From Cellulomonas sp. APG4 (GTDB lineage: Bacteria > Actinomycetota > Actinomycetes > Actinomycetales > Cellulomonadaceae): a DNA stretch of 42,372 nucleotides. The DNA is taken from the NCBI RefSeq assembly GCF_009996735.1, contig NZ_JAACYI010000029.1, forward strand, positions 1-42,372, read 5' to 3'. Made by a program: the position numbers and the translations under genes. Below the pieces are notes generated by a model. That model was not told where the DNA came from. It searched no databases and was given only the letters and a program-made list of their open reading frames with translations. Below are positions 1-42,372 of the stretch, piece by piece. Numbering within the stretch: position 1 is the first letter of the stretch; every line of letters begins with the position of its first letter.

Positions 1-185
1 GGGGGGGTGGGGCAGGACCCCCGGGCCCCGCCCCCGCGCCCCGGGGGGGGTACACCCCGGCAACCGGGTGGGTCCCGTGCCCGGGGGGACGGGCCCCGGC
101 GGGGGGGCCCGCCCCGGGGCCGCCGGGGGGGGGGGCCGGGGCCCCCGGGGCCCCGGCCCCGCCCCGCGTCGCCCGGACACCCCCG
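1..185. other. Low-complexity G/C homopolymer contig end
   Basis: This stretch is almost only G and C, with many runs of 7 to 11 identical bases, and its composition differs sharply from the high-GC but complex sequence starting at the ABC ATPase stop codon. No credible gene lies here; the frame that crosses it encodes only a Pro/Gly/Arg repeat. It is most simply a low-quality contig end, for example poly-G read tails, and should not be treated as genomic sequence without read support. Confidence 0.7.
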
Positions 186-962
186 TCAGGCGGCCTGCGC
201 TCCCGTCATGATCGCGACGGCGTCCTGAGGAGTGTGCGTCTCCGGGCTCACGACGGCGATGCGCCTGCCGAGCCGCTGGATGTGGATCCTGTCGGCCACC
301 TCGAACACGTGCGGCATGTTGTGGCTGATCAGGATCACCGGCAGCCCCCGGTCGCGGAGGTCCCGGATCATCTGCAGCACCTGCCCGCCCTCGCGGACAC
401 CCAGGGCAGCGGTCGGCTCGTCCAGGATGACCACCTTGGACCCGAACGCTGCGGCCCGCGCGACCGCCACCGCCTGCCGCTGCCCACCAGAGAGCGTCTC
501 GACCGACTGCCCCATGTCCTGGAGGGTGGTGATCCCCAAGGCCTTGACCTGCTGCTCGGACCTCTCGCGCATGCCCTTGGCGTCGAGCATCCGGAAGACC
601 GAGCCCAGCACCCCCGGGCGGCGCTCCTCACGGCCCAGGTAGAGGTTGCTCGCGATGTCCAGGGCGGGTGAGACCGCGAGGTTCTGGTAGACGGTCTCGA
701 TGCCCGCCGCCCGGGCGTCCTGCGGGCCGTCGAAGGCGACCTGCCGGCCGTCGAGCAACAGCTCACCCTTGTCCGGCTGGTACGCACCCGACAAGCACTT
801 GATCAACGAGGACTTGCCGGCGCCGTTGTCGCCGATGATCGCCAGCACCTCTCCGGGGTAGAGCTCCAGGTCGACACCGTCGAGGGCGATCACCCTGCCG
901 AAGGTCTTGACCAGGCCGCGCGCCCGGAGCACCGGCTCCCGTGCTGCTCGTTCCTGCGTCAT
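186..962 (-). CDS. Sugar ABC transporter ATP-binding protein (single NBD, FrcA-like)
   Basis: This 258-residue ATPase would power a simple-sugar importer from the cytoplasmic face. It has a Walker A motif GDNGAGKSS near residue 40, a Q-loop region (VYQNLAV), the signature LSGGQRQ, Walker B VVILDEPT and the H-loop ISHN. It carries one nucleotide-binding domain, unlike the roughly 500-residue duplicated RbsA/XylG proteins, so it resembles the FrcA type that works as a dimer. The ATG overlaps the permease stop as TGATG, which implies translational coupling in an operon of binding protein, permease and ATPase. The stop codon lies at the edge of the poor-quality contig end, but the C-terminus (MTGAQAA) looks natural. 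The sugar cannot be told from sequence; ribose, xylose and fructose are all possible. Confidence 0.93.
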   Translation of the reverse strand: MTQERAAREPVLRARGLVKTFGRVIALDGVDLELYPGEVLAIIGDNGAGKSSLIKCLSGAYQPDKGELLLDGRQVAFDGPQDARAAGIETVYQNLAVSPALDIASNLYLGREERRPGVLGSVFRMLDAKGMRERSEQQVKALGITTLQDMGQSVETLSGGQRQAVAVARAAAFGSKVVILDEPTAALGVREGGQVLQMIRDLRDRGLPVILISHNMPHVFEVADRIHIQRLGRRIAVVSPETHTPQDAVAIMTGAQAA

Positions 963-2014
963 CACGCTCGTCCCTTCCGGATCCACTGGTCGACCGAGAC
1001 GGCGACGATCACGAGCAAACCCACCGTGAGGGTCTGGTAGAGCTGGTCCACACCCGCCAGGGACAGCCCGTTGCGGAAGACGCCGACGATGAGCGCGCCG
1101 AGCAGGCTCCCCCACACGATCCCGCGTCCGCCGAACAGGCTCGTCCCGCCGATCACGACGGCCGTGATCGAGTCGAGGTTCGCGTCGGCCCCCGCGTTCG
1201 GGCTGGCCGCGTTGATCCGGCCGACCAGGATCCAGCCGGCGAGCGCGAACGCCGCGCCGGCGGTCACGTAGACGCTCATGAGCACGCGGCCGACCTTGAT
1301 GCCGGCAAGGCTCGCGGCCTCCTTGTCGTCCCCCACGGCGTACACGTGACGTCCCCAGGCGGTGCGTCCGAGCGCGTAGGCGATGACCGCGTACAGCGCG
1401 AGCATCAGCAGCACCCCGGCGGTGATCCGCACGCCGCCGACGTTGAACGCCTGCCCGGTCCAGGTGAGGATCGCCGGCAGGTCGGCCCCGCGCACCGTGG
1501 CGCCACGCGAGTAGAGCAGCGTGAGGGCGAGGAAGACGTTGAGGGTCCCGAGGGTGACGATGAAGGGCGGCAGCTTGACCTTGGTCACCAGGAAACCGTT
1601 GACCGCGCCCGCGGCCAAGCCGACCACGAGGCCGAGCCCGAGGGCGAGCACCCCGGGCACGCCGTTGGCCGTCGCGGTCTGCGCCATCACCATCGAGCCG
1701 AGCACCATCACCGCGCCCACGGACAGGTCGATGCCGGCCGTGAGGATGATGAGCGTCTGCCCGACCGCGAGCGCGCCGACGACGGCGACCTGCTGCGTCA
1801 CCAGCGAGAGGTTCTCCGGCCGCAGGAACCTGTCGTTGAGGACGCCGAACACGACGATCGACAGGACCAGGACGACAGCCGGGCTGAGGGCCGGGTGCCG
1901 GTGCAGCACGGACTGGATGCGGCCGCCGACGGTCTGGTGCCGAAGGAAGTCCTGGGCGACGTGGGTGTCCCCCGCCGGAGCCGCGGCGGCGGGTGGCGCT
2001 GTGCCAGAAATCAT
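962..2014 (-). CDS. Sugar ABC transporter permease (RbsC/FrcC family)
   Basis: This 350-residue integral membrane protein belongs to the RbsC/XylH/FrcC branched permease family. It contains many hydrophobic segments and the family hallmark LTAGIDLSVGAVM in the first half, and ends with a short basic tail (QWIRKGRA). I chose the ATG at 2014 because it follows a strong purine-rich ribosome site (GAGGAGG), whereas the longer reading frame upstream runs through an intergenic hairpin and is not conserved-looking. It would form the membrane channel with the ATPase downstream, whose start overlaps its stop by one base. The binding-protein gene lies 103 bases upstream with a perfect hairpin in the gap, suggesting lower expression of the membrane part than of the binding protein. 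Confidence 0.93.
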   Translation of the reverse strand: MISGTAPPAAAAPAGDTHVAQDFLRHQTVGGRIQSVLHRHPALSPAVVLVLSIVVFGVLNDRFLRPENLSLVTQQVAVVGALAVGQTLIILTAGIDLSVGAVMVLGSMVMAQTATANGVPGVLALGLGLVVGLAAGAVNGFLVTKVKLPPFIVTLGTLNVFLALTLLYSRGATVRGADLPAILTWTGQAFNVGGVRITAGVLLMLALYAVIAYALGRTAWGRHVYAVGDDKEAASLAGIKVGRVLMSVYVTAGAAFALAGWILVGRINAASPNAGADANLDSITAVVIGGTSLFGGRGIVWGSLLGALIVGVFRNGLSLAGVDQLYQTLTVGLLVIVAVSVDQWIRKGRA

Positions 2015-2073
2015 GTCTCTCCTCCTCGAGGACGGGCTGCGGCGCCGCGCGGACGCGGTGCCCGCGGGCGGGT

Positions 2074-2110
2074 GCGCGGTGGGTGCGGAGCCACTCCGCA
2101 CCCACCGCGC
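2074..2110 (-). terminator. 17-bp perfect hairpin between binding-protein and permease genes
   Basis: The arms at 2074-2090 and 2094-2110 are perfect reverse complements of 17 bases around a three-base loop (CCA). The hairpin begins 7 bases after the binding-protein stop and ends 59 bases before the permease ATG. There is no T-run. A leaky terminator or a 3' mRNA-stabilising structure that keeps binding protein in excess over permease is the likely role, as in other binding-protein-dependent importers. Confidence 0.7.
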
Positions 2111-2117
2111 GTGAGGG

Positions 2118-3224
2118 TCAGCCCCAGCAGATCTCCTCCGCCTCGGCGCTGTCGATGCTCTCGACCCCGTCCACCGGCTGGTCGGTCACCAGGGCGACGC
2201 CGGTGTCGAAGAAGTCGAGGCCCTCGGTCGGCTCGGGGGCCTCACCGCCCCGAGCGAGCTCGGCGATGGCCCGCACCCCCTCCTCGGCCATCCGCACGGG
2301 GTACTGCTGCGAGGTCGCCGCGATGACGCCGTCGCTCACGTAGCCGACGCCGGCGCAACCACCGTCGACCGAGACGAGCGTCACGTCCTCGGCCTTCCCA
2401 GCGCTCTGGAGCACCTGGTAGGCGCCGTAGGCGGCCGGCTCGTTGATCGTGTAGACGACGTTGATGTCCGGGTTCTTCGAGAGGCAGTTCTCCATCGCCG
2501 TCGCCCCGCCGTCCTCGGCCCCGTTGGTCGCCTCGTTGCAGACGATGGTGTACTTCCCACCGCTGTAGCTGCCGGTAGGGGCCTCGTCGCCGTTGCGCTG
2601 CTCATCGGCCACATCGATGCCCATGCCGGTGAGGAAGCCCTGGTCGCGGTTGTAGTCGACCGAGACGATCTTGTCGTCGAACAGGTCGAGCAGCGCGATC
2701 ACGGCGTCCTCTCCGTCGAGGTGTCCGGCGGTCCACTCCCCGATCCGGAGGCCCGCGTCGAAGTTGTCGGTCGCGAACGTGATGTCGACGGCGCTCGCCG
2801 GGTCGGGCGGGGTGTCGAGGGCGATCACGTAGAGACCCGCGTCGCGAGCCCGCTCGACGGCGTCGACCACGGCGGGGCCGTTGGGGGTGATCAGGATGCC
2901 GGCCTGGCCCTGCGAGATGGCGTTCTCGATCGCCTGGATCTGGCTGTCCTCGTCCCCGTCCTCACGGCCCGCGGCAAAGGTGAGGTTGACGTCGAGGTCT
3001 GCCGCGGCCGCCTCCGCCCCCTCCTGCATGGCGACGAAGAAGGGGTTGGTGGTGGTCTTGACGATCAGCGAGACGCCGACCTCCTCCCCCTCGGCCACGG
3101 CCTCGGGGTTCCCACCGCCGGTGTCCGAGCTGCAGGCGGCGAGCGTGAGGGCCGCCGCACTGCCGAGGGCCATCACCGTGGCGGAACGACGCCCGATTCG
3201 TGCAGGGGTGCGTGATGCAGTCAC
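2118..3224 (-). CDS. Sugar ABC transporter substrate-binding lipoprotein (periplasmic-binding LacI-like fold)
   Basis: This 368-residue protein has a lipoprotein signal peptide: a basic start, a hydrophobic stretch and a lipobox LAAC with the lipidated cysteine near residue 31, followed by a Ser/Gly-rich linker. The mature part is a type 1 sugar-binding protein (Peripla_BP_4) with family features such as VSLIVKTTTNPFFVAMQEGAE, the repeated DAVERARDAGLYVIALDT region and the C-terminal VDGGCAGVGYVSDG region. It starts with GTG at 3224 behind an AGGGAG ribosome site. It is the first gene of the importer operon and lies directly behind a promoter with two LacI-type operators. It presumably captures a monosaccharide outside the membrane; the identity is unknown. 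Confidence 0.92.
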   Translation of the reverse strand: MTASRTPARIGRRSATVMALGSAAALTLAACSSDTGGGNPEAVAEGEEVGVSLIVKTTTNPFFVAMQEGAEAAAADLDVNLTFAAGREDGDEDSQIQAIENAISQGQAGILITPNGPAVVDAVERARDAGLYVIALDTPPDPASAVDITFATDNFDAGLRIGEWTAGHLDGEDAVIALLDLFDDKIVSVDYNRDQGFLTGMGIDVADEQRNGDEAPTGSYSGGKYTIVCNEATNGAEDGGATAMENCLSKNPDINVVYTINEPAAYGAYQVLQSAGKAEDVTLVSVDGGCAGVGYVSDGVIAATSQQYPVRMAEEGVRAIAELARGGEAPEPTEGLDFFDTGVALVTDQPVDGVESIDSAEAEEICWG

Positions 3225-3263
3225 TGGTCGGTCTCCCTGGGGTGAGCGGCGTCGATGACGCCT

Positions 3264-3275
3264 GACAACGTTGTC
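3264..3275. promoter_or_regulatory. LacI-family operator, proximal copy
   Basis: A perfect 12-bp palindrome, gacaacgttgtc, sits just downstream of the predicted -10 box of the sugar importer promoter, around the expected transcription start. An identical palindrome lies 78 bp upstream. The central CG and the even symmetry are typical of LacI/GalR-type repressor sites. No LacI gene is inside the window, so the regulator must be encoded elsewhere. Confidence 0.8.
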
Positions 3276-3281
3276 TCCGGA

Positions 3282-3310
3282 TGTCTACCCGAGGCTCGCG
3301 GCCGGGTCAA
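3282..3310 (-). promoter_or_regulatory. Predicted promoter of the sugar importer operon
   Basis: On the minus strand TTGACC (3310-3305) and TAGACA (3287-3282) are separated by exactly 17 bases. The pair lies between the two identical palindromic operators, with the proximal one over the probable start site. The -35 matches the consensus in five of six positions and the -10 in three of six. This is a by-eye prediction supported mainly by the operator layout. Confidence 0.55.
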
Positions 3311-3341
3311 ACAGTCGTCTGCTCCGCGTGGATAACGATCA

Positions 3342-3353
3342 GACAACGTTGTC
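3342..3353. promoter_or_regulatory. LacI-family operator, distal copy
   Basis: This second copy of gacaacgttgtc extends to a 14-bp perfect palindrome (3341-3354). It lies about 31 bp upstream of the predicted -35 box. Two identical sites flanking a promoter allow repression by looping or cooperative binding. It is also upstream of nothing else on the plus strand, so it belongs to the importer operon. Confidence 0.8.
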
Positions 3354-3430
3354 TACTCGATCATGCTCGCTGACCGAGATCCGAGGGCCTTGCACGTGCG
3401 GATCCCGCCGCCCAGTCACACGCGCTCAGG

Positions 3431-4036
3431 TCACGGAGACGGCGCTGTCAGCTCTCCGACCGGCACCGCGCCGGCGAGCCTGTTGCCCGGCCCCGGCAGC
3501 GGGCAGGCCCACGCGGGGTCGTACGCGCACGACGGCGGGTAGGCGAAGTTGAGGTCCAGCACGAGCGCGTCGAGGCCGCCGCCCAGGTCGGCGCCCTTGA
3601 TCGTGTCCAGCAGGTACCGCCCGCCGCCGTAGGTGCTGCGTGCGCTCGTCGCGTCCCGCAGCGGCACGAACAGGCCGCCGCCGTAGCTCGCGACCCACCA
3701 CACGTCGAGGCTGCCCAGCTCCCCGAGCCGCACCCGCCCCACACGCTCGAGCGGCACCACGCCGTCGGTCCCGGTCATCACCTCGCGGCGCTCGGCGGGC
3801 AGCCCCTGCTCGACCGGGACGACGAACCGAAACGCGGGGTCGTAGGGCGCGACCTCCCCAGCACGCGTGGTGCCGCGCTCCTCGGGCGGGACGGGGGAGG
3901 CCGCGTGCTCCCGCAGCAGCCGCGCGCGCCCGTCCACCCACAGCGCGTGCCCGACGGCGGGCTCGGGCACGGCCCGGACCTCCCGGTACAGCTCCGCGAC
4001 CCGCCGTCGCCAGTCCAGCACGTCCCCCACCGTCAC
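3431..4036 (-). CDS. DUF1684 domain protein
   Basis: This 201-residue protein matches the DUF1684 family over its length. The typical C-terminal block is clear: YGGGRYLLD, then KGADLGGGLDALVLDLNFAYPPSCAYDPAWACPLPGPGNRL, ending in a short hydrophilic tail. The family is widespread in actinobacteria and its function is not established; no catalytic residues can be named with confidence. The start is GTG at 4036 with a weak ribosome site, so the N-terminus is less certain than the rest. There is no signal peptide or membrane segment. It stands alone: the sugar importer promoter lies downstream and a palindromic repeat cluster lies upstream. Confidence 0.85.
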   Translation of the reverse strand: MTVGDVLDWRRRVAELYREVRAVPEPAVGHALWVDGRARLLREHAASPVPPEERGTTRAGEVAPYDPAFRFVVPVEQGLPAERREVMTGTDGVVPLERVGRVRLGELGSLDVWWVASYGGGLFVPLRDATSARSTYGGGRYLLDTIKGADLGGGLDALVLDLNFAYPPSCAYDPAWACPLPGPGNRLAGAVPVGELTAPSP

Positions 4037-4109
4037 CCGCCGACCCTACGACGCCCGCCACCCGCCCGCCCCCGTCCCGCGCTGCCACCACGAACCCCTC
4101 CCACCCGTC

Positions 4110-4194
4110 GAGTTCGCACTGACGCACCGAGTTCGCACTGACGCACCGAGTTCGCACCCCCGAGTGTGCGAACTCGGTGCGGGTGTGCGAACTC
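4110..4194. repeat. Palindromic repeat, copy 1 (nested inverted repeat)
   Basis: The core is a perfect 15-bp inverted repeat, gcaccgagttcgcac at 4143-4157 and its complement at 4166-4180, with an 8-base spacer. Further gagttcgcac units lie at 4110-4119 and 4129-4138 on the left, and the inverted unit lies at 4185-4194 on the right. Two more copies of the same design occur at 5220-5285 and 34910-34974. This copy sits between the stop of the AbiEi/DUF559 gene and the start of the DUF1684 gene and could also act as a terminator hairpin. Confidence 0.9.
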
Positions 4195-4219
4195 ACCAGC
4201 CAGCGAGCCCGGAGGGCAG

Positions 4220-5151
4220 TCAGAGGGTGAGGTCCGGGCGCGGGGTCAGGGGGATGCCGGGGAACAGGGGGCGGGCGCGGCGGGTCAGGGTCGCCGGGTG
4301 CCGGAGGTCGTCCTTGGTCAGGCGGAGCATGCGCCAGCCCTCGTCCAGCAGTGCGTCCTCGCGTCTCTTCTCCCGCACGACGACGTCCCGGGACGCGTCG
4401 GTGTACTTGGCCTCGCCGTCGTACTCGGCCAGGACACGCGCCTCCGGCCAGCCGAGGTCCGCCCAGTAGGTGCCGAGCCGCGTGGCGACCGGGACCTGGG
4501 TCTCGGGGCGCGGGAGGCCGATCGCGAGCAACGGACTCGCGCCAGGCTCTCGCCGGCCGACTCGGCGCCGTCGTCGGCCACCTCCAGGACGGTGCGTGCG
4601 CAAACCACACCCCGGCGCCCGACCATGCGGCGCGCGATCGCCTCGCAGCGAGCACGGTCGGCGCCGGCGTGCAGCGCCGCATCGGCCACGACCACCCCGC
4701 CGCGCACTGGCTCGGACATCGCACAGTCGACCACCGTCCGCTCGAGGCTCGTGACGCGCACGCCCCCGAGCGAGACGACGTCGTCGTCGTGGAGCTCGTA
4801 GAAGTGGCGCACCACGTCCGGGCTGGCGCCGGTACGCGCGCGGAACCGCTGCACCACGTGGGTGACCTGAGGTACGCGCAGCGTCGGCAGACCCCAGAGC
4901 AGGGCCGCCGACGTGTGGCTCAGCACGGCGTCCGCCCGGAGCTGGACAGCCGCGGCGGCGATCCGTGCCAGCGCGAGGGCACGCGGACCCGTGCCGACGG
5001 TGGCGGCGTCGGCGTAGGCGGCCGGCCTGACCCGGACCCACGCGCCCTCCGCCACGAGGCTGCCCACGACAGCACGGTGGTAGTCGCCGGCGAGGTGGAG
5101 GTGCGGCAGGACGGGAGGCTCGGGCGAGAGGGCCCCGGGGCGTCGGCTCAC
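4220..5151 (-). pseudogene. AbiEi-like / DUF559 (Vsr-fold) protein, frameshifted
   Basis: Two reading frames together give one recognisable protein. The first (5151 to about 4540) carries an AbiEi-type antitoxin region with LSHTSAALLWGLPTLR, RVTSLERTVVDCA and ESAGESLARV. The second (about 4535 to 4220) continues with LLAIGLPRPETQVPV, WPEARVLAEYDGEAKYTD and the DUF559-like end LLDEGWRMLRLTKDDL. The junction is at about 4531-4540. The span is 932 bases, so one missing base would restore a 310-residue frame. Full-length relatives combine an N-terminal winged-helix/AbiEi part with a C-terminal Vsr-like nuclease fold; their role in actinobacteria is not settled. No AbiEii toxin gene is adjacent. 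A sequencing error is as possible as a true mutation. The gene is bracketed by two copies of the same palindromic repeat. Confidence 0.8.
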
Positions 5152-5219
5152 CCTCGCACTCTGGTGCGCCCACCCCCCTCACTCGCCCTCGTCCACAGCG
5201 CGAGCCCGCCGTCAGCCGC

Positions 5220-5285
5220 GAGTTCGCACGGCCGCACCGAGTTCGCACGCCCGAGTGTGCGAACTCGGTGCGCGAGGGCGAACTC
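5220..5285. repeat. Palindromic repeat, copy 2 (nested inverted repeat)
   Basis: The inner arms, 15 bases each and identical to copy 1, lie at 5234-5248 and 5257-5271 with an 8-base spacer. The outer arms are gagttcgc at 5220-5227 and gcgaactc at 5278-5285. It lies between the chemotaxis receptor stop and the AbiEi/DUF559 start, so copies 1 and 2 flank that gene. Confidence 0.9.
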
Positions 5286-5329
5286 GGCCGTCAGGCAGGG
5301 GCGGGCAGAGGGGACGGGAGTCGGGCGGG

Positions 5330-6973
5330 TCAGTGCTTGAAGCCTGCGAGCGAGGTGCGGAGCTCGCCCGCGAGGGTCGCGATCATCTCGACCGACGCAC
5401 CCACGTCCACGAGCACCTCGCTCGAGGCGGCCGACGACGCCGCGACGCCGGTGATGTTCTGGGCGATCTCGCTCGAGCCCGTCGCGGCCTCGGTCACCGA
5501 CCGCGACATCTCGTTCGTCGTCGCCGTCTGCTCCTCCACCGCCGACGCGATCGTCAGCTGGTAGTCGTTGATCGCCGCGATGATCTCGCTGATCTGACCG
5601 ATCGCACCCACCGCACCCGTCGTATCAGCCTGGATCGCCTCGACCCGACGCGCGATGTCCTCCGTCGCCCGCGCCGTCTCCTGCGCCAGCTCCTTGACCT
5701 CACCCGCGACGACGGCGAAGCCCTTGCCCGCCTCACCGGCGCGCGCGGCCTCGATCGTCGCGTTCAGGGCCAGCAGGTTCGTCTGCTCCGCGATCGTCGT
5801 GATCACCTTCACCACGTTCCCGATCTCCTGAGACGACACACCCAGCTTCGTCACCGTCGCATTCGTGTGCTCCGCCACCCCCGTCGCCTGCGACGCCACC
5901 TTCGCCGCCTCCGACGCGTTCTGCGCGATCTCCCGGATCGACGCACCCATCTGCTCCGCACCCGCCGCCACCGTCTGCACGTTCCGCGACACCTGCTCCG
6001 CCGCAGCCGCCACCACACCCGCCTGCGTCGACGCGGCCTCGGCCTCCTCGGCCACCTGGGAGTTGGCGAGCGCGAGCTGCTCGGCAGAGGCCGCGACCGT
6101 CTCAGCCACCTCGACCGCGCCGCCGAGCGTCGCGCGCAGCGACACGAGCGCCTCCTCGAGGGCACGGGCCATGTCACCCAGCTCGTCGTTGGAGCGCGCC
6201 GTCGGGACCACCGTGAGGTCGCCGTCGGCCATCGCGCGCACCGACCCGTGCACGTCCCGGACGGTCGCCCGGATGCGCGCCGCCATCCGCAGGCCGAGAC
6301 CGAGCGCGAGCAGGATCGCCACCGCGGACGACGCGAGCATGACCCGCTGGGCCGCGTGGGCGCCGTGGTGCGACTCCTCCGCGACGCCCACGACGAGCGC
6401 GTCCACCTCGTCCTCGATCGCGGTCAGGTCGGCCACCAGCGTGCCGCCGAGCTCGGCCGCGCTGCCGTCGCGCACCTGCGCCCACAGCGCGCGGTCGTCG
6501 CTCATCGCCGCGGCCTCGAGGTCGCCGTTGACGACGTCACGGTAGGCGGCCAGCGAGACCACGAACTCCTGCCACTGCGTGGGCTCGCCACCCGTCTCGT
6601 CGGTGAAGGCCGCGAGGAACGTGGGCATGGCCTCGTCGAGCCCCGCCCACGCGGCGTCGACCTTCGCGAGCTGGGCCTCCTTGAGCTCGGGCGCCTCGTA
6701 CGCACCCAGCGCGGAGACCGAGTTCCGCACCGTCCACAGCGCGTCCTTGAGGTCGACGAGGGACCCCTTGACGGCGACCTGGGCGGTCCCCATCTCGTCG
6801 GCCGCGTCGGCGGCGTGCTCGAGGGCCACGAACGCGACGCCGGCGACGACCGCGAGCGACGCCGCGAGCCCTCCCGCGAAGCTGAGGATCCGCGCGCGTA
6901 GCGTGTACCGGCGGCCGGGCGGCACGGCGGCGACGTCGTCGGTGGCGGTGCGGGAGGAGGCGGTGGCGGTCAT
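5330..6973 (-). CDS. Methyl-accepting chemotaxis protein
   Basis: This 547-residue receptor senses a ligand outside the cell and controls CheA through CheW. A first membrane helix ([23 protein letters not shown]) near residues 30-50 is followed by a helical ligand domain of about 160 residues, a second membrane helix ([20 protein letters not shown]) and a HAMP-like linker ([29 protein letters not shown]). The C-terminal half is the methyl-accepting coiled coil, with the hairpin tip reading [35 protein letters not shown] split across the turn. The ATG at 6973 has a GAGG ribosome site; the longer frame upstream is spurious. Ligand unknown. The signalling part, roughly 5500-6040, uses G-ending codons far more than the rest of the gene. 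Confidence 0.93.
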
Positions 6974-7062
6974 CGTGGACCTCGCAGGCTCACAGGACGA
7001 CGCCCCCTCGCAGCCCGGTGCCGCGCGTCGCCCATGGGTTCGTCCAGCGCACCCCGTCGCGA

Positions 7063-7082
7063 GAGGGGACCTAGGTCCTCTC
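7063..7082. promoter_or_regulatory. 20-bp near-palindrome upstream of the chemotaxis receptor
   Basis: The 12-bp core ggacctaggtcc (7067-7078) is a perfect palindrome. It extends to 20 bp with a single mismatch. It lies about 90 bases upstream of the receptor ATG in a gap with no gene. It could be an operator for motility regulation; I know of no named regulator for it. Confidence 0.45.
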
Positions 7083-7146
7083 ACCGGGTGAAGACGTCGA
7101 CCGCCGGTCGCGCTCCGTGACGGACGTGACACTTCTCGCGCTCCCG

Positions 7147-7172
7147 CCCCGCGTGGGTGACGGGTCGCGGGG
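7147..7172 (-). terminator. Candidate terminator after the siderophore operon
   Basis: The sequence ccccgcg at 7147-7153 pairs with cgcgggg at 7166-7172 around a 12-base loop. It begins 10 bases after the stop of the SRPBCC gene, the last gene of the siderophore operon. There is no T-run, which is common in actinobacterial terminators. Confidence 0.4.
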
Positions 7173-7181
7173 TGTGGCTGC

Positions 7182-7802
7182 TCAGGCCTGGGTCGCTGCC
7201 CGGGCGACGGCGCCGCGGGCCGTGACGACCTGCTCGGCGGTCGCCGTGCCCGACGCGACCACCGCCTCGGCCCACGCGTCGACGGCGCCGTCGTGCACCT
7301 TCGCCATGAGGGGCGTGGACGCGAGCACGAGCGGGTCGCCCACCTCGATCCCGGCGAGGTGCAGGCCGAGGACGACGAGGGCGCCGTCCCAGCCGGGCCC
7401 CACGTAGAGCGCGGCCGCACCGCTGCCTGCGAGCGCGAGCGGCACCCCGTGCGCGAGCTCGAGCCGCGTGCCGCCGTCGTCCGCGGTGAGACGCACGTCG
7501 ACCGTGCTCTGCTTCATCCCGAACGTGACCTCGAGCCGACGGCCCGGCTCGCAGCGGCGGATGCGCCCGCCCATGCTGCCCTCGAGCTGATAGGTGCCCC
7601 CGCGTCGCAGGTCGCCGCTGAGCGGGTAGAACCACGCCGCGACACGGTCGGGCTCGGTCAGGGCCGCCCACACGGCGTCGGCCGAGGCGGGGAAGGTACG
7701 CGTCAGGGTCGCGGTGACCGTGGTCCGGTCGGTGCGCCGCACGGCCCGCGACAGCGCCGCGAGCTCGGCCTGGACGTCGAACGGCGGGGGCGCGTCGGTC
7801 AT
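7182..7802 (-). CDS. SRPBCC (AHSA1-type) domain protein
   Basis: This 206-residue soluble protein has the START/SRPBCC fold features of the AHSA1 family: [43 protein letters not shown] split near residues 30-70, then [16 protein letters not shown] and a C-terminal helix region around [17 protein letters not shown]. Such proteins bind hydrophobic or small ligands, but no ligand can be predicted here. The ATG is only 5 bases after the stop of the siderophore permease gene, so it is probably cotranscribed and iron regulated. A link to siderophore handling is inference from position only. There is no signal peptide. Confidence 0.85.
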
Positions 7803-7807
7803 GGTCG

Positions 7808-9910
7808 TCAGGCTATGCGACGCGTGCGCCAGAGCAGGTGCACGAAGTACGGCGCCCCGATCAACGCGGTGACCAGGCCTGCGGGGATCTGTGCGGGCGC
7901 GATGACCGTGCGGCCCAGCGTGTCCGCGAGCCCCAGCAGGAGCGCACCCAGCAGGGCCGCGACGGGGATCACCCGCGCGTGCGACGAGCCCACGAGCGTG
8001 CGCGCGAGGTGCGGTGCGACGAGGCCCACGAAGCCGACCACGCCGACGGCCGAGACCGAGGCCGCGGTGAGCGCGGCCGCCACGGTCAGCAGGCCCAGCC
8101 GGGTGCGCTCGAGCGGCACGCCCAGCACGCGCGGCAGGTCGTCGTCGAGTGCGAGCACGTCGAGGTCCCGCCGCCACCGCACGAGCAGCACGGTGAGCAG
8201 CAGCGCGACCGCCACGGGCCACACCTGCGCCGCCGTGCGCCCGTAGGTCGAGCCCGAGAGCCAGGTCAGCACCATCGTCGTGTTCCACGGGCTCGAGACG
8301 ACCACGAGCAACGTGATGAGCGAGGTGCCCGCGGCGGAGACGCCGATGCCCACGAGGACGAGGCGCTCCGAGCTCAGCCCGCGTCGCGTCGCGAGGGCGT
8401 TGACCAGGGCGAACGTCGCGAGCGCGCCCACGACGGCGGCCCCGGCCGCGACCCACACCGAGGCTCCGGGCACCAGCACGACGGCGAGCACGGCGCCCAC
8501 CCCCGCCCCCGCGGTGATGCCCAGCAGGCCCGGTTCGGCGAGCGGGTTGCGCACCACGCCCTGCACGGTGGTGCCCGCGAGGCCGAGGGCGGCACCCGCG
8601 AGGAGCGCCGCGAGGACGCGCGGCACGCGCTGGTCGAGCACGAAGCTGACCTGCGTGCCGCTGGTGCCCCGCAGCCAGTTGGCGACGTCGCCGAGCAGCA
8701 GCATCCGGTCACCGAGGAGCAGCCCCGCGATGAGCGCACCCGTGACGAGCGCCGTCAGCGCGCCGACCACCAGCAGGTGACGGCCGCGCGTCACCGGTCG
8801 TGAGCCCACCGCCGCCGTCGTGCGCACCGGCCCGGAGCCGCGCATGCGGCGCGCGAGCCACACGACCAGCGCCGCGCCCAGCAACGTGGTCAGGACACCG
8901 GTGGGGATCATCACGCCCGTGCGGAGTGGGACGAGCAGGCGGATCAGCAGGTCCGCCGTGAGGACCACGACGCAGCCGACGAGGGATGCGAACGGCACGA
9001 GCAGCCGGTGCCGGTGCAGGCCCGGGACGCGGGCCGCGACGAGTCGCGCGATCACCGGGGCTGCGAGACCGACGAACCCGACCGGCCCCGCGATCGTCAC
9101 CGCGAGCGCGGCGAGGAGCACCGCGAGCAGCACGGTGACCAGCCGCGTGCGGCGCACGTGCATCCCGAGCACCGCGGCCGCGTCGTCCCCGAGCGCGAGC
9201 ACGTCCAGGCGCCGGGCCCACAGCACGAGGACGACGAGCGTGAGCAGCACCACGGGCGCCGCCTGCGTCACGCGCCCGGAGCCGGTCTGGACGATCGAGC
9301 CCTCACCCCACGCGAACATGCCTTGGGTCTCCTGCTCGAACAGGAGCATGAGCAGGTAGGTGAGCGACGACAGCGCGAGCATGGTGGCCGAACCCGCGAG
9401 CACGAGCCGGGCGGGGCCCTCCTGCCCGCCGCGCGAGATCGCGAGCACGAACCCGGACGCCGCCAGCCCGCCCACGAAGGCGAGCCCGCCGCTCACCGCG
9501 AACGGGAGGCTCAGCCCCAGCACACCCGCGAGCACCACCAGGAAGTACGCCCCCGCGTTGACGGCGAGCGTGTCGGGCGACGCGAGGGGGTTGCGCGCGA
9601 TCGACTGGAGCGCGGCACCGGACGCCCCGAGCGCCGCGCCCACGAGCAGTCCCGCGACCACGCGCGGCGCGCGCGACGCGACCAGCACGGCGAGCGCCTG
9701 GTCGTCGCGGTTGCCGAGCAGCAGGCCGAGCAGGTCGGACGCCCGCACGTCCGAGGTACCGACCGCGAGGTCGGCGAGGGCGACGACGACGACGGCGAGC
9801 GCGGCCGCGACCAGCACCGCGACGACCCGTGCCGGGCGCACGCGTGGCGCGACCGCGGCCGCCGGGGCTCCCCGGGCGGCCGCGGGCCGTGCGTCGACGT
9901 CGAGGCTCAC
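7808..9910 (-). CDS. Iron-siderophore ABC transporter permease, fused double domain (FhuB-like)
   Basis: This 700-residue membrane protein consists of two tandem FecCD-type permease domains. Each half carries the family blocks: RAPRVVAGLLVGAALGASGAALQS with ARNPLASPDTL in the first, and QRVPRVLAALLAGAALGLAGTTVQG with VRNPLAEPGLLG in the second, plus GFVGLAAPVIAR and GFVGLVAPHLAR near the end of each half. Most relatives are two separate proteins, while FhuB is fused like this one. The GTG start at 9910 overlaps the binding-protein stop as GTGA, which excludes the much longer upstream frame. It would form the complete membrane channel with the ATPase encoded by the first gene of the operon. 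Confidence 0.93.
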   Translation of the reverse strand: MSLDVDARPAAARGAPAAAVAPRVRPARVVAVLVAAALAVVVVALADLAVGTSDVRASDLLGLLLGNRDDQALAVLVASRAPRVVAGLLVGAALGASGAALQSIARNPLASPDTLAVNAGAYFLVVLAGVLGLSLPFAVSGGLAFVGGLAASGFVLAISRGGQEGPARLVLAGSATMLALSSLTYLLMLLFEQETQGMFAWGEGSIVQTGSGRVTQAAPVVLLTLVVLVLWARRLDVLALGDDAAAVLGMHVRRTRLVTVLLAVLLAALAVTIAGPVGFVGLAAPVIARLVAARVPGLHRHRLLVPFASLVGCVVVLTADLLIRLLVPLRTGVMIPTGVLTTLLGAALVVWLARRMRGSGPVRTTAAVGSRPVTRGRHLLVVGALTALVTGALIAGLLLGDRMLLLGDVANWLRGTSGTQVSFVLDQRVPRVLAALLAGAALGLAGTTVQGVVRNPLAEPGLLGITAGAGVGAVLAVVLVPGASVWVAAGAAVVGALATFALVNALATRRGLSSERLVLVGIGVSAAGTSLITLLVVVSSPWNTTMVLTWLSGSTYGRTAAQVWPVAVALLLTVLLVRWRRDLDVLALDDDLPRVLGVPLERTRLGLLTVAAALTAASVSAVGVVGFVGLVAPHLARTLVGSSHARVIPVAALLGALLLGLADTLGRTVIAPAQIPAGLVTALIGAPYFVHLLWRTRRIA

Positions 9911-10908
9911 GAGGTCAGGGCCTCCACGGCCGCCTCGACCCAGGCCTGGCCCGAGGCCGGGCCGCCGAACATCCAGATGCCGTCGGGCAGGCGGTGGGTC
10001 GCGTCCGCGGTCACGAACGGCAGCTGCTCCCACACGGCGTTGCCGGTGAGGCCGTCGACGAACGGGTCGCCGCCCGCGCCGTCGTTGGCGACGTACAGGA
10101 AGTGCGTGCCCTCGCCCAGCTGCGTGAGGCCCTCGACGTCGGTCGACGCGAGCCCGTAGTCGGGGTCGCCCTCGCCGGTCCACGCGTTCTCGAGGCCGAG
10201 CAGGCCCGCGAGCCCGCCCAGGTAGGAGCCCTCGGTGTACATGCGGATCGACACCGCGCCGTCGGCGAGCCAGCCGTCGGCCATCGCGTACGACGCGCCC
10301 TCGAGCCCCGCCTCCGCGAGGTCGGCCTTGGCCTGCTCGACCGTCGCGTCGAGGTCGGCGAGCGCCGCCTCGGCCGCGTCCTGCGTGCCGGTCGCCGTGG
10401 CGAGCACGTCGAGCGTGCGCTCCATGTGGCCGATCGGGTCGGAGGCGTCCGAGCCGCGCAGCGCGATGACGGGCACCTGCTCCTCGAGCTGGGCGATGAC
10501 CTCCTCGGGCAGATCCGTCGTCGCGACCACGAGGTCCGCGTCGAGGGCCGCGATCGCCTCGAGGCTCGGCTCGCCCCGCATGCCGACGTCGGGCACGGAC
10601 TCGTCGAGCGGGACCACGGTCGCCCAGGTGTTGTAGCCGGCGACGTCGGCCTGGCCCACGGGGGTCACGCCGAGGGTCAGCAGGTTCTCGGTGAGCCCCC
10701 ACTCGAGCGAGACGACGTCCGTCGCGGGAGCGTCGAGCGTGACCTCGCCGCGGTCGTCGGTCACGGTGACGGGACCCGCGTCCTCGGGCGCGGCGGTGGC
10801 CGGGTCCGACTCGGCCGCGGGGGCCTCGGTGGTGCCGCAGGCAGACAGCAGCAGGGCTGCGACGGCGCCGGTCACGACGGCGGCGGGAAGGGTGCGCAGG
10901 GTTCGCAT
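9907..10908 (-). CDS. Iron-siderophore ABC transporter substrate-binding lipoprotein
   Basis: This 333-residue lipoprotein has a signal peptide with a lipobox (LLLSACG, cysteine near residue 24) and a FepB/FecB-type binding fold. Family blocks include DRGEVTLDAPATDVVSLEW near residue 60, LEAIAALDADLVVATT in the middle, and a C-terminal helix region (SGQAWVEAAVEAL). It binds a ferric siderophore or heme-like ligand outside the membrane; the exact ligand is not visible. The ATG at 10908 follows a GAGGA ribosome site. The gap of 81 bases from the ATPase stop holds no strong signal. It overlaps the permease gene by four bases. Confidence 0.92.
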   Translation of the reverse strand: MRTLRTLPAAVVTGAVAALLLSACGTTEAPAAESDPATAAPEDAGPVTVTDDRGEVTLDAPATDVVSLEWGLTENLLTLGVTPVGQADVAGYNTWATVVPLDESVPDVGMRGEPSLEAIAALDADLVVATTDLPEEVIAQLEEQVPVIALRGSDASDPIGHMERTLDVLATATGTQDAAEAALADLDATVEQAKADLAEAGLEGASYAMADGWLADGAVSIRMYTEGSYLGGLAGLLGLENAWTGEGDPDYGLASTDVEGLTQLGEGTHFLYVANDGAGGDPFVDGLTGNAVWEQLPFVTADATHRLPDGIWMFGGPASGQAWVEAAVEALTS

Positions 10909-10989
10909 GGGTGTCCTCGGTGATGGGTGGAGACGGACGGCAGTGGGGCTGGGGCGCGCCGGCCGCGCGCGAGAGGGACGGTCAGGTGC

Positions 10990-11820
10990 TCACAGGGGTG
11001 CGAGCTCGGGCTCGGCGGGACGACGACGGCGCACGTGCCGGCCCACCGGGTGGGTGCGTACGACGCCGTCGTGCACCGTGACCTCGACGCGCAGGCCGTA
11101 GGTCGCCGTGAGTGCGTCCGCGGTGAGCACCTCGACGGCGGTGCCCGCACCGACCACCTCTCCCCGACTGAGGAGCACCACGTGGTCGGCGACGGCCGCG
11201 GCCTGGTCGAGGTCGTGCAGCACCACACCCACCGCGACGCCGTGCTCGTCGGCGAGGTCACGCACCAGGTCGAGGATCTCGACCTGGTAGCGCAGGTCGA
11301 GGTAGGTGGTGGGCTCGTCGAGCAGCAGCACGCGCGTGTCCTGCGCGAGACAGGTCGCGAGCCACACGCGTTGGCGCTCCCCGCCCGACAGCTCGTCGAC
11401 CGCCCGCTCCGCCATGGCGGCCACACCCGTGACCTCCATCGCCCACGCGATCGCCCGCGCACCGTCGGGGTCGTCCTGGCGCCAGCGGCCGCGGTACGGG
11501 TGGCGGCCGTAGCCGACCACCTCGCGCACGCTCACGCCCGACGGCGTGGGACGTGACTGCGAGAGCAGCGTCACGCGCCGCGCGAACTCCTTGGCGCTCA
11601 ACGCCGAGGCGTCCTGGTCATCGAGCCGCACGTCGCCGGCCTCCGCGCGGTGCAGGCGGGCGAGCGCCCGCAGCACGGTCGACTTGCCCGAGCCGTTGGG
11701 CCCGACGAGCGCGGTGACCCGGCCGGGCGCGAGTGCGACGTCGGCCCCGGGCACGACGACGGTCCCGTGGTACGCGAGGCGCAGTCCGTGGCCGCTGAGC
11801 GCGGCACCCGAGGTGGTCAC
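10990..11820 (-). CDS. Iron-siderophore ABC transporter ATP-binding protein
   Basis: This 276-residue ATPase is of the FecE/FepC type. It has Walker A GPNGSGKST near residue 40, a Q-loop segment with LLSQSRPTPSGVSVREVVGYGRHPY typical of siderophore importers (shown in part), signature LSGGERQRVW, Walker B VLLLDEPTTYLDL and the H-loop HDLDQA. It is the first gene of the importer operon, followed by binding protein, fused permease and SRPBCC protein. The GTG start at 11820 lies only about 8 bases after an iron-box/-10 element, and no ribosome site precedes it, so the mRNA is probably leaderless. Confidence 0.93.
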   Translation of the reverse strand: MTTSGAALSGHGLRLAYHGTVVVPGADVALAPGRVTALVGPNGSGKSTVLRALARLHRAEAGDVRLDDQDASALSAKEFARRVTLLSQSRPTPSGVSVREVVGYGRHPYRGRWRQDDPDGARAIAWAMEVTGVAAMAERAVDELSGGERQRVWLATCLAQDTRVLLLDEPTTYLDLRYQVEILDLVRDLADEHGVAVGVVLHDLDQAAAVADHVVLLSRGEVVGAGTAVEVLTADALTATYGLRVEVTVHDGVVRTHPVGRHVRRRRPAEPELAPL

Positions 11821-11827
11821 GGGCGCG

Positions 11828-11857
11828 AGGTTAGCCTCACCTAACTCGTGCTGTCAC
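11828..11857 (-). promoter_or_regulatory. Predicted leaderless promoter of the siderophore operon
   Basis: On the minus strand GTGACA (11857-11852) and TAACCT (11833-11828) are 18 bases apart. Transcription would begin about 7 bases beyond the -10, at or next to the GTG start codon at 11820. The absence of a ribosome site agrees with a leaderless transcript, which is common in actinobacteria. The iron box covers the spacer and the -10. Confidence 0.6.
11829..11844 (-). promoter_or_regulatory. Iron box (IdeR/DmdR/DtxR-type operator)
   Basis: The minus strand reads TTAGGTGAGGCTAACC, which differs at one position from the first 16 bases of the known iron-box consensus TTAGGTTAGGCTAACC. It overlaps the predicted -10 element of the siderophore operon. 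By family knowledge, iron-loaded IdeR/DtxR would bind here and block transcription when iron is sufficient. Confidence 0.88.
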
Positions 11858-11938
11858 CTCCGGTCCACCCCGCGGGCGCCGACCCGCACCCGCACCGCCG
11901 AGATCGGGCTTGGTGGGGCGGGGCTGAGGGTGCTGGGG

Positions 11939-13483
11939 TCAGGGACGGGTCGGGAGCTCGAGCTGCTCGAGGTCGCCGAGGGAGGCGGTACGGAGCACGC
12001 CGTCGTGATCCGTCACGCGGAGCTCGCCGTCAGCCCGGGCGACGTCGGCCACGAGCTCGGCCCGGTGCTCGCCGTGCGCCCACGCCACGTGCAGCACGGG
12101 GCCGTCGACGGCCCACGTGGCCGCGCCCCCGAACGCCGGGTGCCCCGCGCGCAGGCGCAACGCCGCGAGCTGGCGCCGTACGACGTCGCGCGACAGGGCC
12201 GCGTCCACCTCCGCCGGGGTGAAGTGGTGCCGGTTGATGTCGCGGCCCACGCCCGTGCGCTCGAGGAGCTCCATGTCGTTGCTCCCCGCGAGCAGGCCCA
12301 CGTAGTAGACCTGCGGGATCCCGGGCACGAAGAGCTGGATCAGACGCGCCAGCAGGTACCGGTCGTCGCGTGCGCCCAGAGCGTCGTAGAAGGTGCAGTT
12401 CACCTGGTAGAGGTCGAGGTTGCTCGCCGCTCCCCCGGTCGCGCGGCGGCTCTCGCCCCGGCTCTGCTCGTGGATCCACTCGACGAGGTGGTCGATCTCG
12501 GCGTCCTCGAGCAGCCCCGGCTCGCCGGCCGGGCCGCGTCCGGCGTCGACGATCCCGATGCCGTCGTGCGTGTCGAGCACCGTCACGGCGTTGGTGGGTC
12601 GCACGGAGAGCCACTGGGCGAGCGGTGCCAGGTCGCTCGCCGCGAAGGCGTGCAGCAGCAGCGGGGGCAGGGCGAAGTCGTAGACGTGGTCCACCGTGCG
12701 CGCGATCTCGATCTGCTGGCGGTAGTAGCCGTGGATCTCGAGCAGCACCTGCGCGCCGCGCTCGTGCGCGAGCTCGCGCACGCGGGCGACGGCGTCGGCG
12801 GCCTCGGGGATCATGAAGCAGCTCGTCCCGCGCACCTTGGCGACGTAGCCCACCGCGTCGAGCCGGACCATGCGCACCCCGGCCGTCGTCTGGGCGTCGA
12901 GCACGCGCGTGAGGTACTCCCACGCGAGCGGGCTGCGGATGTCCAGGTCCACCTGCTGCGGCGTGAACGTGGTCCACACGAGCCGCCGCTCGTCGCCCAG
13001 GGTCATCGCGGTGAACGGCAGGCCCGGCCGGGGGCGGTAGATCGCGGCCAGCTCCGCCTCGGTCGCGCCGTCGGGGAACACCGACCCGTAGGTGAGGAAC
13101 ATCTCGGCCCACCGCGACGCGCGCCCGTGCCGCACGACGTCGGCGAACGCCTCCGACGCGCTCGAGACGTGGTTCACGATGAGGTCGGCCATCACCACGT
13201 GGTCGCTCGCGAGCGCCGCGACGTCCTCCCAGGTGCCCAGACGGGGGTCGACCGTGGCGTGGTCGACGGGGTCGAAGCCCGCGTCCGCGCCGTCGTACGG
13301 CGTGAAGAAGGGCAGCACGTGCACGCCGTCGAACGCGCCCGCCAACGGGCCGCGAAGCAGCTCGGCGAGCGCCTCGACCGAGCCGCCCAGGCGGTCGGCG
13401 TAGGCGATCAGCTGCGGCCCCGTGGGCACGGCGGGCACCGTGCCTCCGCGCCGTCCTGCACCCTGCGGTGAGGTCCCGCTCAT
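11939..13483 (-). CDS. gtfA: Sucrose phosphorylase (GH13)
   Basis: This 514-residue cytoplasmic enzyme converts sucrose and phosphate to glucose 1-phosphate and fructose, saving one ATP per sucrose. It shows the GH13 subfamily 18 pattern: GPQLIAYADRLGG near residue 22, VLPFFTPYDGADAGFDP near 57, and GIPQVYYVGLLAG near the C-terminal third. The catalytic residues are visible: nucleophile D209 in MVRLDAVGY, acid/base E249 in LLEIHGYY, and D307 in LDTHDGIGI. Length fits the family (about 490-510). The ATG at 13483 has a GGGAGG ribosome site and lies one base after the stop of the upstream hydrolase gene. Related phosphorylases act on sucrose 6'-phosphate or glucosylglycerate, so the exact substrate should be regarded as probable, not proven. 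Confidence 0.92.
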   Translation of the reverse strand: MSGTSPQGAGRRGGTVPAVPTGPQLIAYADRLGGSVEALAELLRGPLAGAFDGVHVLPFFTPYDGADAGFDPVDHATVDPRLGTWEDVAALASDHVVMADLIVNHVSSASEAFADVVRHGRASRWAEMFLTYGSVFPDGATEAELAAIYRPRPGLPFTAMTLGDERRLVWTTFTPQQVDLDIRSPLAWEYLTRVLDAQTTAGVRMVRLDAVGYVAKVRGTSCFMIPEAADAVARVRELAHERGAQVLLEIHGYYRQQIEIARTVDHVYDFALPPLLLHAFAASDLAPLAQWLSVRPTNAVTVLDTHDGIGIVDAGRGPAGEPGLLEDAEIDHLVEWIHEQSRGESRRATGGAASNLDLYQVNCTFYDALGARDDRYLLARLIQLFVPGIPQVYYVGLLAGSNDMELLERTGVGRDINRHHFTPAEVDAALSRDVVRRQLAALRLRAGHPAFGGAATWAVDGPVLHVAWAHGEHRAELVADVARADGELRVTDHDGVLRTASLGDLEQLELPTRP

Positions 13484-13484
13484 G

Positions 13485-14294
13485 TCACACGCCTCCCTCG
13501 ACGTCCTCCGTCGGCCGCACGCGTGTCCCCGCGTGCCGGCACACCATCGCCACGGTCTCCCGGATCACCAGGTCGCGCGTGGGCACCGTGGACCAGCCGT
13601 GGTCCGCTCCGGGGACCACGGTGAGCTCCATCGCGTCGCCGTAGACCTCGCGGTACGCCTCGGCGTAGCGGACGGGCACGAAGTCCGCGTCGCCGTGCAG
13701 CACGCGCACCGGCCCGGAGTACCCGCGCGCCCGCCCGTACACGTCGAACCCCGGCGCCTCGGCGAACAGCGCAGGGCCGATGCGCCGTCCGTAGAAGTCG
13801 AACCAGCCCACGCGCTCGACGACGTCCGTGGGCTGGCCCTGGAGCCGCCCGGCCGTGATCTCGTCGACGAACACCGCGGCGACCGACCAGAACGTCAGCG
13901 AGCGCACGCGCTCCGGACGCTGCGCCGCGACCAGGCTCGCGACGACGGCGCCCATGCTGAGCCCGACGAGGTGCAGGTCGTGCGCGTCGACCGCGTCGAG
14001 CTCGGCGATCCTGTCGAGGAGCTCGACCGAGTCGCGCACGTCGCGCTCGACGGAGATGTCGGCGAAGTCGCCGTCGCTCTCACCCTGACCGGCACGGTCC
14101 ATCGCGACGACGGCGACGCCCCGGGCGTTCAGGGCCCGCGCGAGGTCGACGAACGACCCGGCCTCGGTGCGCGAACCGCCGAACCCGTGGTGCAGCACCG
14201 CCGTCGGGCACGGCCCGGCGACGCCGTCGGGCAGGTAGAGGCTGCCGCGCAGCACGTGCGGGCCTACCTCGAGGGCGAGCGGGCTCAGGTTCAT
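13485..14294 (-). CDS. Alpha/beta hydrolase
   Basis: This 269-residue protein has the alpha/beta-hydrolase fold: an oxyanion region LHHGFGGSRTEAG near residue 40, MDRAGQGESDG, the nucleophile elbow GLSMGA with serine near residue 118, an acid-strand segment VRVLHGDADFVPV and the catalytic histidine in GADHGW near residue 240. It has no signal peptide, so it acts in the cytoplasm on an ester or amide. The ATG overlaps the stop of the CocE-like gene by four bases (ATGA), and its own stop is one base from the sucrose phosphorylase ATG, so these three genes are translationally linked. The substrate is unknown; an acyl group on a sugar is my inference from context. Confidence 0.9.
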   Translation of the reverse strand: MNLSPLALEVGPHVLRGSLYLPDGVAGPCPTAVLHHGFGGSRTEAGSFVDLARALNARGVAVVAMDRAGQGESDGDFADISVERDVRDSVELLDRIAELDAVDAHDLHLVGLSMGAVVASLVAAQRPERVRSLTFWSVAAVFVDEITAGRLQGQPTDVVERVGWFDFYGRRIGPALFAEAPGFDVYGRARGYSGPVRVLHGDADFVPVRYAEAYREVYGDAMELTVVPGADHGWSTVPTRDLVIRETVAMVCRHAGTRVRPTEDVEGGV

Positions 14295-16012
14295 CGGGTC
14301 TCCTCGACGTCCAGGACCGGCAGCGTGAGGTACGACGCCGCGTCGTGGTCCACGTGCACCCGCTGGTGCGCCACGACGTGCTCGGCCCGCGGGGTGTGCG
14401 CCCACGTGCCGCCAGTGCCGGGGTTCACGTCGAACCGCGGGTGGTTGGAGCTCGCGACGTCGACGCGCAGCCGATGGCCGGCCGCGAAGCGCTGGGCGGT
14501 GGGGCCCACCTCGATCTCGAGGCGGTGCGCGACGTCCGGCTCGAGCAGCGTCTCGTGCGTGTCGGAGGTCGCGAAGCGGGCGCGCACCACGCCGTCGACG
14601 ACGTTGAGCGCCCGCCCGTCGGGATGCACGTCGACGAGCGTCGCGCACCAGTCGGCGTCCCGCGCCGACGTGCTCGCGACGAGGCTGAGCCGCACGACGC
14701 CGACGACGTCCAGGTCGGCCTCGAGCGGTGCGGTCTCGAAGCGCACGACGTCGGGCCGCGCGTCCTTGGCGCGCTGGTCCCACGAGCCGGTGCCGTACGC
14801 GGCCTCGCCGCGCAGGAACAGGTTGGGGCCGCCGAGGGTCGGGACGGGGTCGGACGGGTCGTGCACGTAGGTGACCGGTGGTGCGCCGACGGCGGGTGGC
14901 TCGACGGCCAACGTGCCGTCGCCGTGCAGGAAGTACGTGCGGTCGCGGCTCTCGGGCGGCGGCCACGCGCGGGTACCGATCCACCGGCCCGCGCCCATGA
15001 GGAAGAGGCGGACCGGCGGGTCCGCGGGCGGGTCCGTCGGCTCGTCCCGCACCCATCCCGCGAGGGCGTCGAGCATCTCGGCCTCGAGCCCCAGGCCCAG
15101 GGCGTCGGCCTCGAGGCCGTGGTGCACCTCGCCGAGCGAGGCGAGCCCCGGCCCGTGCCCCCACGGCCCGACGACGAGGCGTGACGCCGGGTGCCGGGAC
15201 CGCTCGAACTGGGCCAGGGTGCCGCGCACGAAGATGTCGTGCCAGCCGCCCACGTAGAACGACGGGAGCGGGTCGCGCACCGGCAGCGCGCGTGCCGCCC
15301 ACCAGTCGTCGCGCGCGGGGTGGTCGACCCAGGCACGCCAGCTCGGCAGGCCGACGTCGAGCACGGCCGTCGGCAGGTCGGCAGGTCCGTCCCCCGCGAC
15401 GATCGTGTCGAAGTCCGCCATCGCACGACGCCACCGCGCGAGGCCGGCGTCGTCGGCCTCGCCGCGCGCCGCGGCCCGCGCGAGCCCGCCGCCCGCCTGC
15501 GCGAGCGCCCACCCGAGGCCCGAGCCGAGCAGCAGCGCACCGTCCTGGTGCACCACGTCGTACGGGTCTCCCGGGCACACCCCGAGCCCCATCGCGCGCA
15601 GGGCCGGTGGCCGCTCGCCGGCCGCGAAGAGCTGGGTCTGGGCGAGGTACGAGCGGCCGTACGTCACCACGTCCCCGCTCGACCACGGCTGGGCCGCGCA
15701 CCACGAGATGACGTCCGCGCCGTCGGCTGCGTCGTCGCGCCACGGCTCGAACCCGCCGGCGGACGCGCCCGTGCCGCGGTGGCTCACGCGCACGAGGGCG
15801 AGCCCGCGTCGCAGCACCCCCCACGGGTCGACGTCGAACCGGGTGCCCTCGAGCGGGTACGGCGAGCGCATGAGCAGCACGGGGGCCGGGGCGCCGTCGG
15901 CGGGACGCGTGACGACGGCGCGCAGCACGGTGCCGTCCCGCAGCGGGACCGGGACGTCGTGCTCGGTGAGGCTGCGCAGCGCCGTGCTGGCGGGCTGTGC
16001 CGGTGCGGTCAT
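14291..16012 (-). CDS. CocE/NonD family (S15) hydrolase
   Basis: This 573-residue protein belongs to the X-Pro dipeptidyl-peptidase/cocaine-esterase (S15) family. The N-terminal hydrolase domain contains VPLRDGTVLRAVVTRPADG, LLMRSPYP, RVSHRGTGASAGG and the nucleophile elbow TYGRSYLAQTQL with serine at residue 121. The elbow lacks the usual glycine two positions after Tyr (GRSYLA instead of GxSYxG). The C-terminal jelly-roll domain follows from about residue 330 and includes LEIEVGPTAQRFAAGHRLRVDVASSNHPRFDVNP in pieces. Members hydrolyse acyl esters or X-Pro peptides. No signal peptide is present. ATG at 16012 has a GGAAGG site. Linked tightly to the downstream hydrolase and sucrose phosphorylase genes. 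Confidence 0.9.
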   Translation of the reverse strand: MTAPAQPASTALRSLTEHDVPVPLRDGTVLRAVVTRPADGAPAPVLLMRSPYPLEGTRFDVDPWGVLRRGLALVRVSHRGTGASAGGFEPWRDDAADGADVISWCAAQPWSSGDVVTYGRSYLAQTQLFAAGERPPALRAMGLGVCPGDPYDVVHQDGALLLGSGLGWALAQAGGGLARAAARGEADDAGLARWRRAMADFDTIVAGDGPADLPTAVLDVGLPSWRAWVDHPARDDWWAARALPVRDPLPSFYVGGWHDIFVRGTLAQFERSRHPASRLVVGPWGHGPGLASLGEVHHGLEADALGLGLEAEMLDALAGWVRDEPTDPPADPPVRLFLMGAGRWIGTRAWPPPESRDRTYFLHGDGTLAVEPPAVGAPPVTYVHDPSDPVPTLGGPNLFLRGEAAYGTGSWDQRAKDARPDVVRFETAPLEADLDVVGVVRLSLVASTSARDADWCATLVDVHPDGRALNVVDGVVRARFATSDTHETLLEPDVAHRLEIEVGPTAQRFAAGHRLRVDVASSNHPRFDVNPGTGGTWAHTPRAEHVVAHQRVHVDHDAASYLTLPVLDVEETR

Positions 16013-16093
16013 GGGTCGCCTTCCGTGCGGGTGCGAGGTCAGGGGCGGGTCGTCACGCGTCGGGGCCGGGCGCGGCGCGTGGCCCGGGCGGGC

Positions 16094-17128
16094 TCAGCCG
16101 GACTCGTCGAAGCGCGTGGTGCGCAGCCGGTGCAGCACGAGCGCGGCGGCGACGCGCACGCGACCGGGCGCGGTGCCGACACCGAAGCCGAGCTGCTCCT
16201 CGAGATGGGCCTGGCGCGCCTGGACGGTCGAGTGGTGCAGGCCCAGCAGCTGCGCCGCCGCGCGCACGCTCTCGGTGCGCGCGAGCGCCTCGAGCGTGTC
16301 GAGGGCCCACGGCTCGCGCGCCGCGGCGCCCAGGCGCACGACGTCGGGCGGGGGCGCGTCGTGCAGGTCGAGCGCGCCGAGGGCCGCGAGCGCCCCGAGC
16401 TCGTCCCACGCCACCTGCGGCACGAGCCGGGACGAGACGCGCAGCGCCAGGAGCGCCTGGTCCCACGAGCGGGGCACGCCCGCGAGGGTGACGAGGCTCC
16501 CGACGCCGTGACGGGGCGCCGCCCAGTCCTCGCTCGACCCGACGATCGAGGCCCGCACGGGACCGTACGGCGTCGCGACGACGGCGGAGCGGGGCACCGA
16601 CGCGTCCTCGGCGCCAGCGGGCACCGCGACCACGCGCACGGTCGCCGCGTCCCGCAGCCGCAGCCGGCGTGAGGCCTTGCGCCGCGCGTCGTCGGTCGAC
16701 GTCGACGAGAGCAGGATCTCGATCGCACCCGCGTCGTCGAGGTCGAGCGGGCTCACGCGCTCGATCGTCAGGTGCAGGCAGCTCGCGAGACGCTCGAGCA
16801 GCACGGCGTCGTGGGCCGACTCGCCTGCGGGCCGCTCGAGCCACACCACACCACCCGAGCCGTCGGCGAGCTCGTGGTGCGGCCACGACCGCACGCTCTC
16901 GATGTCGTGCACCGGCGGCATCGCGTGCCCAGCGGCGTCCACCCGCAGCCAGATGTGGTGCAGCGGGTGCGCGAAGCCCGCGGGGCAGCCCGCGAGCACG
17001 GCCGCGCCGCGCACGAACGGCTCGAGTCCGGCCTTCTGCGCGAGCAGCGTGTCGAAGAACGTGATGATCTTGAGCGCCGCGGACGCGTCCTCGTCGAGGG
17101 CGCTGAGCCGGTGCAGCAGCTCCTTCAT
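16094..17128 (-). CDS. PucR-like helix-turn-helix regulator
   Basis: This 344-residue protein has the layout of PucR-type regulators: an N-terminal GAF-like region (AALKIITFFDTLLAQKAGLEPFVRGAAVLAGCPAG in pieces, residues 15-55), a central region, and a C-terminal HTH near residues 280-325 (ESVRAAAQLLGLHHSTVQARQAHLEEQLG in pieces). The start at 17128 has a GAGGAGG ribosome site; the longer frame is unsupported. It sits inside the transporter/hydrolase/phosphorylase cluster, 81 bases before the CocE-like gene and 100 bases after an esterase gene, so it probably controls this cluster. The inducer is unknown. The HTH matches the PucR_C pattern only moderately (HSTVQAR where HRNTLRYR is usual). 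Confidence 0.8.
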   Translation of the reverse strand: MKELLHRLSALDEDASAALKIITFFDTLLAQKAGLEPFVRGAAVLAGCPAGFAHPLHHIWLRVDAAGHAMPPVHDIESVRSWPHHELADGSGGVVWLERPAGESAHDAVLLERLASCLHLTIERVSPLDLDDAGAIEILLSSTSTDDARRKASRRLRLRDAATVRVVAVPAGAEDASVPRSAVVATPYGPVRASIVGSSEDWAAPRHGVGSLVTLAGVPRSWDQALLALRVSSRLVPQVAWDELGALAALGALDLHDAPPPDVVRLGAAAREPWALDTLEALARTESVRAAAQLLGLHHSTVQARQAHLEEQLGFGVGTAPGRVRVAAALVLHRLRTTRFDESG

Positions 17129-17228
17129 CGCACCCCTCCTCGGGCTCGCGGAGCAGCGTCCGCACCGCGCTGACCTGCGCACCCAGGGTACGCGCGCACG
17201 ACGTCGGGCACGGCCCGCACCGCGCCGC

Positions 17229-18218
17229 CTACTGCCGGCCCGTGAAGCCGAGCGCACGGTCCATCCAGCTGTGCAGCGCCTGGAGCGAACCGCGCGAGAT
17301 GGCCGTGTGGCTCAACGTCTGGAACCCGTGGAAACCACCGGCCCACACGTGCAGCTCGGCCTGGCCGCCGCACGCCCAGATGCGCTGGGCGTACGTGACG
17401 GCCTCGTCCCGGAACACCTCGGCGCTGCCCACCTCGACGAAGGCCGGTGGCAGGCCACCCAGGTCCGTCGCGCGGGACGGGGCCGCGTGGGCCGGGACGG
17501 CGTCGCTCCCGTGCAGGTCACCCAGCAGAGAGCGCCAGCCGAGCTCGTTCTCCGCGGCGTTCCACAGACCGGTCGGGTACTGCCGCGCCGAGACCGTGTC
17601 GTTGCGGTCGTCGAGCATCGGGGCGAGCAGCAGCTGACCGCCCACGCGGGGGCCGCCGCGGTCGCGGGCCATGAGGGTCACGGCGGCGGCGAGACCACCG
17701 CCCGCGCTGATCCCCGCGATGAGTCCCGTCTCGACGTTGAGGCCCAGCTCACCCGCGTTCTCCTCGAGCCACAGCAACCCCGCGTAGCAGTCCTCCTGGG
17801 GAGTGGGGAACGCGTGCTCGGGCGCGAGCCGGTACTCGATCGTCGCGACCACGGCGTTGTAGCGGTCGATCCAGTCGAGGAACGTGTCCGCGCCGCTCCA
17901 GCGGTTGCCGAGCATCATGCCGCCGCCGTGCACGTAGTACACGAGCGGGCTCGTGCGGATCCTGTCCTTGCGGTGGATCACGCTCATCGTGACCTCGACG
18001 CCGTCGAACGACCGGACCGCGTGGTCCCTGCGCACCAGGCCGCGGCGGTCCAGCACGGTCAGCGTGGCCTCGGCCGCCGCCTGCTCCTCGGCCCGCTTGA
18101 GCGGCACGTCGTCCGCGGTGATGGGCGACGGGTCACCCATCATCTGCAGCGCGAGGGCCGCCGCGCTCTCGGGGTCGAGCGGCGGTGCGGTCACCGCCGC
18201 GCTCGTGTGGTGGCTCAT
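17229..18218 (-). CDS. Alpha/beta hydrolase (hormone-sensitive-lipase type esterase)
   Basis: This 329-residue protein belongs to the HSL-like esterase group (alpha/beta hydrolase fold-3). The oxyanion motif HGGG lies at residues 97-100, the nucleophile elbow GISAGG has serine at residue 171, the acid is in VGSAEVFRDE and the histidine in GGFHGF near residue 305. EYRLAPEHAFP is also characteristic. Such enzymes cleave short to medium acyl esters. There is no signal peptide, so the substrate must be imported. The ATG overlaps the stop of the ABC permease gene by four bases, tying esterase expression to uptake. Confidence 0.9.
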   Translation of the reverse strand: MSHHTSAAVTAPPLDPESAAALALQMMGDPSPITADDVPLKRAEEQAAAEATLTVLDRRGLVRRDHAVRSFDGVEVTMSVIHRKDRIRTSPLVYYVHGGGMMLGNRWSGADTFLDWIDRYNAVVATIEYRLAPEHAFPTPQEDCYAGLLWLEENAGELGLNVETGLIAGISAGGGLAAAVTLMARDRGGPRVGGQLLLAPMLDDRNDTVSARQYPTGLWNAAENELGWRSLLGDLHGSDAVPAHAAPSRATDLGGLPPAFVEVGSAEVFRDEAVTYAQRIWACGGQAELHVWAGGFHGFQTLSHTAISRGSLQALHSWMDRALGFTGRQ

Positions 18219-19048
18219 CCCTTGACCGATCCCTGCAGCAGAGCAGCGACGAACTGCTTCTGGAAGACGACGAAGACGACGATGGTGGGCAGCATGATCA
18301 GCAACGCCCCGGCCGACAGCAGCACGATGTCCGTGCCGTACTGGCCCTGGAACGCACCGAGCGCGCCCGCGACGGTGCGCTTGAGCGGGTCGTCCATCAT
18401 CACCAGGGCGACGATGAACTGGTTCCAGGTCCACAGGCTGTAGAGCACCGCGAGGGTCGACAGCGCCGGGCGCGCGAGCGGCAGGTGCACGTGCCGCAGG
18501 GCCTTCCAGGGTCCTGCCCCGTCGATCTGCGAGGCCTCGGTGAGCTCCTTGGGCACGCCCGAGAAGTGCGCCCGCATCCAGAAGATGCCGAACGGCATGT
18601 AGAGCGCGATGAGCGGCAGCGCGATCGCGGGACGGGTGTTGAGCATGCCCGCCTCGCGCATCAGGTAGTACAGCGGCGTGATCAGTCCCTCGAACGGGAT
18701 GGTCAGGCCCAGCAGGAACACCAGGAAGGCCAGGCCGCCGCCGGGCACCCGCAGCACCGCGATGCCGTAGGCGGCCAGGGTCGCGAGCACGAGCGCCAAA
18801 GGGACCACCATGAGCACGAGCAGCGCGCTCGACCCCATGAGCGTGGGCACCTTGGCCATGGTGAACGCGGTCGCGAAGTTCTCGGGGTGCGGGGGCGTGG
18901 GCACCGACAGGCCGGTCGGGTTGGACCCGGCCTCCTGGAGCGCCGCACTGAGCATCGAGACGAAGGGCAGCAGCGTGAAGGCGACCAGGACGAGCAGGAT
19001 CAGCCGGCCCGCCCACGCCTCGGTGCGGCCCGTGCGGACGGCACTCAT
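18215..19048 (-). CDS. Carbohydrate ABC transporter permease (MalG-like)
   Basis: This 277-residue membrane protein is the second permease of a CUT1-type sugar importer. It has about six hydrophobic segments and the cytoplasmic EAA loop EASQIDGAGPWKALRHVHLPLARP in pieces near residue 190, with the invariant glycine in place. It begins with ATG at 19048, overlapping the stop of the first permease gene (ATGA), and its own stop overlaps the esterase start in the same way. No ATPase gene is in the cluster; such importers often share a multitask MsiK-type ATPase encoded elsewhere in actinobacteria. Confidence 0.93.
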   Translation of the reverse strand: MSAVRTGRTEAWAGRLILLVLVAFTLLPFVSMLSAALQEAGSNPTGLSVPTPPHPENFATAFTMAKVPTLMGSSALLVLMVVPLALVLATLAAYGIAVLRVPGGGLAFLVFLLGLTIPFEGLITPLYYLMREAGMLNTRPAIALPLIALYMPFGIFWMRAHFSGVPKELTEASQIDGAGPWKALRHVHLPLARPALSTLAVLYSLWTWNQFIVALVMMDDPLKRTVAGALGAFQGQYGTDIVLLSAGALLIMLPTIVVFVVFQKQFVAALLQGSVKG

Positions 19049-20001
19049 GAGCGCTCCCTGACGAGGTGCTGGAGCGGGACGACGACGGCGAGCACGAGCG
19101 TCATGAGCACCACGGCCATGGCGGACGCGGCGCCGACCCGCGACTGGTTGAAGGCGAGCTGGTAGATGTCGACGCCTGGCACCATCGTGGCGCCGCCGGG
19201 ACCGCCGAGGGTCATCACGTAGATGACGTCGAAGCTCGCGAGCGCGGCGATGAGGGTGACCGTGAGGCACACCGCGAGCTCGGCGCGCACGCCGGGCAGC
19301 GTCACCGCGAAGAACTCCTGCACCGGCCCGGCACCGTCCACGCGGGCCGCGTCGTACAGCGCTGGGTCGATCTTCGCCATGCCCGTGCTGAGCAGCATGG
19401 TGCACAGACCCACGAGCACCCACGTACCGACGACGCCGACGGCGGGCAGCGCGAGGTCGAAGTCCGCGAGCCAGGGCCGGGTGAGCGAGCCGAGGCCCAC
19501 GGCCGTGAGGATCTGGTTGATCGCGCCGTCGCTCGCGTACAGCCACGTCCACGCGATGCCGGCGCCCACGAGCGGCACCACCTGCGGGAGGAACAGCGCG
19601 GTCTGGGCCGCGCGCGCCCAGCGCGAGGACAGGCTGCGCGTGAGCGTCGCGGCGACCAGGCCGATCGCGATCGACAGCACGCTGTAGAAGAAGATGAGCT
19701 TGAACGAGTTGGCGAGGGCCGAGAGCCGGTCGGGATCGCTGAAGACCTCGCGGTAGTTGTCGAGGCCCGCCCACGTCGCGGTGCCGATGCCGTTCCAGTC
19801 GTAGAACGAGTACTGGACCGACATCGCGAACGGGCGCAGCACGTACGCCGCGTAGATCGCGAGCGCCGGGGCGACGAACGCCCAGCCGAGCCACCGGTGG
19901 CGCCGGGAGCCCCGGCGAGGACGACGACGCGCCGTCGTCGCGCGGACGGCGCCCGCCGCCGGGACCGAGGCCCCGACGGCGGGCGGCTGTGCGAGGGACA
20001 T
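19045..20001 (-). CDS. Carbohydrate ABC transporter permease (MalF-like)
   Basis: This 318-residue membrane protein is the first permease of the CUT1-type importer. A basic N-terminus (RRRPRRGSRRHR) precedes the first helix (WLGWAFVAPALAIYAAYVL), followed by SVQYSFYDWNGIG and WAGLDNYREVFSDP, which are hallmarks of MalF/UgpA-type permeases. The EAA loop is DAARVDGAGPVQEFFAVTLPG near residue 225, split here over its core. ATG at 20001 overlaps the binding-protein stop as TGATG. The protein pairs with the MalG-like permease encoded next. Confidence 0.93.
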   Translation of the reverse strand: MSLAQPPAVGASVPAAGAVRATTARRRPRRGSRRHRWLGWAFVAPALAIYAAYVLRPFAMSVQYSFYDWNGIGTATWAGLDNYREVFSDPDRLSALANSFKLIFFYSVLSIAIGLVAATLTRSLSSRWARAAQTALFLPQVVPLVGAGIAWTWLYASDGAINQILTAVGLGSLTRPWLADFDLALPAVGVVGTWVLVGLCTMLLSTGMAKIDPALYDAARVDGAGPVQEFFAVTLPGVRAELAVCLTVTLIAALASFDVIYVMTLGGPGGATMVPGVDIYQLAFNQSRVGAASAMAVVLMTLVLAVVVPLQHLVRERS

Positions 20002-21383
20002 CAGCGACCGAGCTCCGTCTCGTACGCGGCCTGGACGCTGCTCGCGAACTCCTCCGGGGTCATGCGGTCGGTCACCAGCAGCTGCAGGTTCGGGCCGATG
20101 GTCGACGTGAGGATGCCGGTGGTCGCGTTGCCGATGAAGTCGATCGCGCCGTCGTCCTCGGCGAGCTGGGCCGCGGCGGCGAGGGTCTCCTCGATCACCG
20201 AGCCCTCAGGGGCCGTGGGTGCCGGCAGGTCGGCAGGGCCGCCCGGCGTCGAGCCGGTGACGTCGAGCACGATCTGCCGCGCCGTCTCGTCCGTGTGGAT
20301 CCAGTTGAGGAAGTACGCGATCGCGTCCTTGTCGGCGGCGGTCTCGGGGACCACGTAGGTGGCGGGCGCCGCCATCGCGACGTGCGGGTCGCCCTCCTCG
20401 ACCGTCGGGAAGAGCATGAAGCCGAACTCCCCCGGCGCGTTGGCGGTCAGTCCGCCGGCCTCCCAGTCGCCGTTGGGCATGAACAGGCCCTCGCCACCGG
20501 TGAAGCGGCCGACCATGGTCGCGTAGTCGATCGCGTTGAGGTCGTCCGGGAAGTACCCGGCACCCGCCCACTCCTGGATGGTCTCAGCCGCGGTGACCGA
20601 CGAGTCGAGCTCGAAGGTGGCCTCCGGGGCGACGTAGATCCACTCCTTGAGCGCGTCGAGACCGCTCTGCTGGTTCTGGACCATCTGGTAGGGGAACGCC
20701 ACCGTGAAGTCGGCGTTGCCGACCATCATCGGCACCTCGCCGGCCTCGGCGGCCGTCGCCATCATGTCCTCGAGCTCGTCGATCGTGGCCGGAGGCATGG
20801 TCAGGCCGAGCTCCTCGGCCTTGGCCTTGTTGTAGTAGAGGCCCGTGGTGTTGTAGCCCACGCCCAGGGCGTAGAGCGAGCCGCTCCCCCGCGCGCCGTC
20901 GTCGTCGACCCGCACCTGGTTGAGGGTGCCCTGCGGCCAGTCGTTCCAGCCGTACGCCTCGGCGTAGGGGTCGAGGTTCGCGAGCAGGCCGTCCTTGGCG
21001 GCCGACGCGACCGTGGGGAAGCGGATCAGGTCGGGGGCGTCAGGGGCGTTGATGATGCGGACGGCGTTCTGCGCGAGGTTCTGGAAGGAGTCCGCCCGGA
21101 CGCTGAACGTGACGTTCGGGTACTGGTCCGTGAACTCCTGCTGGAGCGCGTCCCAGGCCTCGGTGAAGCCGCTCTCGAGGTAGAGGTCGAGCGTGACCGG
21201 CTCGTCGGTGAGCTCGGTCGGCACCTCGGCCGCGGGCGCGTCGTCGGCCGGGGCCTCCGTCTCGTCGGTGCCGCCCCCTCCGGGCGGTGCGCAGGCCGCG
21301 GCGAGGGCCACGGCGGCGAGGACGCCCCCGGCACGCATGAGCGTGCGGCGGGCGGAGGTGGTGCGTGAGCGCGTGTCCCGCAT
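20001..21383 (-). CDS. Extracellular sugar-binding lipoprotein (family 1)
   Basis: This 460-residue lipoprotein has a signal peptide with a lipobox LAAACA (cysteine near residue 31) and a Gly/Asp-rich linker. The mature part is a family 1 solute-binding protein: LDLYLESGFTEAWDALQQEF near residue 65, APDLIRF, LYALGVGYNTTGLYYNKAKAEELGL in pieces, and YFLNWIHTDETARQI in the C-terminal third. Family members bind oligosaccharides or glycosides. The ATG at 21383 follows a clear AAGGAG ribosome site. As first gene of the cluster, it would select the substrate whose breakdown involves three hydrolases and sucrose phosphorylase. Confidence 0.92.
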   Translation of the reverse strand: MRDTRSRTTSARRTLMRAGGVLAAVALAAACAPPGGGGTDETEAPADDAPAAEVPTELTDEPVTLDLYLESGFTEAWDALQQEFTDQYPNVTFSVRADSFQNLAQNAVRIINAPDAPDLIRFPTVASAAKDGLLANLDPYAEAYGWNDWPQGTLNQVRVDDDGARGSGSLYALGVGYNTTGLYYNKAKAEELGLTMPPATIDELEDMMATAAEAGEVPMMVGNADFTVAFPYQMVQNQQSGLDALKEWIYVAPEATFELDSSVTAAETIQEWAGAGYFPDDLNAIDYATMVGRFTGGEGLFMPNGDWEAGGLTANAPGEFGFMLFPTVEEGDPHVAMAAPATYVVPETAADKDAIAYFLNWIHTDETARQIVLDVTGSTPGGPADLPAPTAPEGSVIEETLAAAAQLAEDDGAIDFIGNATTGILTSTIGPNLQLLVTDRMTPEEFASSVQAAYETELGR

Positions 21384-21538
21384 GTCTTCTCCTTCGAAGT
21401 CACGATCCAGGGTGGGGATGCTGGCTCCGACAAGTCTGGCGGTCGAAAGTGCTCCCGAGTACCGCCGACCCAGCCCACCTGAGCCCTCCTGACCCGCCAC
21501 CTGGCGGGCGCGACCCGCCCGCCTCGCCCCTCCCCACC

Positions 21539-21602
21539 CGCCGAGATGACGATCTCCACGGCGTGCCGGGCGGGACGCGCTGCGGAGATCGACACCTCGG
21601 CG
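21539..21602. repeat. Imperfect long inverted repeat between nrdG and the sugar cluster
   Basis: The 25-base arms at 21539-21563 and 21578-21602 are similar in inverted orientation (about five mismatches), with a 14-base spacer, and the similarity continues outwards into CT-rich and AG-rich flanks. Each arm also contains its own smaller inverted repeat (gagat/atctc in the left arm). The structure begins 16 bases after the nrdG stop, so it may terminate nrdDG transcription. It may also be a dispersed palindromic repeat. Confidence 0.55.
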
Positions 21603-21617
21603 GAGGAGGGTGGAGGG

Positions 21618-22328
21618 TCAGGAGCGCGCGGCGGCCAGGGCCTCGGCGTAGGCGGGGCGGGTGCCCGTGGAGCGCACCTCCTGGAGAACGTGGTCGCGCA
21701 CGCCCATGCCCTCGAGCAGGGCGGTGAGCTCGGCGACGTCGTCGGACGTCAGGACCGTCGGGTCCACCGTGGTGCGCACCTGCACCGGCACGCCCGCGTC
21801 GAGCACGAGCCGCAGCGAGCGCAGCGCGAGCCGCGCGCTCGCCGGGACACCCGTGATCTCGGCGTACCGGCCCGGAGGCGCCTTCACGTCCAGCCCCACC
21901 CAGTCCACCCACGGGAGCACCTGCGCGAGCCGACGCGGGTAGGCGCCCGCGGTGTGCAGCCCCACCCCGAAGCCCGCCTCGCGCACCTCCCGGACGGCGT
22001 CCACCAGGCCGGCCTGACGCGTGGGCTCGCCACCCGAGAAGACGACGCCGTCGAGCAGGCCGTGACGCCGCGCGAGCAGGTCCCGTACGTGCGCCCACGC
22101 GACCGAGCCGGGCGTCCGCGGGTCGATCAGGCCCGGGTTGTGGCAGTAGGTGCAGCTCCACGGGCAGCCCTGGAGGAACACGGTCGCGACGAGCCGACCG
22201 GGCCAGTCGCACGTCGACAGCGGTACGAGCCCCGCGACCACCACCGGCTCCGCCGCATGCCCGACGGCGTGCCGTGCGCTCGGCGTGGGCACGCGGGCGG
22301 CCAGGGGCACGCCGTCGGGCGCGCTCAT
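21618..22328 (-). CDS. nrdG: Anaerobic ribonucleotide reductase activating protein
   Basis: This 236-residue radical-SAM enzyme generates the glycyl radical on NrdD under anoxic conditions. The cluster-binding motif CPWSCTYC places cysteines at 55, 59 and 62 in the CxxxCxxC pattern, and GVVFSGGEP follows as the SAM-binding GGE motif. LSTCDWPGRLVATVFLQGC precedes the cluster, as expected for the longer NrdG type found in actinobacteria. The ATG at 22328 overlaps the nrdD stop (ATGA). Confidence 0.93.
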   Translation of the reverse strand: MSAPDGVPLAARVPTPSARHAVGHAAEPVVVAGLVPLSTCDWPGRLVATVFLQGCPWSCTYCHNPGLIDPRTPGSVAWAHVRDLLARRHGLLDGVVFSGGEPTRQAGLVDAVREVREAGFGVGLHTAGAYPRRLAQVLPWVDWVGLDVKAPPGRYAEITGVPASARLALRSLRLVLDAGVPVQVRTTVDPTVLTSDDVAELTALLEGMGVRDHVLQEVRSTGTRPAYAEALAAARS

Positions 22329-24481
22329 CGCGCGGCGCCCGCGAGCGCGGGCCGCGCGAGGCCCGCGGAGTCCTCGGTGAAGTGCACGCGCTCGGCGTGC
22401 TCGCCCTTCTTGCCGATGTTGAACGAGCTCACCGGCCGGTGGTAGCCCATGACCCGGGTCCACACCTCGCACACCACCGGCTCGGCCGCGGGGTCGGCCG
22501 CCGCGCACGTGGGGCACGTCGCGTGCTCGCCCGCGAGGTAGCCGTGGTGCGGGCAGATCGAGAACGTCGGCGTGACCGTGAGGTAGGGCAGGCGGTGCTT
22601 CTCGAGCGCGCGGCGCACGAGCGTGCGGCACGCGTCGCCCGTCGAGAGCTGTTCGGACATGTACAGGTGCAGCACGGTGCCGCCGGTGTACCTGGCCTGG
22701 AGCTCGTCCTGCCGCTCGAGCGCCTCGAACGGGTCGTCGGTGAAGCCGACCGGGAGCTGGGTCGAGTTCGTGTAGTACGGGTTCTCGTCGGTGCCCGCCT
22801 GGAGGATCCCGGGGAACCGGCGGCGGTCCTCCTTCGCGAAGCGGTAGGTGGTGCCCTCGGCCGGCGTCGCCTCGAGGTTGTAGAGGTGACCCGTGGCCTC
22901 CTGGAACTCGACCATGCGCGCGCGCACGTGGTCGAGCAGCCGCAGCGCGAGCGCGTGCCCCTCGGGGGTCGTGATGTCGTGCTCGTCGTCCGTGAGGTTG
23001 CGGATCATCTCGTTGACGCCGTTGACGCCGATGGTCGAGAAGTGGTTCGCGAGCCCGCGCCCCAGGTAGCGGCGCGTGTAGGGGTAGAGGCCGTCGGCGA
23101 TCAGCCGGTCGACGACCTTGCGCTTGACCTCGAGGCCGTCCCGCGCGAGCAGCAGCAGCCGGTCCAGCTCGGCGAAGAGACCGTCGACGTCGCGACGGTG
23201 CGTGTACCCGAGGCGCGCGCAGTTGACGGTGATGACGCCCAGCGAGCCGGTCTGCTCGGCCGAGCCGAACAGGCCGTTGCCTCGGGCCAGGAGCTCGCGC
23301 AGGTCGAGCTGGAGCCGGCAGCACATCGACCGGATCTGGCCCGGCTCGAGGTCGGAGTTCAGGAAGTTCTGGAAGTACGGCAGGCCGTAGCGCGCCGTCA
23401 TCTCGAACAGGCGCTCGGCGTTCTCGGACTCCCACGGGAAGTCGTGGGTGATGTTGTACGTGGGGATGGGGAACGTGAACACCCGTCCCGACGCGTCGCC
23501 CACCGTCATCACGTCGATGTACGCCCGGTTGACGAGGTCCATCTCGGCCTGGAGCTCGCCGTAGGTGAAGTCCTGCTCGACGCCGCCGATCACCGGCACC
23601 TGGTCGCGCAGGTCGTCGGGGCAGGTCCAGTCGAAGGTCAGGTTCGTGAAGGGGGTCTGGGTGCCCCAGCGCGAGGGCACGTTGAGGTTGTAGACGAGCT
23701 CCTGGATGCCCTGGCGCACCTCGTCGTAGCCCAGCCCGTCGACGCGCACGAACGGCGCCATGTAGGTGTCGAACGAGCTGAACGCCTGCGCGCCGGCCCA
23801 CTCGTTCTGCATGGTGCCGAGGAAGTTGACGATCTGCCCCACGGCCGACGAGAAGTGCTTGGGCGGCCCCGCCTCGACCTTGCCCGGCACGCCGTTGAGC
23901 CCCTCGGTCAGCAGCGTGCGCAGCGACCAGCCCGCGCAGTACCCCGCGAGCATGTCGAGGTCGTGGATGTGCAGCGCCCCGTCGCGGTGCGCGTGCGCGA
24001 GCTCGGGGGCGTACACGTGCGAGAGCCAGTAGTTCGCGACCACCTTGCCCGAGGTGTTGAGCACGAGACCGCCCAGCGAGTAGCCCTGGTTCGCGTTCGC
24101 GTTGACGCGCCAGTCCGAGCGGTCGAGGTACTCGTCGATCGAGCTCTCGACCTCCACGACGGTGCGGGCGCCCTCGCGCAGCCGCGCGTGCTGCTCGCGG
24201 TAGGCGATGTAGGTGCGCGCAGTCCCGGTGTGGCCGGTCGCGAGCAGCGCCTGCTCGACGAGGTCCTGCACGTGCTCGACGTGCGGGTGGTCGACGCCCT
24301 CGGCGATCAGCTCGTCGAGGACGCGCGCGACGACGGGGGCGGCGTAGGCGGCCGCGTGCTCGCCGTCGGTCGCACCGGACGCGAGACCCGCGCGCTCGAC
24401 CGCCGACGCGATGCGCGCCACGTCGAACACCGCCGTCGAGCCGTCGCGCCGGACCACCCCGCTGGGAGCACTGCCGTTCAT
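22325..24481 (-). CDS. nrdD: Anaerobic ribonucleoside-triphosphate reductase
   Basis: This 718-residue class III reductase makes dNTPs without oxygen. The N-terminal ATP-cone (VVRRDGSTAVFDVARIASAVERAG in pieces, residues 8-95) suggests allosteric control. The catalytic core contains HIHDLDM, the double cysteine SMCCRLQLD, and NLNVPSRWGTQTPFTNLTFDW in pieces. A zinc-type Cys cluster CPHHGYLAGEHATCPTC and the glycyl-radical segment RVMGYHRPVSSFNIGKKGEH in pieces lie at the C-terminus. The ATG at 24481 follows a GGAGG site. Two NrdR boxes are just upstream. Its presence implies growth or survival without oxygen. Confidence 0.95.
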   Translation of the reverse strand: MNGSAPSGVVRRDGSTAVFDVARIASAVERAGLASGATDGEHAAAYAAPVVARVLDELIAEGVDHPHVEHVQDLVEQALLATGHTGTARTYIAYREQHARLREGARTVVEVESSIDEYLDRSDWRVNANANQGYSLGGLVLNTSGKVVANYWLSHVYAPELAHAHRDGALHIHDLDMLAGYCAGWSLRTLLTEGLNGVPGKVEAGPPKHFSSAVGQIVNFLGTMQNEWAGAQAFSSFDTYMAPFVRVDGLGYDEVRQGIQELVYNLNVPSRWGTQTPFTNLTFDWTCPDDLRDQVPVIGGVEQDFTYGELQAEMDLVNRAYIDVMTVGDASGRVFTFPIPTYNITHDFPWESENAERLFEMTARYGLPYFQNFLNSDLEPGQIRSMCCRLQLDLRELLARGNGLFGSAEQTGSLGVITVNCARLGYTHRRDVDGLFAELDRLLLLARDGLEVKRKVVDRLIADGLYPYTRRYLGRGLANHFSTIGVNGVNEMIRNLTDDEHDITTPEGHALALRLLDHVRARMVEFQEATGHLYNLEATPAEGTTYRFAKEDRRRFPGILQAGTDENPYYTNSTQLPVGFTDDPFEALERQDELQARYTGGTVLHLYMSEQLSTGDACRTLVRRALEKHRLPYLTVTPTFSICPHHGYLAGEHATCPTCAAADPAAEPVVCEVWTRVMGYHRPVSSFNIGKKGEHAERVHFTEDSAGLARPALAGAAR

Positions 24482-24496
24482 CCCCGCACCTCCAAA

Positions 24497-24511
24497 CCCT
24501 AGATGTAGTGG
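24497..24511. promoter_or_regulatory. NrdR box, proximal
   Basis: On the minus strand this reads CCACTACATCTAGGG, a match to the CACTACATCTAGTG-like NrdR site pattern. It lies about 16 bases before the nrdD start. The identical ACATCT core occurs again 31 bp upstream, three helical turns away, as known for paired NrdR boxes. Confidence 0.8.
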
Positions 24512-24527
24512 CTGCCCGAGTAGCACC

Positions 24528-24541
24528 CACCAGATGTGGTG
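24528..24541. promoter_or_regulatory. NrdR box, distal
   Basis: The minus strand reads CACCACATCTGGTG, with CACCA/TGGTG arms around the ACATCT core. The core starts 31 bp from that of the proximal box. NrdR with bound dATP is expected to repress nrdDG through the pair. The nrdR gene is not in the window. Confidence 0.82.
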
Positions 24542-24766
24542 ATCCTCCGGGGCGGCCCGCACATCGCCCAGGACCTACGTCCCGCCACCCGGCACTCAGC
24601 CGCACGCCGCCCGCACCGATGCCGCGGCGTGTCGCTCCCGGCTACGAGCCGCCACGCGCGACGGCGTCGCCCGGTCGGCTCAGCGGCGGTGAACCTTGGG
24701 CCAACAGCGCGTGACGTCTCACGGGATCCGCCTGGTCCGGCCCTGCGTCGGGCCGAGGATGACGCC

Positions 24767-25765
24767 GTGCCGCACGACCTGACCCTGCTGCGTGACCTGC
24801 TGCCACGGACGACGTCCGCGGGCACCTCGCTGCCCACGACCGTCGCCGAGGCCTCGACCCCGATCGACGTCGTGGACGCCGGGCTCGCGCTGCCCGAGCT
24901 CGGGCGCCTGTTCCGCAGCCCGCACCTGGGCAGTGTCGTCGTGCACGACGGCGACCGCACGGGCCTGCTCACGCGTGCGCGCTACTTCGCGTCGGTCTCG
25001 GGCGAGCTCGGGTTCGGGCGCGCGCTGCTCGCACGGGCCACCGCGGCGACGGTCGCGGACTGGCAGCCGCTCGTGCTCGCACCGGGGACCGGTGTGGTCG
25101 CGGCCGCGCTGCGCGTGACCGAGCGCGCGCCCGAGCGCCGCTACGACCCCGTGCTGGTGAGCGCCGCCGAGTGGCGGGTCGCGGCGCCGTCGGACCTGAT
25201 CCGCGCCCTGACGGCCCTGCTCGCGGTGCGCACGTTCCGCGACGAGGTCACGGGCCTGCCCAACCTCGCCCAGACGCGCGTCGGCCTCGCCGAGCGCCTC
25301 GAACGCTCGGCCGGCTCCCCGCACCGCGTCGCCGTCGTGCTGCTGCGGCTCGAGGGCGGCGACGCGCTGCGGCTCGAGCGTGGTGACGGCCCGGCGGACC
25401 ACGCCCTCGTCCGCGCGACCGCCCACCTCCAGCAGGCCGCGCCCGCGGGGTGGGACCTGGGGCGCGTCGGCCCGCACGACTTCGCACTCGTCGGCGTGCT
25501 TCCCGGTCCGGTGGCCGCAGCACAGGCCGGCGCCCAGCTGGACCGCGTGCAGGCGCTGCTCGCGACCACGCTCGCGATCGACCCTGAGGTCTCCCTGCTG
25601 CTGCGCTCGGCCGCGGTGTGCTCGCCCGCCGGCGCGGGGCGCGCCGACGACATGCTGCACGGTGCCCGACGGCGCCTCGCGGAGGGTGCGGGGCGGCGAG
25701 GCCCGGACGCCCCCGACCGCGTGGGCGCCGTGCGTGTCCCGACCCTCGAGCCCGTGGGCGGCTGA
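24767..25765 (+). CDS. Degenerate GGDEF-domain protein, paralogue of the next gene
   Basis: This 332-residue protein shares its N-terminal half with the downstream GGDEF-EAL protein: GLLTRARYFASVSGELGFGRALLAR here and GLLTRARLHAALGGRLGFGRALLAR there, in what looks like a CBS-like sensory region. A GGDEF-type domain starts at DEVTGLPNLAQTR (residue 159) but is degenerate: the signature is GPHDF (235-239), and the Mg-binding strand reads VLLRLEGGDA in place of LYVDLDGF. No EAL domain follows. It is therefore unlikely to make cyclic-di-GMP and may sense a ligand or regulate its neighbour. GTG at 24767 has a GAGGA site; frame upstream lacks support. Confidence 0.8.
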   Translation: MPHDLTLLRDLLPRTTSAGTSLPTTVAEASTPIDVVDAGLALPELGRLFRSPHLGSVVVHDGDRTGLLTRARYFASVSGELGFGRALLARATAATVADWQPLVLAPGTGVVAAALRVTERAPERRYDPVLVSAAEWRVAAPSDLIRALTALLAVRTFRDEVTGLPNLAQTRVGLAERLERSAGSPHRVAVVLLRLEGGDALRLERGDGPADHALVRATAHLQQAAPAGWDLGRVGPHDFALVGVLPGPVAAAQAGAQLDRVQALLATTLAIDPEVSLLLRSAAVCSPAGAGRADDMLHGARRRLAEGAGRRGPDAPDRVGAVRVPTLEPVGG

Positions 25766-25851
25766 GCGGTGAGCGACGACGACGTGCACGATCCGGTCCG
25801 CCGCCCTGCCGCTGCGCGGGCCACGTCGACCGCACCTGCGGCGAGGCCCAG

Positions 25852-27609
25852 GTGACGCCACCCTCGCTGCGCCCCGCCGCCTCGACGCCCGTGTACAAGA
25901 GCCTCGCCGACGTGCTGGTGCCGTGCCCCCGCGTGCCACCCGACGAGCGCGTCCCCGACGTCGAGCAACGCTTCGTGCGCGACGAGGCCCTGCACGCCGT
26001 CGTGGTCGAGACCGCCGCGGGCCCGGGCCTCCTCACCCGTGCGCGCCTCCACGCGGCGCTCGGTGGGCGCCTCGGGTTCGGCCGTGCGCTGCTCGCACGC
26101 CTCACCGTCGGCGAGGTGGTGCCGGCCGCCGACGTCGTGCTGGGCCCGCAGGTGCTGCTGCGGGACGCGGCTGCCGCCGTGCTCGCACGCAGCGAGGAGA
26201 CCCGGTACGACGACGTGCTCGTGCTCGCGGACGACGGCGCCGCCGGCGCGGCGTCGGTCGCGTCGGTGTTCCGCGAGGTGGGGCTCGAGTTCCGCGAGAT
26301 CGCGCTGCGCGACCCGCTCACGGGCCTGCCGAACCGGCGCATGCTCGACGAGCGCGGCGCCGACCTGCTCGACTCGGCCCGCGAGCGCGTCGCCGTGCTG
26401 TACGTGGACCTCGACGGGTTCAAGCAGGTCAACGACACCCTCGGGCACCGGGCGGGCGACGATCTGCTGGTCGAGTTCGCGCACCGGCTCACGGCGAGCG
26501 TCAGGGCCGGCGACGTCGTGGCACGGCTCGGCGGCGACGAGTTCGCGGTGCTGCTCACGGGCGCGACGCCGGACGAGGCGATGGCGGTGGCCGACCGGAT
26601 CGTGCGGGTCTCGGCCACGCCGTTCGAGGTCGAGGGCCAGCGCGTGCACCTCACGGCGACGGTGGGTGTCGCGCTCGGGGAGGACGTCGCCGAGGAGCCC
26701 GTCCTGACGCTTCTCGACGTGATGCTGCGACATGCCGACGGGGCGATGCTGCACGCCAAGCACACGGGAAAGGCGCGCGCGGGCCGGCTCGAGAGCCCCG
26801 CCGACGCGGCGCTCCCGGCGCGTCGCGCGGCGATCCGCCGCAGGCTCGGCACCGCACTCGCCGAGGGCTCGCTCACGCTCGCCTACCAGCCCAAGCTCGA
26901 CCTCGCGACGGAGACGACGACCTCGGTCGAGGCGCTCGTGCGCTGGACCGACGCCGAGCTCGGCCCGGTGTCGCCGGCCGAGTTCATCCCCGTGGCCGAG
27001 CACAGCGGGCAGGTGCTCGCGCTCGGCCGGTGGGTGCTCGCGACGGCGTGCCGCCAGGTGCGCACGTGGCTCGACGAGGGGCGCCGCTGGTCCGTCGCGA
27101 TCAACGTGTCGCCCGTCGAGCTCGCCGCGCCCGGGCTCGCCGAGAACGTGCTCGCCGAGCTCGCGGTGCACGACGTGCCCGCCGAGCTGCTCCAGGTCGA
27201 GATCACCGAGAGCGCGCCGATGGCCGACCTCGCGCAGGCCCGCACGCAGCTCGCCGCTCTCCAGGCGGCGGGCGTGCGCGTGCACCTCGACGACTTCGGC
27301 ACGGGCTACTCGTCCCTGTCCATGCTGCGCGACCTGCCCGTGGACACCCTCAAGATCGACCGCAGCATCGTGGACCGGGTCGACACGCACACCGCGGACG
27401 CGCAGCTCGTCGCGGGGGTGATCGGGGCCGCCCACAGCCTGGGCCTCACAGTGGTGGCCGAGGGCGTCGAGCGGCCCGCGCAGCTGGAGCGGCTGCGCGA
27501 GCTGGGCTGCGACAGCGCGCAGGGCTACCTGATCTCGCGCCCGGGACCCGCGGACGACGTCGTGCTGGGCGTGGGTCGCGCCGGATCGGTCACGCCTCGC
27601 CGCGGCTGA
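25852..27609 (+). CDS. Bifunctional GGDEF-EAL cyclic-di-GMP protein
   Basis: This 585-residue protein has an N-terminal CBS-like region (about 1-145), a GGDEF domain (DPLTGLPNRR at 154, LYVDLDGFKQVNDTLGHRAGDD in pieces, GGDEF at 227-231) and an EAL domain (VEAL at 359-362, DDFGTGYSS, LKIDRS, VAEGVE, QGYLISRP). An RxxD inhibitory site (RAGD, 218-221) lies five residues before GGDEF. Both catalytic signatures are intact, so it may synthesise, degrade or do both; the net activity cannot be read from sequence. It has no membrane helix. The GTG at 25852 follows GAGG. It is likely cotranscribed with the degenerate paralogue 86 bases upstream. Confidence 0.92.
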   Translation: MTPPSLRPAASTPVYKSLADVLVPCPRVPPDERVPDVEQRFVRDEALHAVVVETAAGPGLLTRARLHAALGGRLGFGRALLARLTVGEVVPAADVVLGPQVLLRDAAAAVLARSEETRYDDVLVLADDGAAGAASVASVFREVGLEFREIALRDPLTGLPNRRMLDERGADLLDSARERVAVLYVDLDGFKQVNDTLGHRAGDDLLVEFAHRLTASVRAGDVVARLGGDEFAVLLTGATPDEAMAVADRIVRVSATPFEVEGQRVHLTATVGVALGEDVAEEPVLTLLDVMLRHADGAMLHAKHTGKARAGRLESPADAALPARRAAIRRRLGTALAEGSLTLAYQPKLDLATETTTSVEALVRWTDAELGPVSPAEFIPVAEHSGQVLALGRWVLATACRQVRTWLDEGRRWSVAINVSPVELAAPGLAENVLAELAVHDVPAELLQVEITESAPMADLAQARTQLAALQAAGVRVHLDDFGTGYSSLSMLRDLPVDTLKIDRSIVDRVDTHTADAQLVAGVIGAAHSLGLTVVAEGVERPAQLERLRELGCDSAQGYLISRPGPADDVVLGVGRAGSVTPRRG

Positions 27610-27611
27610 CG

Positions 27612-28454
27612 TCAGGTCCGCACGCCCGCACGCTCGACGCTGCGCTCCCACAGCCCGTCCACCAGGGCCGCGTCGGCGGCCTCCGGGACGGGGACGTGGC
27701 GGCGCAGGTCGTAGTACTCGCCGGGCTCCCACGTGCGCCCCGGTTCACCGTCCACGAACCACGTCAGGTGGCTCCCGCCCTCCTCGGACGTGGTCAGGAG
27801 CAGGCGCCGCAGCGGTGTGCGGTACGCGAGACGGAACCAGCTGCCCGACGACGCCGCGAAGTTCGTCGCGACCATCCCCGGGTGGAACGCGACGGCCCGG
27901 ACGCCGTCGTCGTACCAGCGGTCGTGGAGCCCGCGCGTGAAGAGGATGTTCGCGAGCTTCGCCCGGCCGTAGGCGCGGTTGGGCGTGTAGCCGCGCGTGT
28001 GGTCGAGGTCGTCGAGGTCGAGCCGGCCGAACCGGTGGGCGGCGCTCGACGTGGTGACGACGGTGGCTCGTCCGGCCGCGGTCAGCCTGTCCCGCAGCAG
28101 GTGCGTGAGCAGGAACGGCGCGAGGTGGTTGACCTGGAACGTGGCCTCGTTGCCGTCGACCGTGAGCTCACGCCGCCCCAGCACCGCGCCGGCGTTGTTG
28201 ACCAGCACGTCCACGCGGTCGGTGCGCGCCACCACCTGCTCGGCGAGCGCGCGCACGTCGTCGAGCCGCGCGAAGTCCGCGGTGAGCGGCTCGGCACCGG
28301 TCTCGCGCGCGACCGCGGCCGTCTTCTCGCGTGAGCGCCCGACGGCGATCACGTGGTCACCACGGTTCGTGAGCGTCCTGACCGCGGCGGCGCCGATCCC
28401 GTCGCTCGCCCCGGTCAGCACGACTGTGCGGGGCGTGTGCTCGCTGGTCGTCAT
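27612..28454 (-). CDS. Short-chain dehydrogenase/reductase
   Basis: This 280-residue enzyme has a Rossmann NAD(P)-binding motif TGASDGIG near residue 15, NNAG near 85, a catalytic serine in VVTTSSAAHRFG, and YGRAK with the catalytic Tyr and Lys near residue 160. It resembles the retinol-dehydrogenase-like SDR group that annotates mostly as oxidoreductases of unknown substrate. GRS after the second strand favours NADP. Its stop is two bases from the stop of the convergent GGDEF-EAL gene, so the two transcripts must overlap. The ATG is at 28454. It could be cotranscribed with hen1-pnkp, whose stop lies 101 bases upstream. Confidence 0.9.
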   Translation of the reverse strand: MTTSEHTPRTVVLTGASDGIGAAAVRTLTNRGDHVIAVGRSREKTAAVARETGAEPLTADFARLDDVRALAEQVVARTDRVDVLVNNAGAVLGRRELTVDGNEATFQVNHLAPFLLTHLLRDRLTAAGRATVVTTSSAAHRFGRLDLDDLDHTRGYTPNRAYGRAKLANILFTRGLHDRWYDDGVRAVAFHPGMVATNFAASSGSWFRLAYRTPLRRLLLTTSEEGGSHLTWFVDGEPGRTWEPGEYYDLRRHVPVPEAADAALVDGLWERSVERAGVRT

Positions 28455-28555
28455 CGGGGCAGGCTACGGCGCGGTGGTGCGTTCCGCCTGGTCGGGCGGC
28501 CGCGGCGCCGGGCCGTCTCGTCGTGCGCCGGCCCCGGGCTGCGTCCGCGCGACGG

Positions 28556-31201
28556 TCACAGCCGCGGGTCGACCGGCTCCGACTCGAGGGCGAGCACAGC
28601 GAACACCGCCTCGTGCACGCGCCACAGGGGCTCGCCGGCCGCGACACGGTGCAGGGCCTCGATCCCGAGCGCGTACTCCCGCAGGGCGAGCCCGCGCTTG
28701 CGGCCCAGGTTGCGCTGCCGCAGACGCTCGAGGTTCGCGGGCTCGGTGTAGTCCGGGCCGTAGATGATCCGCAGGTACTCCCGGCCGCGCACCTTGATGC
28801 CCGGCTGGACCACGCCGCGTCCGCGCCGCACGAGGTTCGCGAGGGGCTTGACCACCATGCCCTCGCCGCCGGCGGCCGTGAGGGCCGTCCACCACGCCGT
28901 CCCCTGCGCCACCGACGCGTCGTCGTGCAGGTCGACCACGAGCCGCTCGGTGCGCTGCAGCAGGCCCGACGCGTCGGCCTCCACCATGGCGTCGGCGAGG
29001 CCCAGGTGCCACAGGTGGTCCCGTTCCTCGAAGGTCGCGCCCACCGACCCGCCGGCGGCCAGCAGCTGGAACGGCGCGAGCCGCACGCCGTCGAGCCCGT
29101 CGGTGGGCCAGACGTACCGCCGGTAGGCGGCCGTGAACGACTCGGCGTTCGCCGCGCGCGAGCGCGTGCGGGCGAGCAGCTCGTCGACCGGGAGACCCGT
29201 GGCCTCGGCGGCCTCGAGCGCGCCGACGGCCGCGGGCAGCGAGGCGCGGGCGGCCGCCCCGACGCTCGCGTACTGCTCGCGCAGCAGCTCGCGCGCCTTG
29301 ACCGACCACGGCATGAGCTCGCAGTCGAGCAGGAGCCACCCGGCCGGACCGTCCTGGCCGCCTGCGCTCTCCCACAGCCCCGTCGCGGTCGCGGCGTCCC
29401 GGACGACCTGCAGCAACGCCTCGCTGCGCGCGTCGTCGAAGAACGGACGACCGGTGCGGGTGTGCACCGCCCCCGCGACGCCGTCGGGCATGCCGAAGCG
29501 GCCGGCGGCCGTCGCCACGTCCCGGCACACGAGGACCACGGCGCGCGAGCCCATGTGCTTCTCCTCGCACACCACGCGGTCCACGCCGTCGGCGCGGTAG
29601 GCGTCGAACGCCTGGGCCGGGTGCTCGAGCAGGTCACCGTCGGGTGCCGTGGCGCACGGGCTCATCGTGGGCGGCAGGTACAGCAGCCACCGCGGGTCGA
29701 TCGCGAAGCGGCTCATCACCTCGAGCGCGCCCGCCGCGTTCTCCTCGGCCACGGTGACCCGCCCGGCGAGGCCGGTCTCGACCGCGCGCCGGCCGAGCAC
29801 GTCGGTCACGTCGAGCACGTCCGGGTCGCGGCGCGCGCCTTCCGGTGCGGCGGGTGCGGCCGTCGAGGTCCCGACCGCCCCGTCCGACGGCGGGAACGGT
29901 CGCGCGGGCTCGTACCAGACCTTCTCCGCGGCGACCTGGACGACCTCCTTCTCGGGGTAACGAAGGGCGGTGAGGTGACCGCCGAACACGCACCCCGTGT
30001 CGAGGCACATGGTGCCGTTGACCCACACGGGCTCGGGCGTGGGTGTGTGGCCGTAGAGGACCATCGCGCGGCCCCGGTACTCCTCCGCCCACGGCAGCCG
30101 CACGGGCAGGCCGTACTCGTCGGTCTCCCCCGTCGTGTCGCCGTAGAGGGCGAAGGAGCGTACCCGCCCCGACGCGCGGTTGTGGAACGCCTCCTTGAGG
30201 CCCGCGTGGGCCACCACGAGGGCGCCGTCGTCGAGCACGAGGTGTGCCACGAGGCCGTCGGCGAACTCGCGCACCGCGGTGCGGAACTCGGGTGGTTCGG
30301 CCTCGAGCTGCGCGAGCGTCTCCGCGAGCCCGTGCGACACCTGCACCTGGCGTCCGTCGAGCGCGCGGACGAGCTTGTTCTCGTGGTTGCCGGGAACGGC
30401 GAGCGCGTGCCCGGCCTCGACCATCCCCATCACGAGGCGCAGCACCCCGGGACTGTCCGGCCCGCGGTCCACGAGGTCGCCGACGAACACGGCACGGCGC
30501 CCCTCCGGGTGGGCGGCGTCGACCGGGCGCCCCGACGCGTCGTGCACCACGTGGTAGCCGAGCCTCGTGAGCAGGGTCTCGAGCTCGCTGCGGCAGCCGT
30601 GCACGTCGCCGATCACGTCGAACGGGCCGTGCTCGCCCCGCAGGTCCGAGCGCAGCGGGACGCGTTCGATCCGCGCGGCCTCGACCTCGTCGACCCCGCG
30701 CAGCACGTGGACGGTGCGGAAGCCCTCACGTGCGAGCCCTCGCAGCGAGCGCCGGAGCTGGTCCCGCTGCCGCCGCACGACGTGGTCCCCGAACCCGCGG
30801 TTGGGGCGCGACCGGTTGCGCTCGAGGCACACCTGCTCGGGCACGTCGAGCACGACGGCGACCGGGAGCACGTCGTGCTCGCGCGCGAGCGCCACCAGGG
30901 CCTTGCGCGCGTGCTGCTGGACGTTGGTCGCGTCGACCACGGTGAGCAGACCCGCGTCGAGGCGGTGGCCGACGATGCGGTTGAGCACGTCGAAGGCGGC
31001 CGCGGTCGCGCCCTGGTCGTCCGGGTCGTTGGACACCAGGCCCCGGCAGAAGTCCGAGCTCACCGTCTCGAACGCGCCGAAGTGGCGGGCCGCGAACGTC
31101 GACTTGCCCGAGCCCGAGACGCCCACGAGGACCACGAGCGAGAGGGCCGGGACGGCGAGCGTGCGGACGTCGTCCGTGGTCACCGACTGGTCGGCGGTCA
31201 T
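28556..31201 (-). CDS. pnkp: Polynucleotide kinase-phosphatase-ligase (bacterial RNA repair)
   Basis: This 881-residue protein contains the three catalytic modules of bacterial Pnkp. Residues 20-170 form a 5' kinase with P-loop GVSGSGKST (27-35). Residues 190-430 form a binuclear metallophosphatase with GDVHG (198-202), GDLVDRG (241-247), GNHE (271-274) and GHTPTPEP (384-391). From about 480 there is a ligase/adenylyltransferase module with the nucleophile K548 in EEKHMGSR. By family knowledge it heals and seals broken RNA, with Hen1 activating sealing and adding a 2'-O-methyl mark. The ATG overlaps the hen1 stop as ATGA. Likely substrates are tRNAs cut by ribotoxins; none is encoded nearby. 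Confidence 0.95.
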   Translation of the reverse strand: MTADQSVTTDDVRTLAVPALSLVVLVGVSGSGKSTFAARHFGAFETVSSDFCRGLVSNDPDDQGATAAAFDVLNRIVGHRLDAGLLTVVDATNVQQHARKALVALAREHDVLPVAVVLDVPEQVCLERNRSRPNRGFGDHVVRRQRDQLRRSLRGLAREGFRTVHVLRGVDEVEAARIERVPLRSDLRGEHGPFDVIGDVHGCRSELETLLTRLGYHVVHDASGRPVDAAHPEGRRAVFVGDLVDRGPDSPGVLRLVMGMVEAGHALAVPGNHENKLVRALDGRQVQVSHGLAETLAQLEAEPPEFRTAVREFADGLVAHLVLDDGALVVAHAGLKEAFHNRASGRVRSFALYGDTTGETDEYGLPVRLPWAEEYRGRAMVLYGHTPTPEPVWVNGTMCLDTGCVFGGHLTALRYPEKEVVQVAAEKVWYEPARPFPPSDGAVGTSTAAPAAPEGARRDPDVLDVTDVLGRRAVETGLAGRVTVAEENAAGALEVMSRFAIDPRWLLYLPPTMSPCATAPDGDLLEHPAQAFDAYRADGVDRVVCEEKHMGSRAVVLVCRDVATAAGRFGMPDGVAGAVHTRTGRPFFDDARSEALLQVVRDAATATGLWESAGGQDGPAGWLLLDCELMPWSVKARELLREQYASVGAAARASLPAAVGALEAAEATGLPVDELLARTRSRAANAESFTAAYRRYVWPTDGLDGVRLAPFQLLAAGGSVGATFEERDHLWHLGLADAMVEADASGLLQRTERLVVDLHDDASVAQGTAWWTALTAAGGEGMVVKPLANLVRRGRGVVQPGIKVRGREYLRIIYGPDYTEPANLERLRQRNLGRKRGLALREYALGIEALHRVAAGEPLWRVHEAVFAVLALESEPVDPRL

Positions 31202-32652
31202 CGCTCCCCCTCCTCGCCGTCGGCGCCGCCCCTCCGGCGCAGGACGACCATCTGCGTGGGCGGACCGACCTCGGGATCGTCCTCACCCACGGCGAAGGTC
31301 TCGACGCCGTAGCCGTGTCGTCCGGCGGCGGCGTGCGCCCACGCAACCAGCTCGGCGCGCGTCCACTCGAAGCGGTGGTCGTGGTGGCGCAGGTGACCGG
31401 CCGCGAGCTGCGGGTACCTCACGTTGTGCTCCGCGTTGGGCGTGGTGATCACGACGGTGGCCGGGGCCGCGGCGCCCAGGACGGCGCGCTCGAGGGCGCC
31501 CAGGCGCGGCGGGTCGAGGTGCTCGATCACCTCCATGAGCACGGCGGCGTCGAAGCCCGCGACGCGTGCGTCGGCGTACGTGACCGAGGACTGCACCAGG
31601 TCGATCCGCGAGCGCATCCGCTCGGGCAGCGTGTCGAGGTGCAGGCGCCGGGCCGCGGTGCGCAGGGTCCGGCTCGACACGTCCGTCCCGAGGAGCCGCT
31701 CGAACCCCTCGTCCAGCAGGAGGCTCAGCAGCTCGCCCTCGCCGCACCCCAGGTCGACGACGGTGCGTGCGCCCACCTCGCGCAGCCGCGCGAGCACGGC
31801 CTCGCGACGCAGCCGGGCGAGCGGTGCGACCTGCCTCGCCGAGGCGTCGTCGAGCAGGTCGTCGGCCTCCGCCACCGCGTGGTCGGGACCGTCCGGCACG
31901 ACGTCGTCGACCTCCGCGAGCCGGGCGAGCGCCGAGTCCGCGAGGGTCCGGCGGTGGGCGAGGTAGCGGCGCGCGATCTCCTCGCGCGCGGGGTGCCCCG
32001 CGAGCCACCCACCCCCGGCTCGCACGAGCTTGTCGACCTCGTCGGCGCCGACCCAGTAGTGCTTGGCCGCGTCGAGCGTGGGCAGCAGCACGTACAGGTG
32101 GGACAGCGCGTCGGCGAGGCGCTGGGTGCCGCGCAGGCGGAGATCGACGTAGCGCGAGTCGCCCCACTCCGGCAGCGCGTCGTCGAGCGGCACCGGGACG
32201 GCCTCGACCGCCCAGCCGAGCGGGGTGAACATGCGCTCGGCCACGGCCGCCCCGCCACGGCACGGCACCGCCGGCAGGTGGACCTCGAGCGGCCAGGCGC
32301 GGTCGACGAGCTCGGGGCGGGCCTCGCACCGCCCCGCGAGGGCCGAGCGGAAGACCCTGCCCAGGGCGACGGCCAGCATCGACGACGCCGCGTAGGGGCG
32401 GTCGTTGACGTACTGCGCGAGGCTGAAGCCGGCATCGCGCTGGCCCTTGCCACGCACCAGCGCGACCGGGTCGACCTCGAGCAGCAGGGCGACCGTGCAC
32501 CGCTCCTCGGTGGCCTCGGGGTAGAAGACGTGGGCGGTGCCGACCGACTGCGGGAAGGCCTGTACCCGGCCGGGGTGCTTGTGCAGCAGGAAGCCGAGGT
32601 CGCTCGCACGATCGGCGGTGGTCGAGACGGTCAGCAGCACGCGGTCGATCAT
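31198..32652 (-). CDS. hen1: 3' terminal RNA ribose 2'-O-methyltransferase Hen1
   Basis: This 484-residue protein is the partner of Pnkp. The N-terminal half (residues 1-250; LGFLLHKHPGRVQ, YVNDRPYAASS, HYWVGADEVDKL) is the region known to bind and activate the Pnkp ligase. The C-terminal half is the methyltransferase, with the SAM site VVDLGCGEGE near 300 and the metal-binding signature ExxEH (E374, E377, H378 in MEVIEHL) plus histidines in RHHDHRFEW near 426. The ATG at 32652 gives a normal N-terminus but has no ribosome site, so translation may be leaderless or begin at another codon. It leads the operon. Confidence 0.95.
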   Translation of the reverse strand: MIDRVLLTVSTTADRASDLGFLLHKHPGRVQAFPQSVGTAHVFYPEATEERCTVALLLEVDPVALVRGKGQRDAGFSLAQYVNDRPYAASSMLAVALGRVFRSALAGRCEARPELVDRAWPLEVHLPAVPCRGGAAVAERMFTPLGWAVEAVPVPLDDALPEWGDSRYVDLRLRGTQRLADALSHLYVLLPTLDAAKHYWVGADEVDKLVRAGGGWLAGHPAREEIARRYLAHRRTLADSALARLAEVDDVVPDGPDHAVAEADDLLDDASARQVAPLARLRREAVLARLREVGARTVVDLGCGEGELLSLLLDEGFERLLGTDVSSRTLRTAARRLHLDTLPERMRSRIDLVQSSVTYADARVAGFDAAVLMEVIEHLDPPRLGALERAVLGAAAPATVVITTPNAEHNVRYPQLAAGHLRHHDHRFEWTRAELVAWAHAAAGRHGYGVETFAVGEDDPEVGPPTQMVVLRRRGGADGEEGER

Positions 32653-32772
32653 GGCAGGGAGCCGGGAGGGCGTCCGGCGTTTTCCCTCGCGACGCACCCT
32701 GGTAGGCCGCCACGAGGCCCGGCTAGCGTCGTCCCCACGGGCGTGCGCCATGCGAGGGCGACGGGAGGTGCC

Positions 32773-33792
32773 GTGCCGGAGCCGCTGCGGGTGAGCCGTG
32801 CGCAGGTGCTCGCGTTCCGGCGCAGGGTGGGCGCGCTCGACGAACGCCTTCTGGCCGGCCCCGCATCCGTGCGCCGCGCCGCGTGGGCCGGGCTCACCGA
32901 CAGCGCGCCCCGCGCTGCCGTCCTGCAGCTGCACGCGCGGGTGGCCGGGACGACGCCGTCGGCCCTCGACTCCCCCGAGCTGGTACAGGTCTGGGGACCG
33001 CGCTTCAGCACCTACGCGGTCCCGTCCCAGGACCACGCTGTGTTCACGGTGGGCCGCACACCGGTCGACGAGGCCCGACGGCGACGTGCGGCCGACCTCG
33101 CGGACGCGCTCGAGGCGTTCCTGGACGGCCGAGAGCTGCCGCTCGGTGAGCCGGCGCGCGCCATGGGCGCCCACCCGAGCATGCTGCGGTACGCGACCAC
33201 CACCGGCCGGGTGCTGATCCGGTGGGACGGCGCGCGGCAGCCGACGGTCCGTGTGATCCCCGCTCCCGCGATGCCGGTCGACGACGCGCGGCTCGAGCTC
33301 GCGCGGCGCTACCTGCACGTGCTCGGACCCGGCACACCCGAGGGCCTCGGCGACTGGGCCGGCCTGCGGGCGGCCACGTACCGCCTCGCGTTCGAGGCCC
33401 TGCTCCCCGAGCTGACGCCCGTGCGTACCGACACGTGCGACGCGTGGGTGCTGACCAGCGACGTGGAGGACCTGCAGCGGGCGCCGGGGCGGGCCGCACC
33501 GGCGCGGCTGCTGCCGAGCGGTGACGCGTTCTACCTGTTCCAGGGCACGGACCGCGAGCTCGTCGTGCCCGACGAGTCGCAGCGCACGCGGCTGTGGACC
33601 TCACGGGTGTGGCCCGGCGCGGTGCTCGTCGACGGCGAGATCCGCGGGACGTGGCGGCGCGCCGAGCACAGGCTGACCATCCACGCGTGGGGAGCGCTGT
33701 CTGCTCGCCAGCGCGGCGCCGTCGAGGCCGAGGCCCGTTCCCTGCCGCTCCCGGCACCCCGCACCCCGCTCACCCCCACCTGGGAGACCTGA
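32773..33792 (+). CDS. Winged-helix DNA-binding / AlkZ-YcaQ-like (HTH_42) protein
   Basis: This 339-residue protein belongs to the HTH_42 family that includes the DNA glycosylases AlkZ and YcaQ. Recognisable parts are the N-terminal helix region with AAVLQLHARV near residue 50, the middle WGPRFSTYAVPSQDH, and the C-terminal LVDGEIRGTWRRAEHRLTIHAWGALSARQR in pieces. AlkZ enzymes carry a QxQ or QxD catalytic motif at the first block; here it reads Q52-L-H54, so activity is uncertain. The GTG at 32773 has a strong GGGAGGT site. It is divergent from hen1-pnkp with a 120-bp shared region. Confidence 0.82.
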   Translation: MPEPLRVSRAQVLAFRRRVGALDERLLAGPASVRRAAWAGLTDSAPRAAVLQLHARVAGTTPSALDSPELVQVWGPRFSTYAVPSQDHAVFTVGRTPVDEARRRRAADLADALEAFLDGRELPLGEPARAMGAHPSMLRYATTTGRVLIRWDGARQPTVRVIPAPAMPVDDARLELARRYLHVLGPGTPEGLGDWAGLRAATYRLAFEALLPELTPVRTDTCDAWVLTSDVEDLQRAPGRAAPARLLPSGDAFYLFQGTDRELVVPDESQRTRLWTSRVWPGAVLVDGEIRGTWRRAEHRLTIHAWGALSARQRGAVEAEARSLPLPAPRTPLTPTWET

Positions 33793-33867
33793 CCCTCCCG
33801 CGGAGGATCGGAGGTCGCCGGGACCCTGGGCCCTCGCCCGCGGCCGGTCCCGGGACGACGATGAACC

Positions 33868-34896
33868 ATGGCCCCGTCGTCGTCGGTCGAGCACCGCGGT
33901 GCGGTCGCACCGCCGCAGGAGCACGCTGCGGCGGACTCCTCCGCGGCGGACTCCTCCGCGGCGGCCGGCGACCGGAGCGAGCCCGACGTCGCCGCGGCAC
34001 GCGCCTGGCTCGCCGCCGCCGCGCCGCTCGACCTGGGCCCGCTCGGCGTCGTCGCCCAGCACCAGCGCCCCGACGGCAGCTGGGGCGCCTCCGACGACGC
34101 CCGACGACGCGTGCTGCCGACCCTGTGGACGGCGTCGCTGCTGGGCGAGCTGGGCGCTGGCGACGGACCGGCCTGGCAGGCCGCGGCCGAGTTCCTGCGC
34201 ACGCACGGCTCGGCCGACGACGGCGTCTTCTCGCGCACCGCGCGGCGCGACGGCGTGCTCTCGTGCTACGTGGCGATCGCGGCGACCACCTACCTGCGCG
34301 GCGGCCGGACCGACCTCGCGCGGCCGCAGGTCGAGTGGCTGCTGCGGCACCAGGACGTGTGCGAGCACGGGGTCTCGCGTCGCGGCGGGGTCGAGCGCTA
34401 CGAGCCCGGGCTCGCCGTCCGCTACGGCGGCTGCCTCGCGTCGACGTCGTGCCTCATCGGCGTGGTCAAGGCCGGGTGCGCGCTCGAGCTCTGGCGGCGC
34501 ACCACGTCGCAGGACGGGCCGGGTGCGCGCGAGCTCGACGCGATGCTCGCCGTCGTGCGCGAAGCCCTGCTCGAGCGCGGGCTGATGCGCACGCGCTCGG
34601 GCGGGGTGCTGCCGCTCGGCGTGCCGGCCCACCGGCCCGAGGACTGGTTGCGGCCCACGTTCCCGCTCGACTGGCGCACCGACCTCGTCGAGGTGCTCGG
34701 CCTGGTGACCCGCACGGGCCCGCCCGACACCCGCACCGCCGCGGCCCGCGCGCGCCTCGCGTCCTGGCAGCTGCCCGACGGCGGCTGGCCCCTGCTCCGC
34801 GCGTACTGGCCGCCCGGCTTCCCGCCGCTGGAACGCACCTCCGCCCGCCGCGCGAGCCGCCTGGTGACCCGGCGCGTCCTGGCGGCCCTCTCCTGA
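33868..34896 (+). CDS. Prenyltransferase/squalene-oxidase repeat protein
   Basis: This 342-residue protein shows alpha-toroid repeats of the prenyltransferase/terpene-cyclase clan: QRPDGSWG near residue 65, a repeat region to about 300 and QLPDGGWPLLRAYWP near 305. No DxDD cyclase motif is visible, so the biochemical role is open. The first 35 residues are low-complexity Ala/Ser/Asp and contain a perfect tandem 15-base duplication (33928-33942 and 33943-33957) encoding AADSS twice. The ATG at 33868 lacks a clear ribosome site; another start could remove the low-complexity tail. Next to the AlkZ-like gene (75 bases upstream). Confidence 0.75.
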   Translation: MAPSSSVEHRGAVAPPQEHAAADSSAADSSAAAGDRSEPDVAAARAWLAAAAPLDLGPLGVVAQHQRPDGSWGASDDARRRVLPTLWTASLLGELGAGDGPAWQAAAEFLRTHGSADDGVFSRTARRDGVLSCYVAIAATTYLRGGRTDLARPQVEWLLRHQDVCEHGVSRRGGVERYEPGLAVRYGGCLASTSCLIGVVKAGCALELWRRTTSQDGPGARELDAMLAVVREALLERGLMRTRSGGVLPLGVPAHRPEDWLRPTFPLDWRTDLVEVLGLVTRTGPPDTRTAAARARLASWQLPDGGWPLLRAYWPPGFPPLERTSARRASRLVTRRVLAALS

Positions 34897-34909
34897 CGAC
34901 TCACCCCGC

Positions 34910-34974
34910 GAGTTCGCACCGGCGCACCGAGTTCGCACCGGCCCGCGTGCGAACTCGGTGCGCGAGTGCGAACT
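34910..34974. repeat. Palindromic repeat, copy 3 (nested inverted repeat)
   Basis: The inner 15-base arms match copies 1 and 2 exactly and lie at 34924-34938 and 34947-34961 with an 8-base spacer of different sequence. Outer arms are agttcgcac at 34911-34919 and gtgcgaact at 34966-34974. It starts 13 bases after the stop of the prenyltransferase-like gene and precedes the TetR gene, again an intergenic position next to a 3' end. Confidence 0.9.
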
Positions 34975-35077
34975 GGGGATAGGACGGGGACCTGGCCCCA
35001 CCCGACACCTCCACGCATTTCCTATGGGGTGTAGGCTGCAGCCGACGATTGATAGGGCGACGTGTCGGGAGGGTGCC

Positions 35078-35665
35078 GTGGGACGGGCGGGGCTGACGAC
35101 GGCGCGGGTCGTGGCGGCGGGCGAGGAGCTCGCCGATCGGATCGGGTTCCGGGCCGTCACGATCGCGGCGCTCGCGCGCGAGCTGGGCGTGCGGCCGGCG
35201 AGCCTCTACGTGCACGTGCGCGATCTCGACGACCTGCGCGTGCGCATCGCCCTCGGCGCCCTCACGGAGCTGGCCGACCGCGCGGCGCACCGGATGGCCG
35301 GCCTCGCCGGTCGCGACGCGTTGACCGCCCTCGCGACCGCCTACCGGGAGTTCGCACGCGAGCACCCGGGCCGGTACGCGTCGATGCGTCACCCGCTGAG
35401 CACCGAGGTCGCACGCGCCAGCGCCGGCCCCCGCCACACGGAGCTCACCGCCGCCGTCCTCCGCGGCTACGGCCTCCCGCCGGCCGAGGTCCCGCACGCC
35501 GTCCGCACCGTCGGCGCCCTGATCCACGGCTTCGTCGACCTCGAGGCGAGCGGTTCGTTCGGCCACAGCTCACCGGCGGGCGAGCAGAGCTGGACCCGCG
35601 CTCTCGAGGCGCTCGACGCCGCGCTCACCCACTGGCCCGCGACGCCGTCGGCCGCGAACCCCTGA
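35078..35665 (+). CDS. TetR/AcrR family regulator (WHG C-terminal domain)
   Basis: This 195-residue repressor has an N-terminal HTH (FRAVTIAALARELGVRPASLYVHVRDLDDL in pieces, residues 25-55) and a C-terminal ligand domain with RYASMRHPL and GFVDLEASGSFG, typical of the WHG/TetR_C_33 group. GTG at 35078 has a GGGAGGGT site. An ATG at 35024 is in frame but would put promoter-like sequence into the gene. The SGNH esterase gene starts 16 bases after its stop, so the pair is probably one transcript and the esterase is a possible target. Confidence 0.9.
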   Translation: MGRAGLTTARVVAAGEELADRIGFRAVTIAALARELGVRPASLYVHVRDLDDLRVRIALGALTELADRAAHRMAGLAGRDALTALATAYREFAREHPGRYASMRHPLSTEVARASAGPRHTELTAAVLRGYGLPPAEVPHAVRTVGALIHGFVDLEASGSFGHSSPAGEQSWTRALEALDAALTHWPATPSAANP

Positions 35666-35681
35666 CCCGAGGAGACCTTCC

Positions 35682-36863
35682 ATGACCACCCACACCCGCG
35701 AGGCCGCTCGACTCGCCGAGCTCGTGCGCGGCGCCGTCGAGCTCGAGCACGGGCCCGACGGCGTTCGTGCGCACCGCCTTCCCGCATGGGCGCGTGCGCA
35801 GACCACCGACCCCCTGCTGCAGGCGGCGCAGTCCCAGCCGGCGGGCGTCCGTCTGACGTTCGCCAGCGAGGCGACCGTCGTCGAGCTCGACGCGCACGCG
35901 ACACGCGTCGGCTACCGCGGCGCACCCCTGCGCCCGGCCGGCGTGTTCGAGCTGGCCGTGGACGGCGCCGTCGTCGGCCGCGCGAGCCTCACCGAGGCGA
36001 CGGTGGTCATGACGGACCTCGCCACGGGTGCGGTCACCGCCGAGCCCGCCGGCGCGAGCACCCTGCGCTTCAACGGCCTGGCGCCCGGCACCAAGCGTGT
36101 CGACGTGTGGCTGCCCCACAACGAGACGGTCGAGCTGGTCGCCCTGCGCACCGACGCACCGGTCGAGCCGTGGCCCACGACGGCGCCCGTGTGGCTGCAC
36201 CACGGCAGCTCGATCAGCCAGGGCTCGAACGCCGTGCACCCCAGCGGGACGTGGCCCGCGGTCGCCGCGACCCTGGCCGGTGCGGACCTGCTGAACCTCG
36301 GGTTCGGCGGCAGCGCGATGGTCGACCAGCTGGTCGCCCGCACCATCCGCGACCTCCCGGCCGACGCGATCAGCCTCAAGCTCGGCATCAACGTGGTCAA
36401 CGCCGACGCGATGCGCGTGCGCGCGTTCGAGAGCGCGGTGCACGGGTTCCTCGACACGGTGCGCGACGGCCACCCCACCACGCCGCTGCTGCTCGTCTCG
36501 CCCGTGCTCTGCCCCATCCACGAGCACACCCCGGGCCCGGGGGCGTTCGACGAGGCCGCCCTCGCGCAGGGCCGGATCGGGTTCCGCGCGACGGGCGACC
36601 CGGCCGAGGTCGCGGCCGGCAGGCTGACCCTCACGGTGATCCGGGACGTGCTCGCACGGGTCGTCGAAGCACGCCGCGCGGACGACCCGCACCTGCACCA
36701 CCTCGACGGCCGCGAGCTCTACGGCGAGGGCGACGCGCAGGCGCACCCCCTCCCGGACGACCTGCACCCCGACCCGGCGACCCACCGCCTCATGGGCACC
36801 CGGTTCGCCGAGCTCGCCCTGCTCCCGGACTCCCCCGTCCCCCTCGTCCGAACCGGCGGCTGA
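35682..36863 (+). CDS. SGNH/GDSL-type esterase
   Basis: This 393-residue protein has an N-terminal beta-sandwich-like region (about 1-165) and a C-terminal SGNH hydrolase domain. Block I is HGSSISQG with nucleophile S177, block II NLGFGGSAM, block III KLGINVVN and block V DDLHPD with the catalytic Asp/His pair near residue 365. The two-domain plan resembles carbohydrate esterases of the CE2/GDSL_3 type, which remove acetyl groups from sugars; the substrate here is unproven. No signal peptide, so it is cytoplasmic. ATG at 35682 has a GAGGAGA site. It lies 54 bases upstream of the mannonate dehydratase-family gene. Confidence 0.87.
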   Translation: MTTHTREAARLAELVRGAVELEHGPDGVRAHRLPAWARAQTTDPLLQAAQSQPAGVRLTFASEATVVELDAHATRVGYRGAPLRPAGVFELAVDGAVVGRASLTEATVVMTDLATGAVTAEPAGASTLRFNGLAPGTKRVDVWLPHNETVELVALRTDAPVEPWPTTAPVWLHHGSSISQGSNAVHPSGTWPAVAATLAGADLLNLGFGGSAMVDQLVARTIRDLPADAISLKLGINVVNADAMRVRAFESAVHGFLDTVRDGHPTTPLLLVSPVLCPIHEHTPGPGAFDEAALAQGRIGFRATGDPAEVAAGRLTLTVIRDVLARVVEARRADDPHLHHLDGRELYGEGDAQAHPLPDDLHPDPATHRLMGTRFAELALLPDSPVPLVRTGG

Positions 36864-36917
36864 CCGGCCGGCCCTCCCTCGCTGCGTAGGCTCGGCGGCA
36901 CCCGACCGAGGAGAACC

Positions 36918-38156
36918 ATGCAGATCGTCGCCGCCGACGTCGTCGTCACGAGCCCCGACCGCAACTTCGTCACGCTCCGCGTCACCACCGAGGACGGCCT
37001 CACGGGCCTGGGTGACGCGACCCTCAACGGCCGTGAGCTCGCCGTCGTCGCCTACCTGCGCGAGCACGTGGTGCCGCTGCTCATCGGGATCGACGCCCAC
37101 CGCATCGAGGACACGTGGCAGTTCCTGTACCGCGGGGCCTACTGGCGTCGCGGCCCGGTGACGATGGCCGCGATCGCCGCGGTGGACATGGCGTTGTGGG
37201 ACCTCAAGGGCAAGGCCGCGGGCATGCCCGTCTACCAGCTCCTCGGCGGAGCCTCGCGGACCGGCCTGCTCGCGTACGGCCACGCGTCCGGCAAGGAGCT
37301 GCCCGAGCTCTTCGACTCGATCCGCTCGCACCAGGAGCAGGGCTACCGCGCGATCCGCGTGCAGACCGGCGTGCCGGGCCTCAAGAGCATCTACGGCATC
37401 GCGTCGAACGCGACGTTCGAGGGCAACAGCGGCGTGCGCTACGACCACGAGCCGGCCCAGCGCGGCGCCCGTCCCACCGAGGAGGACTGGGACACGCGCT
37501 CGTACCTGCGGCACGTGCCGACGGTGTTCGAGGCGGTGCGGAACGAGTTCGGCCCCGAGATCCCGCTGCTGCACGACGGCCACCACCGGATGACGCCCAT
37601 CCAGGCCGCGCGGCTCGCGAAGTCGCTCGAGCCCTACGACCTGTTCTGGCTCGAGGACATCACCCCGGCCGAGAACCAGGAGGCGCTACGTCTGGTGCGT
37701 CAGCACTCGACCACCCCGCTCGCGATCGGGGAGATCTTCAACACGGTCTGGGACTTCCAGCAGATCATCCGCGAGCAGCTCATCGACTACGTGCGCGCCG
37801 CCTCGACCCACTTCGGCGGAATCACCCCGCTGCGCAAGGTCATGGACTACGCCGCGCAGTACCAGATCAAGTCCGGCTTCCACGGCCCCACCGACATCTC
37901 GCCCGTGGGGCTCGCCGCTCAGATGCACGTGGGGCTCGCGATCCACAACTTCGGCATCCAGGAGTACATGAAGCACGGCGCCCGCACCGACGAGGTGTTC
38001 CGCCAGACGTTCACCTTCACCGACGGCCTGCTGCACCCTGGCGACGCCCCAGGTCTGGGCGTCGAGCTCGACCTCGACGAGGCGGCGCGGTACCCCTACG
38101 AGCAGGCCTACCTGCCGTACAACCGCCTCGCCGACGGAACGGTCCACGACTGGTAA
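36918..38156 (+). CDS. manD: D-mannonate dehydratase family enolase (ManD/RspA)
   Basis: This 412-residue protein belongs to the ManD subgroup of the enolase superfamily. Mg ligands fall at D220, E246 and E272 in [17 protein letters not shown] and AIGEIFNT. R147 and Y159 lie where the Arg-Tyr acid/base dyad of characterised ManD occurs, and HGPTD follows at about 325. The C-terminus [13 protein letters not shown] is typical. Known members dehydrate D-mannonate (some D-gluconate) to 2-keto-3-deoxygluconate; others have low or no activity. ATG at 36918 follows GAGGAGA. The pairing with an upstream esterase suggests uronic-acid or acylated sugar use. Confidence 0.92.
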
Positions 38157-38194
38157 CCCCCACCCCACCACCCGCGGGGTGGGAGGGTCGGGGG

Positions 38195-38587
38195 GTGCGG
38201 GTGCTGGTGGTGGACGGGGCGAACGTGGTGGGCGCGCGGCCGGACGGGTGGTGGCGCGACCGGGCCGGTGCTGCGGAGCGGCTCGTGGCCGCGATCGCCG
38301 CCGCCCGGACCGCCGGGGTCGCACCCGAGCTGCTCGGTGGCCGCGTGGTCGTGGTGCTCGAGGGACGCGCGTCGGCCGCGGACATCGCCGCGCACGGCGA
38401 CGTCGTCGAGGTGGTGCGGGCGCCGCGTGACGGCGACGCGACCATCGTCGCGCTGGTCCCGACCTACGCGCCCGACGACGTCCTCGTGGTCACCTCGGAC
38501 CGCGAGCTGCGCCGCCGCGTTGAGGCCCTGGGCGCCACGACGGTCGGCGCCGCCCACCTCCGCGACACCCTCGACCGCCCCACGTGA
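38195..38587 (+). CDS. NYN (PIN-like) domain protein
   Basis: This 130-residue protein is a single NYN/PIN-like domain. Acidic positions expected for metal binding are visible in VRVLVVDGANVVGARPDGWWRD (first Asp at 7), DATIVALV and VVTSDRELRRRV. Relatives are ribonucleases or predicted RNA-processing nucleases; the target is unknown. GTG at 38195 has a GGAGGG site. It lies 38 bases after manD and is convergent with the TetR gene that follows. There is no adjacent antitoxin-like gene, so a toxin role is not supported. Confidence 0.8.
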   Translation: MRVLVVDGANVVGARPDGWWRDRAGAAERLVAAIAAARTAGVAPELLGGRVVVVLEGRASAADIAAHGDVVEVVRAPRDGDATIVALVPTYAPDDVLVVTSDRELRRRVEALGATTVGAAHLRDTLDRPT

Positions 38588-38620
38588 GCCCCCCCTGGCC
38601 CCTGCCTCTTCCGGTGGAGG

Positions 38621-39187
38621 TCAGAAGGGCGGGCGCAGACCCGCGACCACCAGGTCGATCACGCGACGCACCTGGGCGTCCCACTGCGCGCCGTCGGGCA
38701 CCATCCACACGGCCGAGATCGCGATCATGACGTCTTCTGAGTCGACGTCGGCCCGCACGCTCCCCTCGGCCTTGCCCGCGTCGAGCAGCACCGCGAGCGC
38801 CCGGCGGATCCGCTCGCGCGTCTCGGAGAACAGCGGGGAGTCCGAGCCGACGGCGTTGCGGAGCGTGGGCGCGAGGCCGCGCTTGGTCGCGGCGTAGCGG
38901 ACGAAGTGCTCGGCCCACTCGCGCAACGCGTCGAGCGCGGGGCGGCCGTCGAGCAGCGCGGGGGCCGCTTCGCAGAGCTCTTCGACCTCGTGCCGGTACA
39001 CGGCCTCGACGAGCGCGTCGCGATTCGGGAAGTGGCGGTAGAGCGTGCCGATGCCCACGCCGGCCTGCTCCGCGATCGTCTCGAGGGGGACCTCGACGTC
39101 GCGCAGCAGCGCCTCGGTCGCGACGGCGACGAGCTTGTCGCGGTTGCGCCGGGCATCGGCCCGCAGCGGTTTGGTGGACGCGATCAC
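38621..39187 (-). CDS. TetR family regulator
   Basis: This 188-residue repressor has an N-terminal HTH (VPLETIAEQAGVGIGTLYRHFPNRDALV in pieces, residues 33-60) and a C-terminal ligand domain of the SBDP/TetR_C_3 kind (FVRYAATKRGLAPTLRNA). GTG at 39187 follows AAGGGAT. It is divergent from the VOC gene, and two matching 18-bp operators lie in the shared region, so it probably represses the VOC gene and itself. The inducer is unknown, though partners of such regulators are often small-molecule-modifying enzymes. Confidence 0.9.
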   Translation of the reverse strand: MIASTKPLRADARRNRDKLVAVATEALLRDVEVPLETIAEQAGVGIGTLYRHFPNRDALVEAVYRHEVEELCEAAPALLDGRPALDALREWAEHFVRYAATKRGLAPTLRNAVGSDSPLFSETRERIRRALAVLLDAGKAEGSVRADVDSEDVMIAISAVWMVPDGAQWDAQVRRVIDLVVAGLRPPF

Positions 39188-39196
39188 AGGTATCCC

Positions 39197-39226
39197 TTGA
39201 TAAACGGAGCATCCTCCGCTTAGAGT
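39197..39226 (+). promoter_or_regulatory. Predicted promoter of the VOC gene
   Basis: TTGATA (39197-39202) and TAGAGT (39221-39226) are 18 bases apart, and the spacer is exactly the first operator (39203-39220). A repressor bound there would exclude RNA polymerase. The element is a by-eye prediction supported by the operator position. Confidence 0.6.
39203..39220. promoter_or_regulatory. TetR operator, site 1
   Basis: The 18-base site aacggagcatcctccgct matches site 2 in 15 of 18 positions. It fills the space between the predicted -35 and -10 of the VOC promoter and lies 15 bases upstream of the divergent TetR start codon, so it could repress both genes. Confidence 0.75.
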
Positions 39227-39240
39227 CGTGATCTCAGGAA

Positions 39241-39258
39241 AGCGGAGGAACCTCCGCT
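39241..39258. promoter_or_regulatory. TetR operator, site 2
   Basis: This site, agcggaggaacctccgct, is a perfect 8-2-8 palindrome. It lies 38 bp from site 1 between the divergent TetR and VOC genes. Paired sites of this symmetry are typical for TetR dimers. Confidence 0.8.
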
Positions 39259-39313
39259 CAGCCTACGCGGATCCGCCGTCGGCGTCATCCGCCCCTTCGT
39301 CGAGGAGACGTCC

Positions 39314-39838
39314 ATGACCACCCTCACCCCGCCCCGCCGTCGCCCCTCCGGACCCCGCCCCACCACTGGGGTCCATGCACTGACGAGCGCCGCTCCGCAG
39401 CCGCGGCCACCGCACGCCCTGCCGGCCCGCATGCGACCCGCCGAGCCCACCCCACGCACGACGCCCACGGGCGCCGTCGGGCCCGCCAGCACCGCGTTCG
39501 CCGGCCTGACCTACGACGCGTTCGACGCCCTGGGCGCCGCCTCCTTCTGGGCTGCGGCGCTGCGCGTGGACGTGCAGGCGGGTGCGACCTCGGCCCGCGC
39601 CGAGCTCGCACCCTCGGCAGACGCCGGCCTGCCGGCGGTCGTCTTCCGACAGGTCACCGAGGGCCGCCCGCTCGCCACGCCGCTCCACCTGCGGCTCACG
39701 ACCACCGACCTAGAGGCCGAGTCGCGGCGCCTCGAGCACCTGGGCGCCCGCCGCCTCGGCACGGCCACCGACCGCACGCTGCGCACGCGCACGTTCGCGG
39801 ACCCGGAGGGCAACGCGTTCGACCTGGTCGCCGCCTGA
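39314..39838 (+). CDS. VOC family protein (glyoxalase_6-like) with N-terminal extension
   Basis: This 174-residue protein ends in a VOC domain of about 110 residues: LTYDAFDALGAASFWAAAL, PLATPLHLRLTTTDLEAESRRLEHLGARRL in pieces, and TFADPEGNAFDLVA. Such folds bind small molecules or metals; resistance to electrophiles or antibiotics is possible but unproven. The first 60 residues are rich in Pro, Arg and Thr and have no match I recognise. The ATG at 39314 has a strong GAGGAG site, and the later in-frame ATG at 39431 has none, so the extension is probably real. It is controlled by the divergent TetR. Confidence 0.78.
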   Translation: MTTLTPPRRRPSGPRPTTGVHALTSAAPQPRPPHALPARMRPAEPTPRTTPTGAVGPASTAFAGLTYDAFDALGAASFWAAALRVDVQAGATSARAELAPSADAGLPAVVFRQVTEGRPLATPLHLRLTTTDLEAESRRLEHLGARRLGTATDRTLRTRTFADPEGNAFDLVAA

Positions 39839-39929
39839 GCGCGAGCTACCCGTTGCTGCTTCGGCAAGGAGTCTTGCCCGGCTCCCCCGGCCCCGCGCAT
39901 GCTGCCGCCATGCACACGGGAGCGGCCCC

Positions 39930-40580
39930 ATGAGCGGGCACCAGCACGGCGAGGGCGATGCCACCGAGATGTTCGAGCCCCAGGCCTGGGACGAGCGCTA
40001 CGCGGGCGACGAGCAGATCTGGTCCGGTCGGCCGAACGCCCAGCTCGTCGCCGAGGCCTCCGCGCTCGAGCCGGGAACGGCCCTGGACGTGGGCTGCGGC
40101 GAGGGTGGCGACGTCATCTGGCTCGCCCGGCAGGGCTGGCACGTCACGGGGGCCGACTTCTCGGCGAACGGCCTGGCCCGGGCCGCACGGCACGCCGAGC
40201 AGTCGGGCGTCGCCGCGCAGGTCGACTGGTGGCAGGTCGACGCGCGCTCGTTCGACGCCGCCGGGCGCACCTGGGACCTGGTGACCACGCACTTCCTGCA
40301 CCCGCCCGACGGCGGCATGGTCGCGGCGACCGCACGCCTCGCCACGGCCGTGGCCCCGGGCGGGCACCTGCTCGTGGTAGGGCACGCGCCGTCGGACACC
40401 TTCACCCAGCTGAGCGAGAGCCATCGCCGGGCCATGTTCGTGGCCGCGGACCTGCTCCCCGGTCTGCCGCCCGGCTTCGAGGTGCTCGTCGCCGAGGAGC
40501 GACCGCGCACCATGACGCGCGACGGCGTGACCCACGACGTGCACGACGCGACCCTCCTCGCGCGGCGCACGCCATCGTGA
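39930..40580 (+). CDS. Class I SAM-dependent methyltransferase (TehB/thiopurine-like)
   Basis: This 216-residue enzyme has the SAM motif ALDVGCGEGGDVIWLARQG near residue 52, a second acidic strand VTGADFSANGLARA and the post-motif LVTTHFLHPP. FEPQAWDERYAGDEQIWSGRPNAQLV upstream is the start seen in TehB-like and thiopurine-like methyltransferases. Substrate unknown. ATG at 39930 has GGGAG; a seven-codon frame starting at 39910 ends in an ATGA overlap with it. It lies 42 bases before arr and may share its transcript. Confidence 0.88.
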   Translation: MSGHQHGEGDATEMFEPQAWDERYAGDEQIWSGRPNAQLVAEASALEPGTALDVGCGEGGDVIWLARQGWHVTGADFSANGLARAARHAEQSGVAAQVDWWQVDARSFDAAGRTWDLVTTHFLHPPDGGMVAATARLATAVAPGGHLLVVGHAPSDTFTQLSESHRRAMFVAADLLPGLPPGFEVLVAEERPRTMTRDGVTHDVHDATLLARRTPS

Positions 40581-40622
40581 CCGTGCTGGGATAGGGGCAC
40601 GACGACGCCCAGGGAGGTCTCC

Positions 40623-41084
40623 GTGTCCGACGGCGAGAGCTCGCACGTGCCCGTCACCTTCGAGCACCACCAGCACGTGCCGGGCCCGTTCTTCCACGGG
40701 ACGCGCCACACCTTCGACCCCGGCACCGAGCTCACCCCCGGGCAGGGCTCGAACTTCCAGGACGGGCGCGTGTCGAACCACGTCTACTTCACGGCCCGGG
40801 TGGACACGGCGGCTTGGGGCGCCGAGCTCGCGACGGCCCTCGCCGGGGAGGACGATCGCGGACGGATCTACGTGGTCGAGCCGCTCGGCCCGTTCGAGGA
40901 CGACCCGAACGTGACGAACAAGCGCTTCCCGGGCAACCCCACCGCGTCCTACCGCACGCGGGACGCCCTGCGCGTCGTCGAGGAGCTCGCGACCTGGGTG
41001 GGGCACTCGCCCGACGAGATCCAGACGATGCTCGACGGCCTCGCGCGCCTGCGCGCCGAGGGCCGCGACGTCATCGAGGACTGA
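40623..41084 (+). CDS. arr: NAD(+)-rifampin ADP-ribosyltransferase
   Basis: This 153-residue enzyme inactivates rifamycins by ADP-ribosylating the hydroxyl at C23. It has the family sequence along its length: PGPFFHGTRHTF near residue 20, LTPGQGSNFQDGR, NHVYFTARVDTAAWGAELA, GRIYVVEPLGPFEDDPNVTNKRFPGNPTASYRT in pieces, and the C-terminal GHSPDEI...DVIED pattern. Length is normal (about 140-150). The GTG at 40623 has a GGGAGGT site. Arr genes are widespread in environmental actinobacteria; no mobile element is adjacent, so this is likely an intrinsic gene. Confidence 0.95.
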   Translation: MSDGESSHVPVTFEHHQHVPGPFFHGTRHTFDPGTELTPGQGSNFQDGRVSNHVYFTARVDTAAWGAELATALAGEDDRGRIYVVEPLGPFEDDPNVTNKRFPGNPTASYRTRDALRVVEELATWVGHSPDEIQTMLDGLARLRAEGRDVIED

Positions 41085-41096
41085 GCCCCGGGACGC

Positions 41097-41762
41097 TCAG
41101 CCCTCCGCACCCACCCGCGCGGTCCGGTCGTCGAGCACGCGCTGGAGCGCGGAGGCGAACACCTCGGGGCTCTGCGCACCCGAGACGCCGTAGCGCTCGT
41201 CCAGCACGTAGAAGGGCACCCCGCGCACGCCCAGGCCGTGGGCCGCGGCGACGTCCTGCTCGACGGCGTCCGCGTGCCGCCCCTCCTCGAGGGCCTCGCG
41301 CAGCGCGCTGCCCTCGAGTCCCACGTCCTCGCCGAGCTCGACCAGGTCGTCGACCCGCCCCACGTGCCGACCCTCCTCGAAGTGCGCCGCGAACAGCCGC
41401 TCCACGAGCTCCGCCTGCAGCCCGTGCGCCTTCGCGTGGTGCAGCGCCTGGTGCGCGAGAGCGGTGTTGGTCTGGACGGTGGTCGCGAAGTCGTAGCGCA
41501 GCCCCTCGCCCGCGCCCAGCTCCGTCATCTGCGCGTGCATCTGCCGCACCTGGTCGGCGGAGATCCCCTTGTGCTGCACGAGGAAGTCGAGCTCGCTGCC
41601 CTCGAAGTCCACCGGCGTCTCGGGCGCCAGCTGGTAGGAGTGGTACTCGACCTGCACGTCGACGCCGGTCGCCGCCACCGCCTTCTCGAAGCGGCGCTTG
41701 CCCAGGAAGCACCAGGGGCAGGCGATGTCGGACCACACGTGCACGCTCACGGGTTCACTCAT
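41097..41762 (-). CDS. DsbA family oxidoreductase (FrnE-like)
   Basis: This 221-residue protein has a thioredoxin-type fold with an active site CPWC (residues 15-18) followed by FLGKRRFE, and the helical insertion with TTVQTNTALAHQALHHAKAHG typical of the FrnE group. GVRGVPFYVLDERYGVSGAQ is the cis-proline region. FrnE-like proteins in actinobacteria are cytoplasmic disulfide oxidoreductases linked to polyketide or stress pathways; no signal peptide here. I used ATG 41762; a GTG at 41771 is also in frame. It is convergent with arr with a 12-base gap. Confidence 0.9.
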   Translation of the reverse strand: MSEPVSVHVWSDIACPWCFLGKRRFEKAVAATGVDVQVEYHSYQLAPETPVDFEGSELDFLVQHKGISADQVRQMHAQMTELGAGEGLRYDFATTVQTNTALAHQALHHAKAHGLQAELVERLFAAHFEEGRHVGRVDDLVELGEDVGLEGSALREALEEGRHADAVEQDVAAAHGLGVRGVPFYVLDERYGVSGAQSPEVFASALQRVLDDRTARVGAEG

Positions 41763-41786
41763 GCCGAGCACAACCCGCGACGGCGC

Positions 41787-42089
41787 TCAGCCCTTCCCGA
41801 GCCCCGATGCCGCCGTGGTGCGCGGCGCGGGCGCGGAGGCGAGCTCTCGCCGGTGCAGAGCGCCGCCCGTCGCGGCGGCAGCACCCAGCACGATGAGCCC
41901 GAGGCCCACGTCCTGTCGCTCGGCCCGCATCTGTGCGCACGCGACGAGCGTCTCGATGTCCTGCAGCTCGGTCGGGCTCGCGGCGAACGCCGCGGGGCAG
42001 TCGAACCCCGCGAGCGGCATGGGCAGCCCGCCGATCACGAGCCCGCCCAGCATCAGCACGCCACCTGCGGCCACCAGCGCTCGGTTCAT
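41787..42089 (-). CDS. Small membrane protein of unknown function
   Basis: This 100-residue protein has two hydrophobic stretches: residues 4-25 (ALVAAGGVLMLGGLVIGGLPM) and residues 62-78 (DVGLGLIVLGAAAATGGA). Two cysteines lie between them (FDCPAAF and LVACAQM), which suggests an outside disulfide loop. No family recognised. The ATG at 42089 has an AGGGGG site. It starts one base after the stop of the gene at the contig edge, so the two are probably an operon. Confidence 0.6.
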   Translation of the reverse strand: MNRALVAAGGVLMLGGLVIGGLPMPLAGFDCPAAFAASPTELQDIETLVACAQMRAERQDVGLGLIVLGAAAATGGALHRRELASAPAPRTTAASGLGKG

Positions 42090-42090
42090 G

Positions 42091-42353
42091 TCAGTCCCCC
42101 TCGGTCGTGTGGACCGATCTTGGCAGGTCGGCACCCACGCGTGGGGCCGGATCGACCACCGGTCGCGAACGGATCGCGGACGTCGCGTGCCACAGGGCCG
42201 CGTAGCCGACCACGGCCCCGGCGACGGCCCCACCCGCGGCCTTGACCACGTCGGCGAGCAGCGCCTCGAGGCCGGCGCCGTCCGCGAGCGCGGGGCCCGC
42301 CGCGCCCCACGCCGCCGAGGCGGCCGCGGCGAGCAGGGCGCCGAGCACGACGA
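42091..42353 (-). CDS. Small membrane protein, 5' end lost at contig edge
   Basis: The open frame reads at least 85 residues from a GTG at 42348, with an Ala-rich start, a hydrophobic segment (AAGGAVAGAVVGYAALW) and a charged C-terminus. The frame stays open into the adapter, so the true start may be missing. No family recognised. Its stop is one base before the ATG of the next small membrane protein gene. Confidence 0.5.
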
Positions 42354-42372
42354 CTGTCCCTTATACACATCT
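42354..42372. other. Transposase mosaic-end adapter (Nextera-type) remnant
   Basis: The last 19 bases, ctgtcccttatacacatct, match the 19-base mosaic end CTGTCTCTTATACACATCT with a single T-to-C difference. It is the hyperactive Tn5 adapter sequence used in tagmentation libraries. It is at the extreme contig end, has much lower GC than the rest and is therefore untrimmed library sequence, not a genomic Tn5 end. Confidence 0.95.

Follow-up and report, generated by a model that had tools for sequence, protein, structure and literature searches.

A gene cluster of Cellulomonas sp. APG4 with a predicted role in the uptake, deacylation and phosphorolysis of acylated sucrose

Plants make a large variety of acylated sucroses, including trichome acylsugars and phenylpropanoid sucrose esters. 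A cluster of eight genes in the genome of Cellulomonas sp. APG4, located in the window analyzed here (a stretch of 42,372 nucleotides of contig NZ_JAACYI010000029.1), combines a sugar importer with three hydrolases, a regulator and a sucrose phosphorylase, and raises the question of which substrate this combination serves. Judged from the encoded families and from genomic context, the cluster would function in uptake, cytoplasmic deacylation and phosphorolysis of O-acylated sucrose, a reading to which a probability of roughly 0.6 is assigned.

Gene layout and regulator

All eight genes named in the preliminary description were recovered, co-directional on the minus strand (21383–11939) and belonging to the families expected. 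The importer comprises a CUT1-type solute-binding lipoprotein (SBP; 20001..21383; 460 aa; PF01547, E-value 3.8e-25) and two permeases (ABCa, 19045..20001, 318 aa; ABCb, 18215..19048, 277 aa; both PF00528), and the side-by-side arrangement of an SBP_bac_1 protein and two BPD_transp_1 permeases places it in the CUT1 group. The N-terminus of SBP is of the lipoprotein type, with Cys31 invariant in an alignment of 15 rows including that of the window. Structure prediction for SBP from 15 sequences yielded a poor model (pLDDT 54). No ATP-binding subunit is encoded among the eight genes; presumably, a shared MsiK-type ATPase encoded elsewhere serves the importer. Downstream follow the genes for HSL, an Abhydrolase_3 (family IV) esterase (17229..18218; 329 aa; PF07859, E-value 2.9e-48), a PucR-like regulator (16094..17128; 344 aa; PF13556), a CocE/NonD-type hydrolase (CocE; 14291..16012; 573 aa; TIGR00976), a feruloyl/cinnamoyl-esterase-like alpha/beta hydrolase (ABH; 13485..14294; 269 aa; closest to PDB entry 7z2u) and a GH13_18 sucrose phosphorylase (SucP; 11939..13483; 514 aa; TIGR03852).

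SBP and ABCa have one base in common, while overlaps of 4 nt connect ABCa with ABCb, ABCb with HSL and CocE with ABH (ATGA in the latter two cases). The start-stop overlaps described earlier thus hold for HSL with the importer and for CocE with ABH, whereas ABH (ending at 13485) and the ATG of SucP (13483) are separated by 1 nt. The gene of the PucR-like regulator is spaced from its neighbours by 100 nt (HSL) and 81 nt (CocE), and the cluster can therefore be regarded only as a putative single transcript. Inspection by eye revealed no signal peptide in any of the three hydrolases, as had been reported, nor in SucP.

The regulator, encoded in the window-type clade, matches HTH_30 at its C-terminus only (30.3 bits, cut-off 27) and also a LysR-type HTH (29.5 bits, cut-off 26.6); as no N-terminal PucR domain was reported at an E-value of 0.001, the protein is referred to as PucR-like. 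A candidate operator, CCGCCA-N2-TGGCGG, is situated at 21494..21507, i.e. 111–124 nt upstream of the SBP start. This palindrome precedes SBP in all eight PucR-type loci compared (six exact, two differing at one of the 12 fixed bases) at offsets of -114 to -135, the summed mismatches amounting to 6 versus 21–25 in 20 shuffles. One exact copy is present in the window and two in the genome, a number below the five sites of the reversed pattern, such that no genome-wide regulon was seen and the palindrome is informative through its conserved place rather than its count. The PucR-like regulator probably acts on the cluster via this palindrome.

Predicted activities of the hydrolases and SucP

HSL displays the features of family IV esterases, namely the S171/D271/H297 triad, HGGG and GxSxG. 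The triad is conserved (S in 33/34, D in 33/34 and H in 34/34). L097 contains an HSL remnant, and in L100 Ser replaces the catalytic Asp. The best PDB sequence match of HSL is lipase 7wol (1.4e-68), the third one heroin esterase 1lzk (1.1e-52). CocE scores 338 bits against the CocE/NonD profile TIGR00976 (cut-off 66). Its best PDB match, at 8.5e-71, is cocaine esterase 3i2h, whose catalytic Ser, Asp and His all have aligned counterparts. ABH is most similar to 7z2u, a ferulic acid esterase (1e-53), followed among others by enzymes acting on cinnamoyl and chlorogenic acid esters, and Ser, Asp and His align with the esterase triad, which suggests feruloyl/cinnamoyl-type esterase as a candidate activity. 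Esterase superfamilies are promiscuous, and the substrate cannot be read from homology.

The Pfam names Peptidase_S15 and Hydrolase_4 would alternatively suit a role in peptide or amide metabolism, with CocE as X-Pro peptidase, ABH as S33-type aminopeptidase and the sugar genes adjacent by chance. This is highly improbable in view of the 33.0 bits of CocE against the X-Pro dipeptidyl-peptidase profile (cut-off 711), the esterases found as nearest structures of ABH and the proximity of ABH to SucP in relatives (see below). The notion of pure peptidases, by which the preliminary description had considered its proposal to be assailable, was dropped on the basis of these family scores.

SucP, the only one of the eight proteins to belong to a glycoside hydrolase family, scores 382.4 bits against TIGR03852 (cut-off 334.4) and is most similar to Bifidobacterium sucrose phosphorylase 1r7a (4e-165). 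All 18 active and acceptor site positions checked, mapped via the 1r7a alignment, are identical to those of 1r7a. Both sites thus correspond to those of a sucrose phosphorylase, and phosphorolysis of sucrose is the predicted reaction.

Conservation and enzyme replacement in relatives

Importer and HSL form a conserved unit in relatives, the 4-nt overlap of ABCb and HSL recurring in 31 of 32 cases. Both are located beside SucP in 37 of the 71 SucP loci examined, and in 34 of 46 at identities of at least 62 %, a cut chosen after inspection of the data. The synteny of hydrolases with the phosphorylase, on which the preliminary description had made its proposal depend, does exist: HSL and SucP co-cluster with the importer across several families of the order, and ABH directly adjoins SucP in three and lies one gene apart in two of the seven ABH-containing genomes (7/220 in the family). 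ABH is always accompanied by another esterase (7/7) and occurs together with a PucR-type importer in four of these genomes. The full set of the window is rare (2/221 family genomes, this one and C. bogoriensis). CocE homologues (E-value 1e-60) were found in 14/221 family genomes and are clustered with SucP in the same two, whereby CocE-SucP synteny was discarded as a general rule. In L111, a cluster assembled separately contains an MFS transporter in the order LacI, HSL type, MFS, ABH, GDSL, SucP; the order ABH-GDSL-SucP reappears in L205. Four window-type loci (L116, L117, L118, L208) have no adjoining SucP, which is absent at 1e-30 from the genomes of L116 and L118 and present as a partial gene at a contig edge in that of L117. 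SBP and HSL of window-type loci are only 35–46 % identical to those of LacI-type loci, so that their substrate may differ.

The importer family was surveyed in the best 80 of 212 loci (named, near relatives included) with a panel that was made from module loci after these had been seen and that has seeds from eight of the 80; controls were 35 other SBP_bac_1 loci out of the 48 best-scoring matches listed (the other 13, located for the most part on short contigs, were excluded; two of the controls overlap). A panel esterase within 8 kb was present in 55/80 loci versus 1/35 controls, a sucrose/fructoside enzyme in 60/80 versus 1/35, and both together in 42/80 versus 0/35. With families assigned from representatives, the commonest pair is family VIII esterase with a GH32-like protein, the latter with a weak GH32 match of 1e-14 (17 loci), followed by HSL with SucP (12, or 14 counting extra esterases), HSL with GH32-like (5) and HSL with GH68 (5). 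Esterases alone were observed in the form of HSL (10/80) and GDSL (2/80, both panel seeds). From the synteny counts and the control loci, the association of these genes is above chance. Each of the two slots can be occupied by families unrelated to one another, HSL or family VIII esterases in the one and SucP, GH68 or GH32-like enzymes in the other, and the three-step toolkit seems to have been put together more than once in related bacteria from differing enzymes.

In the SucP tree (39 author-chosen rows; L106 left out, its SucP having no gene call), the sequences of the window and C. bogoriensis branch with stand-alone copies of their own genus (100/100), the C. citrea cluster copy groups with its own paralogue (100/99) and the G094 copy belongs to another clade (99/95). 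This distribution of cluster SucPs over different branches was counted in favour of acylated sucrose as substrate; for the PucR-type clusters, the label test of the tree taken alone may still be compatible with a single SucP origin. The SucPs closest to that of the window (G012, G014) stand alone, which was weighed against this substrate. In its favour, extra copies in genomes with an importer-SucP module mostly have no such importer or HSL beside them (11/13); the other SucP of G066 is likewise without the module.

A plain sucrose importer and phosphorylase, with the hydrolases as passengers or as detoxifiers of unrelated, co-induced esters, would agree with the family knowledge that SucP by itself acts on free sucrose, with the abundance of alpha/beta hydrolases and with a locus containing importer and SucP but no HSL (L108). 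The explanation is improbable, considering the frequency of unrelated esterase families beside the importer in comparison to the controls, the near-universal overlap of HSL and permease, and the recurrence of the three-esterase design in L111 with a different transporter.

Predicted catabolism of acylated sucrose and related systems

Recurrent co-clustering and the interchange of unrelated esterases and sucrose-splitting enzymes beside the same importer family support the interpretation as acylated sucrose catabolism put forward earlier. SBP and the two permeases would import the intact acyl-sucrose, from which HSL, with its start overlapping the permease stop, would strip one acyl class and, in the variant of the window, the feruloyl-esterase-like ABH and the cocaine-esterase-like CocE further acyl groups; SucP would then convert the freed sucrose and phosphate to glucose 1-phosphate and fructose. 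The presence of ABH and CocE beside HSL suggests that the substrate of this variant probably carries mixed acyl groups.

Rather unlikely, the substrate could be another acylated glycoside (acylated raffinose or fructo-oligosaccharide, or an acyl alpha-glucoside), in which case SucP would serve for a product formed later on or for a side substrate. The esterase-only loci of the importer family, the pairing of ABH and an HSL-type esterase with GH39 in L206, and GH13_18 variants with altered acceptor residues in L131, L257 and L258 are in line with this. It is countered by the sucrose- or beta-fructoside-linked enzymes (SucP, GH68, GH32-like) near 60 of the 80 loci, the retention of all checked sucrose acceptor-site residues in SucP of the window and the lack of any other glycoside hydrolase family member besides SucP in the set of eight proteins.

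Within the acylated sucrose reading, a more specific but tentative proposal is that the variant of the window is devoted to phenylpropanoid sucrose esters with cinnamoyl-type, benzoyl-type and acetyl groups. ABH would release hydroxycinnamoyl, CocE aroyl, and HSL or, in relatives, AXE1 acetyl groups prior to phosphorolysis, under the control of the PucR-like regulator with its own operator; the system would represent one form of an acyl-sucrose scavenging guild convergent in Actinomycetota and Devosia. According to one report (PMC11397724), such plant esters bear cinnamates and at times acetyl or p-hydroxybenzoyl groups. A search of six genomes with such clusters yielded no intradiol dioxygenase (PF00775), and an aromatic acid, if released, would thus probably not be used via the beta-ketoadipate route.

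No bacterial operon for import and dismantling of acylated sucroses was among the open-access literature matches listed, and the accessible portions of PMC8950772, PMC6521584 and PMC11397724 describe no such cluster.

The general scheme is already known. The beta-mannan systems of Bacillota import acetylated oligosaccharides, deacetylate them intracellularly and employ phosphorolysis. The cluster would work like such a system without being a member: as there, an acylated saccharide would be imported and stripped by cytoplasmic esterases, and a phosphorylase would save energy as sugar 1-phosphate, but the disaccharide sucrose, GH13_18 and other esterase families here contrast with mannan oligosaccharides and GH130 phosphorylases there, and no GH130 mannoside phosphorylase is among the eight proteins. 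The agrocinopine (acc) systems of Agrobacterium, which handle a modified sucrose, likewise import derivatised sucrose and release the sugar inside the cell; they involve a phosphodiester, a peptide-type importer and a phosphodiesterase instead of a carboxylic ester.

With respect to the single enzymes, SucP shares family, catalytic and acceptor residues with bifidobacterial sucrose phosphorylase (GH13_18, 1r7a), but is clustered with an importer and three esterases. ABH resembles 7z2u and the bacterial cinnamoyl and chlorogenic acid esterases in sequence and triad; unlike 7z2u-type esterases, it probably resides in the cytoplasm, and its gene is associated with that of sucrose phosphorylase. 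CocE shows near full-length similarity to, and the triad of, cocaine esterase (CocE, 1ju3/3i2h), differing in its clustering with SucP.

If the proposed function holds true, the cluster could serve as a genomic marker by which soil and plant bacteria that use acyl-sucroses are recognized. The substrates of its paired esterases would become predictable, an orphan importer family would gain a ligand that can be tested, and enzymes suited to the selective deacylation of sucrose esters would be at hand.

Gene content of the cluster

The window is one complete contig of 42,372 bases from a high-GC genome. Its minus-strand cluster, which the preliminary description had correctly placed at 11939-21383, comprises genes for the binding lipoprotein (SBP) and two permeases (ABCa, ABCb) of a CUT1-type importer, an esterase (HSL), a PucR-like regulator flanked by gaps of 100 and 81 nt, two further hydrolases (CocE, ABH) and sucrose phosphorylase (SucP). 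ABH and SucP, for which a start-stop overlap had been claimed, are instead separated by one base. The nearest named relative of the locus is found in Cellulomonas bogoriensis (L115; SBP 79% identical). By eye, genes for uptake of the iron-siderophore type (FecCD-like permease fusion, binding protein and ATPase) were recognized downstream of SucP (7808-11844), with a DtxR-box-like palindrome ahead of the ATPase gene (about 11828-11844), as were, immediately upstream of SBP and on its strand, genes for anaerobic ribonucleotide reductase and the radical-SAM enzyme that activates it (21618-24481).

SucP scores as sucrose phosphorylase and agrees with the Bifidobacterium enzyme at all 18 checked positions (mapped by alignment), which we take to form the active and acceptor sites. 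HSL (Abhydrolase_3), CocE (CocE/NonD) and ABH are alpha/beta hydrolases from three different families, each with a complete catalytic triad in the alignment. The best solved relative of CocE is cocaine esterase. That of ABH is a ferulic acid esterase, and esterases for cinnamoyl and chlorogenic acid esters rank lower among its matches. Across 34 HSL sequences including that of the window, the catalytic Ser, Asp and His are retained in 33, 33 and 34, respectively, the exceptions being the wrong-frame ORF of locus L097 and a Ser in place of Asp in L100. No signal peptides were seen by eye on the window hydrolases.

Conservation and replacement of the core

Conservation across relatives holds for the core of importer, HSL and SucP, which is widespread, and not for the full set of eight genes. 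HSL and importer adjoin SucP in 37 of the 71 loci covered in family and order (starting from the best matches, with 14 extra copies added; the negative loci L032 and L082 are cut by contig ends), and in 34 of the 46 with SucP identities of at least 62%. Outside the 71, a 66% SucP of genome G066 (L270) has neither adjoining. SucP was detected at 1e-60 in 79 of 221 family genomes and CocE in 14 of 221; all 14 CocE loci were mapped, and the complete set occurs in two, the window and C. bogoriensis (G001). The 4-nt overlap of ABCb and HSL recurs in 31 of 32 relatives, HSL starts having been picked by script close to the expected place. The exception, L097, retains an HSL remnant between importer and SucP (10744-11034), which suggests that one lineage has lost the deacylase.

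An SBP-alignment scan of named genomes yielded 212 relatives, the best 80 of which were kept; neighbour families, read from one representative each, vary by lineage. Members of Cellulomonas, Georgenia, Demequina and Xylanimonas have HSL and SucP after the importer. A family VIII carboxylesterase (best PDB match of the representative carboxylesterase 8j5v, 3.9e-64) and a GH32-like protein (GH32 at 1e-14) are encoded at most loci of Micromonospora and Devosia. Those of Microbispora, Herbidospora and Jiangella harbour a GH68 enzyme (levansucrase 7bj4, 6.4e-76), in Microbispora together with a ROK kinase. A GDSL esterase is present at the importer loci of Cellulomonas aerilata and an Acidothermus MAG. 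Within 8 kb of the importer, an esterase of the seed panel is encoded at 55 of these best 80 loci, a sucrose/fructoside enzyme at 60 and both at 42. Near relatives recur in these counts, and the seeds were taken from module loci, some of which are matched by their own seed. Neither class was present at 7 of the 80, 4 of them with short flanks. Among 35 control SBP_bac_1 loci from relatives (of the 48 best-scoring matches listed, 13 were omitted, mostly on short contigs; two controls overlap), one had an esterase, one a sucrose enzyme and none both. In L131 (4352-11130), importer and HSL precede a 317-aa protein that matches no Pfam family at 1e-5 and a 564-aa GH13_18-like protein with 37% identity to SucP; a homologue of the 317-aa protein again follows HSL in Actinotalea fermentans (L138).

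Window-type loci and SucP lineages

The HSL tree unites the window, L115, L116, L117, L118, L127 and L208 in one group (support 100/97), to which L257 is sister (98/100). SBP-ABCa-ABCb-HSL and the PucR-like gene (34% identity in L257) are common to all of them, and the additional enzymes differ: CocE, ABH and SucP in the window and C. bogoriensis; ABH, SucP and AXE1 in C. citrea, where a PF00756 esterase match lies at a greater distance; ABH and AXE1 in G018; AXE1 and a PF00756 esterase in L117; a second HSL in L116; and, in L257, an MFS transporter, a PF00756 esterase and a GH13_18 variant whose acceptor residues are altered. The palindrome CCGCCA-N2-TGGCGG lies upstream of SBP in all eight PucR-type loci (-114 to -135; 6 exact, 2 with one mismatch). 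The best shared 14-mer has a mismatch sum of 6 over seven relatives versus 21-25 in 20 shuffles, and the ribosome-binding region, which ranks next among unrelated shared words, has one of 20. In C. citrea the palindrome precedes both SBP and the homologous start of the divergent ABH-SucP genes.

SucP was not detected at 1e-30 in the L116 and L118 genomes and was found in that of L117 as a fragment at a contig edge, which argues against sucrose as substrate for every window-type member. L257 (5742-15024) and L258 (6001-15325) are second importer-HSL-PucR clusters in genomes that also possess the importer-HSL-SucP module; both carry MFS and PF00756 esterase genes (both checked in L257), and their GH13_18 protein, altered at P134R, R135K and D342Q (1r7a numbering), may be a phosphorylase that acts on a different acyl glycoside and not on sucrose. 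Genes for acyl-CoA dehydrogenases, an AMP-binding enzyme and an FAA hydrolase surround the importer cluster of Streptomyces muensis (L118, 3984-19281); these enzymes might process the acid that is set free.

In a SucP tree of 39 sequences selected by us, LacI-module SucPs form a single clade (99/97), window and C. bogoriensis SucPs cluster with stand-alone copies of the same genus (100/100), that of C. citrea pairs with its own paralogue (100/99), that of G094 is placed elsewhere (99/95) and the L257 protein far out. The simplest reading of these sequences would be that SucP was recruited into esterase/transporter clusters several times; a label test against LacI-module rows alone is compatible with one origin. 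Thirteen of the 14 extra SucP copies stem from genomes with an importer-SucP module (in G283 with an HSL remnant). Neither an importer nor an HSL of the types described here adjoins 11 of these 13, and the other two are the L257/L258 clusters. The fourteenth, in G066 without the module, has only distant permeases nearby (25-31%). As most extra copies thus lack an adjoining importer or HSL, the module SucP is suggested to serve a feed other than plain sucrose.

G094 (L111) shows a parallel assembly: LacI, HSL-type, MFS transporter, ABH, GDSL esterase and SucP genes follow one another in operon-like fashion, combining three esterases of different families with a sugar-type transporter and SucP and without an ABC importer; a short contig of G085 (L205) carries ABH-GDSL-SucP. 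ABH homologues (1e-40) occur in 7 of 220 family genomes, accompanied by another esterase in all seven and by SucP directly in three and one gene away in two. Among 149 genomes sampled from the order, only one further case was detected at 1e-50, G269, with HSL, MFS and LacI. G211 (L206, 7761-12314) joins ABH and an HSL-type esterase to a zinc alcohol dehydrogenase and GH39, a combination that might form a system for an acylated glycoside other than sucrose.

Predicted utilization of acylated sucrose

The simplest account of the gene set would be that intact acylated sucrose is imported via SBP-ABCa-ABCb, deacylated in the cytoplasm by the hydrolases and, as freed sucrose, phosphorolysed by SucP. 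Import of the intact ester is predicted because the hydrolases appear to be without signal peptides and HSL overlaps a permease gene, and the several esterase families point to mixed acyl groups. Plant phenylpropanoid sucrose esters, which according to PMC11397724 bear cinnamates and possibly acetyl or p-hydroxybenzoyl groups, would fit ABH, AXE1 and CocE. Since intradiol dioxygenase was found in none of six genomes, aromatic acids would be excreted or take another route.

No description of such an operon was found among the matches listed from the mostly open-access literature. Import, deacetylation and phosphorolysis of acetylated mannan oligosaccharides is a known scheme; the acyl-sucrose scheme, deduced here from genes, would be alike in import, deacylation and phosphorolysis.
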